Assembly (NCBI RefSeq): GCF_024753565.1 | Contig: NZ_JANTPT010000001.1 | Location: 372,001 to 436,000 of the forward strand | DNA from: Mechercharimyces sp. CAU 1602 | GTDB lineage: Bacteria; Bacillota; Bacilli; Thermoactinomycetales; JANTPT01 | Length of the DNA stretch: 64,000 nt | Direction: 5' to 3' | Part shown: positions 1 to 64,000 of the stretch, piece after piece | Numbering within the stretch: the stretch's first letter is position 1 | Layout: each line of letters begins with the position of its first letter | The notes under the pieces: model-generated | What the model was told of the DNA's origin: nothing | Databases searched by the model: none | Seen by the model: only the letters and a program-made list of their open reading frames with translations | Program-made: the position numbers and the translations under genes

Positions 1-1
1 G

Positions 2-274
2 AAGATTCGGGAATTGGTTGCGAAAGAGGAACGGAAATACGCTAGGACAATAAAAGCTACTATACGTAAAACTGAACGTGAAAAGTTGGAATGGGGTCTT
101 TACATTGCGGAGCTACGGATTCAACAATATGAAACTAAATCGGACACAAAAAAGAACGCTATTGAAGCGCATATAAGAGGAATAGAAAAGTACCTCGTTC
201 AAGTAGAGGGGGACATCAAAGCAATGCAAGACGAACATCGCCAGATTTCGAAGAGTCTCGTCTTTATGGGGTAG
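2..274 (+). CDS. Hypothetical phage protein, 5' end outside the window
   Basis: The reading frame is open from the first complete codon at position 2, so the gene very probably starts to the left of the window. The visible 90 residues are highly charged and rich in Lys and Glu, and look like one or two long helices, probably a coiled coil. No motif was recognised. A TTG at 14 could be a start, but no ribosome binding site can be checked upstream. Downstream, 276-300 contains a 7-bp hairpin (GCCGACA/TGTCGGC), then about 70 bases without a gene. Confidence 0.45.
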   Translation, partial: KIRELVAKEERKYARTIKATIRKTEREKLEWGLYIAELRIQQYETKSDTKKNAIEAHIRGIEKYLVQVEGDIKAMQDEHRQISKSLVFMG

Positions 275-385
275 CGCCGACACTAGGCTTCTATGTCGGC
301 GAAGCGGTATCATAACGCCAACCTCAGAGCTAGTACCGTTTCGCGAGCGTAGAAGCTCGAAAACATTATGAAGGAGGACGATATA

Positions 386-1120
386 TTGTCGTACGTTGCG
401 AAGAAGGGGCGGCAGGCGGCGGAGTCGGCGAATGAAGAGAAGGCAGACGTGTCCCAAGTACTGCGGTCACTAAAAAGCGGATCATCGTTTAAGGTTCGTG
501 TTCCATCGACGGAAGATTTCGTCGAATACTTTGCGCACGGTGTTTTCGGGAAGTTTTACACAACTCCGTGTACAAAACCTGGAGGAGAGGAGGATTATTA
601 CGATAAGGCAGTTGATCACTTGTATACCAAAGTCAACGAAGAGGAAGACGAAGATAAGAAACAGGTGCTACGGGATCAGGCGTATCAACTAAAAGCGAAA
701 CCACGCTATCTTTTCGGATTCATTAACCTTGAAGACGGGTTACCCCTCATAGTGGATCTCACGAAAAACCAAGCGAAGTCCGTAATATCCGCTATCGATA
801 AGTATACGAAGAAGATCGGCACATTTCCATTTGAGTTGTCAAAGGAGGGAATGAAAATGGCTACGAAGGTATCGTTGACTCCGGTTATTGACGAGGACGA
901 TCTAACGGAACAAGAGCGCAAACATTTTGAAAGCACAGCAGGGAAGGCGTTTGATGATCTGTTGTATGAAAAGGTCTTAAAAGTACGTAAAGAGGAGGAG
1001 CAAATAGAGGACTTGAAAGCGTTTGGATTTGACGTAAGGAAGTTAGGTGTTGAAGACGAAGTTACTCCGATTGAAGACGAAGGTCAAGGAGACAACGGCG
1101 ACGATAACTACCCATTCTAA
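386..1120 (+). CDS. Phage single-stranded DNA-binding protein (gp32-like)
   Basis: The 244-residue product has a basic-to-mixed N-terminus, a globular middle and a long acidic tail ending DDNYPF. That tail resembles the acidic C-terminus used by ssDNA-binding proteins to contact partner enzymes. Position at the head of a replication block, two genes before a DNA polymerase, fits a gp32-type protein that coats template strands. An ATG at 368 lies inside the ribosome binding site, so the TTG at 386, eight bases after AAGGAGG, is the better start. The family call rests on tail, size and context; the OB fold was inferred, not seen. An unrelated acidic phage protein is the alternative. Confidence 0.6.
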   Translation: MSYVAKKGRQAAESANEEKADVSQVLRSLKSGSSFKVRVPSTEDFVEYFAHGVFGKFYTTPCTKPGGEEDYYDKAVDHLYTKVNEEEDEDKKQVLRDQAYQLKAKPRYLFGFINLEDGLPLIVDLTKNQAKSVISAIDKYTKKIGTFPFELSKEGMKMATKVSLTPVIDEDDLTEQERKHFESTAGKAFDDLLYEKVLKVRKEEEQIEDLKAFGFDVRKLGVEDEVTPIEDEGQGDNGDDNYPF

Positions 1121-1132
1121 GGAGGAGATATT

Positions 1133-1357
1133 TTGTTTCGAGTTCATACGGCTAGCCATACGATGAAAGTTCCGCGTGACGGAGACATGGAGAAGAGGGC
1201 ACACGATTTTTTCGAAAAGGAGCTTCCGAAGATGGGGTTCGATGACGCAGACCAAGTGGCCTCATTCGTTTGTCATCTGAGGGAGCAGGCGGATCTGTTG
1301 CTGGAGGATATTGCGATTATGGTTATTCAGATGGAAGGAGAGGAGGAAGGCGAATAG
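1133..1357 (+). CDS. Hypothetical phage protein
   Basis: A 74-residue acidic protein starting at TTG, right after AAGGAGGAGATATT. No motif was recognised. The C-terminus is rich in Glu and Gly, and its end overlaps the ribosome binding site of the nuclease gene that follows. The spacing of 12 bases from the ssDNA-binding gene suggests one transcript. Confidence 0.6.
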   Translation: MFRVHTASHTMKVPRDGDMEKRAHDFFEKELPKMGFDDADQVASFVCHLREQADLLLEDIAIMVIQMEGEEEGE

Positions 1358-1734
1358 CGACGGAAACGGCAAACGTAGGTAAACATAGCGAATTGTTAGC
1401 GCAGACTGCGCTTCTCGCAAATGGACATGAAATCGCGCAACCTGTCGCAACGGAATCATACGACATCGTTGCAAAACACCCGAAAACAGGCGTCTGGCAT
1501 ACGTATCAAGTCAAGACATGTAGAGTTCGTGAGGATCGCAATGGAGCGATAGTCGTCGAGGCACGAAGAAGCGGAGGGAGGTATACGAAAGAAGACGCTG
1601 ATTATTTCATAGGCGTATGTGGCGAAGACGTATATCTGATCGAAAATGTCGGATTCAGCGAATATTGGGCGAGTAAGACGACATTAAAGAAGTGGACGAA
1701 ATTAAAAACGAACATGAAGGGGAGGGTTAAATGA
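1354..1734 (+). CDS. PD-(D/E)XK nuclease (I-Ssp6803I / resolvase-like fold)
   Basis: The roughly 126-residue product shows the small PD-(D/E)XK layout: a Glu in the first helix (KHSELLAQ), then Asp in SYDIV, then the QVK motif in TYQVKT, followed by a beta strand. This matches the group I intron-type endonuclease and Holliday junction resolvase fold, so it probably cuts or resolves branched DNA during phage replication. The start is unusual: no ATG, GTG or TTG lies between the ribosome binding site (AGGAGG at 1341) and the conserved core. The best-placed codon is ATA at 1354, 7 bases after the AGGAGG. The only upstream alternative is TTG at 1270, which has no binding site and would add 28 Gly-rich residues. 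Confidence 0.65.
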   Translation: MATETANVGKHSELLAQTALLANGHEIAQPVATESYDIVAKHPKTGVWHTYQVKTCRVREDRNGAIVVEARRSGGRYTKEDADYFIGVCGEDVYLIENVGFSEYWASKTTLKKWTKLKTNMKGRVK

Positions 1735-1907
1735 AGAGTTATTTTAGAAGAAATAAGAGTTTTTATTCGGTAATTTGCGCAATTGTATTGATGACCATAG
1801 GGTTTGAGATTGACAGGATTTTTTATGGGTTTGGTAATCTACTGCTACTTTGGATAGCGGGCTGGATTTTAGGGGTAGTCGCAGGTAGAGCCGATTATCA
1901 TTCGTAA
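1731..1907 (+). CDS. Small membrane protein
   Basis: A 58-residue protein with two hydrophobic stretches (about residues 12-26 and 33-50) and a basic N-terminus, consistent with a two-pass membrane protein. It starts at ATG 1731, which overlaps the preceding stop codon as ATGA, after GGGGAGGG. Its function is unknown. Confidence 0.6.
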   Translation: MKSYFRRNKSFYSVICAIVLMTIGFEIDRIFYGFGNLLLLWIAGWILGVVAGRADYHS

Positions 1908-1920
1908 AAGGAGGCGAGCC

Positions 1921-4098
1921 ATGGAGCAGCTAACTCTAAATCTTAATATGAAGGAGGAAGAAGAGGAAAAGAAGCGTCGAGAACGAGTCAAAGAAGCGGA
2001 ATCTAGACGAAAGGCGGCGGTACCGAGCGAAGACGATTGGAACCGGATCTTTGAGATGAAGAATAACGAACGCGACACAGAAAAATTAAAGGAGGTTAAG
2101 GCGAGTATGGAGGCGGGCGAAATTGCCCGTTCCTCCGAGGACATTTTTTCGAAAAGCGGGAAGTTGAAGCGGTTTAGCAAGGCGGAGGCATTGCGAATTT
2201 GGCAGAAGTTGCAGGAACGGAATCGGGAACGGAAGCTTAAGGAGTTAGTCGAGAGTACGCCGGATAATTATCGTCTAGTGACAACAGTTCCGCAGTTAGA
2301 CCAATTAATTAAGGACTTGTACAATGAACCAATTATCGCGGTAGACACGGAGACAACAGGTTTGAATGTGTATTCGGATCGAATCGTGGGGATCTCGTTC
2401 ACATTGCCAAACGCTGACTATCACGTTTACATTCCGCTGGCTCACGAGAATTGCGAGCAGTTGACGAGGGACTACGTATTGGGAGAGATCCACGGCATTC
2501 TGGAGGAAGAATGCATCGGGAAGGTATTGCATAACGCGAAATTCGATATGCACATGTTTCTACGACATAGCGTACGGATGCGCGGATTAGCTTGGGATAC
2601 GCAGGAAGCTATGAAGTTGTTGAATGAGAACGAGGTACATGACGAAAACGGGAAGGCGTATTCTTTGAAGAGGTTAGCAACGAAATATCTAAAGGTTCCA
2701 TCGGACAATTTTAAAGCACTTTTTGGTGACGCATCGTTCAGAGAGGTTCCCATAGACGTTGCATTGGTGTACGCAGCAAAGGATACGGATATTTCTTGGC
2801 GACTTTATCAATTTCAGCGTCAGCACATGGAGAAGTTACCGAAGGTACTGAACACATACGAAAAAGTTGAGAACCCGCTAATTGAAATCGTAGTGGATAT
2901 GGAGCGAACAGGATTCGTTATTGATCAAGAGTATGCAAAAGAACTGGGGGAACAGCTACAGCTAGAGATAGTCGAGATTCATCAGAAGTTACGAGAACAC
3001 TTTGGCGACATTAATTTCAACAGTCCGCAACAGCTAATGAAAGTCTTGTATGATGACTTGAAATTGGGTAAGCACCTCCCGGCAAGAAAGAAGAAATCAA
3101 CGGATGCGGCGACACTAGAGACCTTACGGAAGCATCACGAAGGTGTAGATCTACTTCTTGACTATCGGGAGAAAACGAAGTTGCGCGGAACTTACGTAGA
3201 AACCCTTCCAAGAAAAGTACACAAAGATGGGCGTTTACACGGTGAGTTCAACCAAAACGGTGCCGCGACAGGAAGGTTCTCGTCAAGCAAGCCCAATTTT
3301 CAAAACCAACCCTATTATGCACGCAAACTCTTTGTTGCACCGAAAGGAAAGGTGTTATTATCCGGCGACTTTTCGCAACAAGAACCGAGGCTTCTCGCCC
3401 ACTTTTCGAATGAAGACATCCTTATCAACGCTTACCGTGAAGGGAGAGACCTATATAGTACGGCAGCATCCGAAACATTCGGCTTACCTCTAAGTGAATG
3501 TGGTGACGGCTCGAAATGGAGAAAGATGATGAAGACCGGAATATTAGCGGTCATGTATGGAACCTCACCGAAAACACTTGCGGAACAATTGGGAATCACG
3601 GAGAAAGAGGCGAAGGACTTCATTGAGACGTTTTACAAAAAGCATCCGAAGGTAAAGCGTTGGATTGACGGAAACATCCGATTTGCTCGTCGGAATCGAT
3701 ACGTTGAGATGTTGGGAGGGAGGAAGCGGAGACTGCCGGAGATCAACTCGCGTGATCGATGGATGAGGTTACGGGCGGAGCGGCAGTGTACTAACGCCAT
3801 TATTCAAGGGAGCGCGGCAATCCAGACGAAGCTGACGATGATAGAACTGGATAAACTGTGCAAGCGAAAGGGATGGCAAATGGCGCTGACAGTGCATGAT
3901 GAGATTGGCGTGTATGCTCCGGATTCGATCAGCTTGGCGGATGTAAAGGAGTTTGAAAGCGTGTTTCTGGATACGGTGAAGTTGCGAGTTCCGAATAAAA
4001 CGGACATCGAGATTAGCCGTCGGTGGGGCGAAGGAAAAACGATAAAGGAGTGGTTCGGTGTCAAAGAAAGTGAAGCTATTTACGCATACGGATCTTGA
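1921..4098 (+). CDS. Phage DNA polymerase I (family A) with 3'-5' exonuclease
   Basis: This 725-residue protein copies phage DNA. The first 120 residues are charged and helical. A DnaQ-like proofreading domain follows, with Exo I seen as VDTETTGL near residue 140 and Exo II as HNAKFDMHMF near 203. The polymerase domain shows motif A as GDFSQQEPR (family A usually DYSQIELR), motif B as KTGILAVMYG and motif C as VHDE, so the catalytic aspartates are present. The 5'-3' exonuclease of cellular Pol I is absent, as is usual for phage enzymes. The ATG at 1921 follows AAAGGAGG. The 3' end overlaps the next gene by 41 bases. Confidence 0.95.
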   Translation: MEQLTLNLNMKEEEEEKKRRERVKEAESRRKAAVPSEDDWNRIFEMKNNERDTEKLKEVKASMEAGEIARSSEDIFSKSGKLKRFSKAEALRIWQKLQERNRERKLKELVESTPDNYRLVTTVPQLDQLIKDLYNEPIIAVDTETTGLNVYSDRIVGISFTLPNADYHVYIPLAHENCEQLTRDYVLGEIHGILEEECIGKVLHNAKFDMHMFLRHSVRMRGLAWDTQEAMKLLNENEVHDENGKAYSLKRLATKYLKVPSDNFKALFGDASFREVPIDVALVYAAKDTDISWRLYQFQRQHMEKLPKVLNTYEKVENPLIEIVVDMERTGFVIDQEYAKELGEQLQLEIVEIHQKLREHFGDINFNSPQQLMKVLYDDLKLGKHLPARKKKSTDAATLETLRKHHEGVDLLLDYREKTKLRGTYVETLPRKVHKDGRLHGEFNQNGAATGRFSSSKPNFQNQPYYARKLFVAPKGKVLLSGDFSQQEPRLLAHFSNEDILINAYREGRDLYSTAASETFGLPLSECGDGSKWRKMMKTGILAVMYGTSPKTLAEQLGITEKEAKDFIETFYKKHPKVKRWIDGNIRFARRNRYVEMLGGRKRRLPEINSRDRWMRLRAERQCTNAIIQGSAAIQTKLTMIELDKLCKRKGWQMALTVHDEIGVYAPDSISLADVKEFESVFLDTVKLRVPNKTDIEISRRWGEGKTIKEWFGVKESEAIYAYGS

Positions 4099-4972
4099 TG
4101 GTGTTGGTTGCGCGATCGTATGTCGCTCCTTCTTCGGAGTAGACAACGTCAATGTAGATTACTGTGATTATAACGAAATCAATACGAAAGTCACGAATTT
4201 TCTCAATGAGGGTACGGATGAATACGATGCAATTTTTATTACAGATATTTCGGTTGCTGAAGAAGTAGCCGAGAAAATTAATGATACTGCTGCGGATAAA
4301 ATCATGTTGATCGACCACCACGCGACAGCTCTATGGCTCAATAAATACGACTGGGCGACAGTTATTGTGAAAGGGATTAAAGGCAAGGAGAGTGGAACCA
4401 GCTTATTTAATGAATGGCTACAAGTTCACATGTCGAATATCCGAACGAATCCCATGCTTTCCGAATTCGCTGAACTCGTACGTAGATATGATACTTGGGA
4501 ATGGAAAACGCGTTACGGTGTCTTAAAACCGAAGAAAATGAATGACTTACTTTACATCATTGGGAGAGAACGTTTTGTTGCGAGACCTCACGAATTCGAA
4601 TATTTTACTACTAATTTTTCAGCTAACGAAGAACTACTGTTGGAGCTTGAAGCGGAAAAAGAGTCAGCTTACATCGAGAAGAAGAAATCCGAAGTCCGTC
4701 GTCTAGTAGTCGAAGGATTTACGGTAGGCATTGTTTTTGCAGATCGATATCTATCGAGCCTAGGAGAGGAAATCGCGAAAGTCAACGAAGACATTGACAT
4801 CGTAGCCATGGTGAACCCGCCAAAAGCCGTTAGCTTCCGGACTGTGAAAAGTGACATTCATCTCGGAGAGTTTGCGCAGAAATTCGGTGGCGGAGGGCAT
4901 GCGAAAGCCGCAGGATGTTCTTTGAACGTTAACTCTGTGAATTCGTTAGGGTTGGCGGCGTATCTATGGTGA
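4058..4972 (+). CDS. DHH family phosphoesterase (RecJ/NrnA-like)
   Basis: The 304-residue protein has the N-terminal THTDLDGVG motif, the signature IDHH near residue 87, and a C-terminal DHHA1 domain ending in FGGGGHAKAAG. Members hydrolyse phosphodiester bonds using two manganese ions, acting as single-strand exonucleases or on short oligonucleotides and cyclic dinucleotides. In a replication block the likely role is degrading or recycling DNA ends or nanoRNA; which substrate applies cannot be told from the sequence. The start is GTG at 4058, after AAGGAG, inside the 3' end of the polymerase gene, which suggests translational coupling. Confidence 0.85.
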   Translation: MSKKVKLFTHTDLDGVGCAIVCRSFFGVDNVNVDYCDYNEINTKVTNFLNEGTDEYDAIFITDISVAEEVAEKINDTAADKIMLIDHHATALWLNKYDWATVIVKGIKGKESGTSLFNEWLQVHMSNIRTNPMLSEFAELVRRYDTWEWKTRYGVLKPKKMNDLLYIIGRERFVARPHEFEYFTTNFSANEELLLELEAEKESAYIEKKKSEVRRLVVEGFTVGIVFADRYLSSLGEEIAKVNEDIDIVAMVNPPKAVSFRTVKSDIHLGEFAQKFGGGGHAKAAGCSLNVNSVNSLGLAAYLW

Positions 4973-5238
4973 TGCAGATGGATAAATACGAGAAGGAAAG
5001 GTTGTTGCGAGTGCTAAACGAAGTGTCGGAAGAGATGAAAAAGGAGCTACTGGAACTTGCGTCGGAGAATGTCACTGAAACGTTAGTTAAATATCATTAT
5101 GAACTTAAGGGGCTTCGCCTAGTAGCGAAAGAGGCGGCGGAGGTTGTGGTTAATCCACATTTACCTCATGACAACTTATTCGACGTACTTGTTCTAGTGG
5201 GATACCTAAATGAACAGGGGGAATTCGTATCCAACTAA
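4966..5238 (+). CDS. Hypothetical phage protein
   Basis: A 90-residue charged protein, mostly predicted helix in its first half. It overlaps the DHH gene by 7 bases. No motif was recognised. The start could be ATG 4966, 4972 or 4978; none has a strong binding site. Confidence 0.5.
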   Translation: MVMQMDKYEKERLLRVLNEVSEEMKKELLELASENVTETLVKYHYELKGLRLVAKEAAEVVVNPHLPHDNLFDVLVLVGYLNEQGEFVSN

Positions 5239-5261
5239 CCAGTCGAAAAGGAGTCGATACA

Positions 5262-6278
5262 CTGCGTGAATCCATCGCAGCCGACCGTGGATTTACGTTA
5301 GAATCTGAATTTCTGTACATGATCGATACGTGGCATTCGATGCCGGAAGTATGGGATTCTGATCTGGACAGACAGATTGCCGCTATGAATTACGAAATAT
5401 TAAGAAAACCGAAACGGATTAGTTGGAAGAGACCTTTTTTCTCTCCGTCATCTGTAAACAGCTGTCATCGCGAAATGTACGTGAAATTTAAGGGAGCGTT
5501 GAAGGATCGGAATATTGATCCGCCGTATCGCGGGAGGTGGAAAAGACTTGGAACGTTGTTTGGCGACATGATCCAGCGTGACTTGCTGTTCATTTGGAAG
5601 CATTACGAAAACGTTGTTGGAGAGGAGCCGTCTTTTACTGTTGAGACTACTGAGATTGGCGATAAACGTTATCCAATGTGGGAGAAATTTGCGGAGAAGA
5701 TCCATTCCGAAGAGCATGGCGGATACTCGATCAATTTCAAAGGTCAGCCTGATGGAATCCTTCGTCACAAAGACGGACGGCGTGTCGGACTTGAGATCAA
5801 ATCGAAGCAAACTTCTGCTGCGAAGACTTCGACTTTCTCCATGCGGAATCCTGATCCCAGCCACGTTAGGCAGTGTATAGCATACGCGATTATGCACGAC
5901 CTTAGCGACTACATCTTACTTTACGGAAATCTATCGAAGAAAGGATGGAATTTAACTGACGAAGAGTATATGAAGAATCCCGATATTAGAGCGTTTTACC
6001 TCAACATTACGAAGAAAGAAAAGGAGGAATTGCTCGACGAACTGTCAAGTGTGTTGGAAGCCGTTGATACGGATACTCCGCCGCCTTTAGCACTTGATAA
6101 GTGGACGTTTAACAACTACAAAACAGCATGCGCGTTGTCGTTGACTGACGAGGAAGTTTCAGTTCTCCGTAAAGAAGTCGAAGCAATGAAGCAGAAAGGC
6201 GGAGTACCACAATATAAAGTGAGGGATCGTGAGCAGGCGCTAAACGACATTGAGAAGATGCGAAGTGAATCGTTATGA
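5262..6278 (+). CDS. RecB/Cas4-like PD-(D/E)XK exonuclease
   Basis: The product (about 338 residues) shows the RecB-type nuclease core: QPDGILR supplying the Asp, then GLEIKSKQ as the (D/E)XK strand, then the Q motif in HVRQCIAYA. Such nucleases process DNA ends in phage recombination and replication. A conserved SSVNSCHREMY segment near residue 66 resembles the first Cys position of Cas4-type proteins, but a full iron-sulphur cluster set of cysteines is not visible. The binding site AAAAGGAG is followed 8 bases later by CTG at 5262 in frame; the first ATG, at 5319, has no binding site. CTG initiation is therefore likely but unproven. Confidence 0.75.
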   Translation: MRESIAADRGFTLESEFLYMIDTWHSMPEVWDSDLDRQIAAMNYEILRKPKRISWKRPFFSPSSVNSCHREMYVKFKGALKDRNIDPPYRGRWKRLGTLFGDMIQRDLLFIWKHYENVVGEEPSFTVETTEIGDKRYPMWEKFAEKIHSEEHGGYSINFKGQPDGILRHKDGRRVGLEIKSKQTSAAKTSTFSMRNPDPSHVRQCIAYAIMHDLSDYILLYGNLSKKGWNLTDEEYMKNPDIRAFYLNITKKEKEELLDELSSVLEAVDTDTPPPLALDKWTFNNYKTACALSLTDEEVSVLRKEVEAMKQKGGVPQYKVRDREQALNDIEKMRSESL

Positions 6279-6766
6279 AAAACCGCTACTTCGGACTCGA
6301 TCTTTCGATATCTTGCCCAGGCTTCGCGGTATTGGAGGTGAAGAAGAACCGCAAGCCTACGCTTCTCTTTTACGGACACTTGAAGACGAATCCGAAGTTA
6401 CCACATGGCGACAGGTTAGCGCATATCAAGTCGTATGTAGAAGCAATCCGATATGATTACGGTCCATTCGTGAAGGTGATCCGAGAGAAGGCGTTTCACA
6501 ACGCTAGGGTTCACGCAACAGCAGGCGGATATAAGGTTGCAGGTATCGTGGACTATGCGCTACGTGGCGTGGAAATTGAGGAGTTAGCGAATAGTACCGT
6601 GAAAAAGGAGGTGACGGGGAACGGGCGAGCCAGTAAAGACGACGTGGAAGTGGCAGTGAGGGGGTGGTTTCCGGAAGAAGAGTTTAAAACGGATGATGAG
6701 AGTGATGCGGTTGCTGTTGTGTTGGCGTGTCTGTTGCGCGAAGGATTGATTGAGGAGGTGAAATAA
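6275..6766 (+). CDS. RuvC-like Holliday junction resolvase (RNase H fold)
   Basis: The 163-residue protein begins YFGLDLSISCPGFAVLE, the RuvC/RNase H motif with its first catalytic Asp. It has a Glu after the second strand (VIREKAF) and a C-terminal DDESDAVAVVLA helix with paired acidic residues. It likely resolves four-way junctions before packaging. It overlaps the preceding nuclease gene by 4 bases and the following gene by 1 base (TAATG). It may duplicate the role of the small nuclease at 1354. Confidence 0.82.
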   Translation: MKNRYFGLDLSISCPGFAVLEVKKNRKPTLLFYGHLKTNPKLPHGDRLAHIKSYVEAIRYDYGPFVKVIREKAFHNARVHATAGGYKVAGIVDYALRGVEIEELANSTVKKEVTGNGRASKDDVEVAVRGWFPEEEFKTDDESDAVAVVLACLLREGLIEEVK

Positions 6767-7020
6767 TGCGTGATCTTTCGCAGGAAGAAGAACGGTGGCT
6801 TTCGTTGGGCAAGGAAGAGGATTTGAGGAAAAAGCTACTTCAATTGTGTAAGTTTCGTGAGGCAAGGTACGCCGACTATCTTCAATTAAAGAAAGCGGGA
6901 TTGACTTCGGAACAATTAACTGAGTTGGATAACGAAATAAAAAGAATTAGCGAAGAAGTAGATACTTTAGGTGATGAGTACGTGGTCTTACTTAATTACA
7001 ACCGAGAGAAAGGGTGGTAG
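6766..7020 (+). CDS. Hypothetical coiled-coil phage protein
   Basis: An 84-residue, strongly charged, helical protein beginning at ATG 6766, after GAGGTG. The heptad-like pattern suggests a coiled coil. Its 3' end holds the ribosome binding site of the reductase gene. Function unknown. Confidence 0.6.
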   Translation: MRDLSQEEERWLSLGKEEDLRKKLLQLCKFREARYADYLQLKKAGLTSEQLTELDNEIKRISEEVDTLGDEYVVLLNYNREKGW

Positions 7021-7021
7021 T

Positions 7022-8330
7022 TTGCAAAAGAAATTACTGACTGACGAATTCATTTCGAAATATCCTGATTTCCCCGATCATATGAACGAACTCGGAACAT
7101 TCGTATACTATCGAACCTACTCACGTTGGATCGAATCGAAGAAGCGTCGGGAGACGTGGAAAGAGACGGTGAGGAGGGCAGTTGAGTACAACGTTGGGCT
7201 AGCTGTGAAGCACTTAGAGAAGATCGGTTATACGGCTGACTATGAGAGGCATCGAAAGGAAGCGGAGGTACTATTTGATTCGATATTCAACCTGCGCCAA
7301 TTTCCGTCAGGGCGGACACTTTGGGTCGGAGGAGCAGATACAGGCGTTGCGGAAAAGTATCCATTGTCAAACTTTAACTGCTCATTTTTGAATATTGCTA
7401 GTTGGGATGATCTCGGAGACTTGTTTTATCTCCTGCTCGTAGGAACAGGCGTAGGGTTTAAGTGTACGAAGGAAATGGCGAAAGGTCTCGCGCCAATCCG
7501 TGTGAATACGGAGCTACTACATTCCGATTACAATCCCGTACCAAAGAACAAGCGCCTTGAGTATACGAAGCTGAAAACGCTAGAAAACGGATACGCGAAG
7601 ATTTACGTTGGGGATTCGAAGGAGGGATGGGTTGAGTCGTTACGAATTTACTTCGACTTGTTGACGAGGAAGAAATACGAATATATACACACCATTAAAA
7701 TTTCGTACAATAGCGTGCGTCCGAAGGGAGAGCGATTGAACACTTTCGGCGGAAGCGCTAGTGGATATGAACCGTTACGTGAGATGTTCGAAGGTATTGA
7801 CCGTGTGCTAAAGAACCAAATCGATCCGCACTTAGATCCGCCTGAACAATTAGGAGGTGGATACGCAAAGGTAAGACCGATTCACATCTTAGATATCGGA
7901 AATCTAGTCGGCAATAACGTAGTCGTTGGAGGCGTGCGACGTACGGCCGAAATCTACTTGTTTGATTCGGATGACTACGAGAGTATGTTCGCGAAATACG
8001 GAATCAACGGACTGTGGTCTGAACAGCAATTCAAGCAGCACGAGAAGATTGGACGCTTAATGGAGTGCCTAGCGATTTCAAAACCTCGATGGTGGGATGA
8101 CGTAGGGAAGCGGAATTATGGCACAGATGTCAACGGAAAGGAGCCGTATAACTTTGGTCGACCGTTACACCACCGGAGAATGTCAAACAACTCGATTGCT
8201 TTCGAGGAGAAGCCGTCGTGTGGACTACTGAACCTCGTATTCGAAATGATGCAGATGGAAGGTGAACCGGGATTCGTGAATCTCGAAGAGGCGCGGAGAA
8301 GACGTCCAAATGCGGAAGGATTGAATCCGT
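7022..8330 (+). CDS. nrdJ: Adenosylcobalamin-dependent ribonucleoside-triphosphate reductase, exon 1
   Basis: This exon encodes 436 residues plus the first base of codon 437 of a class II reductase, which makes dNTPs from NTPs using a B12-generated thiyl radical. The FNCSFLN segment near residue 120 carries one of the redox cysteines, and the exon ends inside the active-site motif Asn-Pro-Cys. The start is TTG 7022 after AGAAAGGGTGG; the ATG at 6971 is buried in the previous gene. Joined to the second exon, the protein is 747 residues, close to the 739 of Lactobacillus leichmannii RTPR. It sits with dUTPase, ThyX and dNMP kinase in a nucleotide-supply block. Confidence 0.92.
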
Positions 8331-9226
8331 TAGTGGCATAGCGGATGTAAAACCTCTCTAATTGCTGGGAACCCCTAACGTAGAGTCGAGGGCAATCAGC
8401 AGCGAAGTCCCGAAAGGGGAACGTTCAACGACTAGGCGAAAGCCGTAGGGCGCAAGAGCGCTCGAAACGGGAGGCAGTCGGCTCATTTAAATAATAAAAA
8501 GGAGGTTCTAATGAGGGAATTTTATAAAGAAATAGATTTCAAGGAGGAGTTTAGTGAGCATTTTAAAGGGTTCATGTTAGGCGATGGATATCTCTCTAAC
8601 CGAAACAAGAGTAAATGCAGCGCACAGTTTTGTTTATCTAACGTGAATCCCACTTATATAACAACAGTTTCAGATATGTTGACTCAACAAAATATAAAGA
8701 ACTCTGTACGCTTATTCTCAAGGAAGGGAGGATTCAAAGGCTCGCGTTATTCTTCTGTCGTAACCACGCTATTTTACAAGACATTCTCTGAGCTAGAAGA
8801 GAAGTGGTACAGAATGAGGGATGACGGGACTCACTATAAGAAGGTTCCCAACGATTTAAAACTTACGCGGACATCTTTATTGCATTGGTATATAGGGGAC
8901 GGATATCTTGTTCATTTAAGAGGAGATCCTGTGCGGGTACAGTTTTGTACTGACCGATATACTGATGATGAAATTATGTTTTTAAGGGACTGTTTTGAGC
9001 GGGATATAGGCTTGAAAATACAGATTGACTGGAATAGAAGAAGGTTGAGAATTCCGAAACGATTATTGCATGATTTCTTTTCCGTTTTGCCGGAATGCCC
9101 GAATGAGTTTATAGAAGAGCTAGGTTATAAATGGATGAAAATCAGTTGAGCCGACTGATGATATAGTCTGAGCTGTATGGAAACATGCAGAGGCGGTGCG
9201 GACTCGGTACCGCCGTAACATTTCTG
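8331..9226 (+). mobile_element. Group I intron in the reductase gene
   Basis: The 5' splice site is fixed by a P1 helix: exon bases ATCCGT (8325-8330) pair with GCGGAT (8341-8346), leaving the expected U-G wobble at the cut. An R-type core element GTTCAACGACTA (8423-8434) and an S-type element GATATAGTC (9160-9168) can form P7. The intron ends with G at 9226. Splicing restores Asn-Pro-Cys-Ala-Glu-Ile across the junction, as expected for the reductase. The 896-base intron carries its own endonuclease gene between the R and S elements, which makes it potentially mobile. The exact sub-group was not determined. Confidence 0.88.
8511..9149 (+). CDS. Intron-encoded LAGLIDADG homing endonuclease
   Basis: The 212-residue protein contains two LAGLIDADG-type motifs, FMLGDGYLS near residue 21 and LHWYIGDGYLV near residue 124, each with the catalytic Asp. 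This makes it a monomeric two-motif enzyme that would cut intron-free copies of the reductase gene and drive intron spread; it might also assist splicing. It starts at ATG 8511 after AAAAGGAGG and lies wholly inside the group I intron. Both motifs look intact, so the intron may still be active. Confidence 0.92.
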   Translation: MREFYKEIDFKEEFSEHFKGFMLGDGYLSNRNKSKCSAQFCLSNVNPTYITTVSDMLTQQNIKNSVRLFSRKGGFKGSRYSSVVTTLFYKTFSELEEKWYRMRDDGTHYKKVPNDLKLTRTSLLHWYIGDGYLVHLRGDPVRVQFCTDRYTDDEIMFLRDCFERDIGLKIQIDWNRRRLRIPKRLLHDFFSVLPECPNEFIEELGYKWMKIS

Positions 9227-10161
9227 GTGCTGAAATCCTTCTGGATTCTTATGGGGTATGCAACCTAACGACGGTGAACCTTGCGCAATTCGTAGATGAA
9301 GGAAAGTTTGATTTGTACGGCGCCCTCGAAGCGCAAAAACGAAGCGTTCGTATCGGACTTCGAATGACGCTCGCTGAACTGGAATTACCGCATTGGAACG
9401 AAATTCAGCAACGCGACAGACTTCTCGGTACCTCGTTAACGGGTGTCAAGGATGCAGGTGTTTCTACAGAAGAACTACGGATCTTGAGGGTGTTTGCGGA
9501 AGAAGAAGCGCGTCGATATGCGAAAGAACTCCGAGTCTCTACGCCACTTCTCGTCACGACAGTAAAACCGGAAGGCACCTTGTCGCAAGTAGCTGGAGGC
9601 GTATCCTCCGGTTTACATTGGTCTCACTCGCCGTACTACATTCGTCGAATCAGAATTAACGCGACTGATCCACTAGCGCAGGTAGCGAAAGAACTCGGAT
9701 GGACAGCGAATCCTGAAATAGGGACGCAAGGCGATACCGAAGAGGAGCGAATGCAGAACGCGAGGACGTTAGTCATCGACTTCCCTGTGTCATCAGGCGC
9801 AAAGAAGACGAAGGATGACGTATATGCGCGAGACCAATTCGATACTTATTTTGAATTTCAGTCTGTTTATACGGAACACAACTCATCCAATACGATCCAC
9901 GTGCGCAATGACGAATGGGAAGAAGTCGAAAATATCGTGTGGAGAAAATGGGATGACTTTACGGCAGTTTCGTTCTTGTCTTATGACGGAGGGACGTATC
10001 AACTGGCGCCTTACGAGGCTATATCCGAAGCGCGGTATGAAGAAATGAAATCGAGTATGAAGCCGTTTGATCCTGCGTTGTTGGCGAACTACGAGAGTGG
10101 CGGAGAGGAATTCGATGTCGGGAATGACGGTTGCGAGAGCGGGATCTGTCCGATTAGATAA
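9227..10161 (+). CDS. nrdJ: Adenosylcobalamin-dependent ribonucleoside-triphosphate reductase, exon 2
   Basis: The exon starts with the last two bases (GT) of the catalytic Cys codon and continues Ala-Glu-Ile-Leu-Leu. The adjacent GVCNLTTVNL supplies the second redox cysteine of the active site, and the C-terminal GCESGICPIR supplies the pair of shuttle cysteines that re-reduce it. All residues needed for catalysis are therefore present in the spliced product. Without splicing, exon 2 has no sensible start: the frame is open back to 9196, but that stretch is intron sequence. Confidence 0.92.
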
Positions 10162-10182
10162 CAAAAAATTTGAAAGGATGTT

Positions 10183-10947
10183 ATGAAAATGAGTTTATTA
10201 ATCAGCGAGGCTGTAAGTGGGAGATTGAACGGAATACAGGCGACAACTTCGCCAATGACATACGAAGAAGCGTTGGATACGCAAGCTAATTTGCAATGGC
10301 CGCCGATCATTTACAAGGATGGTGGATGGCATCAAGCGACTCCGGAAGAAGTCGACGAGGAGTTGAACCCTGCAAATTCACTAGAAGGAGACGAAGTCCT
10401 GCAACACTTGAACCTTGCGCAGGTACCAGACGCTTCTGTAGCGGACTTAGATGATTTCTTAGAAGGGCAAGGCGTGTTGGAAGGGATGGGCGTCATTTTC
10501 CTCGCAGGTGGGTTGATACAGAACGTTGATCCAATATATCTCGCGGTACATTCGTCGCTCGAATCTGGACGCGGAACAAGCAAGTTAGCAACAGGTACGG
10601 TCGAAGGATACGAAGGGTGGTACAACGTATTCGGCATCGGAGCGATCGACGAAAACCCCAACGAAAGGGGAGCGCAGTACGCAAAAGAGAAAGGCTGGGA
10701 CTCCGCTGCCAAGGCGATTTACGGCGGAATCAAGTGGATTTCATATTTCTACATTCATGCTGGACAGAACACGCTTTATAAGATGAAATGGAATCCGAAA
10801 TCACCGGGAGACCACCAATACGCAACGGATATCGGTTGGTCAAGAAAGCAGGCTACTCGTATCGCTAGTCATTACAGAACATTCGGAGATATCGAAGCGT
10901 GTTGGGACTTACCGAATTACGCTGCCGAGGAGGATGTGAATGTTTAA
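10183..10947 (+). CDS. Glucosaminidase-type peptidoglycan hydrolase
   Basis: The 254-residue protein has an N-terminal 90-residue acidic region of unknown fold. The glucosaminidase domain follows from about residue 100: LAVHSSLESGRGTSKLA with the catalytic Glu, YNVFGIGAID, and the terminal Tyr-Ala-Thr-Asp-Ile region. Members cleave N-acetylglucosaminyl bonds of the cell wall. No signal peptide is visible, so as a lysin it would need a holin or phage-tail delivery. Its place between reductase and dUTPase, away from any visible lysis genes, is odd. The start is ATG 10183, with GAAAGGA 4-5 bases upstream. Confidence 0.85.
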   Translation: MKMSLLISEAVSGRLNGIQATTSPMTYEEALDTQANLQWPPIIYKDGGWHQATPEEVDEELNPANSLEGDEVLQHLNLAQVPDASVADLDDFLEGQGVLEGMGVIFLAGGLIQNVDPIYLAVHSSLESGRGTSKLATGTVEGYEGWYNVFGIGAIDENPNERGAQYAKEKGWDSAAKAIYGGIKWISYFYIHAGQNTLYKMKWNPKSPGDHQYATDIGWSRKQATRIASHYRTFGDIEACWDLPNYAAEEDVNV

Positions 10948-11647
10948 CGATCACGGAAAGGTCGAACGTAAGACGTGGTATAACGGCAAGACTTCGCAAG
11001 TAGTTCCTTACGGGTACGACTTGAACGTCAAAGTAAAGAGGCTCCAAGAAGATGCAGTGATCCCGGAATATGCGACGGTAGGATCGGCTGGATTCGATTT
11101 GGTTGCGACAGATACCGTCATCATCGAGCCTGGAGAAACGAAAATGATTCCGACAGGTCTTGCATTTGAGATACCCAATGGCTACGAAATGCAAATTCGA
11201 ATGAGAAGTGGAATTGCGAAGATAACTCGTCTTAGAATGCCGAATGGGATAGGGACAATCGACAGTGACTATCGAGGAGAAATCAAAATACAACTCGAGA
11301 ATATCGCTATGGGATATGAGCAAGTCGTACAAAAAGGCGACCGCATAGCGCAAGCCGTTATCGCGCCAGTCATACGAGCAAACATCGAAGAAACTGAAGA
11401 ATTAATGGAAACTGCGAGAGGATCGGGAGGTTTCGGGTCGACTGGAGTAGATGTGTCCACTGAAAAACGTCCAGTGTATCTAACGGAAGAACAATGGGGG
11501 AGCGTTCATGCCGCAGTAGCCAAAGAGATGTCGAGAACTCAATACAAACCAGGAGGAAGCGAATGGTATTGGCAATTAAGCAGTATAACGAGTCCTTTGT
11601 GCAGAGCAGCGGGATATGCGGAAGTGGACGAAGGAATCGAACCATAG
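10940..11647 (+). CDS. dut: dUTP diphosphatase with C-terminal extension
   Basis: It hydrolyses dUTP to dUMP, keeping uracil out of DNA and feeding ThyX. Trimeric dUTPase motifs are in order: SAGFDLVA (1), RSGIA (2), GTIDSDYRGE (3), GDRIAQ (4) and the glycine-rich GSGGFGSTG (5), which closes over the active site. About 35 residues precede motif 1, and about 65 residues follow motif 5, an extension that is not part of the usual enzyme and has no recognised domain. The ATG at 10940 follows GAGGAGG, and the gene overlaps the glucosaminidase gene by 8 bases. Confidence 0.92.
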   Translation: MFNDHGKVERKTWYNGKTSQVVPYGYDLNVKVKRLQEDAVIPEYATVGSAGFDLVATDTVIIEPGETKMIPTGLAFEIPNGYEMQIRMRSGIAKITRLRMPNGIGTIDSDYRGEIKIQLENIAMGYEQVVQKGDRIAQAVIAPVIRANIEETEELMETARGSGGFGSTGVDVSTEKRPVYLTEEQWGSVHAAVAKEMSRTQYKPGGSEWYWQLSSITSPLCRAAGYAEVDEGIEP

Positions 11648-11673
11648 GAAGGTGATAGCGAATGAGTGTATAA

Positions 11674-11871
11674 ATGGCCCGACAAATTAGCGTTATTGTA
11701 GCGGAGTCAACAGCATGACGGGGCACTGAGGATTCTCCAGCTCATACGATATACCGCTATTGGTCGCTGGATGGCGAATTGTTAGCGCAAAGAAATCCGA
11801 CTAACAAGAATTTTCCGCGCATTAAATATAAACCGCCAGTGAAGTTATGTGATGGAAAGGAATGCAAATAG
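11674..11871 (+). pseudogene. Small phage ORF interrupted by an in-frame TGA
   Basis: From ATG 11674 a frame of 65 sense codons runs to TAG at 11869, broken by one TGA at 11716 after 14 codons. The downstream part (Tyr-Arg-Tyr-Trp-Ser-Leu-Asp-Gly and a Lys/Pro-rich end with CDGKECK) has codon use like its neighbours. It is either a recently broken gene, a sequence error, or a readthrough site. There is no start with a binding site for the second part alone. Confidence 0.35.
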
Positions 11872-11890
11872 TACGAAAGGAGGACGAAGA

Positions 11891-12616
11891 TTGAGCGAAG
11901 TTAAGTTAAACGTAGAATTACTCGCCCATACAAAAGTATCCGAAAAGATGGCGTTTGAATTGCTACAATACGTCGGTCCAGGTGTACAGGAGTCACAAGG
12001 ACTCGCTTTGACTGCGATAAGAACCTGTTATTCCGCGAATAAACCGAGCGAAATCGTTGCGAAAGAGGGGAAAAAGTATTTCCACAATGAAGCTACAGAT
12101 GGCGAAAAGGGGGCGGAAGTTGACCGTTTGATTCGGCACATCATGCGCTCCAAGCATACGTCCACGATCGAGCATTTGAGCTATACGTTTGCTATCGAAG
12201 GATTATCACGGTCAGCATTGGCGCAATTGACGAGACATCGATTCTTCTCATTCAGCGTTCAGAGTCAACGGTATGTGAAGATGGGGAGTGACGACCGAAG
12301 TGGCGGATTTGATTACGTCGCGCCTCCTTCATTAAGTAAGTCAGAGAGTTACCATAACGCGATGAGACGTTCACAAGCGGTTTACGATGAATTGCGAAGA
12401 TCAAGTGTGCTTGCTGAAGACGCAAGATTCATTCTCCCAAACGCCACAGCAACGAATCTCGTCATGACCGGGAATCTCCGAGCCATTCTCGACTTCTATT
12501 CGAAGAGGCAAGAAGGAAAGGGCGCACAGTGGGAGATTGCGGAGTTGGCCGAAAGGGTTCGGAGGGAAGTCGTCATGGTTGATCCGTGGGTAGATCCATT
12601 CTTTGACGAGATGTAG
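11891..12616 (+). CDS. thyX: FAD-dependent thymidylate synthase ThyX
   Basis: ThyX makes dTMP from dUMP using methylene-tetrahydrofolate and FAD. The signature RHRFFSFSVQSQRY is near residue 105, matching the RHRxxSxxxxSxR motif that binds dUMP and flavin. The product is 241 residues, of normal length. The start chosen is TTG 11891 after GAAAGGAGG; the ATG at 11849 lies in the previous frame without a binding site. With the preceding dUTPase it forms a dUTP-to-dTMP route independent of host ThyA. Confidence 0.94.
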   Translation: MSEVKLNVELLAHTKVSEKMAFELLQYVGPGVQESQGLALTAIRTCYSANKPSEIVAKEGKKYFHNEATDGEKGAEVDRLIRHIMRSKHTSTIEHLSYTFAIEGLSRSALAQLTRHRFFSFSVQSQRYVKMGSDDRSGGFDYVAPPSLSKSESYHNAMRRSQAVYDELRRSSVLAEDARFILPNATATNLVMTGNLRAILDFYSKRQEGKGAQWEIAELAERVRREVVMVDPWVDPFFDEM

Positions 12617-12625
12617 GGGGAAGAA

Positions 12626-12661
12626 GCCGTGTAGTAAAATACGCTGCGCGGCAAATTTTTT
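12626..12661 (+). terminator. Probable rho-independent terminator after thyX
   Basis: GCCGTG (12626-12631) pairs with CGCGGC (12647-12652), including one G-U pair, and is followed by AAATTTTTT. It is the first clear terminator in the prophage part of the window and would end the long transcript from the left. Confidence 0.6.
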
Positions 12662-12803
12662 CTTTGGAAGTGTCCTAATTCGGAAACACAGGTGAGTGTA
12701 TATAGATAGGACGAAAAAAAATCATCGAGATGTTATCAAACGCGGGCTACCTTGCCCCTATTAAAGATAAGAAAGAAAAAAAGTCCACAAAAAGTGCGCG
12801 AAG

Positions 12804-12832
12804 TTGCTTACTAATGACTCTAAACATTATAG
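12804..12832 (+). promoter_or_regulatory. Possible sigma-A promoter for the second phage operon
   Basis: TTGCTT and TTATAG are separated by 17 bases, upstream of the small gene at 12,857. The match is imperfect, but a new promoter is expected here because a terminator precedes it. The 12,662-12,803 stretch holds no gene I can support. Confidence 0.35.
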
Positions 12833-12856
12833 AGGGAGAAAAAGGAGGAGAAAGGT

Positions 12857-13024
12857 ATGGCTACAAAATTCCTCGACGGGAAAGTAAAGAAAGCGAATCG
12901 ACGACGGAAAGTCCAATATTCCCAAGATACTCGAGCATCGTCAGTCAACCGTTATAACGTCAGAGATTTGCCGAAAGACCACCCCTTAAGAATCAAATAC
13001 GGAGAGGAGAATAGCCATGCGTGA
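12857..13024 (+). CDS. Small basic phage protein
   Basis: A 55-residue basic protein rich in Lys and Arg (KVKKANRRRKV near the N-terminus), starting at ATG 12857 after AAAGGAGG. It overlaps the next gene by 8 bases. Nucleic-acid binding is possible but not shown. Confidence 0.55.
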   Translation: MATKFLDGKVKKANRRRKVQYSQDTRASSVNRYNVRDLPKDHPLRIKYGEENSHA

Positions 13025-13334
13025 GTGTATGACGGGTTTCGATTGTGTGGAGCGTAGAGCGCAAGTGGGTGAAAAAGTCGTAGCTGTAGAGGGACCGGAT
13101 TACCTTCGTGGTCAGCAATTTGAAGTAGGCGATATCCTTAAGATCACAGATCAACGTGGATGCCTCGATGTAGGGGAATTCGGTCAACTCATTGACCAGA
13201 CAGAATATCTAGTTCTAGTGCCGAAAATGAGCGACATGGGCTGGCTTGAGGAACGTATGGAATCGCTTGAATCAGAGGTTGAGGGACTGCGTAGCCAATT
13301 TACCTACTATGTAGAGAAGGAGGCGAAGGTCTAG
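13017..13334 (+). CDS. Hypothetical phage protein, beta-rich with C-terminal coiled coil
   Basis: The 105-residue product has a beta-rich N-terminal part (KVVAVEGPDY, DILKITDQRG) resembling a small SH3-like barrel, then a helical Glu-rich segment. It starts at ATG 13017 after GGAGAGGAG and shares its last base with the kinase start. Function unknown. Confidence 0.6.
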   Translation: MRECMTGFDCVERRAQVGEKVVAVEGPDYLRGQQFEVGDILKITDQRGCLDVGEFGQLIDQTEYLVLVPKMSDMGWLEERMESLESEVEGLRSQFTYYVEKEAKV

Positions 13335-13870
13335 TGAAGATTGCATTGACGGGGAAGATGCGTAGTGGGAAGTCTACAGTTGCGGAGTATCTGAGCGAGA
13401 ATTATGGATTTCATTCTTGCGCATTTGGCGATACGCTCAAACTTTTCGCCAACAAACTGTTTCAACCACGTCAGTTAAAGGATCGCCAACTATACCAATG
13501 GTTTGGTCAAACGATGCGAGAGCGGGAATCGGATATCTGGGTACGGCATTTAGATTACGCGATATACGACTTAGTTACGACCGGAAAGAACATAGTCATC
13601 ACCGATCTCCGACAGCCCAACGAATATCAATACTGCCGTGAGAAAGGGTTCGCAATCATCCGCGTTACCTGCCCTGATGATATACGCCTCCAACGCATGA
13701 GACAAGAAGGCGATTTATTCGACGAAACCACGCTCAATCACGAAACGGAAATGTACATTGACGGATTCGGCGTTGATTTCGAAATTGAAAACGGAGGCAG
13801 ATGGCTTGACATGGCGGAACAGGTTGACGTTATTGTACGGAATCTTCCTTTAATAGAGGAGGCTATGTGA
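13334..13870 (+). CDS. Deoxynucleoside monophosphate kinase
   Basis: The 178-residue protein begins with a P-loop, LTGKMRSGKSTVAEYL, and has the phage dNMP-kinase layout: FGDTLK after the loop, an ITDLRQPNE strand (Walker B region with Asp), and IRVTCPDDIRLQRM in the lid region. It phosphorylates dNMPs to dNDPs and, with ThyX and the reductase, completes precursor supply. It starts at GTG 13334 after AGAAGGAGG. Confidence 0.85.
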   Translation: MKIALTGKMRSGKSTVAEYLSENYGFHSCAFGDTLKLFANKLFQPRQLKDRQLYQWFGQTMRERESDIWVRHLDYAIYDLVTTGKNIVITDLRQPNEYQYCREKGFAIIRVTCPDDIRLQRMRQEGDLFDETTLNHETEMYIDGFGVDFEIENGGRWLDMAEQVDVIVRNLPLIEEAM

Positions 13871-14098
13871 TTGCGTTTCAAACTCATTCACCATGACGTC
13901 ACTGACGACGGAAAATACGAAATGACCTACGAAATCCTCGACTCTCCTGTTTTCTCGTCTGACAGCGAAATTATTTACGAGTTTACAAAAAGACCCCCGT
14001 ATAAGAACGCCAGGGAAAACGGAGATCTTGTCGTCGTTCGAAACAGCTTTGGAACTCCGGCTTTCATTGAATGGATATATTATCCTGACGGCTTCTAG
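13871..14098 (+). CDS. Hypothetical phage protein
   Basis: A 75-residue, beta-rich protein with no recognised motif. It starts at TTG 13871 immediately after the kinase stop, with GAGGAGG upstream. It is the last + strand gene before an opposing - strand gene. Confidence 0.55.
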   Translation: MRFKLIHHDVTDDGKYEMTYEILDSPVFSSDSEIIYEFTKRPPYKNARENGDLVVVRNSFGTPAFIEWIYYPDGF

Positions 14099-14103
14099 CT
14101 ACT

Positions 14104-14487
14104 TTACTTTCCGATATTATCGTCAGGCGCGTCATAGTCTTCGAGCTTGAACGTTAAAGCACCGTTCTCTTTTCCATCGAAGAAATAACGGCGGGATTGA
14201 TTCATAGGCAGTTTATAGCGTTGCACGAGTTTGCGGACTGTCGTATAGCCTCGCTGATCAATTTTATATGGGCGTGTATCGGTTAGTCGAACGACGTCTG
14301 GTTTCGCGAGGGCGATGCGATGGTTCACCGGATCGTATCCGATGTACAGCGAAATTGGGATATCGACGCAGGAGAGTTCGACGCGAGCGAGCTTATTTAA
14401 AGATAGACGTTGTTGTTTGTCGATCGTGACGAACATGTCCGTTGCTCTATGACCGCCAGGTGTTGCACTGATCCATTCGATTGACAT
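14104..14487 (-). CDS. Putative phage regulator, the only - strand gene in the visible prophage
   Basis: A 127-residue protein read against all its neighbours. Its middle (DKQQRLSLNKLARVEL, then a YIGYDPVNHRIALAKP strand) loosely resembles AbrB-type swapped-hairpin DNA-binding proteins, but I do not claim membership. The start is ATG 14487, eight bases after GGAGG, rather than ATG 14502, which overlaps that site. It has its own promoter with a near-palindrome. Isolated, oppositely oriented and independently transcribed genes in prophages are often lysogeny regulators or cargo; that is inference from position. Confidence 0.5.
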   Translation of the reverse strand: MSIEWISATPGGHRATDMFVTIDKQQRLSLNKLARVELSCVDIPISLYIGYDPVNHRIALAKPDVVRLTDTRPYKIDQRGYTTVRKLVQRYKLPMNQSRRYFFDGKENGALTFKLEDYDAPDDNIGK

Positions 14488-14536
14488 ATGTATAACCTCC
14501 ATTGCGAGGGAATCCGTTACATTACAGGTTTCTACT

Positions 14537-14566
14537 ATTATATTCGGTTTACCTGCGTAATTGCAA
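14537..14566 (-). promoter_or_regulatory. Sigma-A promoter for the - strand phage gene, with inverted repeat
   Basis: Read on the - strand, TTGCAA (14561-14566) and TATAAT (14537-14542) are 18 bases apart. The interrupted inverted repeat ATTAC-A-GGT / ACC-TGC-GTAAT spans the core promoter (14521-14562) and could be an autoregulatory operator. Confidence 0.6.
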
Positions 14567-14601
14567 GATAGTTACGGAATTTTCGGAAAGGAGATGATCG
14601 A

Positions 14602-15072
14602 ATAGGAACCGTCAAGCACGACATCGAAGCGGCACATCGCCGTTATGCGCAAGACTACGACTGTATGACGCCTCGCGGAGTTCATCGTTTATTGCGGGAC
14701 CAATTCAAGTTAGGCGTAAGGTGTTACGACAAAGGCGATTACGCAGGTAAGGATATCTTAATGGATTTACACAAGGCTTACTGGAAAGCGGGGTTAACCG
14801 AGCGTCAGAAAGAGGCGCTGTATTACGTTTACGTGCGGGACTTACGACAAGTGGACACGGCGTTTGAGATGCGGATTACGCAGCAGGCTGTAGCGGACCA
14901 CATTATCGGAGCGCTGAAACGGATAGCGAAGGTTTACGAAGTTTGGAGCGAAGAAACAGGGAAGGAGGAAACGGAAGCCTGTTATGTTTGCGGAAAGTAC
15001 CTCCTATCCGGCGAAGAAAGAAGCGGAATGTGTATTGAGTGTGAGCGAAGGGAGGCGACAAGCGATAAGTAA
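14602..15072 (+). CDS. Sigma-70 region 4-like protein with zinc ribbon
   Basis: The central segment (LTERQKEALYYVYVRDLRQVDTAF, then ITQQAVADHIIGALKRI) is a sigma region 4 helix-turn-helix. A C-terminal CYVCG...CIEC set forms a likely zinc ribbon. No region 2 is visible, so it is not a complete sigma factor. It may redirect host RNA polymerase as a late-gene activator. The binding site AAAGGAG is followed by ATA at 14602, in frame and 8 bases away; the first ATG, at 14665, has no binding site. The start is therefore uncertain. Confidence 0.68.
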   Translation: MGTVKHDIEAAHRRYAQDYDCMTPRGVHRLLRDQFKLGVRCYDKGDYAGKDILMDLHKAYWKAGLTERQKEALYYVYVRDLRQVDTAFEMRITQQAVADHIIGALKRIAKVYEVWSEETGKEETEACYVCGKYLLSGEERSGMCIECERREATSDK

Positions 15073-15334
15073 ATTGCGAAATCACTACGGCTACGGCGTT
15101 AGAAAAGACGAAGAGTCTTTCGCAGACAAGATACCGCCTGGCGGAAACTGGCGAAGTCTAAGTCGAGAGGATCAACTAGTTTTCTGGAACGGAAAGATAC
15201 CCATTAGTGGAGGTAGCACTAATGGGTTGCGCAAGAAAGCGTGGGATGAGCCTGCTGGAACTATTACGACTTCACCGATTCAAAAACTATCGTGCCAGCT
15301 TCATCCTGGCGCAAATATTGAAAGGAGTGGATAT
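15065..15334 (+). pseudogene. Fragment of a second C5 methyltransferase target-recognition region
   Basis: About 90 codons in the same frame as the methyltransferase downstream. They read like the C-terminal half of another C5 enzyme: KIPPGGNWRSL, then AWDEPAGTITTSP, then LHPG, which is the family pattern around the recognition domain. The ensuing methyltransferase already has its own complete set of motifs and its own ATG with AAAGGAG. The fragment starts near ATA 15065, after GGGAGG, and contains a perfect 10-bp hairpin at 15200-15226. It may be a recombination remnant, or an N-terminal extension if translation runs through. Confidence 0.45.
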
Positions 15335-16441
15335 ATGGAGTTTAACGTGACACCAACGGAACCGTCGAATGGACTCACGATTGCGGAGTTGTTCTGTGGA
15401 GGCGGATTGATGGCGGTAGGGTTAAAGGAAGCGGGATTCGATATTGTCTGGGCAAACGATGTAAATAAGCAAGCAATAAAGGCATACCGACACAATGTAG
15501 GAATGCACGCGGTTCTAAGTGATATAACGGAGATCGATCCTGAGGGTATTCCGGATACAGATATTATTGCCGGAGGACCACCGTGCCAAGACTTTAGCGT
15601 AGCAGGTAAGCATGACGGGGAGGAGGGGAAGAATGGCCGGCTAGTATGGGCGTATTTGAACATTATTGAGCGCAAACAACCGAAAGCTTTTATATTTGAA
15701 AACGTCAAGGGATTGATAGGAAAGCGCCATAGAGAAACGTTTGACTCTCTTATTACGAAGTTTAACGAAATTGGGTATCGAATTAGTTGGCGACTGATAA
15801 ATGCATGGGACTACGGAGTGGCGCAGAAGAGAGAACGCGTGTTTATCGTGGGTATACGAAGAGATCTCGGTTTTGAATTTCAGTTTCCGGAACCTGATCC
15901 CGCAGACTACCGGACACAGGTATTGTGTGATGTAATTGGCGATCTACCTGTACCTGATCAGAATTGGAACGTTAAGAAGCCTGAGCGTAAGGCGAATATG
16001 AGCGCACCGAGTCCAACGATTACGACACAGTTTTATTGCCAGACAGTGGAGATTTCGAATCACGATGAGAAGTCATACTGGACTCCGAAAAGTGATTATA
16101 GCTACGACCAAGCTAATCGCGTTCAATCCCTTAGTCAACCGTCAAATACGATACCCGCTCATCATAATTCCGGACAGCCGATCCACCCGCAGTCAAAGCC
16201 ACGTAGATTCACCGTTAGAGAATGTTTGCGAATCCAATCCGCGCCTGACTGGTACGTCATACCGGAAGACTTATCGTTATCTGCGCAGTATCGCATTGTC
16301 GGAAATGGCGTAGCATGTCGGGTGGCGTGGTATCTCGGAAAAGCATTAGCGCAACAATTAAACGAATATTCGAAAAAGGAGGTGTTAGATTGGCGTTCAC
16401 GATTACAGACGACTATAAAAAACAATTCGAAGGCGCAGTAG
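15335..16441 (+). CDS. DNA (cytosine-5) methyltransferase
   Basis: The 368-residue enzyme transfers a methyl group from SAM to cytosine C5. Motif I is IAELFCGGGLMAVG, motif IV is GGPPCQDFS with the catalytic Cys, motif VI is FENV, motif VIII is QKRERV, and motifs IX-X are RECLRIQ and YRIVGNGV. All are present in order. No cognate restriction enzyme is nearby, so protection of phage DNA from host restriction is the likely role. It starts at ATG 15335, eight bases after AAAGGAG. The frame is open upstream through the fragment at 15,065, so a longer form is possible. Confidence 0.9.
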   Translation: MEFNVTPTEPSNGLTIAELFCGGGLMAVGLKEAGFDIVWANDVNKQAIKAYRHNVGMHAVLSDITEIDPEGIPDTDIIAGGPPCQDFSVAGKHDGEEGKNGRLVWAYLNIIERKQPKAFIFENVKGLIGKRHRETFDSLITKFNEIGYRISWRLINAWDYGVAQKRERVFIVGIRRDLGFEFQFPEPDPADYRTQVLCDVIGDLPVPDQNWNVKKPERKANMSAPSPTITTQFYCQTVEISNHDEKSYWTPKSDYSYDQANRVQSLSQPSNTIPAHHNSGQPIHPQSKPRRFTVRECLRIQSAPDWYVIPEDLSLSAQYRIVGNGVACRVAWYLGKALAQQLNEYSKKEVLDWRSRLQTTIKNNSKAQ

Positions 16442-16854
16442 ATGCGTTGCTTGCGAAGGAGGCGTTTATTGAGTGCAGGGAATTTCGAATGAGCGTGGTT
16501 AACGACTTGATAACGGAGTATACGCATTTTATCGGGGAATCACCTGACACAAAGCAACTGGAACGATTGACTGATTATATTCTTCACGAAGAGATAAACG
16601 ATCCACATCCGGATAAAGCGAGTCGAGAAGAGTATCCGATATTTAGCGATAGGCAACTGGAGAGGCGACGGAGTGGCGAGGTTTCGTTTAAGAAGGCTAG
16701 AGATGTTGGAACGGATGGACGATTTTATCGGAAACCGAGGAGACGGTTTTACGATAAGGATACGCATAAGCGGAATAAGACGCGGAAGAAGCGATATACG
16801 AAGGATACTAAGGCGAGCGAGGTACGAGTGTATTCGTTGGAAAATTCGGATTGA
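16390..16854 (+). CDS. Hypothetical phage protein with basic C-terminus
   Basis: A 154-residue protein starting at TTG 16390, after AAAGGAGG, inside the 3' end of the methyltransferase gene. The first half is acidic and helical. The second half is very basic (RKPRRRFYDKDTHKRNKTRKKR region) and may bind nucleic acid. No family recognised. Confidence 0.55.
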   Translation: MAFTITDDYKKQFEGAVDALLAKEAFIECREFRMSVVNDLITEYTHFIGESPDTKQLERLTDYILHEEINDPHPDKASREEYPIFSDRQLERRRSGEVSFKKARDVGTDGRFYRKPRRRFYDKDTHKRNKTRKKRYTKDTKASEVRVYSLENSD

Positions 16855-16908
16855 TGGCGGTTATAGGACAAATTATGAGATCCGTATATTTAAATGAGGT
16901 GAGAGAGG

Positions 16909-17061
16909 ATGAAAGGGAAGGCTAAAAAGAGATATGAGCTTAAATTAGCGATACCATCAAAAGAATTAAATAAAGAAGAGCTTGCTAAGGCAAAAGAAAA
17001 AGAGGCTTTAGTAATAGATTTCCTTATTAATAAATACCTTTCAAAAGAAGCTGGCATATAG
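16909..17061 (+). CDS. Small basic helical protein upstream of the integrase
   Basis: A 50-residue Lys/Glu-rich protein with ATG 16909 after GAGGTGAGAGAGG. It has a lower GC content than the replication block, like the integrase next to it. Small basic proteins beside large serine integrases can be recombination directionality factors; nothing in the sequence proves that role here. Confidence 0.5.
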   Translation: MKGKAKKRYELKLAIPSKELNKEELAKAKEKEALVIDFLINKYLSKEAGI

Positions 17062-17074
17062 CCGGCTCTTTTGT
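17049..17074 (+). terminator. Probable terminator before the integrase gene
   Basis: AGCTGGC (17049-17055) pairs with GCCGGCT (17061-17067), including one G-U pair, followed by CTTTTGTTT. It separates the integrase from upstream transcription. A TATAAT at 17076 and a perfect 12-bp palindrome TTGTGTACACAA (17094-17105) follow, suggesting separate control of the integrase. Confidence 0.55.
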
Positions 17075-17123
17075 TTATAATAAGTGTAATTCATTGTGTA
17101 CACAAAAAAGAGAGGTGGATTCG

Positions 17124-18728
17124 GTGTCTGTAGCTATATACGCAAGAGTATCTACACTGACACAAGTTGATGGTACTAGCCTGGACTCGCAAATAGACTT
17201 TTGCCAGAAGAAAATAAAAGAATTAGGTATAGGTGGAAGTATAGAGGTATTTAGAGAAGAGGGAGCATCTGGCGAGAATATTGAACGTCCGCAAATGGAC
17301 AGGTTGCGTGAGAACGTGAAGAATGGAAGTGTAACTCACGTGATTTGTACTCATCCGGATCGGTTAAGCCGGAATCTAGTCGATAAACTATTAGTTTGCG
17401 GGGAATTTGAAAAAAGCAATGTAGAACTTATTTTTGTTGATACCGAATACAAAAATACGCCGGAAGGACAGCTATTTTTTAATATGCAGTCCGCTATTGC
17501 ACAGTACGAATTAGCGCAGATACGAAAACGAACTGTGACTGGACGTATAAAAGCGGCCGAAAGAGGTCAAATCCTCCCTATGAGAACGACACCTTACGGT
17601 TACGAATTTCAGGACGGGAAGCTAGTAATCAATGAGGAAGAGGCTAAATTCGTTCGTATGGTATATGATTGGTATGTATACAAAAACCTTACATTACGAG
17701 AAATCGGAGAAAAGTTACACGAATTAGGGGCAAAACCACGACGAGGAAAGCAATGGAACGCGTCATCTATAGGGAGAATATTGAATTCAGAGACGTATGC
17801 AGGGACTTTTTATTATAATCGCAGAGAAACGAAGAAGGTTAAAGGTAAAACAAAATCGGGTTATGTACGTAAAGCCATATCGATGCGTGATAAGGACGAT
17901 TGGGTCTCAATAACTGTGCCTGCGATTATTGATAAAGCGCTTTTCGAGTTAGCGCAAAGGCAACGAGAGAAGAATAAAACGTTTTCTGGTAATGTTAAGC
18001 ACGAGTATATGCTAAAGTCGTTACTCCGTTGCGGACATTGTGGACGTAAGTGGCAGGCTACAACGTATTCCGGAAGAAAAGATCAACGGTATAGAAGCTA
18101 TCGTTGTCCAAATAAATTCCCTAGAAAATATGGAGGAGAAGTGAAAAAGTGCGATACACATGCAATTAGAGCAGAACAACTGGAAGATTTCATCTGGGGG
18201 ATAGTATTTGAGATAGTCTCTCAACCTAAGAAATATATAGAAAGGATCGGTGAGGGAGCGAAGGCGCACGAAATAGAAATTAACGAAACCATCGGCGCTT
18301 TAAAGATACGTTTTGAAGACCTAAACAAACAAAGAGAAAAGCTGAAATATATGTTCCTAAACGACCTCATTACAGAGGAAGAAATGCAAAGAGACATGTC
18401 AGGCATCAACAAAGACATAGGAATTGTAGAGAATCAGATCAAGGCGTTGCAATCAAATCAGGATGAGCAAACGAATAAATTGTTGGCAAAAGAGAGTTTT
18501 GAATCAATGATGGAAGGGATTCAGAAAATGCTTAAAGAGGAATTGTCAATGAAGGAAAGGAGACACATTATAAGTTTGATCATGGATGAAATAGTGCTAT
18601 ACTTTGACGGCGACGAGGCAAAAGTGATTTGCTTTGGTCCTATGGAGCATATTTTAAAAGAGGCTAAATTGAGTGGAGATATTGACATTGAATCGTGTTC
18701 ACAACGCTTTGCAAATATGGGCTACTAA
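17124..18728 (+). CDS. Large serine integrase / excisionase recombinase
   Basis: The 534-residue recombinase carries the resolvase catalytic domain (YARVSTLTQ with the nucleophilic Ser, GTSLDSQ, HPDRLSR), the recombinase DNA-binding domain (about residues 165-270), a zinc ribbon (CGHCGRKW ... CPNK ... KKCDTHA), and a Glu/Lys-rich coiled coil typical of this class. It would integrate and excise the prophage. It is convergent with truncated sigK, as spoIVCA is with spoIVCB in Bacillus subtilis, and its last 30 bases lie inside the sigK frame. The start is GTG 17124 after GAGAGGTGG; the ATG-less upstream frame to 17094 lacks a binding site. Confidence 0.95.
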
Positions 18729-18745
18729 ACGTAAATTATGTTCAA
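18699..18745. other. Prophage-host junction (attachment site region)
   Basis: On the - strand the sigma-K reading keeps its family sequence through Leu-Val-Ala-His-Ile (codon for Ile at 18714-18716). It then departs into Cys-Lys-Ala-Leu and a stop at 18699-18701, where Bacillus sigma-K has Val-Lys-Lys-Phe. The crossover should lie at or just before this point. The integrase stop codon (18726-18728) lies on the host side of it, so the integrase C-terminus is encoded by host sequence. Confidence 0.7.
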
Positions 18746-18908
18746 TTAACACATTTCGTGCATAGAGGTCCCCTTTGGCCATCTCAACGAGATAGCGATT
18801 TTCATCTTTTTCATTTAATGGTTGAGGAAAAGCATTGTTCTTAATATAAGAAACAAACACCACAAATTCTTTCAGCATCAACGCAATAGCTGAAAAAATG
18901 CTGGACAC
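18699..18908 (-). CDS. sigK: RNA polymerase sporulation sigma factor SigK, N-terminal fragment (interrupted)
   Basis: Sigma-K is the late mother-cell sigma factor of sporulation, made as a pro-protein. The fragment carries the hydrophobic pro-sequence ([18 protein letters not shown]), the KNNAFPQPL processing region and the start of region 2 ([23 protein letters not shown]). It stops after 69 codons, only about four of them foreign. The start is GTG 18908, after GGAGGTGGTGGC, giving the usual spacing; an ATG at 18932 lies upstream of that site. The missing C-terminal two thirds (regions 2 to 4) should be at the far left end of the prophage. Excision in the mother cell would restore the gene, as with the skin element. 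Confidence 0.93.
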
Positions 18909-19107
18909 GCCACCACCTCCAACATCACCCACACGTATTAATTACTATATGACTGTGCCCATAGGCGTGTGCCTGTACGAGAGAGAGGGAGGAGGAATTA
19001 TTTGTGCATATTGATGTTATTCATGGGCTTGAGTTAAGGGGAGTGAATAAGTGAGATAATTCTTCTTTTCTATTTCCTATTATACCTTCTTATGGTATAA
19101 TATTACG

Positions 19108-19546
19108 GTGAAAGATAAGCATTATTTAGGGGATGTGTTGGGCCCTATTATTGGAGCAATTGCTTGGATAGTGCTTTCTACGCTAGTCTTTGTTACCTCG
19201 CGATTATTTGGAGGAGAATCAACATTTATAGAAAACATAAAAGTTACTACTTGGGCATCTTTCCCTTACATATCTAAGTGGATTCTTCTATTGCCAATGC
19301 TTTTGATTTTTGGGGGGAGAGTTATTTACAGAAGAGACACCCACTATGGATGGATCAAAGTTTCTTCTATTACTGTATTTTTTGTTTATGCTAGCAGATT
19401 TAGCTATGACTATATGGTACTACGTAATTTTCTCGAAGATACTAGGAGAAGTGAATGGCTTTTCTTCATGGAAAGGGTTTTTATCCATTGTTCTATTACC
19501 TGGATCTTTATTTTTAGTTCTCCTTATAGTAGTCTCCCTTTTTTAG
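19108..19546 (+). pseudogene. Yip1-like membrane protein gene, frameshifted
   Basis: The first frame gives a membrane segment (LGDVLGPIIGAIAWIVL...) and runs to about 19310. At a run of six G (19313-19318) the sensible reading moves to another frame that carries two more hydrophobic segments (LADLAMTIWYYVIF and FLSIVLLPGSLFLVLLIVVSLF). Together they look like a Yip1-type multi-pass protein of about 146 residues, possibly N-terminally shortened. The G run is a likely slippage or indel site. The start GTG 19108 lies just after TATAAT, so it is doubtful. Confidence 0.4.
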
Positions 19547-19567
19547 AAGATAGGAGTGTTGTAGCGT

Positions 19568-20707
19568 ATGAGCTTTTACCCGTGGTTGCGACGCATACGT
19601 AGTGCTCTCTCTTTTGAAAAAGGGGCGTCTACACTAGAATATGTGGTCATCTTAGCAGCAGGTGTCTTATTAGCTACTATCTTAGTGGCGGTGATGGCTC
19701 TGGATCAGAACCATTAAAAACAGAAGTATCCGTCAATAGCAAAGCGGATGTAGATGATGAACCGGGTTTTTTTGAATCCTTATGGAGCGATGTAAAAGAT
19801 ATTGGTAGTGATGCAAAAAATAGTACGGTAGACTGGTTTGAAGATATTTATGAAAAAGATTGGAAAAGAATAATAGATAATCTGGAGGATTATGCCCTTG
19901 AAACAATCAATTGGGATGGATTGAAGGGATCATGGAATAAACTATGGAACGATCCTAAACAATATTTTTCAGATTTATGGGATAATACTGTAGAGGGCTG
20001 GAATCAATTTTGGGATGAGCCTTTAGAAAATACAGCAAAGCTGTATTTGATTGGGAGAAATTTGGTGAATCATGGTCAGGAAAAGATGAGAATGGGGATC
20101 AAATTCCACTTGGTCAACGCATTTGGGGGATAGCAGAAAGTCTTCCGACACCTGCAAAAGTTATAAAAATAGGCAGTGTGGCAGATGCTATTTTCGTTCA
20201 TGATGGCTGTGCTAAAGCAAAGAAAAAAGATTGCTCGACGGGAAATAATGCGGAGAAAGATGGAGCTAAAGTTACCTCGGCCGGTGGCTACGATGCATTA
20301 GTTAGTAACAGAACTGAAGTGAAAAATGAATACCCAGACTCTTATTCCCGATCTCAGATATTACGAGCTGAATTGAAGGATGTAGGAGTAGATCCACCCC
20401 CTATGGAAATGCGGTTCATTATATTATCCCATAGAATGATCCAAGAGCACTAGAAGCACGGGATATATTAGATCAGTATGGGATCGAATATGATTCAGCC
20501 GTAAACGGTGTTTTCCTTCTGTACAAAGATGACAAGTACACGGGGGATGAGTCAAAACATATAGGAAGTCACGGTAAAGAGTATATAGAATATGTAACAG
20601 AGCAATTGAGGGAGGTAGAAAAAAGAGGAGGAACAAAAGCAGATGTTGTTGAAGAAATAAATGAAATTAGGAAAAGTTTATTAAACGGCTCGCTGCCATT
20701 AAATTAA
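19568..20707 (+). pseudogene. Decayed polymorphic toxin with AHH-type nuclease C-terminus
   Basis: The opening 49 codons give a TadE/Flp-like membrane helix (EKGASTLEYVVILAAG). The natural continuation (GDGSGSEPLK onward) is one base out of frame near 19,690. A second shift lies near 20,035 and a third near 20,405. The last frame reads GNAVHYIIP, stop (TAG), NDPRALEARDILDQYGI, a worn AHH/HNH nuclease motif in which His has become Tyr and the usual Trp is a stop. At least three frameshifts and one nonsense change mean no active toxin. The intact immunity gene directly downstream supports the toxin assignment. Confidence 0.7.
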
Positions 20708-20734
20708 TGGTGGGTGGATGTATTAAAGAATCTG

Positions 20735-20762
20735 TTGCCCACTCCTGTGTTGGAGTGGGCAA
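20735..20762 (+). terminator. Rho-independent terminator-like hairpin
   Basis: A perfect 11-bp stem, TTGCCCACTCC / GGAGTGGGCAA, with a 6-base loop, lies between the toxin remnant and the immunity gene. The T-run is weak on either side. Confidence 0.55.
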
Positions 20763-20807
20763 TACGGTATTGAAGTGCATTTACTTATGGATTGAGGTGT
20801 ATATAGA

Positions 20808-21368
20808 GTGAAAATGATATGGGAATTGAAAAGTGATGTGAGCAGTAATTTTGAGGAGCTTCATCTACTCGATTTTGATAGTGATAAACATGCTTTTGAA
20901 CAGCTTAGAGATAAAAATCAAAGAATAACGGATTGGGGCGATATAAAGGTATACACAATGGAAGAGAACTCTTCTCCAAGTGATTTCCCTAAATTTTGGG
21001 GAAAAGGGGATATACCTGTTGTTTCAGATCATGTCGTAAACGCCATTTCCGATCTCGTAACTGATCAAGTCGAATTTCTTCCACTTACACATCCCCACAA
21101 ACTATTTTATGCGGTACATGTTTTAAATATAATAGATGCGATTGATTACAATAAGGCGCTAGTTAAAACGTTGAGCTCGAGGCTGAGAGTAAGCTTTAAA
21201 AAATATGCTTTTCATATCGATCAGATAAAAAAAGAGCATATTTTTAGAGTGTATCTGGATGAGTATGTGGACTCTAAGGTACTTGTATCGGATGATTTCA
21301 AGGATAGAGTAACATCCAGCTCTTTGACAGGTTATAAATTTGTAGAGGTTTGGGATTCGGAGATGTGA
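20808..21368 (+). CDS. Imm11-family immunity protein (DUF1629)
   Basis: The 186-residue protein has the Imm11 pattern: DIPVVSDHVVNAI, then QVEFLPL, then LFYAVHVLNIIDAID, and a final GYKFVEVWDSE. Such proteins neutralise contact-dependent or secreted polymorphic toxins encoded just upstream. Here the toxin partner is broken, so this is an orphan immunity gene that may still protect against related strains. The start GTG 20808 is weakly supported: GATTGAGGTG lies 10-19 bases upstream. Confidence 0.78.
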   Translation: MKMIWELKSDVSSNFEELHLLDFDSDKHAFEQLRDKNQRITDWGDIKVYTMEENSSPSDFPKFWGKGDIPVVSDHVVNAISDLVTDQVEFLPLTHPHKLFYAVHVLNIIDAIDYNKALVKTLSSRLRVSFKKYAFHIDQIKKEHIFRVYLDEYVDSKVLVSDDFKDRVTSSSLTGYKFVEVWDSEM

Positions 21369-21481
21369 TGGAGATTCCAAGCGTTAGTTCTGAAATCGTT
21401 AATAGTAATGAGATTAAATCTGAAGCGTATTTCTAAGAGGGAGCTTTTTTAGATAGATAGGAATCTTCTAGGGGGCACATA

Positions 21482-22423
21482 ATGGAGCAATCAAAGATAA
21501 AGGAATTATTTTCTCTTTTTGATATCGAAGGGGATGGATCTGCGGTCACGTCTATATACCCGTATGCGCCTGTGTATAAATGCGAATATATGCATCATGA
21601 TGTGATAATAAAACGTACCAGGAAGAAGATTGATGAAGCTAATCAATTGAAAGAATGGCTATATTATCTAACGGGGCGGGGAATCAAGGTGGTCACCCCT
21701 TTTAGGAATAAGCCGTTTGTTCACTTTGATGGGGACAATTGGGTTATGTATCCTTTTATTGAAGGACGAATCTATAATGGCTCTGCAGGTGATATTGTGG
21801 AAGCTGGAAAGCTGTTGGGTCAACTGCATAGCCAAGAGAATCTATTTAATAGTGGTCGGTTTGATTGGGCACAGTTTGATGAGGACTATAAGGAAGAGAT
21901 TATTTCTGATGTCACTAAGATTAGTAATTGGATTGGAGATGAACCAGCAGAACGGAAATTTAGATCTATTGCCGATAAAATAGAGAAGTTTTTATCAGCA
22001 GGGTTGGCATGCCTGCCACATGAAGATCTACCGATAGTAACAGCTAGTCGAGATTATAAGGCAAGCAACATAATTTTTACGAAAGATGAGAAGCCCACCT
22101 TGATCGATCCAGATAATGGCGGTATGATTCCGCGAATTGTTGACTTAGCGATTGCTTGTATCCTGTTTCATAATGATGGTATAGATTCAATACCAGCCCG
22201 TCCTTTAACAAAGGGAGAGTGGGACTTATTTATGGAGGGATATAACAGGCATGTTGAGTTAACTGATATAGAAAAAGAAGTATGGAATGACATCCTTACG
22301 CTCATGTACATGGATGAAGGGTTGTGGCTAATTGTTGATTCTATAGATGACACTAATTCTAGATTGAAAGAATTTACCTATTCTTTGACGCAGTTTGACT
22401 TTGATCTATATAAGGTTGAATAG
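21482..22423 (+). CDS. Aminoglycoside phosphotransferase-family kinase
   Basis: The 313-residue protein has the APH/choline kinase fold: an N-terminal Lys strand (DVIIKRTR), hinge (WVMYPFIEGR), catalytic loop ASRDYKASNII (family HxDxxxxN; here the His is Ser) and metal-binding LIDPDNGG. It transfers phosphate from ATP to a small molecule, and the substrate cannot be predicted; spore-associated and antibiotic kinases share this fold. The start is ATG 21482 after CTAGGGGG. It is followed at once by a perfect bidirectional terminator. Confidence 0.75.
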   Translation: MEQSKIKELFSLFDIEGDGSAVTSIYPYAPVYKCEYMHHDVIIKRTRKKIDEANQLKEWLYYLTGRGIKVVTPFRNKPFVHFDGDNWVMYPFIEGRIYNGSAGDIVEAGKLLGQLHSQENLFNSGRFDWAQFDEDYKEEIISDVTKISNWIGDEPAERKFRSIADKIEKFLSAGLACLPHEDLPIVTASRDYKASNIIFTKDEKPTLIDPDNGGMIPRIVDLAIACILFHNDGIDSIPARPLTKGEWDLFMEGYNRHVELTDIEKEVWNDILTLMYMDEGLWLIVDSIDDTNSRLKEFTYSLTQFDFDLYKVE

Positions 22424-22424
22424 T

Positions 22425-22470
22425 GTAACAAAAGAAGAAGCCCGCTAGAATGGGCTTCTTCTTTTGTTAC
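22425..22470. terminator. Bidirectional terminator between convergent genes
   Basis: A perfect 19-bp stem (GTAACAAAAGAAGAAGCCC and its complement) with an 8-base loop lies between the kinase gene and the convergent peptidase gene. The A/T-rich outer stem supplies a T-run on both strands. Confidence 0.85.
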
Positions 22471-22499
22471 TGCCACCTGAGTGAAGTTGTGATAGTTAC

Positions 22500-23777
22500 T
22501 TAACTGGCACGCACGATCGAGGCGCAGAAATGCTCCATATCCATATGCTCGTATAAGGATTGTTGTACATCATGGAGGGTGAGGTGAGAGAGAATCGTGG
22601 ATAGGCGGAAGAGATCTGCTCGGTTTAAATAATAACGAGTAAATTGTTTAGCAATCCATTCGAGTGAGTTGAAGGATGTTAAAATTTCCCCCATTTTTTC
22701 TTTACGTAGCAGCTCCCACTCTGCTAGATGGATCCCCTCATTGAGTAGGCGTGGAAGTTCTGCTTGTACGCGTTGGAGCAGTGTGTCTGGATCGGAAGTG
22801 GTACCGTGCATGAAAGAGAAGCCAAAGCCTTGTGCCAAACAATACTCGGCTTTAAAGTCTACGTCTAAGAGGCCCTCATTGTGAAGGCTATTATACAACC
22901 ATGATCCTTTGCCAAAGAGTGCTTGTAAAGCTAATTGTGTGCATAGCTCTTGCTTTAAGTAGTCGTCACCCATAGCATCTACACGTGCTTCTTTAAATCC
23001 GAAGTAGCAGATGTTATTACCGGTGGGAAGAGAAATATCTGTTATTGGACGGGAGGGGTGGATCGGCTCTTCAACAGGTTTGCGCTCTACGTTAGGGCGA
23101 GTAGGGAAAGTTTTAAGTGCTTGATTTCGACGGATATGCTCTATAGTTTCTTCAGGATCGATTGGTCCTACGACGAAGAGCAGCAGTTGACTAGGATGAT
23201 AAAAGGTTTCGTAACAAGTACGTAGAAGCGATTTGTTGATGTGTGAGATCGATTCAGAGGTGCCTGCAATATCGATGCGGACGGGATGACGGTGGTACAT
23301 GGCGCTTAATAAGCCAGCGTAGGCGCGCCAGATAGGATGATCGTGATACATATTGATCTCCTGTTCAATAATCGGCTTCTCCTTATCAATATTCTCATCT
23401 GTTATGTATAATTGTTGCACAAAGTCGAGTAAGTGATGGAGATTATTCTCTACTTGATGAGTGCAACTCATCAGGTAAGAAGTTTGCTGGTAAGAAGTAA
23501 TGGCATTGATGGAGGCACCTTGATGAGCAAACTTTTGAAATACGTCTTCGTTTGGATCTTCAAACATCTTATGTTCAAGGAAGTGGGCAACGCCGTGTGG
23601 AGCTAATATCTCTTCATGTGGAAGAGAAAAATGCCGATCGACGGAGCCATATCCTGTCGTAAGTGTAGCATACGTCTTGGTGTAGTTTGGTCGGGGAAGA
23701 AGACATATAGTCAGTCCGTTGGCAAGTTGCTCTGTGTAATATCGTTCTTGGAGTAGGGTGTTAGTAAATTCATTCAT
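22500..23777 (-). CDS. M16 family metallopeptidase, YmfH-like (catalytic subunit)
   Basis: The 425-residue protein has the inverted zinc motif HxxEH in GVAHFLEHKMFED near residue 65, with the downstream Glu in PIIEQEINMY near 141, so it is expected to be active. M16 enzymes cleave peptides inside a closed chamber formed by two halves. It overlaps by 4 bases the next gene upstream, which encodes the second half. The same MFS, YmfF, YmfH order occurs in Bacillus subtilis, so the pair may be ordinary housekeeping (linked to EF-P modification in annotation). Given the peptide genes upstream, it could also mature secreted peptides. Confidence 0.85.
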   Translation of the reverse strand: MNEFTNTLLQERYYTEQLANGLTICLLPRPNYTKTYATLTTGYGSVDRHFSLPHEEILAPHGVAHFLEHKMFEDPNEDVFQKFAHQGASINAITSYQQTSYLMSCTHQVENNLHHLLDFVQQLYITDENIDKEKPIIEQEINMYHDHPIWRAYAGLLSAMYHRHPVRIDIAGTSESISHINKSLLRTCYETFYHPSQLLLFVVGPIDPEETIEHIRRNQALKTFPTRPNVERKPVEEPIHPSRPITDISLPTGNNICYFGFKEARVDAMGDDYLKQELCTQLALQALFGKGSWLYNSLHNEGLLDVDFKAEYCLAQGFGFSFMHGTTSDPDTLLQRVQAELPRLLNEGIHLAEWELLRKEKMGEILTSFNSLEWIAKQFTRYYLNRADLFRLSTILSHLTLHDVQQSLYEHMDMEHFCASIVRAS

Positions 23778-25084
23778 CTTAAATCGCCTCCTTCGTCATC
23801 ACCTAGGAAGTAGATGGTATCCAAATAGAGTAATTGAGCCACTTGTTGTACATCTTCTTTACACACGGCCTGGATGCTGGTTTGCAGTTCTTCCCAGGAA
23901 CGCCGCTTTCCACTTAGAACCTGATGATAATCCTCATTGATGAGGTCGATTGCTTGATCTTGTTTTTCCTTGTGTTGATTGATTAAAAGGGCTTTGCTTT
24001 GCGCTAATTCGCTCTCACTGATGTCTCCTGTCTCCATCGCTGCTAACTGTTCTTTAATGATGGTAATTGCTTTATCCTTATTGTGGCTATCAATTCCAGC
24101 GTGGATCATGAATAGCCCCTGATGAGCTTCTAAAGTTGAGGAGGCGTAATAAGCGAGGTTCGCTTTTTCACGTAGCTCCCGAAAGATTTTAGAGTAGGGG
24201 AAAGCTCCTAGAATGGCATGATAGACGAGCAGAGCAGGGTAATTTTCACTCCCGAGGGAGAGGGATGTTCGGCAACCGATAGTTAACTTCGCTTGGGTAG
24301 ATTTTACTTGCTCTACTACTTGTGTCACTTTGGGCGAATGAACCTTCTTCTTTGATGTCGGATTTAAAGGCAGAGACTCCACGTTGTCTCTTGTGGGAAA
24401 ATAACCTTCTATAAGCTTAATAATAGAGTGAAGAGGGGCATTTCCTACAAAATAGAGATCAAGAGGGTAGCGTTTGACCCATTCTTGATAGTAGGAAAAC
24501 AAAGACTTTCCATCTACAGCTGGAATATCTTTTCTTCTGCCATGAATATATAAAGAAAATGGCTCGTCTTTGTACATCTCCTCTGTAGCACGATACATCG
24601 CGTAGAGGATGCTGTCATTTTTGAGACCCTCTATCCGTTGGCGCAGATGGCGTTTTGCCAGCTGGACGTGTTCGTCTACGAATTGTCCGTTAGCGTGATT
24701 CGGTTGGAAAAGTAGTTGCGCAAGGAGAGCAAACCCTTCTTCCAAAAGTGGAGGTTGATCGGGAAGATAGGCTTCATTTGCTATCTCTAGTCCCATCTGT
24801 AAAACCTGATAATCCCCTCTCTTTAGTACTTTAGACGTGAGAGTAGCCCCATAGAGTGAGCGTAGTTGTGATTGAATATCCTTTGAAGTTGGTAGCGAAC
24901 GAGTTCCACTTGTTAGGATTTTTGGTAAAAGTGCTGTCTTTGTAACAGATTGGCTGGTTAGGTTTTGCGCGATCATAGCCATAATGGTATTTGTTTTAAA
25001 TTTGTCAGAGAGATAAACGTGGAGCCGCAATCCCTCCAGCTGAATCGTTTCAAATTGAATAAGTGTGGTTTCCATAGATGCCAC
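23774..25084 (-). CDS. M16 family peptidase-like protein, YmfF-like (inactive partner)
   Basis: The 436-residue protein has the M16 fold but no HxxEH: the equivalent region reads LLPKILTSGTRSLP. It is therefore probably the non-catalytic half that completes the chamber with the YmfH-like protein, whose gene starts before this one ends. C-terminal half motifs such as LREKANLAYYASS (the M16 Arg/Tyr substrate-binding region) are present. The start is ATG 25084 after AAGGGGTGGC. An internal ATG at 25075 is an alternative. Confidence 0.82.
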   Translation of the reverse strand: MASMETTLIQFETIQLEGLRLHVYLSDKFKTNTIMAMIAQNLTSQSVTKTALLPKILTSGTRSLPTSKDIQSQLRSLYGATLTSKVLKRGDYQVLQMGLEIANEAYLPDQPPLLEEGFALLAQLLFQPNHANGQFVDEHVQLAKRHLRQRIEGLKNDSILYAMYRATEEMYKDEPFSLYIHGRRKDIPAVDGKSLFSYYQEWVKRYPLDLYFVGNAPLHSIIKLIEGYFPTRDNVESLPLNPTSKKKVHSPKVTQVVEQVKSTQAKLTIGCRTSLSLGSENYPALLVYHAILGAFPYSKIFRELREKANLAYYASSTLEAHQGLFMIHAGIDSHNKDKAITIIKEQLAAMETGDISESELAQSKALLINQHKEKQDQAIDLINEDYHQVLSGKRRSWEELQTSIQAVCKEDVQQVAQLLYLDTIYFLGDDEGGDLR

Positions 25085-25113
25085 CCCTTCTAAATATTGA
25101 GTCTGTTATTAGA

Positions 25114-26349
25114 TTAACTGCTTTGTACCTCAACGTGTAGTTGCTCTTTCTTCTTAGGGGCTAGCGTGATCCATACTGCAGCGATAAAACCTAGTACAAA
25201 GAGGAGGGAGGCTAGTTGAAAGAGCAATGTAATAGAGAAAAATGCTTTTAAGCTCCCCACTGCAGCCATGGCAAGCACCATCGCTCCCGTGAAGAGGGGA
25301 TTGAGAATACCGCTGACGCGCCCAATGTAAGCTTCTTCTACTTGTAGAACAACGAGAGTATACACCCCGATTTGTATAAGAGGCATAACAAATCCGACAG
25401 CCACTTCAGCGATCAAGGTAACCCATAGCCACTCGGAAAATCCAATAATAGAGACTCCACCTGCACTAATCACCATGCCGATGGTGAGCATTTTATGTGG
25501 TGGTAATTTTTTAGAAAGAGCTACTCCCATACCAGAACCGATAATCATGCCGAGACCATTGGCGATCATCAACCATTGTAATGACTCCTTAGGTAGTTGT
25601 AATTGCTCTGTGACGAGAAAGATGTTTAATGGTTGAATGAGACCTCCAGAGATCCCTACAGTAATAAAACAGGCTCCAAGGAGAAGAAGTTCTCTGCGGG
25701 AGAAGACATAGCGGAATCCATCCAGCATTTCTTGGTGTACTTTGCGATTGCTTTTGCTTTTAACCGTCTCGTCTTTAGGTAGGAAAGTGAGTACAAGTGC
25801 AGAAAGTGCAAACGAAATCCCTGTTAATACAATTGCCCAGCTGATTCCGAATTGCTGGTAAATGGCTGTTCCGATTACGGGTCCTAAGATAATAAAAAGC
25901 GATGTGGTTGTTTGATAGTAAGAGATACTTTGTTGTAAGTGCTCCGCCGATACATGTGCTTTAAATAATTTGCGACCGGAAGGCTGTGAAAACTGGGATA
26001 GGATAGAAGAAAATAAGGTAGCGAAAAAGATTACTTTCCATGTGCCAAATACGAGTGTAAGTAAGACGATGAAGATGGAGACTGAGCTTAGAAATGAACA
26101 CCAAAACATGGTTTGTTTTGGTCGCCATCTGTCGGCAAATGTACCCCCGATAAAGGAGAAGAGAAAAATGGGTGCGTACTCAGCGATGGAGATCATAGAG
26201 ATCGCAATGGCGTTTCCATTGGTTTGTTCCATCACAAATAGCAGAATAGCAAAGTTACGAATCCAGATGCCGATCTGTAAAAAGAGATTGGATAACAAAA
26301 TATATCTTACATATTTATTTTGAAATAGCGGAAAGGTTTTTGAAATCAT
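25114..26349 (-). CDS. MFS exporter (MFS_3/EntS-type)
   Basis: The 411-residue protein has 12 predicted membrane helices and the MFS loop motif GGTFADRWRPKQ between helices 2 and 3. It probably exports a small molecule or peptide by proton antiport. In Bacillus subtilis an MFS gene (ymfD) precedes ymfF-ymfH, so the link to the M16 pair is conserved. Here a nine-copy peptide gene array lies directly upstream on the same strand, which makes peptide export an attractive but untested role. The start is ATG 26349 after GAGGGGAG. Confidence 0.82.
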   Translation of the reverse strand: MISKTFPLFQNKYVRYILLSNLFLQIGIWIRNFAILLFVMEQTNGNAIAISMISIAEYAPIFLFSFIGGTFADRWRPKQTMFWCSFLSSVSIFIVLLTLVFGTWKVIFFATLFSSILSQFSQPSGRKLFKAHVSAEHLQQSISYYQTTTSLFIILGPVIGTAIYQQFGISWAIVLTGISFALSALVLTFLPKDETVKSKSNRKVHQEMLDGFRYVFSRRELLLLGACFITVGISGGLIQPLNIFLVTEQLQLPKESLQWLMIANGLGMIIGSGMGVALSKKLPPHKMLTIGMVISAGGVSIIGFSEWLWVTLIAEVAVGFVMPLIQIGVYTLVVLQVEEAYIGRVSGILNPLFTGAMVLAMAAVGSLKAFFSITLLFQLASLLFVLGFIAAVWITLAPKKKEQLHVEVQSS

Positions 26350-26390
26350 GTTTCTTTCGCTCCCCTCACATTCTTCACATATTAAAAGTA

Positions 26391-26446
26391 TAGTGGAGAT
26401 GGGAGTGCCTATGTATTACTTTATTCATGTATGGTAGACACTCCCC
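26391..26446 (-). terminator. Imperfect hairpin between the peptide array and the MFS gene
   Basis: AGTGGAGATGGGAGTG (26391-26406) pairs imperfectly with the CACTCCCCACTCTACT near 26,430. On the - strand it is followed by ATACTTTTAA. It may partly stop transcription leaving the array. The stem has mismatches, so this is tentative. Confidence 0.3.
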
Positions 26447-26484
26447 ACTCTACTACATTAAGCTAGGTTTGAGATCAGATAGTT

Positions 26485-26526
26485 TTAGTCTGGGATAATG
26501 ATAATGATCACCGTGTTGCGTTCCAT
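26485..26526 (-). CDS. Mini-ORF copy 9 of the array (last transcribed), MERNTVIIIIIPD
   Basis: Carries a silent ATC to ATT change in the Ile run; the peptide is unchanged. About 135 bases separate it from the MFS start. Confidence 0.6.
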   Translation of the reverse strand: MERNTVIIIIIPD

Positions 26527-26572
26527 CACGCGTCACCTCCTAAGGTAAGGTAGGGTAAGAGTTAGAAGGTTT

Positions 26573-26614
26573 TTAGTCTGGGATAATGATGATGATCACC
26601 GTGTTGCGTTCCAT
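26573..26614 (-). CDS. Mini-ORF copy 8 of the array, MERNTVIIIIIPD
   Basis: Consensus coding sequence with AGGAGG 9 bases upstream. Confidence 0.6.
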   Translation of the reverse strand: MERNTVIIIIIPD

Positions 26615-26658
26615 CACGCGTCACCTCCTAAGGTAAGGTAGAGGGTAAGTTAGAAGGC

Positions 26659-26700
26659 TTAGTCTGGGATAATGATGATGATCACCGTGTTGCGTTCCAT
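26659..26700 (-). CDS. Mini-ORF copy 7 of the array, MERNTVIIIIIPD
   Basis: Consensus coding sequence. The region before its binding site differs by one base (ACATTAGGAGG), and the CGCGCG variant lies between binding site and ATG. Confidence 0.6.
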   Translation of the reverse strand: MERNTVIIIIIPD

Positions 26701-26745
26701 CGCGCGTCACCTCCTAATGTAAGGTAGGGTAAGTTTAGAAGGTTC

Positions 26746-26787
26746 TTAGTCTGGGATAATGATGATGATCACCGTGTTGCGTTCCAT
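26746..26787 (-). CDS. Mini-ORF copy 6 of the array, MERNTVIIIIIPD
   Basis: Consensus coding sequence with AGGAGG 9 bases upstream. Confidence 0.6.
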   Translation of the reverse strand: MERNTVIIIIIPD

Positions 26788-26830
26788 CACGCGTCACCTC
26801 CTAAGGTAAGGTAGGGTAAGTTAGAAGGTT

Positions 26831-26872
26831 TTAGTCTGGGATAATGATGATGATCACCGTGTTGCGTTCCAT
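26831..26872 (-). CDS. Mini-ORF copy 5 of the array, MERNTVIIIIIPD
   Basis: Consensus coding sequence with AGGAGG 9 bases upstream. Confidence 0.6.
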   Translation of the reverse strand: MERNTVIIIIIPD

Positions 26873-26915
26873 CACGCGTCACCTCCTAAGGTAAGGTAGG
26901 GTAAGTTAGAAGGTC

Positions 26916-26957
26916 TTAGTCTGGGATAATGATGATGATCACCGTGTTGCGTTCCAT
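26916..26957 (-). CDS. Mini-ORF copy 4 of the array, MERNTVIIIIIPD
   Basis: Consensus coding sequence with AGGAGG 9 bases upstream. Confidence 0.6.
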   Translation of the reverse strand: MERNTVIIIIIPD

Positions 26958-27001
26958 CACGCGTCACCTCCTAAGGTAAGGTAGGGTAAGTTAGAAGGTT
27001 C

Positions 27002-27043
27002 TTAGTCCGGGATAATGATGATGATCACCGTGTTGCGTTCCAT
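27002..27043 (-). CDS. Mini-ORF copy 3 of the array, MERNTVIIIIIPD
   Basis: Carries a silent change, CCA to CCG, in the Pro codon. The peptide is unchanged and the AGGAGG spacing is kept. Confidence 0.6.
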   Translation of the reverse strand: MERNTVIIIIIPD

Positions 27044-27087
27044 CGCGCGTCACCTCCTAAGGTAAGGTAGGGTAAGTTAGAAGGTTC

Positions 27088-27129
27088 TTAGTCTGGGATA
27101 ATGATGATGATCACCGTGTTGCGTTCCAT
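27088..27129 (-). CDS. Mini-ORF copy 2 of the array, MERNTVIIIIIPD
   Basis: Identical coding sequence to the consensus, preceded by AGGAGG at the standard 9-base spacing. Confidence 0.6.
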   Translation of the reverse strand: MERNTVIIIIIPD

Positions 27130-27171
27130 CACGCGTCACCTCCTAAGGTAAGGTAGGGTAAGTTAGAAGGC

Positions 27172-27213
27172 TTAGTCTGGGATAATGATGATGATCACCG
27201 TGTTGCGTTCCAT
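27172..27213 (-). CDS. Mini-ORF copy 1 of the array (first transcribed), MERNTVIIIIIPD
   Basis: The start ATG is 9 bases after AGGAGG. It is closest to the secreted 44-residue peptide gene, 44 bases downstream of that gene's stop, with no terminator between. The product is an uncleaved-looking short hydrophobic peptide with an acidic end. Confidence 0.6.
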   Translation of the reverse strand: MERNTVIIIIIPD

Positions 27214-27257
27214 CGCGCGTCACCTCCTAAAATGGGGTAGTGCATGAATGGTGTACC

Positions 27258-27392
27258 TTACTTGATGAAATCAACTGGATCACAAATCGTGATGTCACAA
27301 ACCTCGTCGCTCGGCCCACTCTGGGCGGGGGTGACAGCTATCATGCCAAATACAGCAAGCAGTATCGACAACACAGTTGCAGTATGTTTCAT
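27258..27392 (-). CDS. Small secreted peptide precursor with two cysteines
   Basis: A 44-residue product with a basic start (MKH), a hydrophobic core (LSILLAVFGMIAV) and a likely signal-peptidase site after Thr-Pro-Ala-Gln-Ser. This would leave about 19 residues containing CDITICDPVDFIK, with two Cys that could form a disulphide. The start is ATG 27392 after AAGGAGGTG. It lies 40 bases downstream of the methyltransferase gene and 44 bases upstream of the first mini-ORF. It could be a signalling pro-peptide of Phr type, an antimicrobial peptide or an immunity factor; the sequence does not decide. Confidence 0.65.
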   Translation of the reverse strand: MKHTATVLSILLAVFGMIAVTPAQSGPSDEVCDITICDPVDFIK

Positions 27393-27432
27393 GCTTTCTC
27401 ACCTCCTTATACAGGATCGGTGTAGATAGAGG

Positions 27433-28188
27433 TTATTTTTGACACGTGATCACGATATCGGTCGAATCGGTGGTGTATGGTGAGGAGGAGAAATCCCCAT
27501 ATACTTTTTCAGTATGAAAACCAGCTTGGTGAAGCATCGATACTACCTCAGTTACTGCGAACAACCGCATCCTTGTATTGTAGTGTTGTTTCTCTCCACT
27601 GGAGGAGAGTCGCGTTTCTTGAATGTGAAGCGTACTTGTAATGGGATCCAATCCTTGTTTTCTAAGAACGTAGCCACCATTGCCATCATCAAACCAGACA
27701 AGATGTTGAAAGTTTTTAAGGACATACTCGCGATTTGCAAGATGAAGCAAAAGGGTTCCGCCTGGCTTTAAGCAACTATGCATGGATTTCAACATTTTTA
27801 AGCTATCTTCATCCGACTGGTAAACAATCGAGGTTTCAAGGTTAAGAACGACATCATATTCTCCTGTTCCTTGAAAGAATCGTGCATCCGCTTGGATTAA
27901 GGAAACTTCTTGGTTTTGCTCTTTAATATGTTGTAGATAGTATTCATTAATATCTAAGCCCGTGATGTCATACCCTTCAGCGGTTAAAGGAAGTAAATGT
28001 CTTCCATACCCACAGCAGAAATCTAGTACCTTTGGTTGTGGAGAGAGGCGATTGAGATATTCGGTTAAGAATGTATATTGCCTACGTAACATCAGATTTT
28101 CTAAGTAGTGGTGAGAGTGCATATAGGATGAATCGAAAAATTGTGTCACTTCATTGATAGAATCGGGTTGCTTTGTGTGAATGCTCAT
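27433..28188 (-). CDS. Class I SAM-dependent methyltransferase
   Basis: The 251-residue protein has motif I as VLDFCCGYGRHLLPL near residue 55, an acidic residue at the end of strand 2 (GLDINEYYL), and DVVLNLETSI at motif IV. It transfers a methyl group from SAM to an unknown acceptor. The start is ATG 28188 after AAGGAGG. It heads a run with the secreted peptide, the mini-ORF array, the exporter and the peptidases. Peptide modification is therefore possible, but a small-molecule substrate is equally plausible. Confidence 0.82.
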   Translation of the reverse strand: MSIHTKQPDSINEVTQFFDSSYMHSHHYLENLMLRRQYTFLTEYLNRLSPQPKVLDFCCGYGRHLLPLTAEGYDITGLDINEYYLQHIKEQNQEVSLIQADARFFQGTGEYDVVLNLETSIVYQSDEDSLKMLKSMHSCLKPGGTLLLHLANREYVLKNFQHLVWFDDGNGGYVLRKQGLDPITSTLHIQETRLSSSGEKQHYNTRMRLFAVTEVVSMLHQAGFHTEKVYGDFSSSPYTTDSTDIVITCQK

Positions 28189-28341
28189 AGTTTGTTCCTC
28201 CTTCGATTCGGTGTGCTTCTCTTTAATAACACTATAATGGGGATCGTTTGTTAAAAAAAAGAAGTAAATTCAACTCAAATTTTTTTGTTGTTTTTATCTG
28301 AATTTCGCTTGAAGTTTTACTATGATAGTAGAAAAGAAAAA

Positions 28342-28386
28342 CACCTCATGCGTAACCGTCCGTATTAGACGGTTACGCATGAGGTG
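28342..28386 (-). terminator. Strong terminator after the 54-residue peptide gene
   Basis: A perfect 19-bp stem (28342-28360 with 28368-28386) with a 7-base loop. On the - strand it is followed by TTTTTCTTTTC. It isolates the methyltransferase run from the genes to its right. The 28,189-28,341 gap otherwise shows only a weak -10-like TATAGT. Confidence 0.88.
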
Positions 28387-28403
28387 CGTCAGGAAGAGGT
28401 GAT

Positions 28404-28568
28404 TTAGAAGGGGCCTGGATCCTCAGAACCATTAGGATTTTCAGATGATGCAACAGTGTGGAGTGCGGAGATTTGAATACTTTTCGAAGGAGTTAATTCT
28501 GCTACAAAGCAAGTGGTTAGCAGTGAGAAGGATATGGTTGTCAATAAAATATGAGTCACTCTGTACAT
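28404..28568 (-). CDS. Small secreted peptide precursor (possible signalling peptide)
   Basis: A 54-residue product with a hydrophobic export signal (THILLTTISFSLLTTCFVA) followed by a hydrophilic tail ending NPNGSEDPGPF. The start is ATG 28568 after AGGAGGTAATCCT; an upstream extension of the frame has no binding site. The layout matches Phr/PapR-like pro-peptides, whose C-terminal residues become the signal. A HTH-TPR regulator is encoded about 1 kb away in the opposite direction. The Cys in the hydrophobic region might instead suggest a lipoprotein, but the lipobox context is poor. Confidence 0.6.
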   Translation of the reverse strand: MYRVTHILLTTISFSLLTTCFVAELTPSKSIQISALHTVASSENPNGSEDPGPF

Positions 28569-28638
28569 AGGATTACCTCCTGTTAATATAAGTAAAGTGC
28601 TTGCTACTAGCGAAATGCAACTCACTGATACTGAAACG

Positions 28639-29274
28639 TTAAAGTCCCACACTCTCTTTAAACCAATGCGAGGCGATGATAGGGGAAAGAAAATAGTCCG
28701 GTTGACTGTCTAGATGAAAGGCAGTGATTAAATATTTTTCATCTAAGCCTCCATGGAGCTGGAGCAAATGAGTGACGCGCAACACGATTTCATCCAATTC
28801 TGTTCGAATGTGATTCCAATCTGGTGTACTAGATGGAAGCATCAACGCGTACCCGATAGCGAGATCAGAGTGAATGTCATAGGTGTGTTTGAAGAGCGAG
28901 AGATCACTTTCCTCTTCATTTTCAATATTCTTAATAAAGTGAAAGTACTCATCATGTACATAGAAAGTGTAAATACCGGAATGGTTAAAACCAGAGACCA
29001 AAGTGGGATCTAACATAATCAAGGTTGGAAAAATATACTTTGTAGTAAATCCGTTATAAAAAGCCTCATATAAAATTTGTGCTAAGGTATTTTTGTGGAT
29101 CATGTAGGATCTGCGTCGGGATGAATACTGAGTGGAAACATCCTTTTCGATCGTGAAGCTTACATTTTTTTGCTTCTTATTTATATCCGCATTTAGTTGG
29201 AAAATGGGCTTTCGCAAGATGTCCGATCTGGGGTCAGGATCTCTTGCTAGTTCTACGATCGGTCTTTTCTTCAA
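28639..29274 (-). CDS. Hypothetical protein
   Basis: A 211-residue soluble protein of mixed composition with no recognised motif. The N-terminus is basic, and the centre carries aromatic-rich strands (IYTFYVHDEYFHF). The start is TTG 29274, after AAAGGAGGG. The 54-residue peptide gene lies 70 bases downstream with no terminator between them, so the two are probably co-transcribed. It is divergent from the HTH-TPR regulator. Confidence 0.6.
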   Translation of the reverse strand: MKKRPIVELARDPDPRSDILRKPIFQLNADINKKQKNVSFTIEKDVSTQYSSRRRSYMIHKNTLAQILYEAFYNGFTTKYIFPTLIMLDPTLVSGFNHSGIYTFYVHDEYFHFIKNIENEEESDLSLFKHTYDIHSDLAIGYALMLPSSTPDWNHIRTELDEIVLRVTHLLQLHGGLDEKYLITAFHLDSQPDYFLSPIIASHWFKESVGL

Positions 29275-29645
29275 CGTCCACCCTCCTTTACGTAACGTAC
29301 CTTGATAACATTACCTTGTTGTTGTATATAATGTATCTGTTTAACTGCGTTAAAAACAATAAGTAAAGTGTGCCCGTTTTTTTGTGCACTTTTCTGCTCT
29401 TTTTCAGGTTCAATTTAACATCAGTTTAGGTGTGGCATGATCTAGTACTTTATTTTAATTGGCGAGACTACATTCTTTTATCAGTTGGATTATTGCGAAA
29501 GTCTCGATAAGCATGATAAATTAGAAGTAGGGGGAACGGCTTCGTAAATATAATATCGACAAAAAAGAAGCTGTGATTGTGGTGTGAGTGTGGATTGGCA
29601 ACGTTGATGATTGCATTTCCACTACAGCAGGATAGGGGTAATCAT
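29275..29645. promoter_or_regulatory. 371-base divergent regulatory region
   Basis: No gene is supported here. It holds A/T-rich promoter-like sequence (TATATAATG near 29,325) and an imperfect palindrome AAAGTGTGC / GTGCACTTT near 29,368. An inverted repeat, CGAGACT / AGTCTCG, lies around 29,463-29,510. It separates the hypothetical-peptide operon from the HTH-TPR gene, so it is the likely site of regulator binding. Confidence 0.4.
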
Positions 29646-30965
29646 ATGGATATAGGAGAAAAGATTAGACAGTTGCGGCTTCATAAAAAGCTGACTCAGA
29701 GGGAGCTAGTCGAGGGGATTTCTTCTATTACATATTTAAGTAGAATTGAAACAGGTGATATTAACCCTTCACTCTCTTTTCTGGAAGAGATATCGGGCCG
29801 ATTGGATGTACAGGCTGCGGATTTACTGGATAAAGATAATAGTGATGCTGCAGAACGAATTTTACACATCAGTGAAAGGTATCGCTGCAAACAAACGTTG
29901 ACAGAAGCAGATCTCTCTTTTCTAAATTTACATACATCAGAGATGCATTCGACGGAAACATACGTGAAGATGTATACGACGTTGATTCGATACTATTTAG
30001 ATCAAGAAAAAGATGTAGAGACATCAGAACAGTACTATGTACAGTCTCGTCACTTTGTCCCACTCACAGTTCCAGACGAATTAGCGACAGACTACTATTT
30101 CTATTATATTTCATGTGGAAATCTATTTTATCTAAAACAAGACTACATTAAAGCCAACCATTATTACTGTCTGGCGGAACAGTTTTCTAACCATGTGGAC
30201 GATGCTATTGCTCAGGCAAAATTGTACCTTAATATCAGTCTAGTGAAGAAAGAAATGATGGAAGATAAATATATTAGTCTTGTCTATGCACAAAAAGCAT
30301 ATGAAATATTTAGAGAGAAGCAGGAAGAGCATATGATGATTAACACGTTAATCATCATGGGAGTATTGTTCCACTTGACCAAAAACTATAAGAAATCACT
30401 TAATATTTTGCATGAAGCGATGCAACAAACACCAGCTGATGACAAGTTATCTCTTGGCTTGATCTTATATAATTTTGGACGCGTATACGTGGGAGAAAAG
30501 GAGTTTTCCAAGGCTATTGAACACTTCCAACTGTCCATCGAACGCTATCGTGAGTGTGGAGAGGAACACCGAATCACTTACCCTTACTTACGTCTGATCG
30601 AAGTATACACAGAGCTGAAAGATTGGAATCAAGTAGAATCTTATCTAGGTAAAGCGATGCAGGGACTTGATTCTAAAAACATGAGTTATATGCACTTAAA
30701 GTTACTATCGATTCAAGCACGATTCTTTTTATTACGTGGTAATGAGAATAGATATGAGCGTGAGATGCAAAAGATTATTGAGTCGGGAGCGATAGAAGGA
30801 CATCTCAAGCTCTCTATTCAATTGGCGTCCCAACTGGCCCATCACTACTATGAGAAACGCGCCTACAAGAAGTCGGCCAACTATTTTAAGTTAGTATCTG
30901 ATTATAACGATCAACTAACTAAGTTAATGATCAATAATGACGAAGCAACGATTTGGGAGTTTTGA
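29646..30965 (+). CDS. HTH-TPR transcriptional regulator (RRNPP-like)
   Basis: The 439-residue protein has an N-terminal Xre-type helix-turn-helix (KIRQLRLHKKLTQRELVEG, residues 5-60). About eight helical repeats of TPR type follow (for example LYNFGRVYVGEKEFSKAIEHF). This is the layout of PlcR, NprR and related regulators that bind exported-and-reimported oligopeptides. The start is ATG 29646 after ATAGGGG; a longer frame from 29,577 adds residues before the HTH and lacks a binding site. The secreted peptide gene at 28,404 is a candidate partner. Confidence 0.82.
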   Translation: MDIGEKIRQLRLHKKLTQRELVEGISSITYLSRIETGDINPSLSFLEEISGRLDVQAADLLDKDNSDAAERILHISERYRCKQTLTEADLSFLNLHTSEMHSTETYVKMYTTLIRYYLDQEKDVETSEQYYVQSRHFVPLTVPDELATDYYFYYISCGNLFYLKQDYIKANHYYCLAEQFSNHVDDAIAQAKLYLNISLVKKEMMEDKYISLVYAQKAYEIFREKQEEHMMINTLIIMGVLFHLTKNYKKSLNILHEAMQQTPADDKLSLGLILYNFGRVYVGEKEFSKAIEHFQLSIERYRECGEEHRITYPYLRLIEVYTELKDWNQVESYLGKAMQGLDSKNMSYMHLKLLSIQARFFLLRGNENRYEREMQKIIESGAIEGHLKLSIQLASQLAHHYYEKRAYKKSANYFKLVSDYNDQLTKLMINNDEATIWEF

Positions 30966-30993
30966 AGAAATCCTTTATCCTAGGCATACATTA

Positions 30994-31029
30994 ATCAGAG
31001 CCGTCCACTTGAAGGAGGACGGCTCTGAT
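30994..31029. terminator. Terminator between convergent genes
   Basis: A perfect 13-bp stem (ATCAGAGCCGTCC and complement) with a 10-base loop, between the HTH-TPR gene and the convergent dehydrogenase. Confidence 0.75.
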
Positions 31030-31032
31030 TTG

Positions 31033-32208
31033 TTATAAACTCATGCGCAAGATCTCTTTCACATCGGCTTGTGTACATTTGACAAAGCGACCTACTGTTT
31101 CGGAAGGGGTTGCTTTTTGTGCCATAATCTCTAGTTGAGAATCGTCAATATTATAGTCTGCGAGACGGCTGGGTGCACCAATCTCCTTCCAGAATGCACG
31201 TAAGCGTTCGAGTCCTTCTTCAGCAATTTCGCGATCGCTTTTGTCTGCTGGATCAACATCAAACACGCGAATGGCTAGTTGTTTCATTTTTGGTGCGGTT
31301 TTATCTAAATTGAAGCGGATCCAATTAGGGAAGATGATTGCCAGCCCACCTCCGTGGGGGATATCGTATACAGCAGAAACAGCGTGTTCGATACCGTGGG
31401 TGGCCCAATCTCCATTCATTCCTTGGTTTATGACACCATTGAGTGCCATCGTGCCACAGAAGAGAAGGGTTTCACGTGCCTCGTAGTTCTCTAAATCAGC
31501 TAAAATAGTGGGAGATATTTCCATCACTGTTTTAAGTAAAGACTCGACCATGCGCTCATTATATGGCGTATTGGGAGATGCACTAAAATAATGCTCGAGT
31601 GCATGTGACATCATATCCACAATACCGTAGATCGTTTGGTTTTTTGGGACGCTTATCGTATGAGTTGGATCGAGGATAGAAAATTGAGGATAAACACATG
31701 GCGCACCCCAGCCGATCTTTTCTTTCGTCTCCCAGTTAGTAATAACTGAGCCTGGGTTCATCTCCGATCCGGTTGCAGCTAGTGTAAGTACAGTTCCGAA
31801 GGGGAGGGCACTTTTAGCCTCTGCTTTTTTCGTTATAATATCCCAAACATCACCATCGTAATGAGAACCAGCGGCAATTGCTTTAGTGGCATCGATGACA
31901 CTTCCACCGCCGATAGCGAGGATGAAGTTAATGTTATGTTTATGACATAGCTCTACTCCTTTGTGTACCGAAGAGAGGCGGGGATTAGGTTCGATACCAG
32001 AGAGCTCAGTAACTTCTGCTCCGATGTCCGCCAGATAACGGAGAGTACGTTCATAAATACCATTACGCTTGATACTGCCGCCGCCATATACGAGTAACAC
32101 ACGTTTACCAAAACGCGGGATTTCCTCTTTGATGCTAGAAAGTGTATCTTTACCAAATATCAATTTGGTTGGATTATGAAATGTAAAGTTGTCCATGTTA
32201 GGTGCCAC
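31033..32208 (-). CDS. Iron-containing alcohol dehydrogenase (butanol dehydrogenase type)
   Basis: The 391-residue protein resembles the YugJ/BdhA group: the NAD(P)-binding [12 protein letters not shown], the [11 protein letters not shown] motif and the metal-binding His residues in [10 protein letters not shown] and [20 protein letters not shown]. It interconverts aldehydes and alcohols with NAD(P)H, probably in fermentative or detoxification metabolism. It is of full length and stands alone between terminators. The start is ATG 32208; the spacing from AAAGGAGTG to that ATG is normal. Confidence 0.92.
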
Positions 32209-32450
32209 TCCTTTAGTCGTTCATTGATATGCATAATATAGGGGGAGTAATACCCTTAAAAGAGCATACCATAAACATATCTTATCATTTCTATTGTAAG
32301 AGAATATATCCGTTTAGAATAAAAGTTAGATGGCTGTAGTAAATGGAGCGTAATCTGCTTTCATTGCCAGAATGGTATTCTTCAGATATTTGGATTCTAA
32401 GTTATGATAAAGTATTAGTGGCGGAAGCTCTTCACTTTTCATAAAAAAAG

Positions 32451-32475
32451 AGGGTTATCGGTTTTCCGATACCCT
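32451..32475 (-). terminator. Terminator of the quinone-reductase-like gene
   Basis: AGGGT(T)ATCGG pairs with CCGATACCCT around a TTTT loop with one bulge. On the - strand it is followed by CTCTTTTTTT. Confidence 0.7.
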
Positions 32476-32488
32476 GAATGTAGATAGG

Positions 32489-33496
32489 TTAAGAAGTCTC
32501 TACCGTGATAATCACTTTCCCTTTTGCGCGCTTAGATTCTACATGTTCGATGGCTGCTTGCGCTTGTGAAAGGGGATAGGTGCGGTCAATAACCGGGCGA
32601 ATGATTCCTCCTTCAATGAGTGCAGTAATTTGGCTGAGCTGCTCTCCATTAGGTTTCATCCCTAACCAGTGATAAGGGATTCCATACTGTTTGGCGGTCT
32701 TTCTAATTTTTTTGGACGCTAACGAAAATAACATTTTGGGTAGAAAGCCAAGTCCATACGCGATTGCTCCTTCTTTTGTAGGAGGACCAGATACTGAAAC
32801 TAATTTTCCGTCTGGCTTTAAAACGCGAAAGGATCGCTCTAAGGTGTCGCCGCCTACGGTATCAAACACTGCATCGTAGTGGTCGATCACATCTTCAAAT
32901 GATTCTGTTTTATAGTTGATGAAAAGATCTGCACCCATCTCTTTTACTAAGGCTTCCCCGTTTTCACTTGCTGTCGTAGCTACGAATGCACCAATATGTT
33001 TGGCAAGTTGAATGGCGAAGGTTCCTACCCCGCCTGCCCCTGCATGAATCAATATTTTTTGCCCTTTCTTCAGCTGCAATATATCATTTAATGCTTGCCA
33101 TGCGGTTAATCCAACGAGTGGAATGGCAGCTGCTTCTTCCATCGTAAGATTTTGTGGGGTTAACGCGAGATCATGTTGATGGATGGCAATATATTGAGCG
33201 AATGTGCCGATTCTGTTTGGGTTAGGCCGACCGTATACCTTGTCTCCGACCTTAAATTTGCTTACATTGGGGCCGATTTTCTCCACTATCCCAGCCATAT
33301 CATTACCTAGGATGAGAGGAAATGTATTTTTAAAGGCAAGTCGAAAATTCCCATTTCGAACAAGATAGTCAATGGGATTGACACTGGCTGCGGAAATGCG
33401 AACGAGCACATCATCATCGCCGATCGATGGTGTTGGCAGTTCAGTTAGTTGCAGTTGTTGATCCGCTCCATATTTTTCTACAGTCATTGCTTTCAT
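32489..33496 (-). CDS. MDR-family NADP-dependent alcohol dehydrogenase / quinone reductase
   Basis: The 335-residue protein has the GroES-like N-domain (NPIDYLVRNG, LGNDMAGIV) and a Rossmann domain with HAGAGGVGTFAIQLAKH. It lacks the structural zinc cysteines, as in quinone oxidoreductases and enoyl reductases. The true start is the ATG at 33496. The upstream ATG, at 33514, overlaps the binding site GAAAGGTG. It is divergent from a MarR regulator gene 171 bases away, a common pairing in which the regulator responds to electrophiles or quinones. Confidence 0.9.
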   Translation of the reverse strand: MKAMTVEKYGADQQLQLTELPTPSIGDDDVLVRISAASVNPIDYLVRNGNFRLAFKNTFPLILGNDMAGIVEKIGPNVSKFKVGDKVYGRPNPNRIGTFAQYIAIHQHDLALTPQNLTMEEAAAIPLVGLTAWQALNDILQLKKGQKILIHAGAGGVGTFAIQLAKHIGAFVATTASENGEALVKEMGADLFINYKTESFEDVIDHYDAVFDTVGGDTLERSFRVLKPDGKLVSVSGPPTKEGAIAYGLGFLPKMLFSLASKKIRKTAKQYGIPYHWLGMKPNGEQLSQITALIEGGIIRPVIDRTYPLSQAQAAIEHVESKRAKGKVIITVETS

Positions 33497-33667
33497 TTTA
33501 CACACACCTTTCAATTTGTCATAAACAAATCAAATCAAGTTGATCATAAGAGTAAGCTTAACAAACCTTTATTTAGTTGTCAAATGATAATTGTAAAAAT
33601 AAAATTATATATATACAGTTGTTTTTTGATAACTATAATGATAAATTTTATTACTGAGGTGGTTATC

Positions 33668-34090
33668 TTGAACCGCAAACAAACATTTACGCAATTTATT
33701 GCTTTGTCTTCAGAAGTTAATCAGCTATCGATCGATTTATGCCGAGGATCGGAACACCAGTTTACGACGTGTCAATACAACCTCTTAAAATATTTGAAGT
33801 TTAATCAACCAGTTGCTGTTAGTGAAATTTGCGATTATCTTAAAATCTCCTTACCTAATGCAAGCCGCGAATTAAAAAAGCTACAAGAGCAAGATTTAAT
33901 TCAAAAGAACCCTTCTCGTGAAGATAGGAGAAAGGTTTATATTAATCTTTCAGAAAAGGGAGATCGTCTCGTCACTGACTATTTCACCGCTTTAGAAACA
34001 CAGTTCTTAGATAGAATTAAGGGTATCTCAGAAGATGATATAGAAGAGATTAATCAAGCTTTGGCTGTTTTGTTATCGAAGTTGTTCTAG
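33668..34090 (+). CDS. MarR family transcriptional regulator
   Basis: The 140-residue protein carries the winged helix of the MarR family: VSEICDYLKISLPNASRELKKLQEQDLIQKNPSREDRRKV region, with the DxRxxK wing (EDRRKV). It starts at TTG 33668 after GAGGTGG. It is divergent from the quinone-reductase-like gene and probably regulates it. Longer readings from upstream have no binding site. Confidence 0.87.
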   Translation: MNRKQTFTQFIALSSEVNQLSIDLCRGSEHQFTTCQYNLLKYLKFNQPVAVSEICDYLKISLPNASRELKKLQEQDLIQKNPSREDRRKVYINLSEKGDRLVTDYFTALETQFLDRIKGISEDDIEEINQALAVLLSKLF

Positions 34091-34133
34091 TTCCGCTGGG
34101 TACAACATCAGGGGTACTATTAAATACGAGATC

Positions 34134-34194
34134 ATAATAAGAAAAAGAACATGCTGACGAACCACCCTTGTCAGGATGTTCTTTTTCTTATTAT
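34134..34194. terminator. Long near-perfect terminator hairpin
   Basis: A 25-bp stem with one mismatch (34134-34158 with 34170-34194). Outer A/T runs give T-tracts on both strands. It ends the marR transcript. Confidence 0.82.
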
Positions 34195-34325
34195 TAAAGG
34201 GATAGGCTTGCAGGAGAATGAGTGATCGATCTAGTTCCTTTCCACCTTGTGCTTAAGCTCTCTTCATGTATAATCAATAGGAGTTCGTCCAAATAGTGGA
34301 CTTTGGCGGTAGTAGGAGGATACAG

Positions 34326-35354
34326 ATGAAATTCGGATTTGGCTATCGAACGATGAAAACGGCGATCGCTACCGGGATTGCGATTGCAATCGCACAGGGA
34401 TTGGATCTACAGTTTTATACATCGGCTGGGATTCTTGCTATGTTATCGATACAAAGCACGAAGAAGCGCTCTTATATTAGTGCATGGCAACGCATCCTGA
34501 TCTGCGTGCTGGCCTTAGTATTATCAGTGGCTTTGTTTGAAACAATCGGTTACCATCCTTGGTCGGTCTCTCTCTTTCTTTTCTTTATGATTCCCTTGGC
34601 TGTCTGGTTACAAGCGATAGAAGGTGTGGTAACCAGTTTGGTTATCATTTTACATCTCTATATCTTGGAAGAAGTAAGCTGGGGGCTTATAGTGAACGAG
34701 ATGGCCTTGATCATAATCGGGGTAGGAATTGCGCTACTTCTTAACCTCTACATGCCCAACGTGGAGAGCATATTAAAAGAGTATCGCCGTAAAATTGAAC
34801 AAGATTTTAGTGCCATTCTTTTTCACTTTGCTCACTACCTAAAAACAAATGATGCCAGCTGGGATGGTAAAGAGCTCATCTCAGTTTCAAAGCGATTGAC
34901 AAAGGCGAAGGCACTTGCTCTCAAAGACTTGGAGAATCATCCTTATAATGAAGAATATAATTACTATCGGTATTTTGAGATGAGGGAGAAGCAGTTTGAA
35001 GTGCTGGAACGAATGATGACCTCGCTTTCTTCTGTAGATGCGTTTTATCCACAAGCACTTCAGATTGCTCACTTTCTTGAGAAAGTGGCGGATGCCCTGG
35101 GGCCATATAATACAGCAACCCAATTCCTAGAAGAGTTAGAGGAGATGCGTTTGGAGTTTAAAGAATCGCCACTTCCTCGAGATCGTGAAGAGTTTGAAAC
35201 GCGTGCGGAACTGCATCACATTGTAAAAGAATTAAAAACGTATCTTTTGATCAAGCAAGAATTGAAGCGTAAAGGTACCTTGGGGCACGAAGGGGTACTG
35301 TGGGAATGGAAAGATGTAAAGAAAAAATCCTTAGTGGGGCGTTGGTGGAAGTAA
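34326..35354 (+). CDS. Aromatic acid exporter (ArAE/DUF939) family membrane protein
   Basis: The 342-residue protein has about five membrane helices in the first 130 residues (GIAIAIAQGLDLQFYTSAGILAML and following), then a long soluble helical C-domain. This is the YgaE/DUF939 layout of aromatic acid exporter-like proteins. The substrate is unknown. The start is ATG 34326 after AGGAGGATACAG; the frame is open 10 codons further up but without a binding site. Confidence 0.82.
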   Translation: MKFGFGYRTMKTAIATGIAIAIAQGLDLQFYTSAGILAMLSIQSTKKRSYISAWQRILICVLALVLSVALFETIGYHPWSVSLFLFFMIPLAVWLQAIEGVVTSLVIILHLYILEEVSWGLIVNEMALIIIGVGIALLLNLYMPNVESILKEYRRKIEQDFSAILFHFAHYLKTNDASWDGKELISVSKRLTKAKALALKDLENHPYNEEYNYYRYFEMREKQFEVLERMMTSLSSVDAFYPQALQIAHFLEKVADALGPYNTATQFLEELEEMRLEFKESPLPRDREEFETRAELHHIVKELKTYLLIKQELKRKGTLGHEGVLWEWKDVKKKSLVGRWWK

Positions 35355-35414
35355 CTTTTAGCCCAGTGTGTAGTGATCAAAAGCTACTGTGGGTTTTACC
35401 TAAAGGAGAGTTTT

Positions 35415-36125
35415 ATGGAGAGAGCAGATTCACTTATTTTACAGCAGGAACAGCCTACTTTTATACAAGGTGTGATTGCAGGGTTACCTATTGTTATTGG
35501 CTATTTTCCGGTGGCTATCACCTTTGGTGTTTTGGCTCAGCAGATGGGCGTTTCAGTCTCTCATGCCTTTTTAATGTCAAGTCTTGTTTTTGCAGGTGCA
35601 AGTCAATTTATGGCTCTTAATATGTTAGCCTTAGGTACTGGCGCGTTAGAGATCGTATTGGCAACGTTTATCCTTAATTTTCGTCACTTTGTGATGGGAT
35701 TGGCATTAATGAACCAGTTAGAAAAGTTATCGCGGAAGTGGAAGCTAACGCTCTCACTTGCACTAACAGATGAAGTGTTTACCGTCACCTCATTTAATCA
35801 GGAGAGAGCAACCCCATCGTATATCGCTGGCCTTACAGGATCTTCCTATCTCGCTTGGGTGGGTGGGACGGTCGTGGGGGCGTTGGTTTCTCACATTATC
35901 CCAGCGGGGATAAGTGAAAGTATGTCTATAGCACTATACGCGATGTTTATCGCTCTGCTTGTACCTGCAGTACGCACTTGTTGGCACTATGGCGTGATTG
36001 CCCTTATCAGCATGGCCATTAATACATTGATTGGAATGTGGTTGAGTAGTGGATGGTCGATTGTCATTGCCACATTAGTGGGTGCATTAGCCGGAGTTCC
36101 TTTGATGAGGAGGCGTAAGGGCTGA
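35415..36125 (+). CDS. azlC: AzlC family branched-chain amino acid exporter subunit
   Basis: The 236-residue membrane protein carries the AzlC pattern (GLPIVIGYFPVAITFGVLA near the N-terminus, SLVFAGASQFMAL, LNFRHFVMGLAL). With AzlD it forms a pair linked to export of branched-chain amino acids or azaleucine resistance. The start is ATG 35415 after AAAGGAG; ATG-less upstream codons from 35,373 have no binding site. Its stop overlaps the azlD start (TGATG). Confidence 0.92.
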   Translation: MERADSLILQQEQPTFIQGVIAGLPIVIGYFPVAITFGVLAQQMGVSVSHAFLMSSLVFAGASQFMALNMLALGTGALEIVLATFILNFRHFVMGLALMNQLEKLSRKWKLTLSLALTDEVFTVTSFNQERATPSYIAGLTGSSYLAWVGGTVVGALVSHIIPAGISESMSIALYAMFIALLVPAVRTCWHYGVIALISMAINTLIGMWLSSGWSIVIATLVGALAGVPLMRRRKG

Positions 36126-36430
36126 TGGAAAATTTGATGTGGTTGATCGTGGGGATGTCGATTGTAACCTTACTTCCTCGTTTAGTTCCTATCTGGATAG
36201 TAGATCGCTTCTCGCCTCCACCATGGGTGAAAGAATGGTTAAGCTATATTCCATATGCAGCACTGGGGGCGCTAACATTTCCTGGGGTATTAACGGTTGT
36301 AAAAGATGCTCCATGGATTGGTTTGTTAGGAGGCATAGTAGCTGTGGGAATTGCATGTTTGCGCTTATCTACACTGTATGTGATCACCGGTGCGCTTTTA
36401 ACCGTTGTTTTCATAAAGTGGATGATGTAG
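36125..36430 (+). CDS. azlD: AzlD family small membrane subunit
   Basis: A 101-residue protein with three to four membrane helices and the AzlD-type WVKEWLSYIPYAALGAL region. It overlaps azlC by one base, so the subunits are translationally coupled. It is followed by a strong terminator. Confidence 0.9.
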   Translation: MENLMWLIVGMSIVTLLPRLVPIWIVDRFSPPPWVKEWLSYIPYAALGALTFPGVLTVVKDAPWIGLLGGIVAVGIACLRLSTLYVITGALLTVVFIKWMM

Positions 36431-36432
36431 AA

Positions 36433-36476
36433 AAAGACCTCTCTTATCAACTTGTAAGCTGATAAGAGAGGTCTTT
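36433..36476. terminator. Terminator between azlD and the convergent exporter
   Basis: A perfect 17-bp stem (AAAGACCTCTCTTATCA and complement) with a 10-base loop. Confidence 0.85.
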
Positions 36477-36491
36477 ATGATATGGCTGAGC

Positions 36492-38102
36492 TTAAGTGTT
36501 TTGCTCCGCAACTTTTAAAATAACATCATCGTTATTATCTGTCTCATCCTCATCGATATTGGAGGTGCGAAGTGGGATCTCTTTAATGAAAAGAGTAATG
36601 AATGCTGCAACTGTGATAATGATGGAACTGATAAAGAAAATGCTCGTTACAGAGTAACTAAGTGCTTCCCGTAATGTAGTGATCACAGTATCAAAGGCAG
36701 GTTCTAAGGTGGAAGGTAGCCCCGAACGAATATTTTCCAATTGACCAGGATCCATCAGCAAGCGCGGGTCTTGTACATTCATTTCGTCTCCAAGAGAGGG
36801 CAAGGGTTCTTGTGGAGGCAAGCTATCTTGCAAACGATCTTCCATGCGATTGCCCATTATCATACTCATCATCGCCACCCCGATTGTACCCCCAATCTGA
36901 CGAGAAACCTGCATAACGGATGTGGAAACTCCGAGATACTTATGTTTCACTGAGTTTTGAATGGAGATTGTAAAAACGGGCATCGTTATACCGAGACCTA
37001 GACCGATGATAACTAAATTGACCAACATTTGCGTAAGAGGGGAGGTAGCGGTGAGATAAGAGTTTAGATACAGACCTACCGCCATTAAGCTAGTCCCCAG
37101 TACTGCTAATGCCTTATATCTACCAAACTTAGTAATCAGTTGCCCTACGATAATACTGGAGATAACCATTGTAATAGTAATGACTAATTCTACTAAGCCT
37201 GAGACCGTAGCTGATCGCCCTAATACTCCCTGTACATAAAAGGGTGTGTACATAATGACGACGAACATACCCATCCCTATAAGAAAGCCCGCAATATTAG
37301 AAAGTGTAAATGTGCTGTTGCGGAAAAGAAAAAGGGGTAAGATAGGGCTTTTTGCTCTTTTCTCAATAAAGATAAAGGCGAGAATTGAAAATGCGGCTAA
37401 GGAAAAAAGGCCAATAATCGGGGCGGATCCCCACTCGTATTTACTACCCGCCCATGAGAAGCCTAATAAGAGACTAATAATAAAGATAGATAGGCTAATG
37501 GAACCAAGATAATCGATTTTTTCTTTTACAACCTGATCATGTTTGGGGTATAAACGCCAAATCAATGTAAAAGCAAGAAAACCGATCGGGAGAAAAATCC
37601 AGAATACCCAATGCCAATCGAAGTTATCAACGATGTATCCACCCAAGGTTGGGCCAACTACGCTGGATAAGCCAAAAGTAGCTCCTAAAAGCCCTTGCCA
37701 TCTTCCACGCTCCCGTGGAGAGAATAAATCTCCGACGGTGGCAAATGCAGAAGACATAATCATTCCTCCTCCAAACCCTTGTAAGGTACGGAAAAGAATA
37801 AGTTGGTAAATGTTATCGGATGTCCCACAAAAGAATGCTCCGGTCATAAAGACAACGATCCCGATTAAAATGAAGACTTTTCGACCATACATATCGGAAA
37901 GCTTCCCCACCAACATAGCTGTTACTGTAGCAGATAACATATAGGCAGTAAAAACCCAGTCAAAGTACTCCATTCCGCCGATCTGAGCGATAATTTTAGG
38001 TAAAGATGTACCGACAATAGTCATGTTGATACTGGAGAAGAGTACTGTAGACATGATGGCAATCATGATGGCGATTTTTGTACGCTGCTCTAGGTGTTCC
38101 AT
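36492..38102 (-). CDS. DHA2 family (14-TM) drug exporter, MFS
   Basis: The 536-residue protein has 14 predicted membrane helices with the MFS loop GKLSDMYGRKVF and the antiporter motif C region (GATFGLSSVVGPTLGGYI). This is the EmrB/QacA group of proton-coupled multidrug exporters. The last 60 residues include a charged tail (NIDEDETDNNDD). It lies immediately downstream of a TetR gene on the same strand, with 61 bases between, so the regulator probably controls it. Confidence 0.92.
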   Translation of the reverse strand: MEHLEQRTKIAIMIAIMSTVLFSSINMTIVGTSLPKIIAQIGGMEYFDWVFTAYMLSATVTAMLVGKLSDMYGRKVFILIGIVVFMTGAFFCGTSDNIYQLILFRTLQGFGGGMIMSSAFATVGDLFSPRERGRWQGLLGATFGLSSVVGPTLGGYIVDNFDWHWVFWIFLPIGFLAFTLIWRLYPKHDQVVKEKIDYLGSISLSIFIISLLLGFSWAGSKYEWGSAPIIGLFSLAAFSILAFIFIEKRAKSPILPLFLFRNSTFTLSNIAGFLIGMGMFVVIMYTPFYVQGVLGRSATVSGLVELVITITMVISSIIVGQLITKFGRYKALAVLGTSLMAVGLYLNSYLTATSPLTQMLVNLVIIGLGLGITMPVFTISIQNSVKHKYLGVSTSVMQVSRQIGGTIGVAMMSMIMGNRMEDRLQDSLPPQEPLPSLGDEMNVQDPRLLMDPGQLENIRSGLPSTLEPAFDTVITTLREALSYSVTSIFFISSIIITVAAFITLFIKEIPLRTSNIDEDETDNNDDVILKVAEQNT

Positions 38103-38163
38103 AATCGCTGTCCCTCCTTTGTGGTTAGTAGTAGATAGTAATATAGAACTAGGGTAACGTGCT

Positions 38164-39039
38164 TTATGTTATTGTGCTTCGGATCACATGAAGTTGTGGC
38201 TGTATTTCTTCCCTTTCAGAAAGAAATGAGATCATCGCTTTAACGAGAAAAGGTTGTGGTTCGTTAGAAGTAAGTTGTTCATATAAGCAGTCGACCGCAG
38301 CCACATATTCCTCTCGTTGGGATTTACTTAAAGGTAGCTCACAAAGTATGCTTTTGATCTGCCCACATGAGGCATGTAGAGCTTGTTCCGGAGTAGGGTG
38401 ATCACATGGGGGACTTTCCAGATCCATCATCATCGTCGGTGTAAGGATGGGGTCAGGCTGATGTTTGATCATGGCAAGGATCATTTCATCCATGCGATCA
38501 ACGATAAAGTAGGCTAATCGTTTGGTATCTAATTTGCGCTCTTCAAAGATAAGTAACATGCCATATCCTTTGACGATCGAGTGATACATAATAACAGCAT
38601 CCCATAGGTGTGGAACGATGGGATCACCATATATCTCTACAATAGCTCGTTTGTACCAACTAAATATCTTAGCAGTCGTCTGCATCAATTGGTTACTTAC
38701 TTCTTTACTATCTGTGTTCAGCTTTTCCCTCATACTCATTTTCATGAAATGATGGTTGTGATGAAACTCTTCGAAGTGAACGTAAATTTGTAGTGCTAAC
38801 TTTTCTTTTGCTGACAGAGAGGGGTTTTGTGTGGCCAATGCCATTCGATCAAATAAATTTTGTTGGTGATAAGAGAAGATAGCGAGGAGTAGTTCTTGTT
38901 TAGATGAAAAATATCGATATAAACTCCCTTTCGCGATGCCAAGTTGATCAGCAATCTCCTGCATGGATGTAGCATGAAACCCTTGTTGTGCAAAAAGTGT
39001 TAAGGCGGATCTAATGATTTGCCTCTTTTTATCATTCAT
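38164..39039 (-). CDS. TetR family regulator of the exporter
   Basis: The 291-residue protein has the TetR N-terminal helix-turn-helix (IRSALTLFAQQGFHATSMQEIADQLGIAKGSLYRYFSSK, residues 9-47). The ligand domain is longer than usual (about 240 residues), with an acidic Cys/Pro-containing stretch near 210-235. It is likely co-transcribed with the exporter and represses both. Two operator-like palindromes lie just upstream. Confidence 0.88.
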   Translation of the reverse strand: MNDKKRQIIRSALTLFAQQGFHATSMQEIADQLGIAKGSLYRYFSSKQELLLAIFSYHQQNLFDRMALATQNPSLSAKEKLALQIYVHFEEFHHNHHFMKMSMREKLNTDSKEVSNQLMQTTAKIFSWYKRAIVEIYGDPIVPHLWDAVIMYHSIVKGYGMLLIFEERKLDTKRLAYFIVDRMDEMILAMIKHQPDPILTPTMMMDLESPPCDHPTPEQALHASCGQIKSILCELPLSKSQREEYVAAVDCLYEQLTSNEPQPFLVKAMISFLSEREEIQPQLHVIRSTIT

Positions 39040-39080
39040 CGTTTTCCTCCTCTCCCCTCAATGACTAGAGCGATCCTATC

Positions 39081-39166
39081 ATGACCAGATAGTCATTGTC
39101 AATTGTAAACACACAATCAATCATTTGAAATAAATGCATGATATATATGACCGATGAGTCATATAT
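39081..39166. promoter_or_regulatory. Two TetR operator-like palindromes
   Basis: ATGAC-N6-GTCAT occurs twice: at 39081-39096 and at 39145-39164, the second extended to ATATATGAC / GTCATATAT (39143-39166). Identical half-sites and spacing 49 bases apart, immediately upstream of the TetR gene, are what an autoregulated TetR operator looks like. Confidence 0.7.
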
Positions 39167-39492
39167 GAAAAAGATGAATGGTTATTAAGCGATAATTGAG
39201 AAAGAGGGTGATGGATAGATAGAGAGAGTTGAATTGTTAATTTATAGGGATAAAGTACAATCCGCATGTGCAAACAAATGTAGTTTTATTTACTATATTC
39301 TTTCTTTTTATATCAACAAACGGAAAACTTGTCTTTACTCATTTGTTACATTAGAGTGACCTCTTCTTTTCCTATAAGAGTGGGACAGACATGAAAAATG
39401 TGTGCAGACCAAGCTAGATTTAAAGGGGATATACTAATAATTATACATACTTGTAGAAAAAAGGGTGAATTTGTCGAAGAGGGTTGGTGCGG
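39167..39492. other. 326-base A/T-rich intergenic region
   Basis: No gene with a supported start is visible. A reading frame on the - strand near 39,350-39,580 has no binding site and unusual composition. A/T-rich tracts dominate. Confidence 0.4.
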
Positions 39493-39522
39493 TTGAAGGA
39501 AAATATCTCCGTGGGTTATAAT
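39493..39522 (+). promoter_or_regulatory. Sigma-A-type promoter
   Basis: TTGAAG (39493-39498) and TATAAT (39517-39522) with an 18-base spacer, about 100 bases upstream of the secreted protein gene. Confidence 0.6.
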
Positions 39523-39623
39523 GATTTCAGAGGAATCACTTTCCTCTAGCACCCATTTTACACACAAAAAATAGAGAATCATAGTAGGGTGCTAAACTAA
39601 AAAAGAGAATAGGAGTGGAGAGA

Positions 39624-39989
39624 ATGAAGAAGTACATGATCGCGTTGGTGGCAGTGATGGCATTGATGGTTGGTTTCTCAGGGGATGGATTTACCCCGTA
39701 TAGCTACGCTACGATCACTTATGGTGAAACGAGCGCATCTGGTGGGATTACCTCTATCGAGAAGACGGCGATGATTGACGGGGTTAACCTAGGCGATGAA
39801 GAGATGACCGTTAGCGTCTTGAGCGATATTTGGGGTGCTGATCCTGTTATCTATCAGAAAACATTACAGCCGGGAGAATCTCTCTCTATCGAAAAAGAAA
39901 TGCCAGGATATCATTATGTTGCGATCAGTTGTGGTGATGGAACGGCTGACGACTGTTTCGGTTATGCATTCATGGACGAAGCTAAATAA
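39624..39989 (+). CDS. Secreted hypothetical protein
   Basis: The 121-residue product has a signal peptide (KKYMIALVAVMALMVGFSG, likely cleaved near Ser-Tyr-Ala), then a small beta-rich, acidic domain with two Cys (ISCGDGTADDCFGYAF) that may form a disulphide. It has its own promoter and terminator, so it is monocistronic. No family recognised. The start is ATG 39624, with AGGAG 8 bases upstream. Confidence 0.7.
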   Translation: MKKYMIALVAVMALMVGFSGDGFTPYSYATITYGETSASGGITSIEKTAMIDGVNLGDEEMTVSVLSDIWGADPVIYQKTLQPGESLSIEKEMPGYHYVAISCGDGTADDCFGYAFMDEAK

Positions 39990-40034
39990 GCGAAGATTCC
40001 ATAAAATAAGTAAGGTATATAATCGATGAAAGAG

Positions 40035-40060
40035 GGAGCGCCCTGCAGGGTGCTCCTTTT
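40035..40060 (+). terminator. Terminator of the secreted protein gene
   Basis: GGAGCGCCC pairs with GGGTGCTCC around TGCA (one G-U pair), followed by TTTT. Confidence 0.75.
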
Positions 40061-40241
40061 GCTATGTTTATCAAGTTATAGCGAAGCTGCGATGCGCAAA
40101 GTGGTTTTTGGGTTGCACCGATGAAGAAGAGACATTATAGTGTTTCTGTAGAGTATACTACTTGGTTCATAAATGAAGCCCATTCATATAAATGGAAGAT
40201 CTTGATGAAAAGGTTGAGTTAGATAAAGAGGAGGATGTCAA

Positions 40242-41552
40242 GTGTCAATCGAACAAGTAACTGTTGTGGGTGCGGGTTTGGCAGGAAGTGAAGCTGCTTG
40301 GCAAATCGCAAGCCAAGGTGTGCGAGTACGCCTATATGAAATGCGTCCACAAAAGAAAACACCGGCACACCGTTCAGGAGATTTTGCAGAGTTGGTGTGT
40401 AGCAACTCGTTAAGAAGCAATGTTTTAACGAATGCAGTAGGTGTTCTTAAAGAAGAGATGCGGAAATTGGATTCACTTATTATGCGCTGTGCAGACCAAC
40501 ATGCTGTCCCAGCCGGAGGGGCGTTAGCAGTCGATCGTGAAGCTTTTGCCCGGCAGGTGACACACGATTTACATCACCATCCGCTGATTGAAGTAGTGAC
40601 GGAGGAGATGGAGCAGATCCCCGAAGGTGTGACCGTTATTGCGACCGGACCGCTTACATCTGATGCACTGTCTGCTAAAATACAAGAAATTGCTGGGGGA
40701 GAGCATCTTTATTTTTATGATGCAGCGGCACCTATTATAGAAACGGATAGCATTGATAAAGATAAAGTTTTTATCGCCTCTCGTTACGATAAGGGGGAAG
40801 CAGCTTATATAAACTGTCCGATGAATGAAGAAGAGTTTCATCGCTTCTATGAAGCCCTTGTTTCTGCTGAGGTGACACCACTTAAAGAATTTGAGAAAGA
40901 GATTTATTTTGAAGGCTGTATGCCTATTGAGGTGATGGCAAAGCGAGGGGCGCAAACGATCCTGTTTGGACCGATGAAACCAGTCGGATTGGTCGATCCT
41001 CGTACTGGTGAACAACCGCATGCTGTTGTACAATTACGCCAAGATAATCAATCAGGAACATTGTATAATATTGTTGGCTTTCAAACCCATCTTAAGTGGG
41101 GGGATCAGAAAAACGTGATTCGTCTGATTCCAGGTTTGGAGAATGCAGAGATCGTGCGTTATGGTGTGATGCACCGTAATACGTTTATCAACTCGCCCAA
41201 ATTATTGGCACCTACGTATCAATTGAAGGATCGCGACACGCTTTTCTTTGCGGGGCAAATGACGGGTGTAGAAGGATATGTGGAATCAGCAGCAGCAGGC
41301 TTAATTGCTGGCATGAATGCAGGGCGACGGGCATTGGGAAGAGAATTGATTCTCTTTCCACAAGATACTGCGATGGGAAGTTTGGCACACTATATTACTA
41401 CGGCCAATCCAGACAACTTTCAACCGATGAATGCTAATTTTGGTCTTTTTCCACCACTAGGACGGAAGGTGAAACCAAAGCAAGAACGTAATAAACAATA
41501 TGCAGACAGAGCGCTTGCATCCTTAACCACAATGCTAGAAGAAAACATGTAG
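40242..41552 (+). CDS. trmFO: FADH2/folate-dependent tRNA (uracil-54-C5)-methyltransferase TrmFO
   Basis: TrmFO makes ribothymidine at position 54 in the T-loop of tRNAs using methylene-tetrahydrofolate and FAD. The 436-residue protein shows the dinucleotide-binding [16 protein letters not shown] at the N-terminus, [10 protein letters not shown], and [19 protein letters not shown] in the C-terminal part. In many Bacillales it sits between topA and xerC; here neither neighbour is present. The start is GTG 40242 after AAAGAGGAGGATG. Confidence 0.96.
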
Positions 41553-41602
41553 TTAAGCTAGTATAGGGATGAGGTTGTATAAGAGAAATGAGGTGAAAGT
41601 GT

Positions 41603-42925
41603 TTGAGTTTACGCTATCGTTTAAAACCGATCCAGGTGATTGCGCTGGGTTATGTTCTCCTCTCCCTTATTTCCGCATTTCTCTTAGCATTGCCAATCAC
41701 CCACGAAGCAGGGAGATCTCTTTCCTTTATTGATGCGCTCTTTGTTGCAGCTAGTGCGGTCAGTGTGACTGGGCTAACGGTGGTAAATGTGTCGGAAACG
41801 TTTAACCTATTTGGTGAAATCGTATTGCTGTTTACGATTCAACTGGGTGGGATCGGGATGATGACATTGGGAGCGGTAATTTGGTTGATATTAGGGAAGA
41901 AAATAGGTCTGCGTGATCGGATGTTGATTCAGTGGGATCAAAACCAGATTACGTTGTCCGGTCTGGTGGCATTAATCCAGAAGATCTTATTGATCGCTTT
42001 GCTTTTTGAGGGGATAGGTGCACTTGTATTAGGCACCTATTTCTTACGTTTTTATGCCTGGGATACGGCATATTACTACGGGATATATCACTCGATCACG
42101 GGTTTTACTCATGCTGGATTTGATCTATTTGGCAATAGTTTGATCGACTTTCGTCATGATGTGGTTGTAAATGGAACAATGATGGTTCTTCTCTTTTTTG
42201 GAGGAATTGGATTTCCTGTTATTATTGAGCTGTTTTCATATCGCTTGCGCCGGAAATTATCGCTTCACAGCCGCTTTTCCTTATGGATTTATTGTCTGTT
42301 ATGGGGTGTAGGTTTCCTCTTCTTCCTGGCGATGGAATATAATAAGAGTTTGGCAGGTGAAGCGTGGCATCATAAGATTATGATGGCCATGTTTCAATCA
42401 CTGACGACACGAAGTGGTGGATTTTCTACGTTAGACATCAGTACTTTGCAGTTACCGACCTTATTAGTCTTTTCATTTCTGATGTTTATCGGTGCTTCTC
42501 CTTCTAGTAGTGGTGGGGGGATACGTACAACTACCTTTGGAACCGTCTACTTGGCTGTCAAAAGTTATGCGAAGGGAACGTCCGATGTAAATGTGTTTGG
42601 GAGGATGCTGGACTTTTATGATGTGCGTAAATCCTTTGTGGTTTCCGTGTTTGGGGTTGCGCTGGTAACAGGAGCTGTAACAGTGCTCTCTATTACGGAA
42701 TCCTTTGAGTTAAGACTCCTTATTTTTGAAGCAGCTTCCGCTTTTGGTACATGTGGTTTGTCTGTGGGAATCGTAGATCAGTTTAGTTCAATCGGAAAAG
42801 GTGTCCTGATCGTCCTCATGCTGACGGGACGAGTTGGCTTCGGTACGATTTTGTTATTGGTACAAAAGCAGACGCATCATTGCCCGCCATTCCGCTATCC
42901 AAAAGAACGGATTATAGTTGGATAA
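41603..42925 (+). CDS. Ktr/Trk potassium transporter membrane subunit (KtrB-like)
   Basis: The 440-residue protein has the four M1-P-M2 repeats of potassium transporters, with pore glycines visible in SVTGLT, HAGFD, TRSGGFST and FGTCGLSVG. It imports K+ with Na+ or H+ and needs a KtrA/KtrC-type cytosolic RCK subunit, which is not encoded nearby, as is also the case for ktrD in Bacillus. The start is TTG 41603; GAGGTG lies 8-13 bases upstream. Confidence 0.9.
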   Translation: MSLRYRLKPIQVIALGYVLLSLISAFLLALPITHEAGRSLSFIDALFVAASAVSVTGLTVVNVSETFNLFGEIVLLFTIQLGGIGMMTLGAVIWLILGKKIGLRDRMLIQWDQNQITLSGLVALIQKILLIALLFEGIGALVLGTYFLRFYAWDTAYYYGIYHSITGFTHAGFDLFGNSLIDFRHDVVVNGTMMVLLFFGGIGFPVIIELFSYRLRRKLSLHSRFSLWIYCLLWGVGFLFFLAMEYNKSLAGEAWHHKIMMAMFQSLTTRSGGFSTLDISTLQLPTLLVFSFLMFIGASPSSSGGGIRTTTFGTVYLAVKSYAKGTSDVNVFGRMLDFYDVRKSFVVSVFGVALVTGAVTVLSITESFELRLLIFEAASAFGTCGLSVGIVDQFSSIGKGVLIVLMLTGRVGFGTILLLVQKQTHHCPPFRYPKERIIVG

Positions 42926-42933
42926 ATGATTGT

Positions 42934-42969
42934 AAGAGGCCCACACAAGATAACTGGGCCTCTTTTGGT
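42934..42969 (+). terminator. Terminator of the potassium transporter gene
   Basis: AAGAGGCCCA pairs perfectly with TGGGCCTCTT (42955-42964), followed by TTGG; the inner T-run is short. Confidence 0.75.
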
Positions 42970-43058
42970 GTGCAAATTAGGGGGGATTAAGCTTTTGAAT
43001 TGACTACCATCATGTGGTATAGTTAAGCCCGAGATTATGGTGAATGAGGGAGATAGTT

Positions 43059-43577
43059 GTGAAGTGGATGATTCCAGATCTATTTGCACCGTCCATTTAT
43101 CGAATTGATTATCGGGCGTTGTGGCAAAGAGGGATTAGAGGGCTAATCTTTGATCTTGATAATACATTGGTCGAAACGACACGTCCTGATGCAACCCCAG
43201 AATTGTTGGAGTGGCTACATCAATTACAAGAGATGGGTTTTCATGTAGTGATTGTCTCTAATAATAATCGCACCCGTGTTTCGCAGTTTGCTATTCCGCT
43301 ACAGATTCCTTATATCCATCGAGCGCGTAAACCTTTAGCTCCTGCCTTTCGACAGGCGATGCGCGAGATGCAGACTGAGAGGGAAGAGACGGCCGTAGTG
43401 GGAGATCAGTTGCTTACCGACGTGCTGGGAGGAAATCGCTTGCACTTATATACGATTTTAGTCGCTCCTATTTCGGAGCAAGATGCTTTTTTTACACGTT
43501 TCAATCGCCAGATGGAACGCCATATATTTCGTTGGATGCATCGGCGTGGCTTGACTAGATGGGAGGAAAAGAAGTGA
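43059..43577 (+). CDS. yqeG: YqeG family HAD-IIIA phosphatase
   Basis: The 172-residue protein has HAD motif I as FDLDNTLVE, motif II Ser in VIVSNNN, the Lys in RKPLAPAF and motif IV GDQLLTDVLG. It is a soluble phosphatase of unknown substrate; phosphatidylglycerophosphate phosphatase activity has been assigned to relatives. The start is GTG 43059, after GAGGGAG, rather than the ATG 15 bases earlier. It is the first gene of the yqeG-rsfS operon and overlaps yqeH (GTGA). Confidence 0.9.
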   Translation: MKWMIPDLFAPSIYRIDYRALWQRGIRGLIFDLDNTLVETTRPDATPELLEWLHQLQEMGFHVVIVSNNNRTRVSQFAIPLQIPYIHRARKPLAPAFRQAMREMQTEREETAVVGDQLLTDVLGGNRLHLYTILVAPISEQDAFFTRFNRQMERHIFRWMHRRGLTRWEEKK

Positions 43578-44677
43578 CTCATGAAGGTATCCGCTGTGAA
43601 GGGTGTGGGGCGCTGCTGCAAACGAGTGATTCAGGAGCAAAGGGCTTTGCTCCTGAATCAGCGTTGAAGCGGGAACATCCTGTATGTAAGCGATGTTTTC
43701 GTATTCGCCATTATAACGATGTGGCACAGATTGAACAACGTCCTGACGATTATTTGAAAATCTTAGGTGGGATACGCTCTACGGATAGTTTAGTGGTGCA
43801 GGTGGTTGATCTGTTTGATTTTGCAGGCAGCTTTATCTCAGGAATACATCGTCATATTGGTGATAATCCACTTTTATTAATTGCGAATAAAGTAGACTTA
43901 TTTCCTAAGTCGATCAAACATGGAACGTTGAAAGAATGGGTACAACAAGCAGCCAAAGAGTGGGATGTGCACGCCATTGATGTGCTCTTAATTAGTGCAG
44001 ATAAAGGAATTGGCATTAATCGCGCAGTCGAAGCGATGGAAAAATATCGTGAAGGGCGCGATATTTATGTTGTGGGGACAACGAATACGGGTAAGTCTAC
44101 ATTTATCAATCGTCTCATCACTCATTTGAGTGAAGAGACTGATGAAATTATAACAACGTCACCCTATCCGGGAACCACGCTGGATACGATTCATATCCCG
44201 CTCGACGATGAACGGGAACTGGTGGACACTCCTGGAATAGTGAGAAGTGATCGCATGAGTGAATGGGTTCAGCCACAAGATTTGCGCATCATCACACCTC
44301 AGGGGGAGATGCGGCCCCGTATTTTTCAGCTTCGTGCGGAGCAAACGCTTTTTTGGGGTGGCTTGGCTCGTATTGACTATGTAGCAGGGGAGCGTCAACC
44401 ATTTACCTGTTACGTCTCCAATGATCTATATATTCACCGCACCAAGCTGGAAAATGCCGATGCACTATATCGGGCCCACTGTGGTGAAATGTTGTCTCCT
44501 CCGCATGATCGGGACTCGCTTCCACCGTTAAAACGGCATGTTATTCGGATTAGTGGTACAGAGAAGGAGGATATCGTCGTTCCTGGATTGGGATGGCTTA
44601 CTGTGAAGGAGCGAGCATCGATTCATATTTGGCTTCCAGAAGGGATTCCAGTCTTAACACGTCCAGCTATGATTTGA
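43574..44677 (+). CDS. yqeH: Ribosome biogenesis GTPase YqeH
   Basis: YqeH is needed for 30S subunit assembly. The 367-residue product has an N-terminal zinc finger (CEGCG ... CKRCFR) and the circularly permuted GTPase order: G4 NKVD, G5 ISAD, then G1 GTTNTGKST, then G3 DTPG, followed by a C-terminal RNA-binding-type domain. The start is GTG 43574, after GGGAGG, overlapping the yqeG stop. Confidence 0.95.
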   Translation: MTHEGIRCEGCGALLQTSDSGAKGFAPESALKREHPVCKRCFRIRHYNDVAQIEQRPDDYLKILGGIRSTDSLVVQVVDLFDFAGSFISGIHRHIGDNPLLLIANKVDLFPKSIKHGTLKEWVQQAAKEWDVHAIDVLLISADKGIGINRAVEAMEKYREGRDIYVVGTTNTGKSTFINRLITHLSEETDEIITTSPYPGTTLDTIHIPLDDERELVDTPGIVRSDRMSEWVQPQDLRIITPQGEMRPRIFQLRAEQTLFWGGLARIDYVAGERQPFTCYVSNDLYIHRTKLENADALYRAHCGEMLSPPHDRDSLPPLKRHVIRISGTEKEDIVVPGLGWLTVKERASIHIWLPEGIPVLTRPAMI

Positions 44678-44691
44678 GAGGAGGAGGATTC

Positions 44692-45576
44692 ATGTTGAAA
44701 GAGCACCTGTGGAGTAATCGAGAAGACATTACGGCAGAAACGAGGTTGGTCGCTCTTTTGGGTCACCCGGTGCGTCATTCCCACTCTCCTCTCATGATGA
44801 ATCATGCTTTTCGTATGCAGGGCTTAAACTACCGTTATCTTGCATTTGATGTTGCACCGGCCGAGTTAGAAGGAGCGGTTCATGGGTTAAAAAGCTTAGG
44901 CGCAGTAGGATGGAATGTCACTATACCACATAAAGTAGCTATGTGTTCATGGATGGATGAACTGGATGAGACGGCAGCGTGTATGGGAGCGGTTAACACG
45001 GTGGTGTGTCGAAATGGCAAGTGGATCGGTTATAACACAGATGGTGAGGGATATGTGCGCTCACTTGTTGCAAAGACAGGGATCTCCCTTAAGGGTCAAC
45101 GAGTCTTGATCCTGGGGGCTGGTGGTGCCGCTCGTGCAGTGGCACATGCGCTTGCATCCTACGGGATAGAGGCAATTACGATTGTAAATCGGACGAGAGC
45201 TAAGGCGGAAGAACTGCTGGATTCTCTTAGTGCACAACATCCGTCGGCACCGTTTTTATCCATCAAGTCTACACAAGAATTACAGCGGCTGGGACTGAGT
45301 GAGTATACTCTCTTAGTACAGACGACATCGGTAGGGATGGTTCCTCATAGCGATCAATCCCCTATAGATCCTGCTCTTCTCCATGATCGACTGGTGGTGA
45401 GCGACTTGATTTATAAACCCCATACCACTCCTTTGTTACAGGCGGCTAAACTAAAAGGTGCTCGTCTTCATCATGGTATAGGCATGTTGATTCATCAGGC
45501 TGCGTTGGCATACCACTTATGGACTGGAAAAGAGGCACCCTTAATAGAGATGGAAAAAGTGGTGTTGGAGTCATGA
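44692..45576 (+). CDS. aroE: Shikimate dehydrogenase
   Basis: AroE reduces 3-dehydroshikimate to shikimate with NADPH in aromatic amino acid synthesis. The 294-residue protein shows HSHSPLMMNHAF (substrate binding), NVTIPHK with the catalytic Lys, NTDGEGYV, and the Rossmann motif LGAGGAARAVAH with NRTRAKAEEL (NADP preference). The ATG at 44692 follows GGAGGAGG. It overlaps nadD by 4 bases. Confidence 0.96.
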   Translation: MLKEHLWSNREDITAETRLVALLGHPVRHSHSPLMMNHAFRMQGLNYRYLAFDVAPAELEGAVHGLKSLGAVGWNVTIPHKVAMCSWMDELDETAACMGAVNTVVCRNGKWIGYNTDGEGYVRSLVAKTGISLKGQRVLILGAGGAARAVAHALASYGIEAITIVNRTRAKAEELLDSLSAQHPSAPFLSIKSTQELQRLGLSEYTLLVQTTSVGMVPHSDQSPIDPALLHDRLVVSDLIYKPHTTPLLQAAKLKGARLHHGIGMLIHQAALAYHLWTGKEAPLIEMEKVVLES

Positions 45577-46163
45577 AGATTGGATTATTTGGTGGGACAT
45601 TTGATCCTATCCACATAGGTCATCTCATCATTGCGGACCAAACTCGTCAACAAATGGGATTGGACGAAATATGGCTCATTCCTGCTGGTGATCCCCCTCA
45701 TAAGAAAGAGCAAGAGGTGACGCCAGCATGGCATCGCTTGCGCATGGTAGAACTGGCTACCCAAGATCATCCATCTTTGTATGTGAAGGCGATAGAGGTG
45801 GAGCAAGCGGGGCGTTCCTATACAGTCAGAACGGTAGAAGCGCTGACCAAGCTGTATCCCCATCATGAGTTTTTTTTAATGGTGGGTGCAGATATGGTTA
45901 ATGACTTGTCATCTTGGTACAAAATAAAAGATATCATTCAAGTGGTTCACATATTGGGGATTGATCGTGCAGGGGTAACGATGGATGAAGAAAATATGCC
46001 GTCGTGGATTCGCGAAAAATTTACTCGTGTGCCGCTGGATGTTTCTGTTCATCTTTCTTCTACCTATCTGCGCAATCAAATTAAACGGGGGCGTTCTCTC
46101 CAATACTTGACCCCTGTCGGAGTCAGATTGTATGTAGAGGAGCATAAACTATATGAGACGTGA
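45573..46163 (+). CDS. nadD: Nicotinate-nucleotide adenylyltransferase
   Basis: It converts nicotinate mononucleotide to deamido-NAD. The 196-residue protein shows GLFGGTFDPIHIGHL with the nucleotidyltransferase HxGH motif and the C-terminal SSTYLRNQIKRG (ISSTxIR type). The RNA-binding gene yqeI, which lies between aroE and nadD in Bacillus subtilis, is absent here. Confidence 0.96.
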   Translation: MKIGLFGGTFDPIHIGHLIIADQTRQQMGLDEIWLIPAGDPPHKKEQEVTPAWHRLRMVELATQDHPSLYVKAIEVEQAGRSYTVRTVEALTKLYPHHEFFLMVGADMVNDLSSWYKIKDIIQVVHILGIDRAGVTMDEENMPSWIREKFTRVPLDVSVHLSSTYLRNQIKRGRSLQYLTPVGVRLYVEEHKLYET

Positions 46164-46752
46164 AAATTGGCACAAGATAGTAGAGGCGGCGTTGCCCCCC
46201 GCCCGCTGGCAACACACAGTGCGAGTACAGGAAACGGCAGTAAAGTTGGCGAAGAAAATAGGAATTGAATCCGAATATGCAATTCAGGCGGCATTGCTTC
46301 ATGACTACTGCAAGTATTGGTCGCGTAAAGAGCTTGCTACATGGATTACTCGATGTCATCTGCCGGTAGAATTACTCCAATTTCATAAAGAACTGTGGCA
46401 TGGTCCTGTTGGAGCCGAGGTGGCACGGGAACAATTTGGTGTAGAGGAAGTCGATGTTCTTAATGCCATCCGTTATCACACCTCGGGACGTCCTGGGATG
46501 TCGCTTTTGGAAAAAGTGATATTCTTAGCAGACTATATCGAACCCGGTCGTCGCTTTCCTGGAGTCGAAGAGGTGCGTGTGCAAGCTGAGGGCAGTTTAG
46601 ACCTAGCGGTGATGTCGGCGCTTCGAAACACGGTCCAATTTTTACTGCAGCAACAACAAAAGGTGTACCCGTTGACGCTACTAGCGTATAATGATCTCTA
46701 TGATCAACTGAGCGAGGATGAAAGAAAAAATTGTAAGGAGGAATCTCATTGA
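46153..46752 (+). CDS. yqeK: HD-domain Ap4A hydrolase / YqeK family phosphohydrolase
   Basis: The 199-residue protein has the HD metal-binding pattern: H in RWQHTVRV, HD in LLHDYCKY, His in HGPVGAEVA and RYHTS, and Asp in FLADYIEPGR. YqeK proteins cleave diadenosine tetraphosphate to ADP. It overlaps nadD by 11 bases and rsfS by 4. Confidence 0.93.
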   Translation: MRRENWHKIVEAALPPARWQHTVRVQETAVKLAKKIGIESEYAIQAALLHDYCKYWSRKELATWITRCHLPVELLQFHKELWHGPVGAEVAREQFGVEEVDVLNAIRYHTSGRPGMSLLEKVIFLADYIEPGRRFPGVEEVRVQAEGSLDLAVMSALRNTVQFLLQQQQKVYPLTLLAYNDLYDQLSEDERKNCKEESH

Positions 46753-47090
46753 ATCTAGTGGAATTAGCAAAAAAGGTGGCCGCAGCTGCCGAGGAGAAAA
46801 AAGCTCAGCGTGTTACCATCATGGATATTCGTGGGTTGTCAGTCGTCGCCGATTACTTTGTCATCTGTCAGGGAAATTCGGAAACCCAAGTGCAGGCGAT
46901 TGCAACTGCGATAAAGAAATACGCGCAGGAGGAGAACATCTTGTTCAAAGGAATCGAAGGGTATGACCAAGCGCGGTGGGTGCTGATCGATCTCGGTGAT
47001 GTCGTGGTTCATGTTTTCCACAAAGATGAGCGGGATTTCTATGGTTTGGAACGACTGTGGGGAGATGCCCAACACGTTCAAGTACAGTAA
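46749..47090 (+). CDS. rsfS: Ribosomal silencing factor RsfS
   Basis: RsfS binds ribosomal protein uL14 and blocks subunit joining when nutrients are low. The 113-residue protein shows the family features: VVADYFVICQGNS, then GYDQARWVLIDLGDVVVHVFH and FYGLERLW. It starts at TTG 46749, after AAGGAGG, and ends the operon. Confidence 0.95.
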   Translation: MNLVELAKKVAAAAEEKKAQRVTIMDIRGLSVVADYFVICQGNSETQVQAIATAIKKYAQEENILFKGIEGYDQARWVLIDLGDVVVHVFHKDERDFYGLERLWGDAQHVQVQ

Positions 47091-47122
47091 GACACATATG
47101 GGAAAAAAGTTTCAAAAAAACG

Positions 47123-47152
47123 TTGACATTCTCCTGGCAGATTGCATATAAT
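47123..47152 (+). promoter_or_regulatory. Promoter of the leuS T-box transcript
   Basis: TTGACA (47123-47128) and TATAAT (47147-47152), both perfect, with an 18-base spacer. Confidence 0.88.
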
Positions 47153-47164
47153 ACTGATTAAAAT

Positions 47165-47426
47165 CAAGAACGCACAGCTATGATGAGGAGTAGTAGGGAA
47201 GAATAATCTGCTCAGAGAGTCGGTGTTTGCTGGAAGCCGATCAGATTGTTTTCGTGAACTCGCCTTTATCGCTCCAAAGGGGAAGACAAGTACTCTTTGG
47301 CGTCTCATCGGCGTTAACGATGCTTCAAGGGACATCAGGAATTCTTCTGATGTAACCAGGGTGGTACCGCGGGAGTTGTGAATTCAACCTCTCGTCCCTA
47401 GCTATAAGCTGGGGGCGGGAGGTTTT
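47165..47426 (+). promoter_or_regulatory. Leucine T-box riboswitch upstream of leuS
   Basis: The leader has the conserved T-box AGGGTGGTACCGCGG (47358-47372), which pairs with the acceptor end of uncharged tRNA. A terminator stem runs from AACCTCTCGTCCC to GGGGGCGGGAGGTT (47386-47424). The specifier codon is best read as CTC at 47259-47261 in GAACTCGCC, matching tRNA-Leu and the gene downstream. Uncharged tRNA-Leu would favour the antiterminator and switch leuS on. Confidence 0.93.
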
Positions 47427-47449
47427 ACTATTTTGTTGAGGTGAATAGG

Positions 47450-49900
47450 ATGCAGAAGTATCAAGCAAATGAAATCGAACCTAAATGGCAACAAGCATGG
47501 GCCGAGCACAAAGTGGACCGCACCGATGATGAGGCGGTAAAACCAAAGTATTATGCATTAGAGCAGTTCCCATATCCATCTGGAGAAGGACTACATATGG
47601 GGCATGTGCGCGTCTATTCTATTGGAGATGTGGTTGCTCGTTTCAAACGAATGCGGGGCTATGAAGTTCTTCATCCGATGGGAGCAGATGCGTTTGGGTT
47701 GCCGGCGGAAAATGCAGCTATTAAGCGTGGTGTTGATCCAGGTGAGTGGACTCGTGCCAATATGGAGAAGATTAAGCGGGAGCAGAAACTTCTAGGAGTA
47801 TCTTACGACTGGGATCGTTATGTGGGGACATGCGAGCCGGATTATTACCGTTTTACTCAATGGTTGTTTCTCCTGTTTTATGAGCGTGGATTAGCCTATC
47901 GTAAAAAAGCGGCGGTAAACTGGTGTCCTACCTGTAGTACGGTCTTAGCCAACGAACAGGTGGAGAACGGCCTGTGTTGGCGTTGCGATAGCGAAGTGAC
48001 GAAGAAAGAATTGGAGCAGTGGTTCCTGCGGATTACAGAGTATGCAGATGGGTTATTGGAGGGGTTAGATCGACTGCCCAAATGGCCGGAGCGCATCAAG
48101 AGCATGCAACGAAATTGGATCGGGAGAAGTGAAGGTGCGATGGTCGACTTCTTCCTGCCGCAATTACAAACGTCCATTTCAGTCTTTACCACCCGTCCAG
48201 ATACGTTATACGGCTCCTCCTATGTGGTACTTGCACCTGAGCACCCTGAGCTAAAGGCACTGATTGCGGGTAAACCAAACGAAGAACAAATCCTCTCTTT
48301 TGTAGAAGAGATGAAGCGGGCGACTGATATTGAACGGACATCAGGCGATAATGATAAAGTGGGGTATGATACAGGGGCAGTGGCGGTTCACCCGCTCACA
48401 GGGGCGGAAATTCCAGTCTGGGTGGCCAATTATGTCTTAGGCGACTATGGTACCGGTGCTGTGATGGGAGTTCCGGCACATGATGAGCGTGACTATCAAT
48501 TTGCTCATAAGTATGGACTCCCGATCCGACAAGTGATTCAGCCAAGAACAGAGGAGGAGATAGAGGGAGCATACACAGCGAGTGGCACGTTAATCAACTC
48601 AGGAAGCTTCAATGGATTAGACAGTGATCAAGCGATTACTGCTATCTCTGAGCACCTGCAAGAGCAAGGAAAAGGCGGCCCGCATACCGATTACCGCTTG
48701 CGTGACTGGTTGGTATCACGCCAACGGTATTGGGGTTGTCCCATTCCATTTGTCTATTGTGATGCTTGTGGTACGGTGCCCGTTCCGAAAGAAGAGCTAC
48801 CTGTTATGTTGCCCCAAGATGTGGTGTTTGATGGCAAGAGCAACCCATTAGCCACTTCAGCTTCTTTTGTGGAGACCCGTTGTCCAAGTTGTAATGGTAA
48901 AGCGCGGCGGGAAACCGATACGATGGATACCTTTATGGATTCATCATGGTATTTCCTACGCTATACCGATCCACATAATGATCAACTTCCATTCGATCCA
49001 GCAAAAGCGAATCGTTGGATGGGGGTCGATCAATATATTGGTGGGATCGAACATGCTGTGTTGCATCTTCTCTACTCGCGCTTCTTTATGAAAGTACTGT
49101 ATGATGCAGGAATGGTGGGAGCAGACGAACCGTTTAAAAGTTTATTGCCACAGGGAATGGTGAACAAAGACGGGGCCAAAATGTCTAAATCAAAGGGCAA
49201 TGTTGTCGGTCCATTGGAGATTATTGAACGTTATGGTGCAGATACCGCCCGTCTCTTCATCTTATTCGCAGCTCCTCCTGAGCGGGATATGGAATGGAGC
49301 GATGCGGGTGTAGAGGGAAGCTATCGCTTTATAAATCGGGTATGGCGGATGGTGGAGCAGCATCATTCTCTCTTCCAGGGGACTCGCTCGCATCCTGTAC
49401 TGACAGATAAAGCTGCTCAGTCTTTACACCGCTTAACGCATCAGTCGATCAAAAAGGTGACGGATGATATCGAAGAGCGTGATCAGTATAACACTGCGGT
49501 TAGTGCCATTATGGAATTGGTAAACGCCATCTACCTCTATCCTGAAGAGGCGGATCGAGGGACATTGGCAGATGCAATTGAAAGCACGTTGCTGTTGCTC
49601 GCACCATTTGTGCCTCATGTTACAGAGGAGATGTGGAGTAGACTGGGGCATACCACCAGTATTCATAAAGAGAGCTGGCCTTCTTTTGACCCTACAGCCT
49701 TGGTTCAAAATGAAGTGGAATTAGCAGTGCAAGTGAATGGAAAAGTGAGAAGTAAAGTAGTCGTTGCTAAAGAGGCGAGTCAGGAAGAGATCGAAAAGAG
49801 GGTTCTCGCCGATGAGCGGGTGCAAGCACAAGTGGAACATAAAACGATTCGCAAAGTAATTGTCATCCCGGGTAAGTTGGTTAATATTGTAGCGAAGTGA
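47450..49900 (+). CDS. leuS: Leucyl-tRNA synthetase
   Basis: The 816-residue class I synthetase shows the HIGH-equivalent (YPSGEGLHMGHVRVY), the zinc-binding CPTC...CWRC region, the editing domain (FTTRPDTLYG ... GYDTGAVAVHP) and KMSKS (AKMSKSKGNVV). The start is ATG 47450 after GAGGTG; a GTG nine bases upstream overlaps that site. It is controlled by the T-box just upstream. Confidence 0.97.
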   Translation: MQKYQANEIEPKWQQAWAEHKVDRTDDEAVKPKYYALEQFPYPSGEGLHMGHVRVYSIGDVVARFKRMRGYEVLHPMGADAFGLPAENAAIKRGVDPGEWTRANMEKIKREQKLLGVSYDWDRYVGTCEPDYYRFTQWLFLLFYERGLAYRKKAAVNWCPTCSTVLANEQVENGLCWRCDSEVTKKELEQWFLRITEYADGLLEGLDRLPKWPERIKSMQRNWIGRSEGAMVDFFLPQLQTSISVFTTRPDTLYGSSYVVLAPEHPELKALIAGKPNEEQILSFVEEMKRATDIERTSGDNDKVGYDTGAVAVHPLTGAEIPVWVANYVLGDYGTGAVMGVPAHDERDYQFAHKYGLPIRQVIQPRTEEEIEGAYTASGTLINSGSFNGLDSDQAITAISEHLQEQGKGGPHTDYRLRDWLVSRQRYWGCPIPFVYCDACGTVPVPKEELPVMLPQDVVFDGKSNPLATSASFVETRCPSCNGKARRETDTMDTFMDSSWYFLRYTDPHNDQLPFDPAKANRWMGVDQYIGGIEHAVLHLLYSRFFMKVLYDAGMVGADEPFKSLLPQGMVNKDGAKMSKSKGNVVGPLEIIERYGADTARLFILFAAPPERDMEWSDAGVEGSYRFINRVWRMVEQHHSLFQGTRSHPVLTDKAAQSLHRLTHQSIKKVTDDIEERDQYNTAVSAIMELVNAIYLYPEEADRGTLADAIESTLLLLAPFVPHVTEEMWSRLGHTTSIHKESWPSFDPTALVQNEVELAVQVNGKVRSKVVVAKEASQEEIEKRVLADERVQAQVEHKTIRKVIVIPGKLVNIVAK

Positions 49901-49914
49901 TGAGTTAGAGGGGG

Positions 49915-49941
49915 AGAGGGCGATACAGCCCTCTTCTTTTT
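49915..49941 (+). terminator. Terminator of leuS
   Basis: AGAGGGC (49915-49921) pairs with GCCCTCT (49928-49934), followed by TCTTTTTTT. Confidence 0.85.
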
Positions 49942-50012
49942 TTGTATAGAGAAACCAAATAAGACGCAGGATAGATGAAGAATGGATCTCGCTTTAGAAG
50001 GGGGGAGTAGCG

Positions 50013-50174
50013 ATGAAGAAGAAAAATGGTCAGTATATAGAGGATCAAATGCCCTCTGTAGGAAGTAGTAAGGCACGCGATGATCAGTTGGCTCAGAAAG
50101 GAGAACCTTTAGGTTCTGCAGTTGAAGCCAATCAAGAAAAGAAAAGAACAGGCGTAAACCGACCCGCAACCTAA
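50013..50174 (+). CDS. Small hydrophilic protein
   Basis: A 53-residue, highly charged protein starting at ATG 50013 after AAGGGGGGAG. It has no hydrophobic stretch. The composition (Lys, Glu, Gln, Ala, little aromatic) is like small spore-associated proteins, but no family was recognised. Confidence 0.55.
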   Translation: MKKKNGQYIEDQMPSVGSSKARDDQLAQKGEPLGSAVEANQEKKRTGVNRPAT

Positions 50175-50277
50175 AAAGGTTAAGAGGATAAAGGATTATC
50201 ATATTAAAGGAAATATCCCTTGTTTGTTGAAGGAATTATATAGAGTCGATGTAGAAATAGTGAAAGCAAAATAATAA

Positions 50278-50303
50278 ATGCAGGTGGGGAATCCCGCCTG
50301 CAT
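50278..50303 (-). terminator. Terminator of comER
   Basis: ATGCAGGTGGG pairs with CCCGCCTGCAT (one G-U) around GAAT; on the - strand it is followed by TTATTATTTTG. Confidence 0.65.
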
Positions 50304-50338
50304 CTTCACGATTACGTATTTTACTCCTGTACGGTGGG

Positions 50339-51175
50339 TTACTGTTCAACGTGCATTTTTTCAAACATTGCTTTTACTTCCGATATATCTTGACCATATT
50401 TCTTATGAGTGATGTGAAAGAGATCACGAAAAACAGGAACAAACTGAGATTCTAAGCGTTTCAATCCCTCTTTTGTAATCCCGCCAGGGACGGCGACGCG
50501 CTTCTCCAAGCCTTTAAGTGAAAATTTCCCCTGTGCTAACAGTGTCCCCACACCGGATGCCATATGAATGACGAGCGGAGTAGCCACTTCGCGTGGCAGT
50601 CCGGTTTCTTTGACGGCGGCTTCAATCAACTGCTGAAAGATATTAGAAATGAAGGCGGGTGCACATGAAGCCAGGTCTGAAGCGATACGCGTATAATTTT
50701 CATCTACTGGCAGCGGAGTGCTAATTTTAGACATGAGATTGTGTAAAAAGATCTCATCTGCCTCCGTTAAGCGTGTGCCCGGAATATAAAGCGATGCTCC
50801 ACTTAAACCTGCATGTGTAATGCTTGGAATTACTTTAGCGATTTTTGCCCTCAAATATTTTTCTAAATCTTCTATTAATACAGGACTGGTAATGGAGATC
50901 ACCATTTGTGCAGGTTGGATGTAGGAATGAATTTCTTCAATCACAGTTCGATATTCTTTTGGTTTGATGCAGAGAAATAGACAAGGACATTGTTGAGATA
51001 TTTGTGCGTTACTACTGGCCATCTGAATACCTGGATGTGCTTCCACTAATTTGTGTGCTTTTGCTGGAGTCCGATTATATACCATGATTTCGGACGGTTG
51101 GAGGGCTTCTGCTTCAATGAAGGATTCAACTAACATTGTTCCCATGCTTCCCGTCCCAATAAACCCTATATTCAT
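50339..51175 (-). CDS. comER: ComER, pyrroline-5-carboxylate reductase-like protein
   Basis: The 278-residue protein has a Rossmann start (GFIGTGSMGTMLVE) and the C-terminal P5C reductase helical domain (GVGTLLAQGKFS, VAVPGGITKEGL). In Bacillus subtilis comER is divergent from comEA, the same layout as here, and influences competence and sporulation. The start is ATG 51175 after CAAGGAGG. Confidence 0.9.
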   Translation of the reverse strand: MNIGFIGTGSMGTMLVESFIEAEALQPSEIMVYNRTPAKAHKLVEAHPGIQMASSNAQISQQCPCLFLCIKPKEYRTVIEEIHSYIQPAQMVISITSPVLIEDLEKYLRAKIAKVIPSITHAGLSGASLYIPGTRLTEADEIFLHNLMSKISTPLPVDENYTRIASDLASCAPAFISNIFQQLIEAAVKETGLPREVATPLVIHMASGVGTLLAQGKFSLKGLEKRVAVPGGITKEGLKRLESQFVPVFRDLFHITHKKYGQDISEVKAMFEKMHVEQ

Positions 51176-51296
51176 GGGTACTTTTACCTCCTTGAGGTGG
51201 TTTTGTTATGTGATATGCTACGTTACTCTCTGTCTATATGTACGCATAAGAAAAGGGAATTATGATTGGATACTGTAGAGAAGGGGAGAAGCAAAA

Positions 51297-51935
51297 ATGC
51301 TACCAGGTGAGTGGACTCCGAGGGAACGATGGATGGCAGGTACCATCGGGTTATTGATTATAGTGATAGCAGGCTTAGTCATATATGTTGGATGGTTTGA
51401 AGATGGCCAGAAAGAGGATGCACCAGAATACCTCCCGATTGCTCAATCTGCTGAAGTAAAAGAGAAAGTGGACACACCGGAAGTAACTGAGGAAAAATCG
51501 ACGGTGGTAATAGATGTGAAAGGAGCGGTGAAACATCCAGGAGTGCTTCAGTTAGAAAATGATGCCCGTGTAGAAGATGCCATCGCTAAAGCAGGTGGAC
51601 TTTCTTCGGGAGCAGATATTTCCCGCATCAACCGAGCCCAGCCACTTACAGATGGGATGGTAGTATATATTCCAACGGAAGGAGAAGAGCTTCCCACCTC
51701 GTATTCTCAACAAGCGGGGAAAGAAGGAAGTGCAGAGGGTGACAAAGTAAATCTAAATCGTGCCAGTGCAGATGAGTTAGAGCGAATTCCGGGAATTGGG
51801 CCGACGAAAGCAGCAGCCATCATTGCTTATCGCAGTGAACATGGTTTGTTTTCCACGATAGATGAGATAAAGGAAGTCAGCGGAATTGGTGAGAAAACAG
51901 TGGAGCAAATTCGTCCCTACATTACTGTCCCGTGA
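51297..51935 (+). CDS. comEA: Competence protein ComEA (DNA receptor)
   Basis: ComEA binds incoming DNA outside the membrane during transformation. The 212-residue product has one N-terminal membrane anchor (LLIIVIAGLVIYVGW), a spacer, a SLBB-like domain (VVIDVKGAVKHPGVLQL) and a C-terminal double helix-hairpin-helix (VNLNRASADELERIPGIGPTKA). The start is ATG 51297 after AAGGGGAG. The gene that should follow (comEC) is not here: a convergent gene overlaps its end. Confidence 0.93.
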   Translation: MLPGEWTPRERWMAGTIGLLIIVIAGLVIYVGWFEDGQKEDAPEYLPIAQSAEVKEKVDTPEVTEEKSTVVIDVKGAVKHPGVLQLENDARVEDAIAKAGGLSSGADISRINRAQPLTDGMVVYIPTEGEELPTSYSQQAGKEGSAEGDKVNLNRASADELERIPGIGPTKAAAIIAYRSEHGLFSTIDEIKEVSGIGEKTVEQIRPYITVP

Positions 51936-52353
51936 AGCTACTTGAAGTTGTGGAGGGTGAAAGCGGGGTGTGTCGCAAGAGAAATGGTTTTAACTGAGTT
52001 AATGTTTGTTTCCAATATTGATTCTCTTGTGGCGTGCGATATTGAACCACTTGCTCATTTTGCATACATAACCATGACCATAAACCTTCTTGATTTAACG
52101 TATCTCCTTTTGCTTGCGCGGTAAAGACAGACCATAGTTTGTTATAGATCGCTACACAAAGACCAATTTGCACAGTCTCTTCTGACTCAAGCTGATAGAT
52201 CAGTGGTGCTAGCACTTTGCGAATCCCTGTCCAGGTTAAAATCACTTGGTCCTCTTTCGGAGAGAGTGCAGATAAAAGACTATTCTCCCGAGGGGTGGAT
52301 CTTCCTGATTGGGATAACCCTTGAACTACTGATGTGTCCTTCACTTGGCTCAT
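51922..52353 (-). CDS. Hypothetical protein
   Basis: A 143-residue soluble protein with a helical middle (VQIGLCVAIYNKLWSVFTA) and a Ser/Thr-rich C-terminus. The start is ATG 52353 after GGGAGG. Its 3' end overlaps comEA by 14 bases. No family recognised. Confidence 0.5.
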   Translation of the reverse strand: MSQVKDTSVVQGLSQSGRSTPRENSLLSALSPKEDQVILTWTGIRKVLAPLIYQLESEETVQIGLCVAIYNKLWSVFTAQAKGDTLNQEGLWSWLCMQNEQVVQYRTPQENQYWKQTLTQLKPFLLRHTPLSPSTTSSSFTGQ

Positions 52354-52359
52354 AGCCGC

Positions 52360-52961
52360 CTCCCACAATAGTGATGATCTTGACCAGACATGAACACGTT
52401 CAGAGTATATGAACTCATTTTCTTTTCGATTCGTGATAACACGTCTTAAATCCTTCTAGTGATGAGTGGAAGAGCACGTATTGTGGGAGAGTGTCAATCT
52501 AATTTTTGGTCAGGTGTATAATGGTAACTAGTATCTGTGTATAACTACTCTTTCCTTTAATATAGAAGTAAGCGATGAGGATTCTTTAGGACTTGTCAAT
52601 CCTCATCGCTGTATAAACCTCGAGCCCCTTCACTCTGGGGTATTTTCAACTGGATTATATTATTGATTACTACTATATTTATAATCGGAGGTTATGTTGA
52701 GGGGAATATTATTGAACTGGAAGCCGTTATATACATTATTGCTGGTATAGGAAGCATGATCATTCAAATCATTGGATGGATATATATATTCATCTTAAAG
52801 AAGATCATACATAAAAGGAAAAGGTAAAGGGATGACTACCTCTTTATATCTTCTAGTGTTGCCTATGACCTTTACTTAGCAACTTTTTTGGCTGTCTAGA
52901 TTTCGTAATCTATATATAGAGGATGCCCGGTGTACAAATGAGGCATCCTCATAGCACTTCT
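52360..52961. other. 600-base intergenic region
   Basis: Contains an 11-bp inverted repeat 108 bases apart (CTCCCACAATA at 52360-52370, complement at 52479-52489). It also has a 13-bp hairpin (52571-52583 with 52598-52610) and a short hydrophobic reading frame at 52,663. The A/T-rich remainder has promoter-like patches. It could be the scar of a lost element. Confidence 0.4.
52663..52827 (+). CDS. Possible small membrane protein or gene remnant
   Basis: From TTG 52663 a 54-residue frame gives two hydrophobic segments and a basic tail (KKIIHKRKR). No ribosome binding site precedes it, and the frame stays open further upstream. It may be the 3' remnant of a longer membrane protein gene. Confidence 0.22.
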   Translation: MITTIFIIGGYVEGNIIELEAVIYIIAGIGSMIIQIIGWIYIFILKKIIHKRKR

Positions 52962-53990
52962 TTAGATAGTAGTCTTTACTAGTTTATCAATTTCACGTGC
53001 GTACATATTTACATTAATATTTACATTAGACAGGATATGGCTGTGTATATGGGATTTTGCATATACAGATGAACTTAGTCGGACACCAGGATCATATCCG
53101 AAGATAAAGTACTTAAATACTTCATCGTTATGCATAGAAATCCAGACGCCGTATCCATAGTACAAGCCCTCGTCTACTTCTATGTGAGGGGTTAGTAATA
53201 GATCAGTATATGATTTGGACAATAATTGGTTATTGAGAAGTGAACCCCAGAAAAGATCTAAGTCGTGTGTAGTTGTATAAGCACCACCATCCGGTCCTCC
53301 TTTTAAAGGAAGTGAATATACGTTTGTTCTCCAAGAGGAGAGATGATCATCATCGATGTATCCAATAGCTACGTTTTTAGGCAACATATCCATTCGGAAA
53401 TAACCTGATTGTTTCATATTACAACGCTCAAAAATATTTTTCTCTATGTAATCGACAAAGGTCATACCCGTTAGCTCTTCAATAAGTAAGCCCAATAGTA
53501 TGTAGCCAGAATTACTATAGGAAAACTGCTTACCACTCTTAAATTTCATCTGTTGGTTTTGGAACATCGGTAAAAAGTCTTTGGGATGATTCATGGAGTA
53601 CATGGGCTTATCCCGCCATAGCTCTTCATAGTCGTCCATGATCTCTTCGTCGAAATAATCAGGAACACCGGAACTGTGGGTTAGAAGTTGGCTAACCGTA
53701 ATATCAGGGTCAATATATTGATAAGAGATAGGGAGACAATCTTTAATTTTGGTGCTAAACTCTACTAATCCCTGCTCCACTAGTTGACAAATTGCCACGG
53801 CAGTGAATATTTTACAACCTGACGCCATGCCAAATCTCGTATGTGGCGTTATGGGGATTTCTTCACTTCTATTAGCTAGTCCATATTGCTGTTCGTATAG
53901 GGTTTTTGTTTTGCTAATCAGAACCGCGCCAGCAAAAGCAGGTGTTTCTTCTTTATCATTAAAAACTTTCTGGAGATTATTCACATCCAT
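52962..53990 (-). CDS. Beta-lactamase family serine hydrolase
   Basis: The 342-residue protein has the SxxK motif (MASGCKIF) with the catalytic Ser and Lys, and the YxN motif (YSNSGYILLG). The third motif, near GGPDGGAYTT, is less clear. There is no signal peptide, so it is probably cytosolic, perhaps a peptidase or esterase rather than a resistance enzyme. The start is ATG 53990 after GGGAAAGGAAG. Confidence 0.82.
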   Translation of the reverse strand: MDVNNLQKVFNDKEETPAFAGAVLISKTKTLYEQQYGLANRSEEIPITPHTRFGMASGCKIFTAVAICQLVEQGLVEFSTKIKDCLPISYQYIDPDITVSQLLTHSSGVPDYFDEEIMDDYEELWRDKPMYSMNHPKDFLPMFQNQQMKFKSGKQFSYSNSGYILLGLLIEELTGMTFVDYIEKNIFERCNMKQSGYFRMDMLPKNVAIGYIDDDHLSSWRTNVYSLPLKGGPDGGAYTTTHDLDLFWGSLLNNQLLSKSYTDLLLTPHIEVDEGLYYGYGVWISMHNDEVFKYFIFGYDPGVRLSSSVYAKSHIHSHILSNVNINVNMYAREIDKLVKTTI

Positions 53991-54293
53991 AGGTATACTT
54001 CCTTTCCCGTTAATAAGTGATATCAGTTATATTCGTATTTTTTAAATATCGCTAAAAGGATTTTTCCCAATCAATCCATTTTTTGATTATATCATTTAAG
54101 TTAGTTAATTTCAATGGATGGTAGAGACTAGTGGTCTTCATTCAATGTGTGATGGTGATATTAATAGATTGTACAAGCAATTTATTAGCTATTATTTATG
54201 ATGAAATATATAATCTAATTAATATAGTTGTATAATCCCTTTAATTTTTAAATGTGTATGATGATTACTAATGTATAGCTTGGAGTGAAAGAT
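53991..54293. other. 303-base A/T-rich divergent region
   Basis: Holds the start regions of the serine hydrolase and hen1. Several TATAAT-like patches are present (for example near 54,231), but none with a convincing -35 partner. No gene is supported. Confidence 0.35.
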
Positions 54294-55712
54294 GTGTTAC
54301 TAACAATTACTTTAATTGATTCTGCACCCAGCGATTTAGGGTTCCTTCTACATAAGCACCCGGATCGTTTACAAACTTTTTCTCTCTCTTTTGGGAAAGC
54401 CCATATCTTTTACCCACTATTAAGTGAGGAGCAGTCTCAAGTAGCTTTACTGCTTGATCTGGACCCAATTGGTTTGGTGCGTGGGCGTAAAAAGGTAAAA
54501 GGAGAGTCGCCAACTCTGGGGCATTATGTTAATGATCGACCGTATGTTGCTTCTTCTTTTATGAGTAGCGCGATTGCTAAAGTGTTTGGTAGTGCTCTCA
54601 ATGGTAGAAGCAAAGAGCGCGCGGGACGTGTTCAGGAAAAATTGCGTCTAGAAGCGATGCTATCTGTGGTTTCCAGTAGGGGAGGAGAAGTCTTTCTACG
54701 CAAATTGTTTGAGCCACTTGGTTATGAGATAGATGTTAAAGATGCAATGCTAGATGATCAATTTCCAGAATGGGGAAAAAGCGGATACTATCGAGTTACC
54801 CTGAAAAATCACTGTTCTTTGCAAACACTGCTTTCTCATCTGTATGTACTCTTGCCTGTCCTAGATCGTGATAAGCATTATTGGATTGGAGAGGACGAAA
54901 AGGAGAAACTCTTAAAACATGGAGCTAGTTGGCTAATTGACCACCCTGAACAACAGGTGATTACAGCACGTTACCTAGGGAATCGAACAAAGTTGGTGAA
55001 AGCTGCATTAGCGAGATTGGCAGATGAAGAGCAAGAAGACACATCTCATACGTCTCATCTTGAAAGAAAGGAGAAAAGTCTAAACCAACAAAGATACGAA
55101 AGTGTTACCAAGGTATTAGTGGAGAAGAGAGCAGAGCGTGTGCTTGATCTTGGGTGTGGTGAAGGGAAGCTACTCCAATACATGTTGCGTGAACCAACCA
55201 TAACCGAACTTGTAGGAATGGATGTATCGCCGATAGTGCTGGAAAGAGCAAAGTCTCGATTGTGTCTCGATGGGCAGGTAGATGGAAAAGGGCAGCGTAT
55301 TCGTTTGGTGCAAGGCTCCCTGTTGTACGCGGATAAACGCCTGGTTGGGTTTGATGCTGCCACTGTAGTAGAAGTAATTGAGCATTTGGACGAGGCTCGT
55401 TTGCAAGCTTTTGAGCGGGCATGTTTTGCTTTTGCCCAGCCAAAAACAGTTATCGTGACTACTCCCAATGCAGAGTATAACAAGCTCTTTGCTAATCTTC
55501 CGCATGGTAAGTTTCGACACGGGGATCATCGCTTCGAATGGACGAGAGCGCAATTTTCCAAGTGGTCGCAGCAGGTGGCTGACACATTTGGGTATGAAGT
55601 ATTATCTCACCCCATCGGACCTGTGGATGAAGAGGTGGGTTCACCTACACAAATGGCTGTATTTACAAAAAAAATAGCTAAAAGAGAGAAGTGGAGAGGG
55701 AGCGAACAATGA
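54294..55712 (+). CDS. 3'-terminal RNA ribose 2'-O-methyltransferase Hen1
   Basis: Bacterial Hen1 methylates the 2'-OH at the cut end of ribotoxin-cleaved RNA before ligation, so that the repaired RNA resists re-cutting. The 472-residue protein has the conserved N-terminal domain (LLTITLIDSAPSDLGFLLHKHP), then a methyltransferase domain with motif I LDLGCGEGKLLQYM. The metal-binding EVIEHLDE and the downstream His (HGDHRFEWTR) are also present. The start is GTG 54294 after TTGGAG. It overlaps its partner pnkp as ATGA, so the two are translationally coupled. Confidence 0.95.
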   Translation: MLLTITLIDSAPSDLGFLLHKHPDRLQTFSLSFGKAHIFYPLLSEEQSQVALLLDLDPIGLVRGRKKVKGESPTLGHYVNDRPYVASSFMSSAIAKVFGSALNGRSKERAGRVQEKLRLEAMLSVVSSRGGEVFLRKLFEPLGYEIDVKDAMLDDQFPEWGKSGYYRVTLKNHCSLQTLLSHLYVLLPVLDRDKHYWIGEDEKEKLLKHGASWLIDHPEQQVITARYLGNRTKLVKAALARLADEEQEDTSHTSHLERKEKSLNQQRYESVTKVLVEKRAERVLDLGCGEGKLLQYMLREPTITELVGMDVSPIVLERAKSRLCLDGQVDGKGQRIRLVQGSLLYADKRLVGFDAATVVEVIEHLDEARLQAFERACFAFAQPKTVIVTTPNAEYNKLFANLPHGKFRHGDHRFEWTRAQFSKWSQQVADTFGYEVLSHPIGPVDEEVGSPTQMAVFTKKIAKREKWRGSEQ

Positions 55713-58297
55713 TGGAAATTTCGATACCAGAGTGCTCCTTGGTCATTTTGATCGGGCCATCAGGAGCAGGGAAATCTACCTTTGCCAAGCAACATTTCCT
55801 CCCCACGCAAATTTTGTCCTCTGACGTTTGTCGTGGGTTGGTGGCAGATGATGAGAATGATCAATCAGTGAGTAAGGAAGCATTTGAAGTGTTACATTAT
55901 ATTGCTCGCAAACGTCTGGAAAAAGGCAGACTAACGGTAATTGATGCTACAAATGTACAGAAGGAAGCACGACAAACATTCATTGAGTTGGCCCGTATTT
56001 ATCATTTTATGCCTGTAGCAATTGTATTAGATGTGCCAGAGGAGGTATGCCAGCAACGAAATCAAGACCGTGGCGATCGGAACTTCGGTGCATACGTGGT
56101 ACGTCGGCAGGTACAGCAATTGCACCGGTCGCTTCGGGGATTGAAGCGGGAAGGGTTCCGTTATATTCATCGGTTGCGCTCTGTTGCTGATATTGAATCT
56201 GTGACGGTAAGCCAGCGCAAGGCATGGACCAATCGAAAAGAAGAGAAAGGTCCATTCGATATTATTGGGGACATCCACGGATGTTATGATGAGTTCGTCT
56301 TGTTATTAGAGAAGCTAGGGTATGTCATAGAGGAACAAATGAACGAGGACAATGAGCAAAGCTATATGGTTTCACATGAGGATGGGAGGCGAGCAATCTT
56401 TGTGGGCGATCTCGTCGATCGAGGGCCGAAGACACCGGAAGTACTTAAGTTGGTGATGGCGATGGTGGAGCAAGGCGTTGCATTCTGCGTTGCAGGAAAC
56501 CACGATGCTAAATTAGCGCGCAAACTAAAAGGTCGAGATGTGACGGTACGTCATGGAATGGAGGAATCCCTTGAACAATTAGCGCAGGAATCAGATTCCT
56601 TCGTAAAGAAAGCTTCTTCATTCTTAGACGGCTTAGTTAGTCATTATGTGTTAGATGCGGGTAAGCTTGTCGTTGCCCATGCTGGATTAAAAGAGTTGAT
56701 GCATGGACGTGCATCTTCGAAAGTACGAGACTTTGCCCTTTATGGAGAAACGACGGGGGAGAAGGATGAGTATGGATTACCGGTTCGCTTAAAGTGGGCG
56801 AAAGATTATCGTGGTCAGGCCATGGTTGTATACGGTCATACACCTGTTGCTGAACCAGAGTGGCTTAATGGTACAGTCAACATTGATACGGGTTGCGTCT
56901 TTGGTGGAGCATTGACCGCGTTACGTTATCCTGAACAGGAGACGGTTTCTGTGCCCGCACAGCAAATGTATGTAGAGTCCATTCGTCCATTTAAAAATGA
57001 GAATCCAATTTCTGATGATGAAGAGAACGAACATAGAGATGTGCAGCAGCAGTCTGACGATCAACTTTATCTAGAGGATGTCATAGGAAAACGGCGGATT
57101 GCAACGTGGAATCGTGATGTGACAATTGAAGTGGGACAATCCGCAGTTGCGCTAGAGACGATGAGCCGCTTTGCAATTGATCCGAAGTGGTTGATCTATT
57201 TACCGCCAACGATGTCTCCTTCCGATACATCGCAACTGGAGGGATGGCTGGAACATCCGCAGGAAGCATTCTCTTATTATGAACAGCATGGGGTGAAGGA
57301 AGTCGTCTGTGAGGAGAAACACATGGGCTCACGTGCCATTGTGATCGTATGTCGAAATGAAATGACTGCAAAAGTTCGATTTGGGATCACAGATGGCAAA
57401 ATGGGTGTGTGTTATACGCGCACAGGTAGAAGCTTTTTTGATGATGATCAGTTAGAGTCTCAATTTATTTTGCGTATACAACAAGCGATGGGGAAGGCAA
57501 AGCTGTGGGAAAGGTGGCAAACAGATTGGGTTTGCCTCGATAGTGAACTGATGCCATGGTCGGCAAAGGCACAAGAATTATTGCGGCAACAGTATGCTGC
57601 TGTAGGTGCGGCCTCCCAGAATGCATTGCCACAAGTTATAGAGATGTTGGAGAAGGCTGAAGAAAGGGAGTTACCCGTGCACTCACTTCTTGAGCAGTAC
57701 CGGCGACGATGGAAGAACAGTGAGCGGTTTGTCTCTGCATATCGAAATTATTGCTGGAAAGTGGAGAGTCTCTCAGACTTAAAGTTAGCTCCGTTTCATT
57801 TGTTAGCAACAGAAGGCAAGGTTCATATCGATCAAGATCATGTCTGGCACATGGAGGAGTTAGCGCTTCTTAGTCAAGCAGACCCTGATTTCCTATTAGC
57901 GACGCGCTATCGAGTGGTAAACCTTAAAGATGAAGAATCTCGAGCAGATACGGTGAAGTGGTGGGAAGAGATGATCTCACATGGTGGTGAAGGAATGGTG
58001 GTTAAACCTAAATCCTTTGTCGTAAAAGGGGAGCGTGGATTGATTCAACCCGCTGTTAAATGTCGGGGCCGTGAGTATTTACGTATCATCTATGGTCCCG
58101 ACTATACAGAAGAAGAACACCTGGAACGCTTACGAGTACGGGGATTGCGGAAGAAGAGGTCGCTTGCCTTACGAGAATTTTCACTAGGTGTGGAAGGCTT
58201 GCTCCGCTTTGGGCGACGAGAACCACTGCGCAGAGTACATGAATGCGTTTTTGGTGTAATGGCATTAGAAAGCGAACCACTCGATCCGAGGTTGTAA
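55709..58297 (+). CDS. Polynucleotide kinase-phosphatase-ligase Pnkp
   Basis: Pnkp heals and seals cut RNA. The roughly 862-residue protein has an N-terminal 5'-kinase P-loop (GPSGAGKSTFAK) and a central calcineurin-like 2',3'-phosphatase (GDIHGCYDE, GDLVDRGP, GNHD, GHTPV). The C-terminal adenylyltransferase or ligase domain has the nucleotidyl Lys in EKHMGSRA and motif IV-V EGMVVKPK. With Hen1 it forms the bacterial RNA repair complex. The start is ATG 55709 after GGAGAGGGAG. Confidence 0.95.
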   Translation: MMEISIPECSLVILIGPSGAGKSTFAKQHFLPTQILSSDVCRGLVADDENDQSVSKEAFEVLHYIARKRLEKGRLTVIDATNVQKEARQTFIELARIYHFMPVAIVLDVPEEVCQQRNQDRGDRNFGAYVVRRQVQQLHRSLRGLKREGFRYIHRLRSVADIESVTVSQRKAWTNRKEEKGPFDIIGDIHGCYDEFVLLLEKLGYVIEEQMNEDNEQSYMVSHEDGRRAIFVGDLVDRGPKTPEVLKLVMAMVEQGVAFCVAGNHDAKLARKLKGRDVTVRHGMEESLEQLAQESDSFVKKASSFLDGLVSHYVLDAGKLVVAHAGLKELMHGRASSKVRDFALYGETTGEKDEYGLPVRLKWAKDYRGQAMVVYGHTPVAEPEWLNGTVNIDTGCVFGGALTALRYPEQETVSVPAQQMYVESIRPFKNENPISDDEENEHRDVQQQSDDQLYLEDVIGKRRIATWNRDVTIEVGQSAVALETMSRFAIDPKWLIYLPPTMSPSDTSQLEGWLEHPQEAFSYYEQHGVKEVVCEEKHMGSRAIVIVCRNEMTAKVRFGITDGKMGVCYTRTGRSFFDDDQLESQFILRIQQAMGKAKLWERWQTDWVCLDSELMPWSAKAQELLRQQYAAVGAASQNALPQVIEMLEKAEERELPVHSLLEQYRRRWKNSERFVSAYRNYCWKVESLSDLKLAPFHLLATEGKVHIDQDHVWHMEELALLSQADPDFLLATRYRVVNLKDEESRADTVKWWEEMISHGGEGMVVKPKSFVVKGERGLIQPAVKCRGREYLRIIYGPDYTEEEHLERLRVRGLRKKRSLALREFSLGVEGLLRFGRREPLRRVHECVFGVMALESEPLDPRL

Positions 58298-58337
58298 GAG
58301 TCTAAAGTTAGTTTCTTAGTTTCTTATCATTAAAACA

Positions 58338-58372
58338 AATCCATCCCCCTCTAAAATAGAGGGGGATGGATT
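58338..58372. terminator. Terminator between pnkp and rocD
   Basis: A perfect 15-bp stem (AATCCATCCCCCTCT and complement) with a 5-base loop between convergent genes. Confidence 0.8.
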
Positions 58373-58392
58373 CGTGTTATGGGCAGGCGCGT

Positions 58393-59586
58393 TTAAGCAG
58401 ACAACACTCGGCGAATATGATCTAGTGCCCAGTCTAGCTCTTCTTTATTGATAATAAGTGGAGGAGCAAAGCGGATGGTGTTTTCATGAGTCTCCTTACA
58501 TAACAGACCTGCTTTCATCAAAGCTTCGCAATAGGGGCGTGCGGCTTCATGAAGTTCTACACCGATGAAGAGTCCTTTTCCGCGGATTTCTTTGATGGCG
58601 GGATTTTGGATCTTGTGCAGTTCATTGATGAAATAAGTACCTAGTTCTTGTGAGCGTTCGGGCAGCTGTTCATCTACGAGTACGTCGAGTGCAGCAATAG
58701 CAACGGCGCAAGCTAGCGGGTTTCCGCCAAAGGTGGAACCGTGGGAGCCTGGATCGAAGACCCCAAGTACGTCTTGATTGGCTGCGACGCCGGAGATGGG
58801 CATAACACCGCCTCCGAGGGCTTTCCCCATGATGTACATATCGGGAGTAACATCTTCCCAATCGCAAGCAAAGCGTTTTCCCGTCCTGCCAAAACCGGTT
58901 TGAATTTCATCGGCAACAAAGAGGACATTCTCTTCTTTACACAAATCGGCAGTCGCTTTTATGAAGCCTTCAGGAGGTAAGATTACACCTGCTTCTCCTT
59001 GGATCGGTTCCATGATTACAGCCGCAGTATGGGATGTTATCGCTTCTTTCAGTGCAGAAAGATCACCATAAGGAACGATGGTGAAACCAGGAGTATATGG
59101 ACCAAATCCACGACGTGCGCCTTCATCGGTGGAGAAGGAAACGATGGTGGTGGTACGACCATGGAAGTTTTGATCAAACACAATAATTTCTGCCTTGTTT
59201 TCAGGTACGCCTTTTACATCGTATGCCCAGCGACGTACCGCTTTAATCGCAGTTTCAACCGCTTCGGCTCCTGTATTCATGGGAAGTACCAAATCTTTAC
59301 CAGTCAGATTGGCCACTTTTTCATAGAAAGTCCCTAATTGATCGTTATGAAAAGCGCGTGAAGTCAAGGTGACTCGATCTGCTTGTTCTTTTAACGCTGC
59401 AATGAGACGAGGGTGACGATGTCCGTGGTTAAGAGCAGAATAAGCACTTAGCATATCCATATAGCGATTGCCGTCTGCGTCTTCAACCCATACCCCTTCT
59501 CCTTTTGCTATGACGATGGGAAGCGGATGATAGTTTTGTGCGCCGTGACGATCCGTACGCTCAATGATGGTTTGATTATGGGACAT
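58393..59586 (-). CDS. rocD: Ornithine aminotransferase
   Basis: RocD transfers the delta-amino group of ornithine to 2-oxoglutarate, giving glutamate semialdehyde in arginine catabolism. The 397-residue PLP enzyme shows the [15 protein letters not shown] segment, the [12 protein letters not shown] region with its PLP-contacting Asp, and the Schiff-base Lys in GKALGGG. Other roc genes are not in the window. The start is ATG 59586 after AAAGGAGG. Confidence 0.95.
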
Positions 59587-59897
59587 GTCGCTTCAGCCTC
59601 CTTTATCTTTGTTATATAGTTTATGCGAACAGAAATGGTTTCACTCAATAAGTGTACCACCAAGGGTGGGTTTCGAGAACCCTTTCTCTCTTGATTTAGG
59701 TGCTGGTGTAACAGCTTAAAGGATTAATTGTAAAAGGATTCTAATACCGTCGGATTATCCTTTGGTAATGTAGTGAACAAGAGGGATCGTTCTTCTGCTT
59801 TCACAGGAGGGAGTATAAAATCTAGAGAGATACCTTTTTGTTTCGCCTTGTTTTCTTGTACAATAGGGAGAGAAGAAGATAAAAGGAGCAACCGAAC
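59587..59897. other. 311-base divergent intergenic region
   Basis: Lies between rocD and dcd. TACAAT near 59,860, with a weak TTGTTT upstream, may be the dcd promoter. No gene is supported. Confidence 0.35.
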
Positions 59898-60455
59898 ATG
59901 TCAATTAAAGCAGATAAATGGATTCGGAAAATGGCAGAGGAACATGGAATGATCGAGCCCTTCATTGATCGTAACGTAGGAAAAGGAGAGGCGATCAGTT
60001 ATGGACTCAGCAGTTATGGATATGATTTACGCGTTTCTAATGAGTTTAAGATCTTTCATAATGCATTGACCGCCGTCATCGATCCGAAAGAGATCAACTC
60101 CGATTCTTTTCTCGATTTTACCGGGGATGTGTGTATTATTCCTCCTAATTCGTTTGCTTTAGCGCGTTCAGTAGAATATTTCCGTATCCCAGAAAATGTT
60201 CTCACGATCTGTGTAGGAAAATCTACATACGCCCGGTGCGGCATTATTACGAATGTGACACCGTTTGAACCTGGTTGGGAAGGCCATGTTACCCTTGAGA
60301 TTTCAAATACGACTCCCCTACCAGCTAAAATCTATGCTAACGAGGGCTTGTGCCAAGTACTCTTTCTCGAAAGTGATGAAGTGTGTGAGGTTTCGTATAA
60401 AGCCAAGAAGGGGAAGTACCAAGAACAGCGTGGAATCACGTTGCCAAAAGTATAA
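59898..60455 (+). CDS. dcd: dCTP deaminase
   Basis: It deaminates dCTP to dUTP, feeding dTMP synthesis. The 185-residue trimeric enzyme shows [24 protein letters not shown] with the active-site residues, and [15 protein letters not shown] with the catalytic Glu. The start is ATG 59898 after AAAAGGAG. It is followed by a strong terminator. Confidence 0.95.
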
Positions 60456-60486
60456 CTCTGGGGTGAATAAGTACACCTGGATCAAT

Positions 60487-60535
60487 AAAAAAGACGCCCT
60501 GTTGGTCATAGATGTGACAACAGGGCGTCTTTTTT
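60487..60535. terminator. Terminator between dcd and the convergent spore coat gene
   Basis: A perfect 18-bp stem (AAAAAAGACGCCCTGTTG and complement) with a 13-base loop, T-rich on both strands. Confidence 0.88.
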
Positions 60536-60550
60536 ATTAGGGGCAAGTTA

Positions 60551-61279
60551 CTACATATAACTCATGATGCGGCGATAGTGGCTTTGATCTTTCATCTTTT
60601 TGAACCGCTTAAAGTTTGGTTTTGGATTGGCTTCAATAATCCATACATTGAGATGGCGGTCGATTCCCATATCGAAGCCGGAAATTTTCATGCCGCGATC
60701 GGCTTTACCTAAAACTTTACCAGCTATTAAGCATGCTTCATAAAGGCGTTGACTTGCTACTTTTCTGGCTTGTGCTTGTAAACCAGCTCGCTTAAGAGCT
60801 TCTTCTAATGGATATACTGTCCCACGACTACGGGAATTGGTGATGAAGAAATTCTTCCCTGCTACTTTGGCTAAGGTTGCAGTGGCTACCCATGGGGAGC
60901 GAAAATGTTTGCGCTGCACGATGACGCGAACATCACACGGCTGATTATTGATGGTCAGAAGAGGGATACACTTCTGGATCATGTAGTGAGAGGTAGATTT
61001 TTTCAGAATCTGATCTAGGTAGAGCTGTAATCTTCTTTCGGATAAGAGCATTCTTTTCATATGATGGTGGAGAAGGTAACGATCCTTATGTTCTTTACTA
61101 ATTTTAAATACACCCTGACCGCCTGTACCTCCGGAAGGCTTCAGCACAACCGTAGTATGGCGATCTAGCATGCTTTGTAATTTTTTATAACTATACAGAT
61201 GTGTCTCTGGCAGATATTTATGAACCTCTGGACTTTTTCTAAACGCCATCTCATACTTCCACTTATATCCTATTCGCAC
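60551..61279 (-). CDS. YheC/YheD family endospore coat-associated protein (ATP-grasp)
   Basis: The 242-residue protein carries the family's ATP-grasp core: VVLKPSGGTGGQGVFKI near residue 45, CDVRVIVQR, and the C-terminal DMGIDRHLNVWIIEANPKP. It is shorter than typical members (about 360-450 residues) and lacks their N-terminal domain. It is associated with the spore coat in Bacillus, which supports an endospore-forming host. The start is ATG 61279. Confidence 0.85.
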   Translation of the reverse strand: MRIGYKWKYEMAFRKSPEVHKYLPETHLYSYKKLQSMLDRHTTVVLKPSGGTGGQGVFKISKEHKDRYLLHHHMKRMLLSERRLQLYLDQILKKSTSHYMIQKCIPLLTINNQPCDVRVIVQRKHFRSPWVATATLAKVAGKNFFITNSRSRGTVYPLEEALKRAGLQAQARKVASQRLYEACLIAGKVLGKADRGMKISGFDMGIDRHLNVWIIEANPKPNFKRFKKMKDQSHYRRIMSYM

Positions 61280-61422
61280 AGTACACCATCCTTCTTTAAA
61301 TCAGTCATCATAATATATTAAGCTTTTCTGTAATCTGCGTGGGTGATTGCTAGAAGAACTATATAATTGTGTAATCTGCTGAGTGGTTGAATGGAAGGGA
61401 TAGGAGAGGGAGGGCGGAAGAT

Positions 61423-61581
61423 ATGATAGGCTTTGCGACAACAGAAGAGGTATACTTTACGTTAAAAAGTAATAATGTGAACTACAATGAGATTATCAAC
61501 AAGAGTGGGATAGTGTGTTTGACGGGGGTGGATCAGCAATTCCCCTTACATTGTTTACGAATTTTAGGAACTATATTGTAA
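61423..61581 (+). CDS. Possible small protein
   Basis: A 52-residue frame from ATG 61423 preceded by GAGGGAGGGCGG. It has two Cys and no clear hydrophobic signal. Its end overlaps the promoter of the next gene, which weakens the case. Confidence 0.3.
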   Translation: MIGFATTEEVYFTLKSNNVNYNEIINKSGIVCLTGVDQQFPLHCLRILGTIL

Positions 61582-61603
61582 TAATTCTGAATTAGGTTAT
61601 AAT
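61576..61603 (+). promoter_or_regulatory. Promoter of the second HTH-TPR operon
   Basis: TTGTAA (61576-61581) and TATAAT (61598-61603) with a 16-base spacer, 40 bases upstream of the regulator start. Confidence 0.55.
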
Positions 61604-61642
61604 AGGGACAAAGTATGACGGACATTTAGAGGAGGAGTGGAC

Positions 61643-62965
61643 ATGGACGGAATGCATACACGTGAAATTGGAGAGATTCTGCGGCGAATTCGTAAAGGGA
61701 AAGGATTGCGGCTCGAGGATGTGGCTGACGATAATATTTCTCCTGCAACCGTATCCAATATTGAAAGAGGAGTACCTCATGTTCTCCCAGGGAAAGTAAA
61801 GTATTTGATGGGACGATTGGAAACGAATGAAGTAGAGGTCAAAAGCTTACGAGTCGGTGTGAATGAAGAGCTAGCTTCATTAAAGCTAAAGATGATCGCT
61901 ATTGAATCCTCAGTGGAGATTGGGAAAGTAGATGATTCTCTTCAGAAAATACAGAATTTTGACACTTTAAGTTCGGAACATCCAATTGCCCCCTACGTTT
62001 ATTATTTGCGTGGGAGATGCTATCGATTAAACGGGCAGTGGGACAAAGCAAAAAGAGAGCTACTTAATGCGGTGCGTCTGTCGAAAAACGACCCTCTCGA
62101 AAACATTGAAGCGTGCGCTTATAATTTGTTAAGTGCCCTCTCTTTTTATCAAAACAACCTAGAAGAAGCGATATTTTATACAGAGCGCGGTCTTTCTGTT
62201 TTTCAACAAGAAGGGGAACGAGACTATATTTTAGATATGTTACTTGTGAATAAACTGGCCTATTTGGAGAAACTGAATCGACTAGGGGAAGCTTTTGCTT
62301 TACTAAATGAAGTATGGGCACGGAAAGAGACGATTAAACGCCCAGAATTGTTGCTCCATCTGTATCATTTAAAAGTAAATTTATTGCGTAAGACTGACCA
62401 CTATAATGAAGCGATCGAAGTGGGACTAGAGGGAGTAAAGCGTGCGCAGCTAGTTAAAGAGTACAACCGGCATGTGGATCTTTGGGATGCGTTAGGAAGT
62501 GTCTATTTGCGTACGGAAGATCTAGAAAATGCGGAGATCTGCTTTGAATCGGCAATGAGTTTTAGCGAAGCGGCACAAGGGCATTATTATTTTGTTTCTA
62601 CTCTTACCAAATATGGTATCCTCTATATGCGTAAGGGAATGTGGCGAGCATCAGAAGAGAAATTGCAAGAAGCGATTGCTTTGGGCAAGGAGCTACATGC
62701 CGACATTTACTTGATCGATGCATATGTTGTGATGGGCGATTTAAAGAATGCACAAGCTCAGTATGAAGATGCTTTGGTTCACTATCGGCATGCACTGGGC
62801 ATATCGGATCGCATTGACTTGAAAAAGAAAAAGCATGCGGTGCTTCACCGCTTAACTTTATGCTTGCAACAAACGGATCAAGTGGAATTTAAAGAGCAGT
62901 TGGCGAATATGTTTGAGTTAAAGAAAGAGTTAAAGGAGGATGAAGTGATTGACGAAATCATTTAA
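61643..62965 (+). CDS. HTH-TPR transcriptional regulator paired with a signalling peptide (RRNPP-like)
   Basis: The 440-residue protein has an N-terminal Xre-type HTH (IGEILRRIRKGKGLRLEDVA, then ISPATVSNIERG). A chain of TPR helices follows (for example YNLLSALSFYQNNLEEAIFYTERGL and VYLRTEDLENAEICFESA). This is the PlcR/NprR-type layout, in which TPRs bind a reimported peptide and alter DNA binding or act on a partner. The start is ATG 61643, with GGAGGAG 5 bases upstream. The pro-peptide gene downstream overlaps its 3' end, the usual arrangement for such receptor-signal pairs. Confidence 0.85.
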   Translation: MDGMHTREIGEILRRIRKGKGLRLEDVADDNISPATVSNIERGVPHVLPGKVKYLMGRLETNEVEVKSLRVGVNEELASLKLKMIAIESSVEIGKVDDSLQKIQNFDTLSSEHPIAPYVYYLRGRCYRLNGQWDKAKRELLNAVRLSKNDPLENIEACAYNLLSALSFYQNNLEEAIFYTERGLSVFQQEGERDYILDMLLVNKLAYLEKLNRLGEAFALLNEVWARKETIKRPELLLHLYHLKVNLLRKTDHYNEAIEVGLEGVKRAQLVKEYNRHVDLWDALGSVYLRTEDLENAEICFESAMSFSEAAQGHYYFVSTLTKYGILYMRKGMWRASEEKLQEAIALGKELHADIYLIDAYVVMGDLKNAQAQYEDALVHYRHALGISDRIDLKKKKHAVLHRLTLCLQQTDQVEFKEQLANMFELKKELKEDEVIDEII

Positions 62966-63083
62966 ACTGCTCCTCGCCACAGTGATGATTACTGTTGCCC
63001 TCGTTTCTACTCAAGTTGGAATCGCACTCGACTCATCCACACCGAGTGAAGCACCGTTTAACATCTCCACTCCCAGCGAGTAG
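62949..63083 (+). CDS. Exported signalling pro-peptide (Phr/NprX-like)
   Basis: A 44-residue product with a hydrophobic export signal (LLLATVMITVALVSTQVGI) and a short tail, ALDSSTPSEAPFNISTPSE, in which STPSE occurs twice. The start is TTG 62949, nine bases after AAAGGAGG, and lies within the last six codons of the regulator gene. Gene order, overlap, size and a repeated short C-terminal motif are all typical of Rap-Phr and NprR-NprX pairs. The mature signal would be a short piece such as STPSE or an extension of it; the exact ends are unknown. Confidence 0.75.
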   Translation: MTKSFKLLLATVMITVALVSTQVGIALDSSTPSEAPFNISTPSE

Positions 63084-63147
63084 CAAAGGAGTCGCGTTCC
63101 TTTCTATGGATCAATTATTCAGAAATATTAGATATTATCATTTTAAA

Positions 63148-63180
63148 GAGCATCTCTGGTATTGCATCAGGGATGCTTTT
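63148..63180 (+). terminator. Possible terminator after the pro-peptide gene
   Basis: AGCATC and GATGCT form a stem with an internal CTGG/CAGG-like extension, followed by TTTTTG. It is less regular than the hairpin at 63,245. Confidence 0.5.
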
Positions 63181-63244
63181 TGTGGATTAGATCATGGTGA
63201 AGCATGCGAGATAAAGGGGAGTTTACAAATGATGATGCTTAGTA

Positions 63245-63288
63245 AAACACCCTTATTCTGCACTATTTGTGCGAGAATAAGGGTGTTT
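63245..63288. terminator. Bidirectional terminator
   Basis: A perfect 15-bp stem (AAACACCCTTATTCT and complement) with a 14-base loop, followed by GTTTTTA. It serves the signalling operon and the convergent hydrolase. Confidence 0.82.
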
Positions 63289-63292
63289 GTTT

Positions 63293-64000
63293 TTATAGAG
63301 GTAGCTTGCTCGTCATAATATCTGTGATTAAATTAGCTGTTTCCTGGGGATGAGTGATGGGGGCTGAATTGGAAAAAGGAAGATAGAGGTGTGCGGGTGT
63401 ATTAAGTTTTTCCGTTGGCACGTTTGAAACGATAGTCACCTTACTGCTAGGTGGTAGTTGTAGTGGGAATCGTTCTTTTTGATACTGTAGTTCGTGTAGC
63501 ATATCACGCGTAGTGTGACGAATGCGTGGAGAATGAAGATCGGCTACGAGATGAGCGAGAAAGGGTACAGGAATGTCGGTAGCTTGTGAGAAGAAACCTG
63601 TTGAGACGAGAAATTCTGCCAAGTGCTCCTCTTCATGAGGCAGTGTAGAGAAATTAACGGTCTGCTCTTCTTCTATATCCAGTTGCGGATGAATGTGAAT
63701 AAGCTGTTGAATGGAATCGGGTATATGTTGATTGGCATGGGTGGCGATGATACTACCAAGTGAGTGTCCGATGAGAGTAACAGGTTCATTGATGTTTTGA
63801 ATCATCTCAACGACAGCAGTAATAGTTCCTGCGATAGGACTGGATTGATGGTGATAGGGTGAGCGCCCGAATCCTGGAAGGTCGGGAGCGATAATGGGAT
63901 GGGTTGTCGAAAGTTGATCTATCAGGGGCAGCCAAGAGTCGGCTCCACCCCATAAGCCGTGCAGTAGTATTATGGGGCTTCCAGTTCCTCGATGAGAGGC
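63293..64000 (-). CDS. Alpha/beta hydrolase, 5' end outside the window
   Basis: The visible 235 residues show the alpha/beta hydrolase pattern in order: LLHGLWGGADSWLPL with the oxyanion hole, DLPGFGRSP, the nucleophile elbow GHSLGSI, and a C-terminal acid/His region (TIVSNVPTEKL ... ITHPQE). The frame is open to the last base, so the N-terminus is cut off. The substrate is unknown. An internal ATG at 63805 is not a likely start, because the oxyanion motif lies upstream of it. Confidence 0.85.
   Translation of the reverse strand, partial: ASHRGTGSPIILLHGLWGGADSWLPLIDQLSTTHPIIAPDLPGFGRSPYHHQSSPIAGTITAVVEMIQNINEPVTLIGHSLGSIIATHANQHIPDSIQQLIHIHPQLDIEEEQTVNFSTLPHEEEHLAEFLVSTGFFSQATDIPVPFLAHLVADLHSPRIRHTTRDMLHELQYQKERFPLQLPPSSKVTIVSNVPTEKLNTPAHLYLPFSNSAPITHPQETANLITDIMTSKLPL

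Follow-up and report, generated by a model that had tools for sequence, protein, structure and literature searches.

The window, a 64,000-nucleotide stretch of a contig from Mechercharimyces sp. CAU 1602, carries a set of genes that runs leftwards from position 28,188 on the minus strand: a methyltransferase gene, a gene for a 44-residue peptide, nine mini-ORFs, an MFS exporter gene and a pair of M16 peptidase genes. The gene order on one strand was borne out, with every gene of the first-pass annotation found where it had been placed. The class I SAM methyltransferase (27,433–28,188, 251 aa) matches Pfam Methyltransf_25 (E 6.7e-17), and its profile matches the RiPP N-methyltransferase CypM (PDB 7wzg, E 1.3e-10); the PDB entries that match it better are methyltransferases to which no peptide substrate has been assigned. 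Its best NCBIfam match, daptide_MTase, stays far below the cutoff (63.8 bits against 175). A single-sequence structure model of the enzyme was discarded (pLDDT 36). The 44-aa secreted-type peptide MKHTATVLSILLAVFGMIAVTPAQSGPSDEVCDITICDPVDFIK (27,258–27,392, minus strand) has two Cys residues C-terminal to a hydrophobic stretch and matches no family; among the loci inspected, it was noticed in the window only. An intrinsic terminator-like hairpin with a perfect 19-bp stem on the minus strand (28,341–28,387, or 28,342–28,386 as alternatively bounded) bounds the transcription unit on the 5′ side of the methyltransferase gene.

The tandem array (26,485–27,230, minus strand) consists of nine units of about 86 nt each. 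All nine mini-ORFs (27,172–27,213; 27,088–27,129; 27,002–27,043; 26,916–26,957; 26,831–26,872; 26,746–26,787; 26,659–26,700; 26,573–26,614; and 26,485–26,526, all on the minus strand) encode the identical 13-mer MERNTVIIIIIPD, from which Ser and Cys are absent, and the Shine-Dalgarno (SD) sequence AGGAGGTGA precedes the ATG in each of them. In the array alignment, the nine ORFs differ by two silent changes and nothing else, CCG in the third copy and ATT in the ninth. Counted by eye on the alignment of the units, the 378 ORF positions contain 2 changes and the roughly 350 spacer positions 11 (Fisher p 0.010); indels number none in the ORFs and six in the spacers (Fisher p 0.012). The lower variation in the ORFs is evidence for coding constraint, albeit modest because the array units are recent copies. 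An overlapping frame, MTRDGTQHGDHHHYPRL, which starts at a GTG inside the SD sequence, was rejected: its ends vary between the copies, and a reading of the G020 sequence (see below) shows a stop after six codons. A GTG-ATG double start was likewise rejected, being present only in the GTG copies, while the remaining copies have GCG.

Among the genomes searched here, members of the same methyltransferase subfamily were found in just two further ones, G020 and G327, neither of them from the family of the window's genome; their identities are 51% and 44%, and the three methyltransferases form one clade (support 100/99). In both relatives an SD-preceded mini-ORF lies directly 3′ of the methyltransferase gene, encoding MKRDTVIIIVID and MKRDRIIIID, in a single copy as opposed to the nine in the window, and the order in both runs from the methyltransferase through the mini-ORF, a stable hairpin and a CapA-like gene to an MFS exporter. 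The three peptides of 13, 12 and 10 aa are leaderless with an SD sequence and charged ends, and share the design M-[K/E]-R-[D/N] followed by x, (Ile/Val)n and a terminal Asp, which all three possess. The mini-ORFs of G020 and G327 also show synonymous changes, CGT to AGA (Arg) and GAC to GAT (Asp). As judged from these sequences, the mini-ORF peptide is conserved at the protein level in three genomes. Dinucleotide shuffles of the flanking 200 nt produced the motif in 0 of 20,000 cases for G020 and again in 0 of 20,000 for G327. The combined pattern of SD and mini-ORF matched 2 of 101 genomes, the window's own (G000) and G020, each time adjoining the methyltransferase gene, and the reversed control gave no match in the 101 genomes. 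An MFS gene lies downstream in all three cassettes; the exporters of G020 and G327 belong to a different MFS subfamily with 20–22% identity to that of the window. The M16 pair is present in one cassette of the three, that of the window, and CapA in the other two; CapA was not found in the genome of the window.

The searches were also extended more widely. A single methyltransferase query found nothing in the genome contigs, two queries retrieved 12 distant methyltransferases, and two order-level searches (15 and 5 genomes) added weak matches only. The methyltransferase alignment had no matches in viral contigs; on plasmids, the protein search gave three distant matches, and the DNA search for the methyltransferase plus the array gave none. 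G668, the sole other match in 394 genomes of the family of G327, was set aside on ORF reading as an unrelated biosynthetic cluster with no such mini-ORF. A relaxed mini-ORF pattern matched five genomes out of 398 from the phylum, in ORFs of 57–374 aa, as well as 28 viral contigs, in ORFs of 23–481 aa, and these hits were rejected; this pattern misses the window's own array, which has a GTG Val codon, and is thereby an incomplete test. At 45 loci (methyltransferase matches, L108, L111 and L112), a scan for SD-preceded mini-ORFs containing at least four consecutive Ile, Val or Leu residues brought up, besides the three cassettes, unrelated short ORFs only. Two CapA contexts on plasmids both turned out to be without such a mini-ORF. 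The literal peptide strings retrieved no literature, and queries on CapA with RiPPs or on tandem short ORFs retrieved no such system by title or start of abstract, in a collection outside which most subscription journals fall.

Between the array and the exporter gene, the minus strand can form a stable hairpin at 26,389–26,457 (−27 kcal/mol, z −4.53). A hairpin at 26,391–26,446 had been flagged earlier as a possible separator of the two; it proved real and stable, but the terminator scan accepted no U-tract for it. A hairpin occupies the corresponding place after the mini-ORF in G327 (z −5.62) and G020 (z −4.22), so a hairpin with z below −4 lies directly 3′ of the mini-ORF or mini-ORFs in three of three cassettes, and accepted U-tracts were not found for these hairpins. 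We propose that the hairpin is a read-through terminator or a 3′ stabiliser. One might instead regard the mini-ORFs as cis-acting leader peptides, either Ile/Val-rich attenuators or coupling ORFs for the exporter, with a peptide that has no function in itself. Runs of Ile codons ahead of a hairpin resemble amino-acid attenuators, such as the ilv leaders, and in each array spacer CCTTCTAA can base-pair with the SD that follows, TTAGGAGG, so that translation of neighbouring mini-ORFs may be coupled. However, the hairpin formed by this SD pairing does not stand out from shuffled sequences (z −1.4), nine identical copies are unlike an attenuator, and conservation reaches beyond the Ile run to the charged start and the final Asp. 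Together with the lack of an accepted U-tract and with an Rfam search of 22,000–30,000 that gave no T-box or other element at E 0.1, these observations make a leader function very improbable.

The MFS exporter gene (25,114–26,349, minus strand, 411 aa; Pfam MFS_1, E 1.7e-38) is followed on the same strand by the M16 pair. The catalytically inactive YmfF-type half (23,774–25,075, with an ATG start at 25,075; a longer ORF opens with GTG at 25,084) scores 448.8 bits against NCBIfam YfmF_fam, above the cutoff of 285, and lacks HxxEH while retaining the R/Y pair. The active YmfH-type half (22,500–23,777) scores 502.7 bits against YfmH_fam, above the cutoff of 250, and has its HxxEH motif at residue 65 (HFLEH). 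HxxEH in one half together with the R/Y pair in the other is what characterizes an M16B pair in the accessible text of PMC8960859. The first-pass annotation had argued against its own suggestion of a peptide operon that MFS-ymfF-ymfH could be an inherited housekeeping order. The genome of the window, however, contains a second, canonical ymfF-ymfH-ymfI locus (L044), and the pair in the window is 54% identical to this copy in the ymfI neighbourhood and lies outside the ymfI/yufQ neighbourhood. Across 17 housekeeping ymfFH loci (16 relatives and the own one), yufQ was near 15 and a window-type MFS near none. On these comparisons, the M16 pair in the window, including its active half, is a diverged duplicate and not the housekeeping set. 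Because of this and of the 0/17 count, the counter-argument fails in the window's genome, for which a housekeeping origin of MFS-ymfF-ymfH was rejected. Elsewhere, a second M16 pair in G036 adjoins a LanKC-like ORF and ABC exporters, as named from ORF reading.

It seems somewhat unlikely that the methyltransferase, the mini-ORFs and perhaps the MFS protein constitute one system while the M16 duplicate and/or the MFS exporter are mere neighbours with another task. Such a division would fit the cassettes of G020 and G327, which are without M16, the hairpin that splits the array from the MFS gene, and the different subfamily of the window's exporter. Against it, the MFS, ymfF2 and ymfH2 genes are co-directional with no terminator-like site between them in the terminator scan, the M16 duplicate sits outside its ancestral context, and the hairpin is equally placed in both cassettes where CapA and MFS follow.

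The plus strand encodes, 1.5 kb beyond the 5′ end of the methyltransferase gene, an HTH-TPR regulator of the RRNPP type (29,646–30,965; Pfam HTH_3 and TPR_12; PDB matches RapI, SinR and ComR), a possible receptor or regulator for the cassette. The main rival explanation, which we consider unlikely, builds on this RapI/SinR/ComR-type protein near the array: the mini-ORFs would encode a leaderless quorum-sensing peptide read by it, with the methyltransferase and the exporter in or under the circuit. Leaderless communication peptides (LCPs) are described in the accessible text of PMC10518010 as mostly 8–10-residue hydrophobic leaderless peptides with SD sequences in Firmicutes that adjoin RRNPPA receptors, their genes often being divergent from biosynthetic clusters, and repeated pheromones are documented with up to six copies in one propeptide (PMC9765709, accessible text). 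Nevertheless, no RRNPP-type receptor was apparent among the ORFs inspected by eye beside the G020 and G327 cassettes (L043, L107), the LCP systems in the same text of PMC10518010 are described with neither a methyltransferase nor a dedicated MFS exporter, a terminator-like hairpin and several ORFs separate the receptor gene from the array, and the conserved charged peptide ends are unlike SIP.

The best reading of the locus, to which we assign a probability of about 0.5, is a minimal RiPP-like cassette of a tiny leaderless precursor, one methyltransferase and an MFS exporter, into which the duplicated M16 pair may have been recruited here. We infer the chemistry and function as follows. The mini-ORF product would be the precursor, whose dose the nine copies raise in the window's genome, and the methyltransferase would modify it, either at the N-terminal amine, as in a CypM-type reaction, or at the conserved terminal Asp. 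The MFS protein would export the peptide, and in the window's genome the duplicated YmfF/YmfH-type protease could remove the charged M-E-R-N, leaving a hydrophobic T-V-I5-P-D core; the CapA-like enzyme of the two relatives might process or modify the peptide in another way. Owing to the hairpin, precursor mRNA would build up to higher levels than exporter mRNA, and the finished peptide would work extracellularly, either as a signal or as an antagonist. Peptide conservation, the shuffle null, the methyltransferase clade, the hairpin and the MFS gene in three of three cassettes and the dedicated M16 duplicate speak for the RiPP-like reading, as do the SD and mini-ORF pattern search, the CypM and daptide_MTase matches of the methyltransferase, the second M16 pair of G036 and the precedent of PttP1/PttP2 (see below). 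Against it stand the M16 pair in one cassette of three, the distant relationship between the exporters of the window and of the relatives, the many substrates on which methyltransferases of such a fold act, the lack of an evident leader for enzyme recognition, and the total of three known cassettes. The peptide-production cassette suspected at first thus held in part: the association of methyltransferase and mini-ORF, with an MFS gene downstream, recurs in G020 and G327, whereas the co-occurrence of the M16 pair with the methyltransferase and the array is not conserved, CapA standing there instead.

These comparisons suggest that small, modified and exported peptides are made here by a route not described before. 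More tentatively, the three cassettes might define a new RiPP class with a leaderless precursor of 10–13 residues, a private methyltransferase, MFS export and interchangeable M16 or CapA-like finishers, in which M-[K/E]-R-[D/N] serves as a built-in recognition head, with poly-Ile/Val as the core and Asp at the end, and output is set by tandem ORF copies and not by promoter strength. If true, a methyltransferase would be dedicated here to a very small ribosomal precursor, and the tandem repetition of an ORF would be a natural case of dose control. Duplicated YmfF/YmfH proteases would then have a second context, and a connection between a CapA-like protein and a ribosomal peptide would be suggested. 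Gene callers usually set their length limits above such short precursors and can overlook entire families, and conserved mini-ORFs adjoining a private enzyme offer a means of finding them.

Among known systems, microcin C (mccA-mccB-mccC) resembles the cassette in its ultra-short precursor without a separate leader but uses a ThiF-type adenylyltransferase in place of a SAM methyltransferase. Its precursor ends, as a rule, in Asn, unlike the Asp found here, and the window adds a hydrophobic core and nine copies. The precursor is MRTGNAN and the minimal set mccABC (accessible text of PMC12250964); neither the window's cassette genes nor the scanned genes of G020 and G327 include a ThiF-like MccB. 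CypM of cypemycin and the daptide methyltransferase are likewise class I methyltransferases in RiPP pathways, yet no partner gene of either was among the scanned cassette genes. Leaderless communication peptides of the SIP/RopB clan, mostly 8–10 aa long against 13, 12 and 10 aa here, resemble the cassette in their tiny, leaderless, hydrophobic and SD-preceded ORFs and, in the window, in a possible receptor of the RRNPP type nearby, but differ from the window in its dedicated methyltransferase and exporter, tandem array and conserved charged ends. In the case of paenithopeptin, a class III lanthipeptide, the difference is that Pfam and NCBIfam scans found no LanKC synthetase among the cassette genes, which are not assigned to that class, and that the 13-mer is without Ser/Cys and without a QA(A/V)(D/E) cleavage motif. 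The likeness is that PttP1/PttP2, a duplicated YmfF/YmfH-type M16 pair, processes this peptide and a pttMT gene is named in its cluster (PMC8960859, accessible text): as in the window, the peptide genes are accompanied by a dedicated YmfF/YmfH duplicate, and the genome has another such pair.

The methyltransferase, the 44-residue peptide, the nine mini-ORFs, the MFS exporter and the M16 pair that the first-pass annotation had described as a one-strand set were all located on the minus strand. Reading leftwards, a hairpin resembling a terminator (28,341-28,387) stands upstream of the gene for a 251-aa SAM methyltransferase (27,433-28,188), which is followed by a gene for a 44-aa secreted-type peptide (27,258-27,392) and a tandem array of nine units (26,485-27,230). 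Past a stable hairpin at 26,389-26,457 come the MFS transporter gene (25,114-26,349) and the inactive (23,774-25,075) and active (22,500-23,777) halves of the M16 pair. Each array unit comprises AGGAGGTGA, then ATG and 12 further codons, and all nine ORFs encode MERNTVIIIIIPD. Seven of the nine ORFs are identical in DNA, and the other two differ by one silent change each in the alignment. Counted on this alignment, there are 11 changes per about 350 positions in the spacers versus 2 per 378 in the ORFs (Fisher p = 0.010), and all six indels lie in spacers, none in ORFs (Fisher p = 0.012). This excess fits constraint on the ORFs, although the copies are recent and the numbers are small. In 8/8 spacers, pairing is possible between CCTTCTAA, right after the stop codon, and TTAGGAGG of the following Shine-Dalgarno (SD) sequence, a possible device coupling translation along the array, with a fold ordinary against shuffles (z = -1.4 for one array unit).

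Among 61 genomes (its own and 60 relatives), the methyltransferase has a close copy in G020 only (51%, 1.2e-80), the next-best genome reaching 6e-30 and 31%. Matches past 1e-32 occur in 2 of the 42 genomes of the order, namely its own and G020, and in 13 of the 398 of the class, where the window's genome, G020 and G327 score at least 256 bits and none of the remaining ten exceeds 119 bits. At 1e-40, two of 394 genomes in the family of G327 have a match: G327, and G668, where the matching gene sits in an unrelated cluster. The three methyltransferases group together in the tree (support 100/99) on a long branch, and the tree output warns of long branches. Judged by sequence, the methyltransferase marks a small clade. 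Its profile matches in the PDB include CypM, a RiPP N-methyltransferase (1.3e-10), but other kinds of methyltransferases score better (best 5.1e-23).

In G020, the methyltransferase ORF overlaps the start of a mini-ORF, MKRDTVIIIVID, through ATGA, and GGAGGTGA precedes it; in G327, the mini-ORF MKRDRIIIID lies about 55 nt after the methyltransferase gene, preceded by GGGAGGTGA. All three mini-peptides share M-[K/E]-R-[D/N], an Ile/Val run and a final Asp, and the codon differences among their ORFs include silent changes. The strict motif appeared in 0/20,000 dinucleotide shuffles of the 200 nt around the mini-ORF for G020 and likewise for G327; the loose motif appeared in 2 and 0, respectively. 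Across 101 genomes, the SD and mini-ORF pattern matched nine times in the window's genome, once in G020 and in no other genome, each time at the methyltransferase, and a control pattern gave zero matches. These comparisons indicate that the mini-ORF travels with this methyltransferase. An attenuation reading accords poorly with nine copies and with conserved peptide ends.

A stable hairpin lies directly 3' of the mini-ORF(s) in 3/3 cassettes (z against shuffles: window, -4.5; G327, -5.6; G020, -4.2), and intrinsic-terminator scans accept none of the three. The structure suspected of separating array and exporter gene is present, though not accepted as a terminator; it would most naturally be read as a stabiliser, or a terminator that permits read-through, 3' of the precursor gene.

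Downstream, the window has the MFS and M16 genes, while G020 and G327 have genes for a CapA-like protein (PGA_cap; 49% identical between the two genomes) and an MFS exporter (39%). The window MFS belongs to another subfamily (22% and 20% against these exporters). No CapA was found in the window's genome at E 1e-20; G020 and G327 have a single copy each. These differences leave the methyltransferase, the mini-ORF and some MFS as the shared core, with a varying finishing enzyme. Of the proposed associations, those of the methyltransferase with mini-ORF and MFS held in 3/3 cassettes, whereas the M16 pair occurs in the window cassette only. All shared-cassette statements rest on three cassettes (window, G020 and G327). 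The CapA-like genes lie immediately 3' of the mini-ORF (loci L107 and L043) and belong to a family that elsewhere is annotated in connection with capsule synthesis; a peptide-processing or modifying role is possible.

A second M16 pair in the window's genome, 54% identical to the window pair, adjoins ymfI and yufQ-type genes, as named by reading ORFs. YmfH occurs in 42/42 genomes of the order, and two YmfH at E 1e-60 in four (G000, the window's own, and G036, G037 and G039). In the tree, the window copy pairs with the housekeeping one of the same genome (99/94), and its branch is very long; this fits lineage-specific duplication with fast change, although by the tree warning the join may be false. 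The conserved MFS-ymfF-ymfH order previously invoked does not apply to the window pair: at 17 hand-picked housekeeping loci (its own and those of 16/41 relatives), window-type MFS occurs in 0/17 within the stretch examined, and yufQ in 15/17. The window pair retains catalytic and R/Y residues and, by sequence comparison, is a dedicated duplicate. In G036, a second YmfF/YmfH-type pair directly follows a LanKC-like 877-aa ORF and ABC transporter ORFs (L108, 270-9374; ORFs read); this is likely a class III lanthipeptide cluster that includes an M16 protease of its own.

From the observed gene order, peptide conservation, hairpins and duplication, we infer the remaining steps: the mini-ORF product would be the precursor, its dose raised by tandem copies; the methyltransferase would methylate it, the MFS would export it, and the M16 pair (or CapA) would finish it. 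The closest functional alternative is a leaderless communication peptide, for which PMC10518010 provides the comparison system. An RRNPP-type HTH-TPR receptor is encoded at 29646-30965 (plus strand; no plasmid matches), but the cassette has a methyltransferase and an exporter, and no receptor is apparent beside the G020 and G327 cassettes. Divergent from the receptor gene lies an orphan 211-aa ORF (28639-29274, minus), alongside a gene for a 54-aa secreted-type peptide (28404-28568, minus), neither with a family match; together these genes (28404-30965) could form a quorum-sensing module of their own. A likely mobile element, with genes for a large serine recombinase and a C5 cytosine DNA methylase (14984-18728), lies a few kb away from the cassette.

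The proposed methylated-peptide pathway shares an ultra-short precursor with microcin C, which differs in requiring a ThiF enzyme; none was found among the scanned cassette genes of the window, G020 and G327. In PMC8960859, a class III lanthipeptide is processed by PttP1/PttP2, cluster-resident duplicates of the YmfF/YmfH family that outperform the genomic pair; B. subtilis YmfF/YmfH processed that lanthipeptide at about 4%.

Follow-up and report, generated by a model that had tools for sequence, protein, structure and literature searches.

Tiny precursors are already known from biarylitides (5 residues) and microcin C (7 residues), as are multi-copy precursors. In biarylitides the precursor gene is tiny, its leader is very short and the peptidase is separate; a class I methyltransferase is part of the myxarylin cluster (the N-terminal methyltransferase BytZ/CorZ), and some Lysinibacillus carry multiple precursor copies (PMC13417212, PMC12951456), the 5-residue precursor gene bytA being present in up to six (PMC13417212). 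In microcin C, the minigene mccA is accompanied by a modifying enzyme and followed by a hairpin that favours precursor dose over the downstream genes (PMC6495379). Two further activities are relevant here: class III lanthipeptides are matured by M16B peptidase pairs, which act first as endo- and then as aminopeptidases, with cluster-encoded pairs outperforming housekeeping ones (PMC8960859), and the epimerase MslH of the lasso peptide MS-271 epimerises the C-terminal residue of its precursor (PMC10406935).

We analysed a stretch of 64,000 nucleotides from Mechercharimyces sp. CAU 1602 (the window), in which nine tandem minigenes encode one 13-residue peptide. We consider it probable that these minigenes provide the precursor for an as yet undescribed RiPP-like gene cluster, with a precursor of 10-13 residues in the family and a dose raised by the nine copies; the cluster is possibly a new RiPP class. 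The original prediction had called such a dose array foreign to described systems, which was too strong, since multi-copy tiny RiPP precursors have been reported, for example for biarylitide (PMC13417212). The locus shares with biarylitides the features named above, but these depend on a cross-linking P450 and on aromatic residues, which are missing here from the cluster proteins and the peptide respectively, and their precursors differ in sequence and in length. It shares with microcin C the minigene, the modifying enzyme and the hairpin, but has an Ile-rich sequence and an array instead of one gene, and no MccB-type ThiF adenylating enzyme was found among the cluster proteins scanned. The likeness to the MS-271 system lies in a CapA-like protein of the relatives, which aligns with MslH over its whole length and keeps eight catalytic or metal residues, whereas no lasso B/C enzymes were recognised, the cluster in the window has no MslH-like protein and the peptide is different. 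Class III lanthipeptides (paenithopeptins, PttP1/PttP2) likewise have an M16B pair in the cluster (PMC8960859), which here lies at 22500-25084 and is nearer the housekeeping type, and a regulator of the same type as ours stands at such a cluster in genome G036, but the precursor here lacks a Ser/Cys pattern; no LanKC was found among the cluster proteins scanned or, by eye, among the listed ORFs of the window, a part of which were profile-scanned. Among named RiPP methyltransferases, profile and PDB searches placed the daptide and linaridin (CypM) N-methyltransferases closest, the daptide score being far below its cut-off.

Results

Nine identical minigenes in tandem

On the minus strand, between 26485 and 27213, nine ORFs of 13 codons were found to encode the identical peptide, MERNTVIIIIIPD, which has no aromatic residue and no N-terminal export sequence. 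Each minigene starts at the higher coordinate of its line:

27172..27213, minus strand, minigene copy 1 (MERNTVIIIIIPD); upstream sequence unique, SD-to-stop as in the other copies
27088..27129, minus strand, minigene copy 2
27002..27043, minus strand, minigene copy 3, with the silent change CCA>CCG
26916..26957, minus strand, minigene copy 4
26831..26872, minus strand, minigene copy 5
26746..26787, minus strand, minigene copy 6
26659..26700, minus strand, minigene copy 7
26573..26614, minus strand, minigene copy 8
26485..26526, minus strand, minigene copy 9, with the silent change ATC>ATT

Start-to-start spacings were 84, 86, 86, 85, 85, 87, 86 and 88 bp, and in every unit AGGAGG is followed by nine bases and then ATG, with GTG immediately 5' of the ATG in six of the nine units. 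By TRF, the repeat spans 26485-27230 (8.7 copies, score 1341). Both the ORF starts and the TRF result confirmed the arrangement originally predicted, in units of 84-88 bp.

Linkers were compared with the SD-to-stop segments in an alignment of units 2-9, unit 1 being preceded by unrelated sequence. Gaps occurred in 6 of 33 linker columns and in none of the 57 SD-to-stop columns (Fisher p = 0.0018), with 8 and 3 variable columns respectively, and all indels of the array were confined to the linkers, as had been claimed. The three variable SD-to-stop columns comprised one T/C difference two bases 5' of the ATG and the two silent codon changes. The earlier statement that changes within the ORFs are silent therefore held for both of them, but two silent changes out of two are weak evidence on their own (p about 0.05-0.09).

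Separate translation and selection of each copy, as first proposed, is well supported by comparative sequence evidence, most strongly because single-copy minigenes stand behind orthologous methyltransferases in two other families. The array itself is present once in its own genome, and a DNA similarity search of 100 relatives returned the self-match only (0/100).

Minigenes behind orthologous methyltransferases in other families

Two ORFs lie upstream of the array:

27433..28188, minus strand, class I SAM methyltransferase of 251 aa, directly upstream of the array, with close orthologs in genomes G020 and G329
27258..27392, minus strand, ORF of a 44-aa secreted-looking peptide (MKHTATVLSILLAVFG...ICDPVDFIK) whose N-terminus is signal-like and which contains two Cys; located between the methyltransferase gene and the array

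The 44-aa ORF had no relative in other genomes of the order and is unique to this genome. For the methyltransferase, one close ortholog was found among 42 genomes of the order (G020, 51% identity) and one further ortholog, from another family, among 400 sampled genomes of the class (G329, 44% identity). In G020 the stop of the methyltransferase gene overlaps the start of a single 12-codon minigene, MKRDTVIIIVID (the junction reads AAGGAGGTGAACCGAAATGAAACGTGACACCGTCATCATCATCGTCATCGACTGA), and in G329 a single 10-codon minigene, MKRDRIIIID, lies directly behind the ortholog. The search of related genomes that the original prediction had envisaged thus yielded single-copy minigenes, and no second array at the DNA level. 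The three peptides all begin with M[KE]R[DN], contain a run of Ile and end in Asp (pattern M[KE]R[DN]..III..D), and the pair of methyltransferase and minigene occurs in three families of the class. The gene order in both G020 and G329 is methyltransferase, minigene, MslH-like gene, MFS gene, and the proteins of the two genomes are 42% (methyltransferase), 49% (MslH-like) and 39% (MFS) identical.

The minigene family has three known loci. In all loci scanned, including about 18 with more distant methyltransferases, M[KE]R[DN]..III minigenes were restricted to the three orthologs. Methyltransferase searches gave none in 399 genomes of the phylum, only G329 and G1056 in 400 genomes of the family of G329, no close ortholog in the genome contig set, none in viral contigs and weak matches only in plasmids and phages; the G1056 locus proved to be an unrelated cluster with no minigene. 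A viral look-alike (L037, MKRPTIIII) overlaps another ORF and was judged a chance match. Four other pattern matches among 400 genomes (L023-L026) were also judged, on sequence alone, to be chance, because two backward-pattern controls matched too.

The top NCBIfam match of the methyltransferase was the daptide RiPP methyltransferase (NF041820, 63.8 bits against a cut-off of 175), and PDB matches included the cypemycin N-terminal methyltransferase. The enzyme belongs to a broad family and scores well under the curated cut-off of every named one, so its likeness to the daptide and cypemycin enzymes is a hint and not membership. Single-sequence structure predictions (mean pLDDT 36 and 50) were too poor for use.

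It is unlikely that the peptide gene is functional while its nine-fold array is a neutral expansion, produced by slippage or unequal crossing-over with no selection for dose. The units are near-identical, which indicates that the array is recent or homogenised, and a single copy suffices in the relatives, both as neutral expansion would have it; against this, SD and ORF are intact in all nine copies while the linkers vary, and in other RiPPs yield is increased by having several precursor copies (PMC13417212).

An MslH-like protein in the relatives

The CapA-like protein encoded after the minigene in G020 and G329 had MslH as its sole PDB match (8gq9, E 7e-86, over its whole length). The eight catalytic or metal residues of MslH, taken from PMC10406935 (Asp11, Glu44, Asn87, His88, Asp91, His259, His261 and His295), are all conserved in the relatives' proteins, which score 281.8 bits against NF038314, under the curated cut-off of 700. 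Rhizobial and haloarchaeal replicons commonly carry MslH-like CapA proteins at a similar level of identity, in amino-acid contexts, and an epimerase role is for that reason not secure. The MslH-like gene is absent from the cluster in the window, and no close one was found in the genome (none at 1e-40).

On plasmid p19Msa1047-2 of Macrococcoides caseolyticum (L071:2326-2391), an SD-preceded ORF of 21 residues, MAFELCIGEVADEKVTPQEGN, was seen near an MslH-like CapA gene (product 44% identical to that of G020) and a divergent MFS gene, and is possibly part of another small-peptide pathway.

An exporter and an extra M16B peptidase pair behind the array

Behind the array, three genes follow on the same strand:

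25114..26349, minus strand, MFS exporter, TIGR00900-like
23774..25084, minus strand, M16B peptidase subunit of YmfF type, with a second copy in the genome
22500..23777, minus strand, M16B peptidase catalytic subunit of YmfH type, with an HFLEH zinc motif

The MFS protein is the probable exporter of the product; it is 22% identical to the relatives' MFS proteins and is not their ortholog. The standard YmfF/YmfH pair is encoded elsewhere in the genome, and the pair in the window is therefore an extra copy. On this ground the MFS and M16 neighbours of the array were not taken for the ordinary chromosomal ymfD-ymfF-ymfH set, nor do MFS and M16 genes lie together in any other genome of the order in which both could be located. 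The YmfF of the window is closer to the housekeeping copy (48% identity) than to that of the lanthipeptide cluster (34-35%). That cluster, of class III lanthipeptide type, lies at L063:270-9374 in G036 and consists of LanKC, ABC transporters and an M16B pair, the cluster standing next to an ortholog of the RRNPP-type regulator of the window.

As in RiPPs in general, an encoded precursor stands beside putative modifying enzymes in a conserved unit (the pair in three families, the four-gene order in two). No LanKC, YcaO, radical SAM, P450, ThiF or lasso B/C enzyme was recognised in the window's cluster, which leaves methylation as the only candidate modification in the window.

The peptide could instead be used unmodified, as a leaderless secreted hydrophobic antimicrobial or signal, with the methyltransferase acting elsewhere. 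The adjoining MFS exporter, the breadth of the methyltransferase family and the lack of another maturase in the window would all suit this reading, which we nevertheless regard as improbable: methyltransferase and minigene have been kept together across three families, and in G020 the stop of the one overlaps the start of the other. Known leaderless bacteriocins are much longer than the minigene peptide.

The neighbouring regulator has a candidate signal of its own

Upstream of the methyltransferase and separated from it by a stem lies a putative signalling module:

28341..28387, minus strand, terminator-like stem of 20 pairs, between the signalling module and the methyltransferase-minigene unit
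28404..28568, minus strand, Phr-like pro-peptide of 54 aa (...NGSEDPGPF)
28639..29274, minus strand, protein of 211 aa, homologous to proteins encoded next to the regulator in G015 (38%) and G034 (31%)
29646..30965, plus strand, XRE-TPR (RRNPP-type) regulator, divergent and about 2.4 kb from the array

Regulator orthologs were found in G036, G037 and G039, the G036 copy lying directly before the LanKC cluster. In G015, an ortholog with 48% identity is followed by three tandem, nearly identical Phr-like pro-peptides (L083:8682-9364), which end ...GTEDPAPH or ...GTEDPRPH, matching the ...NGSEDPGPF of the pro-peptide in the window. By this comparison, the 54-aa pro-peptide is the regulator's own probable signal.

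The original prediction had suggested an SHP-like pheromone, and the minigene peptide might be the signal of this regulator in the SHP/Rgg or Phr/Rap manner. The regulator is near and the Ile-rich core is reminiscent of SHP peptides, but the pro-peptides of the window and of G015 together make the minigene peptide an unlikely signal: the regulator is probably served by a Phr-like pro-peptide whose C-terminal motif recurs in G015, where no minigene was found at the regulator ortholog locus. Conversely, G020 has the minigene but yielded no regulator ortholog, and the peptide does not carry an export sequence. We therefore regard the pheromone reading as very unlikely. The module probably ties expression of the cluster to cell density.

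A hairpin follows the minigenes in all three loci

Between the array and the exporter gene, a strong stem-loop was predicted:

26390..26457, minus strand, RNA stem-loop (-27 kcal/mol, z -2.4)

Similar hairpins were predicted between the minigene and the next gene in both relatives (z -3.1 and -3.0), so that one stands 3' of the minigene or minigenes in three of three loci. The terminator between mccA and mccB of microcin C has the same relative place (PMC6495379), and by this analogy hairpin and nine copies may both raise precursor over enzyme.

Such hairpins are also what would be expected if the minigenes were regulatory upstream ORFs attenuating translation of the exporter behind them, and an Ile run resembles the ilv leader peptides. 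We give this little credence, as nine separate initiations would be unnecessary, the gene after the minigene varies by locus (MFS or MslH-like), and conservation extends to the M[KE]R[DN] N-terminus and the final Asp and not to Ile codons alone. An Ibs-like type I toxin array silenced by antisense RNA, also raised in the original prediction on account of the small hydrophobic peptide and of TGGGATAAT on the plus strand of each unit, is extremely improbable, because the hydrophobic core, at 4-6 residues, falls short of the length needed to span a membrane, no plus strand promoter match was found inside the array, enzyme and exporter partners are conserved, and TGGGATAAT, which had been taken for an extended -10-like antisense promoter, is a by-product of the codons (the reverse complement of ATT ATC CCA, Ile-Ile-Pro) and absent from the other two loci, whose differing codons cannot carry it.

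Discussion

For the RiPP-like pathway that we favour, we infer the modifications, the product and the activity as follows. Ribosomes would make large amounts of a short precursor, in which M[KE]R[DN] would serve as the N-terminal recognition patch, followed by an Ile-rich core with Asp as its last residue, and the nine copies with their hairpin would lift it over the enzyme, as the mccA/mccB terminator does in microcin C. The methyltransferase would methylate the precursor, and in this organism the duplicated M16B pair would trim it and the MFS protein export the product, while in the relatives the MslH-like enzyme probably epimerises the C-terminal residue. Expression would probably follow cell density through the RRNPP module. 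The likeliest product is a small bioactive peptide, secreted as an antibiotic or as a signal.

More tentatively, the three loci may define a new RiPP class of near-leaderless, Ile-rich precursors of 10-13 residues (M[KE]R[DN]-core-D) that undergo methylation and, in part of the family, C-terminal epimerisation by an MslH-type metalloenzyme outside lasso pathways, with one lineage setting the dose by nine tandem minigenes; we hold this class assignment to be nearly as probable as not. A limited search of the open literature turned up no prior description of the precursor family or gene set. Ordinary gene finding misses precursor genes as small as 30-42 bases, so that entire families of peptide natural products can go unnoticed, and the locus gives a searchable enzyme signature in the methyltransferase, which the MslH-like enzyme accompanies at two of the three loci. 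For minigene precursors, it would also take the strategy of setting dose by tandem copies as far as nine identical genes, and place an MslH-type enzyme with a linear tiny peptide, outside lasso biosynthesis.

Other features of the window

Phage-like genes occupy positions 1-18728 of the window, up to a large serine recombinase (17124-18728) that lies a few kb from the cluster, and a mobile context of the cluster is possible. Inside this prophage-like region, Rfam identified a group I intron (8321-9190), in which the ORF 8511-9149 may encode a homing endonuclease. A T-box leader (Rfam) was found at 47171-47402, directly before a large ORF (47450-49900). Two adjacent large ORFs lie at 54285-58297, the second beginning with a P-loop kinase motif, and may resemble the bacterial RNA repair pair Hen1/Pnkp.
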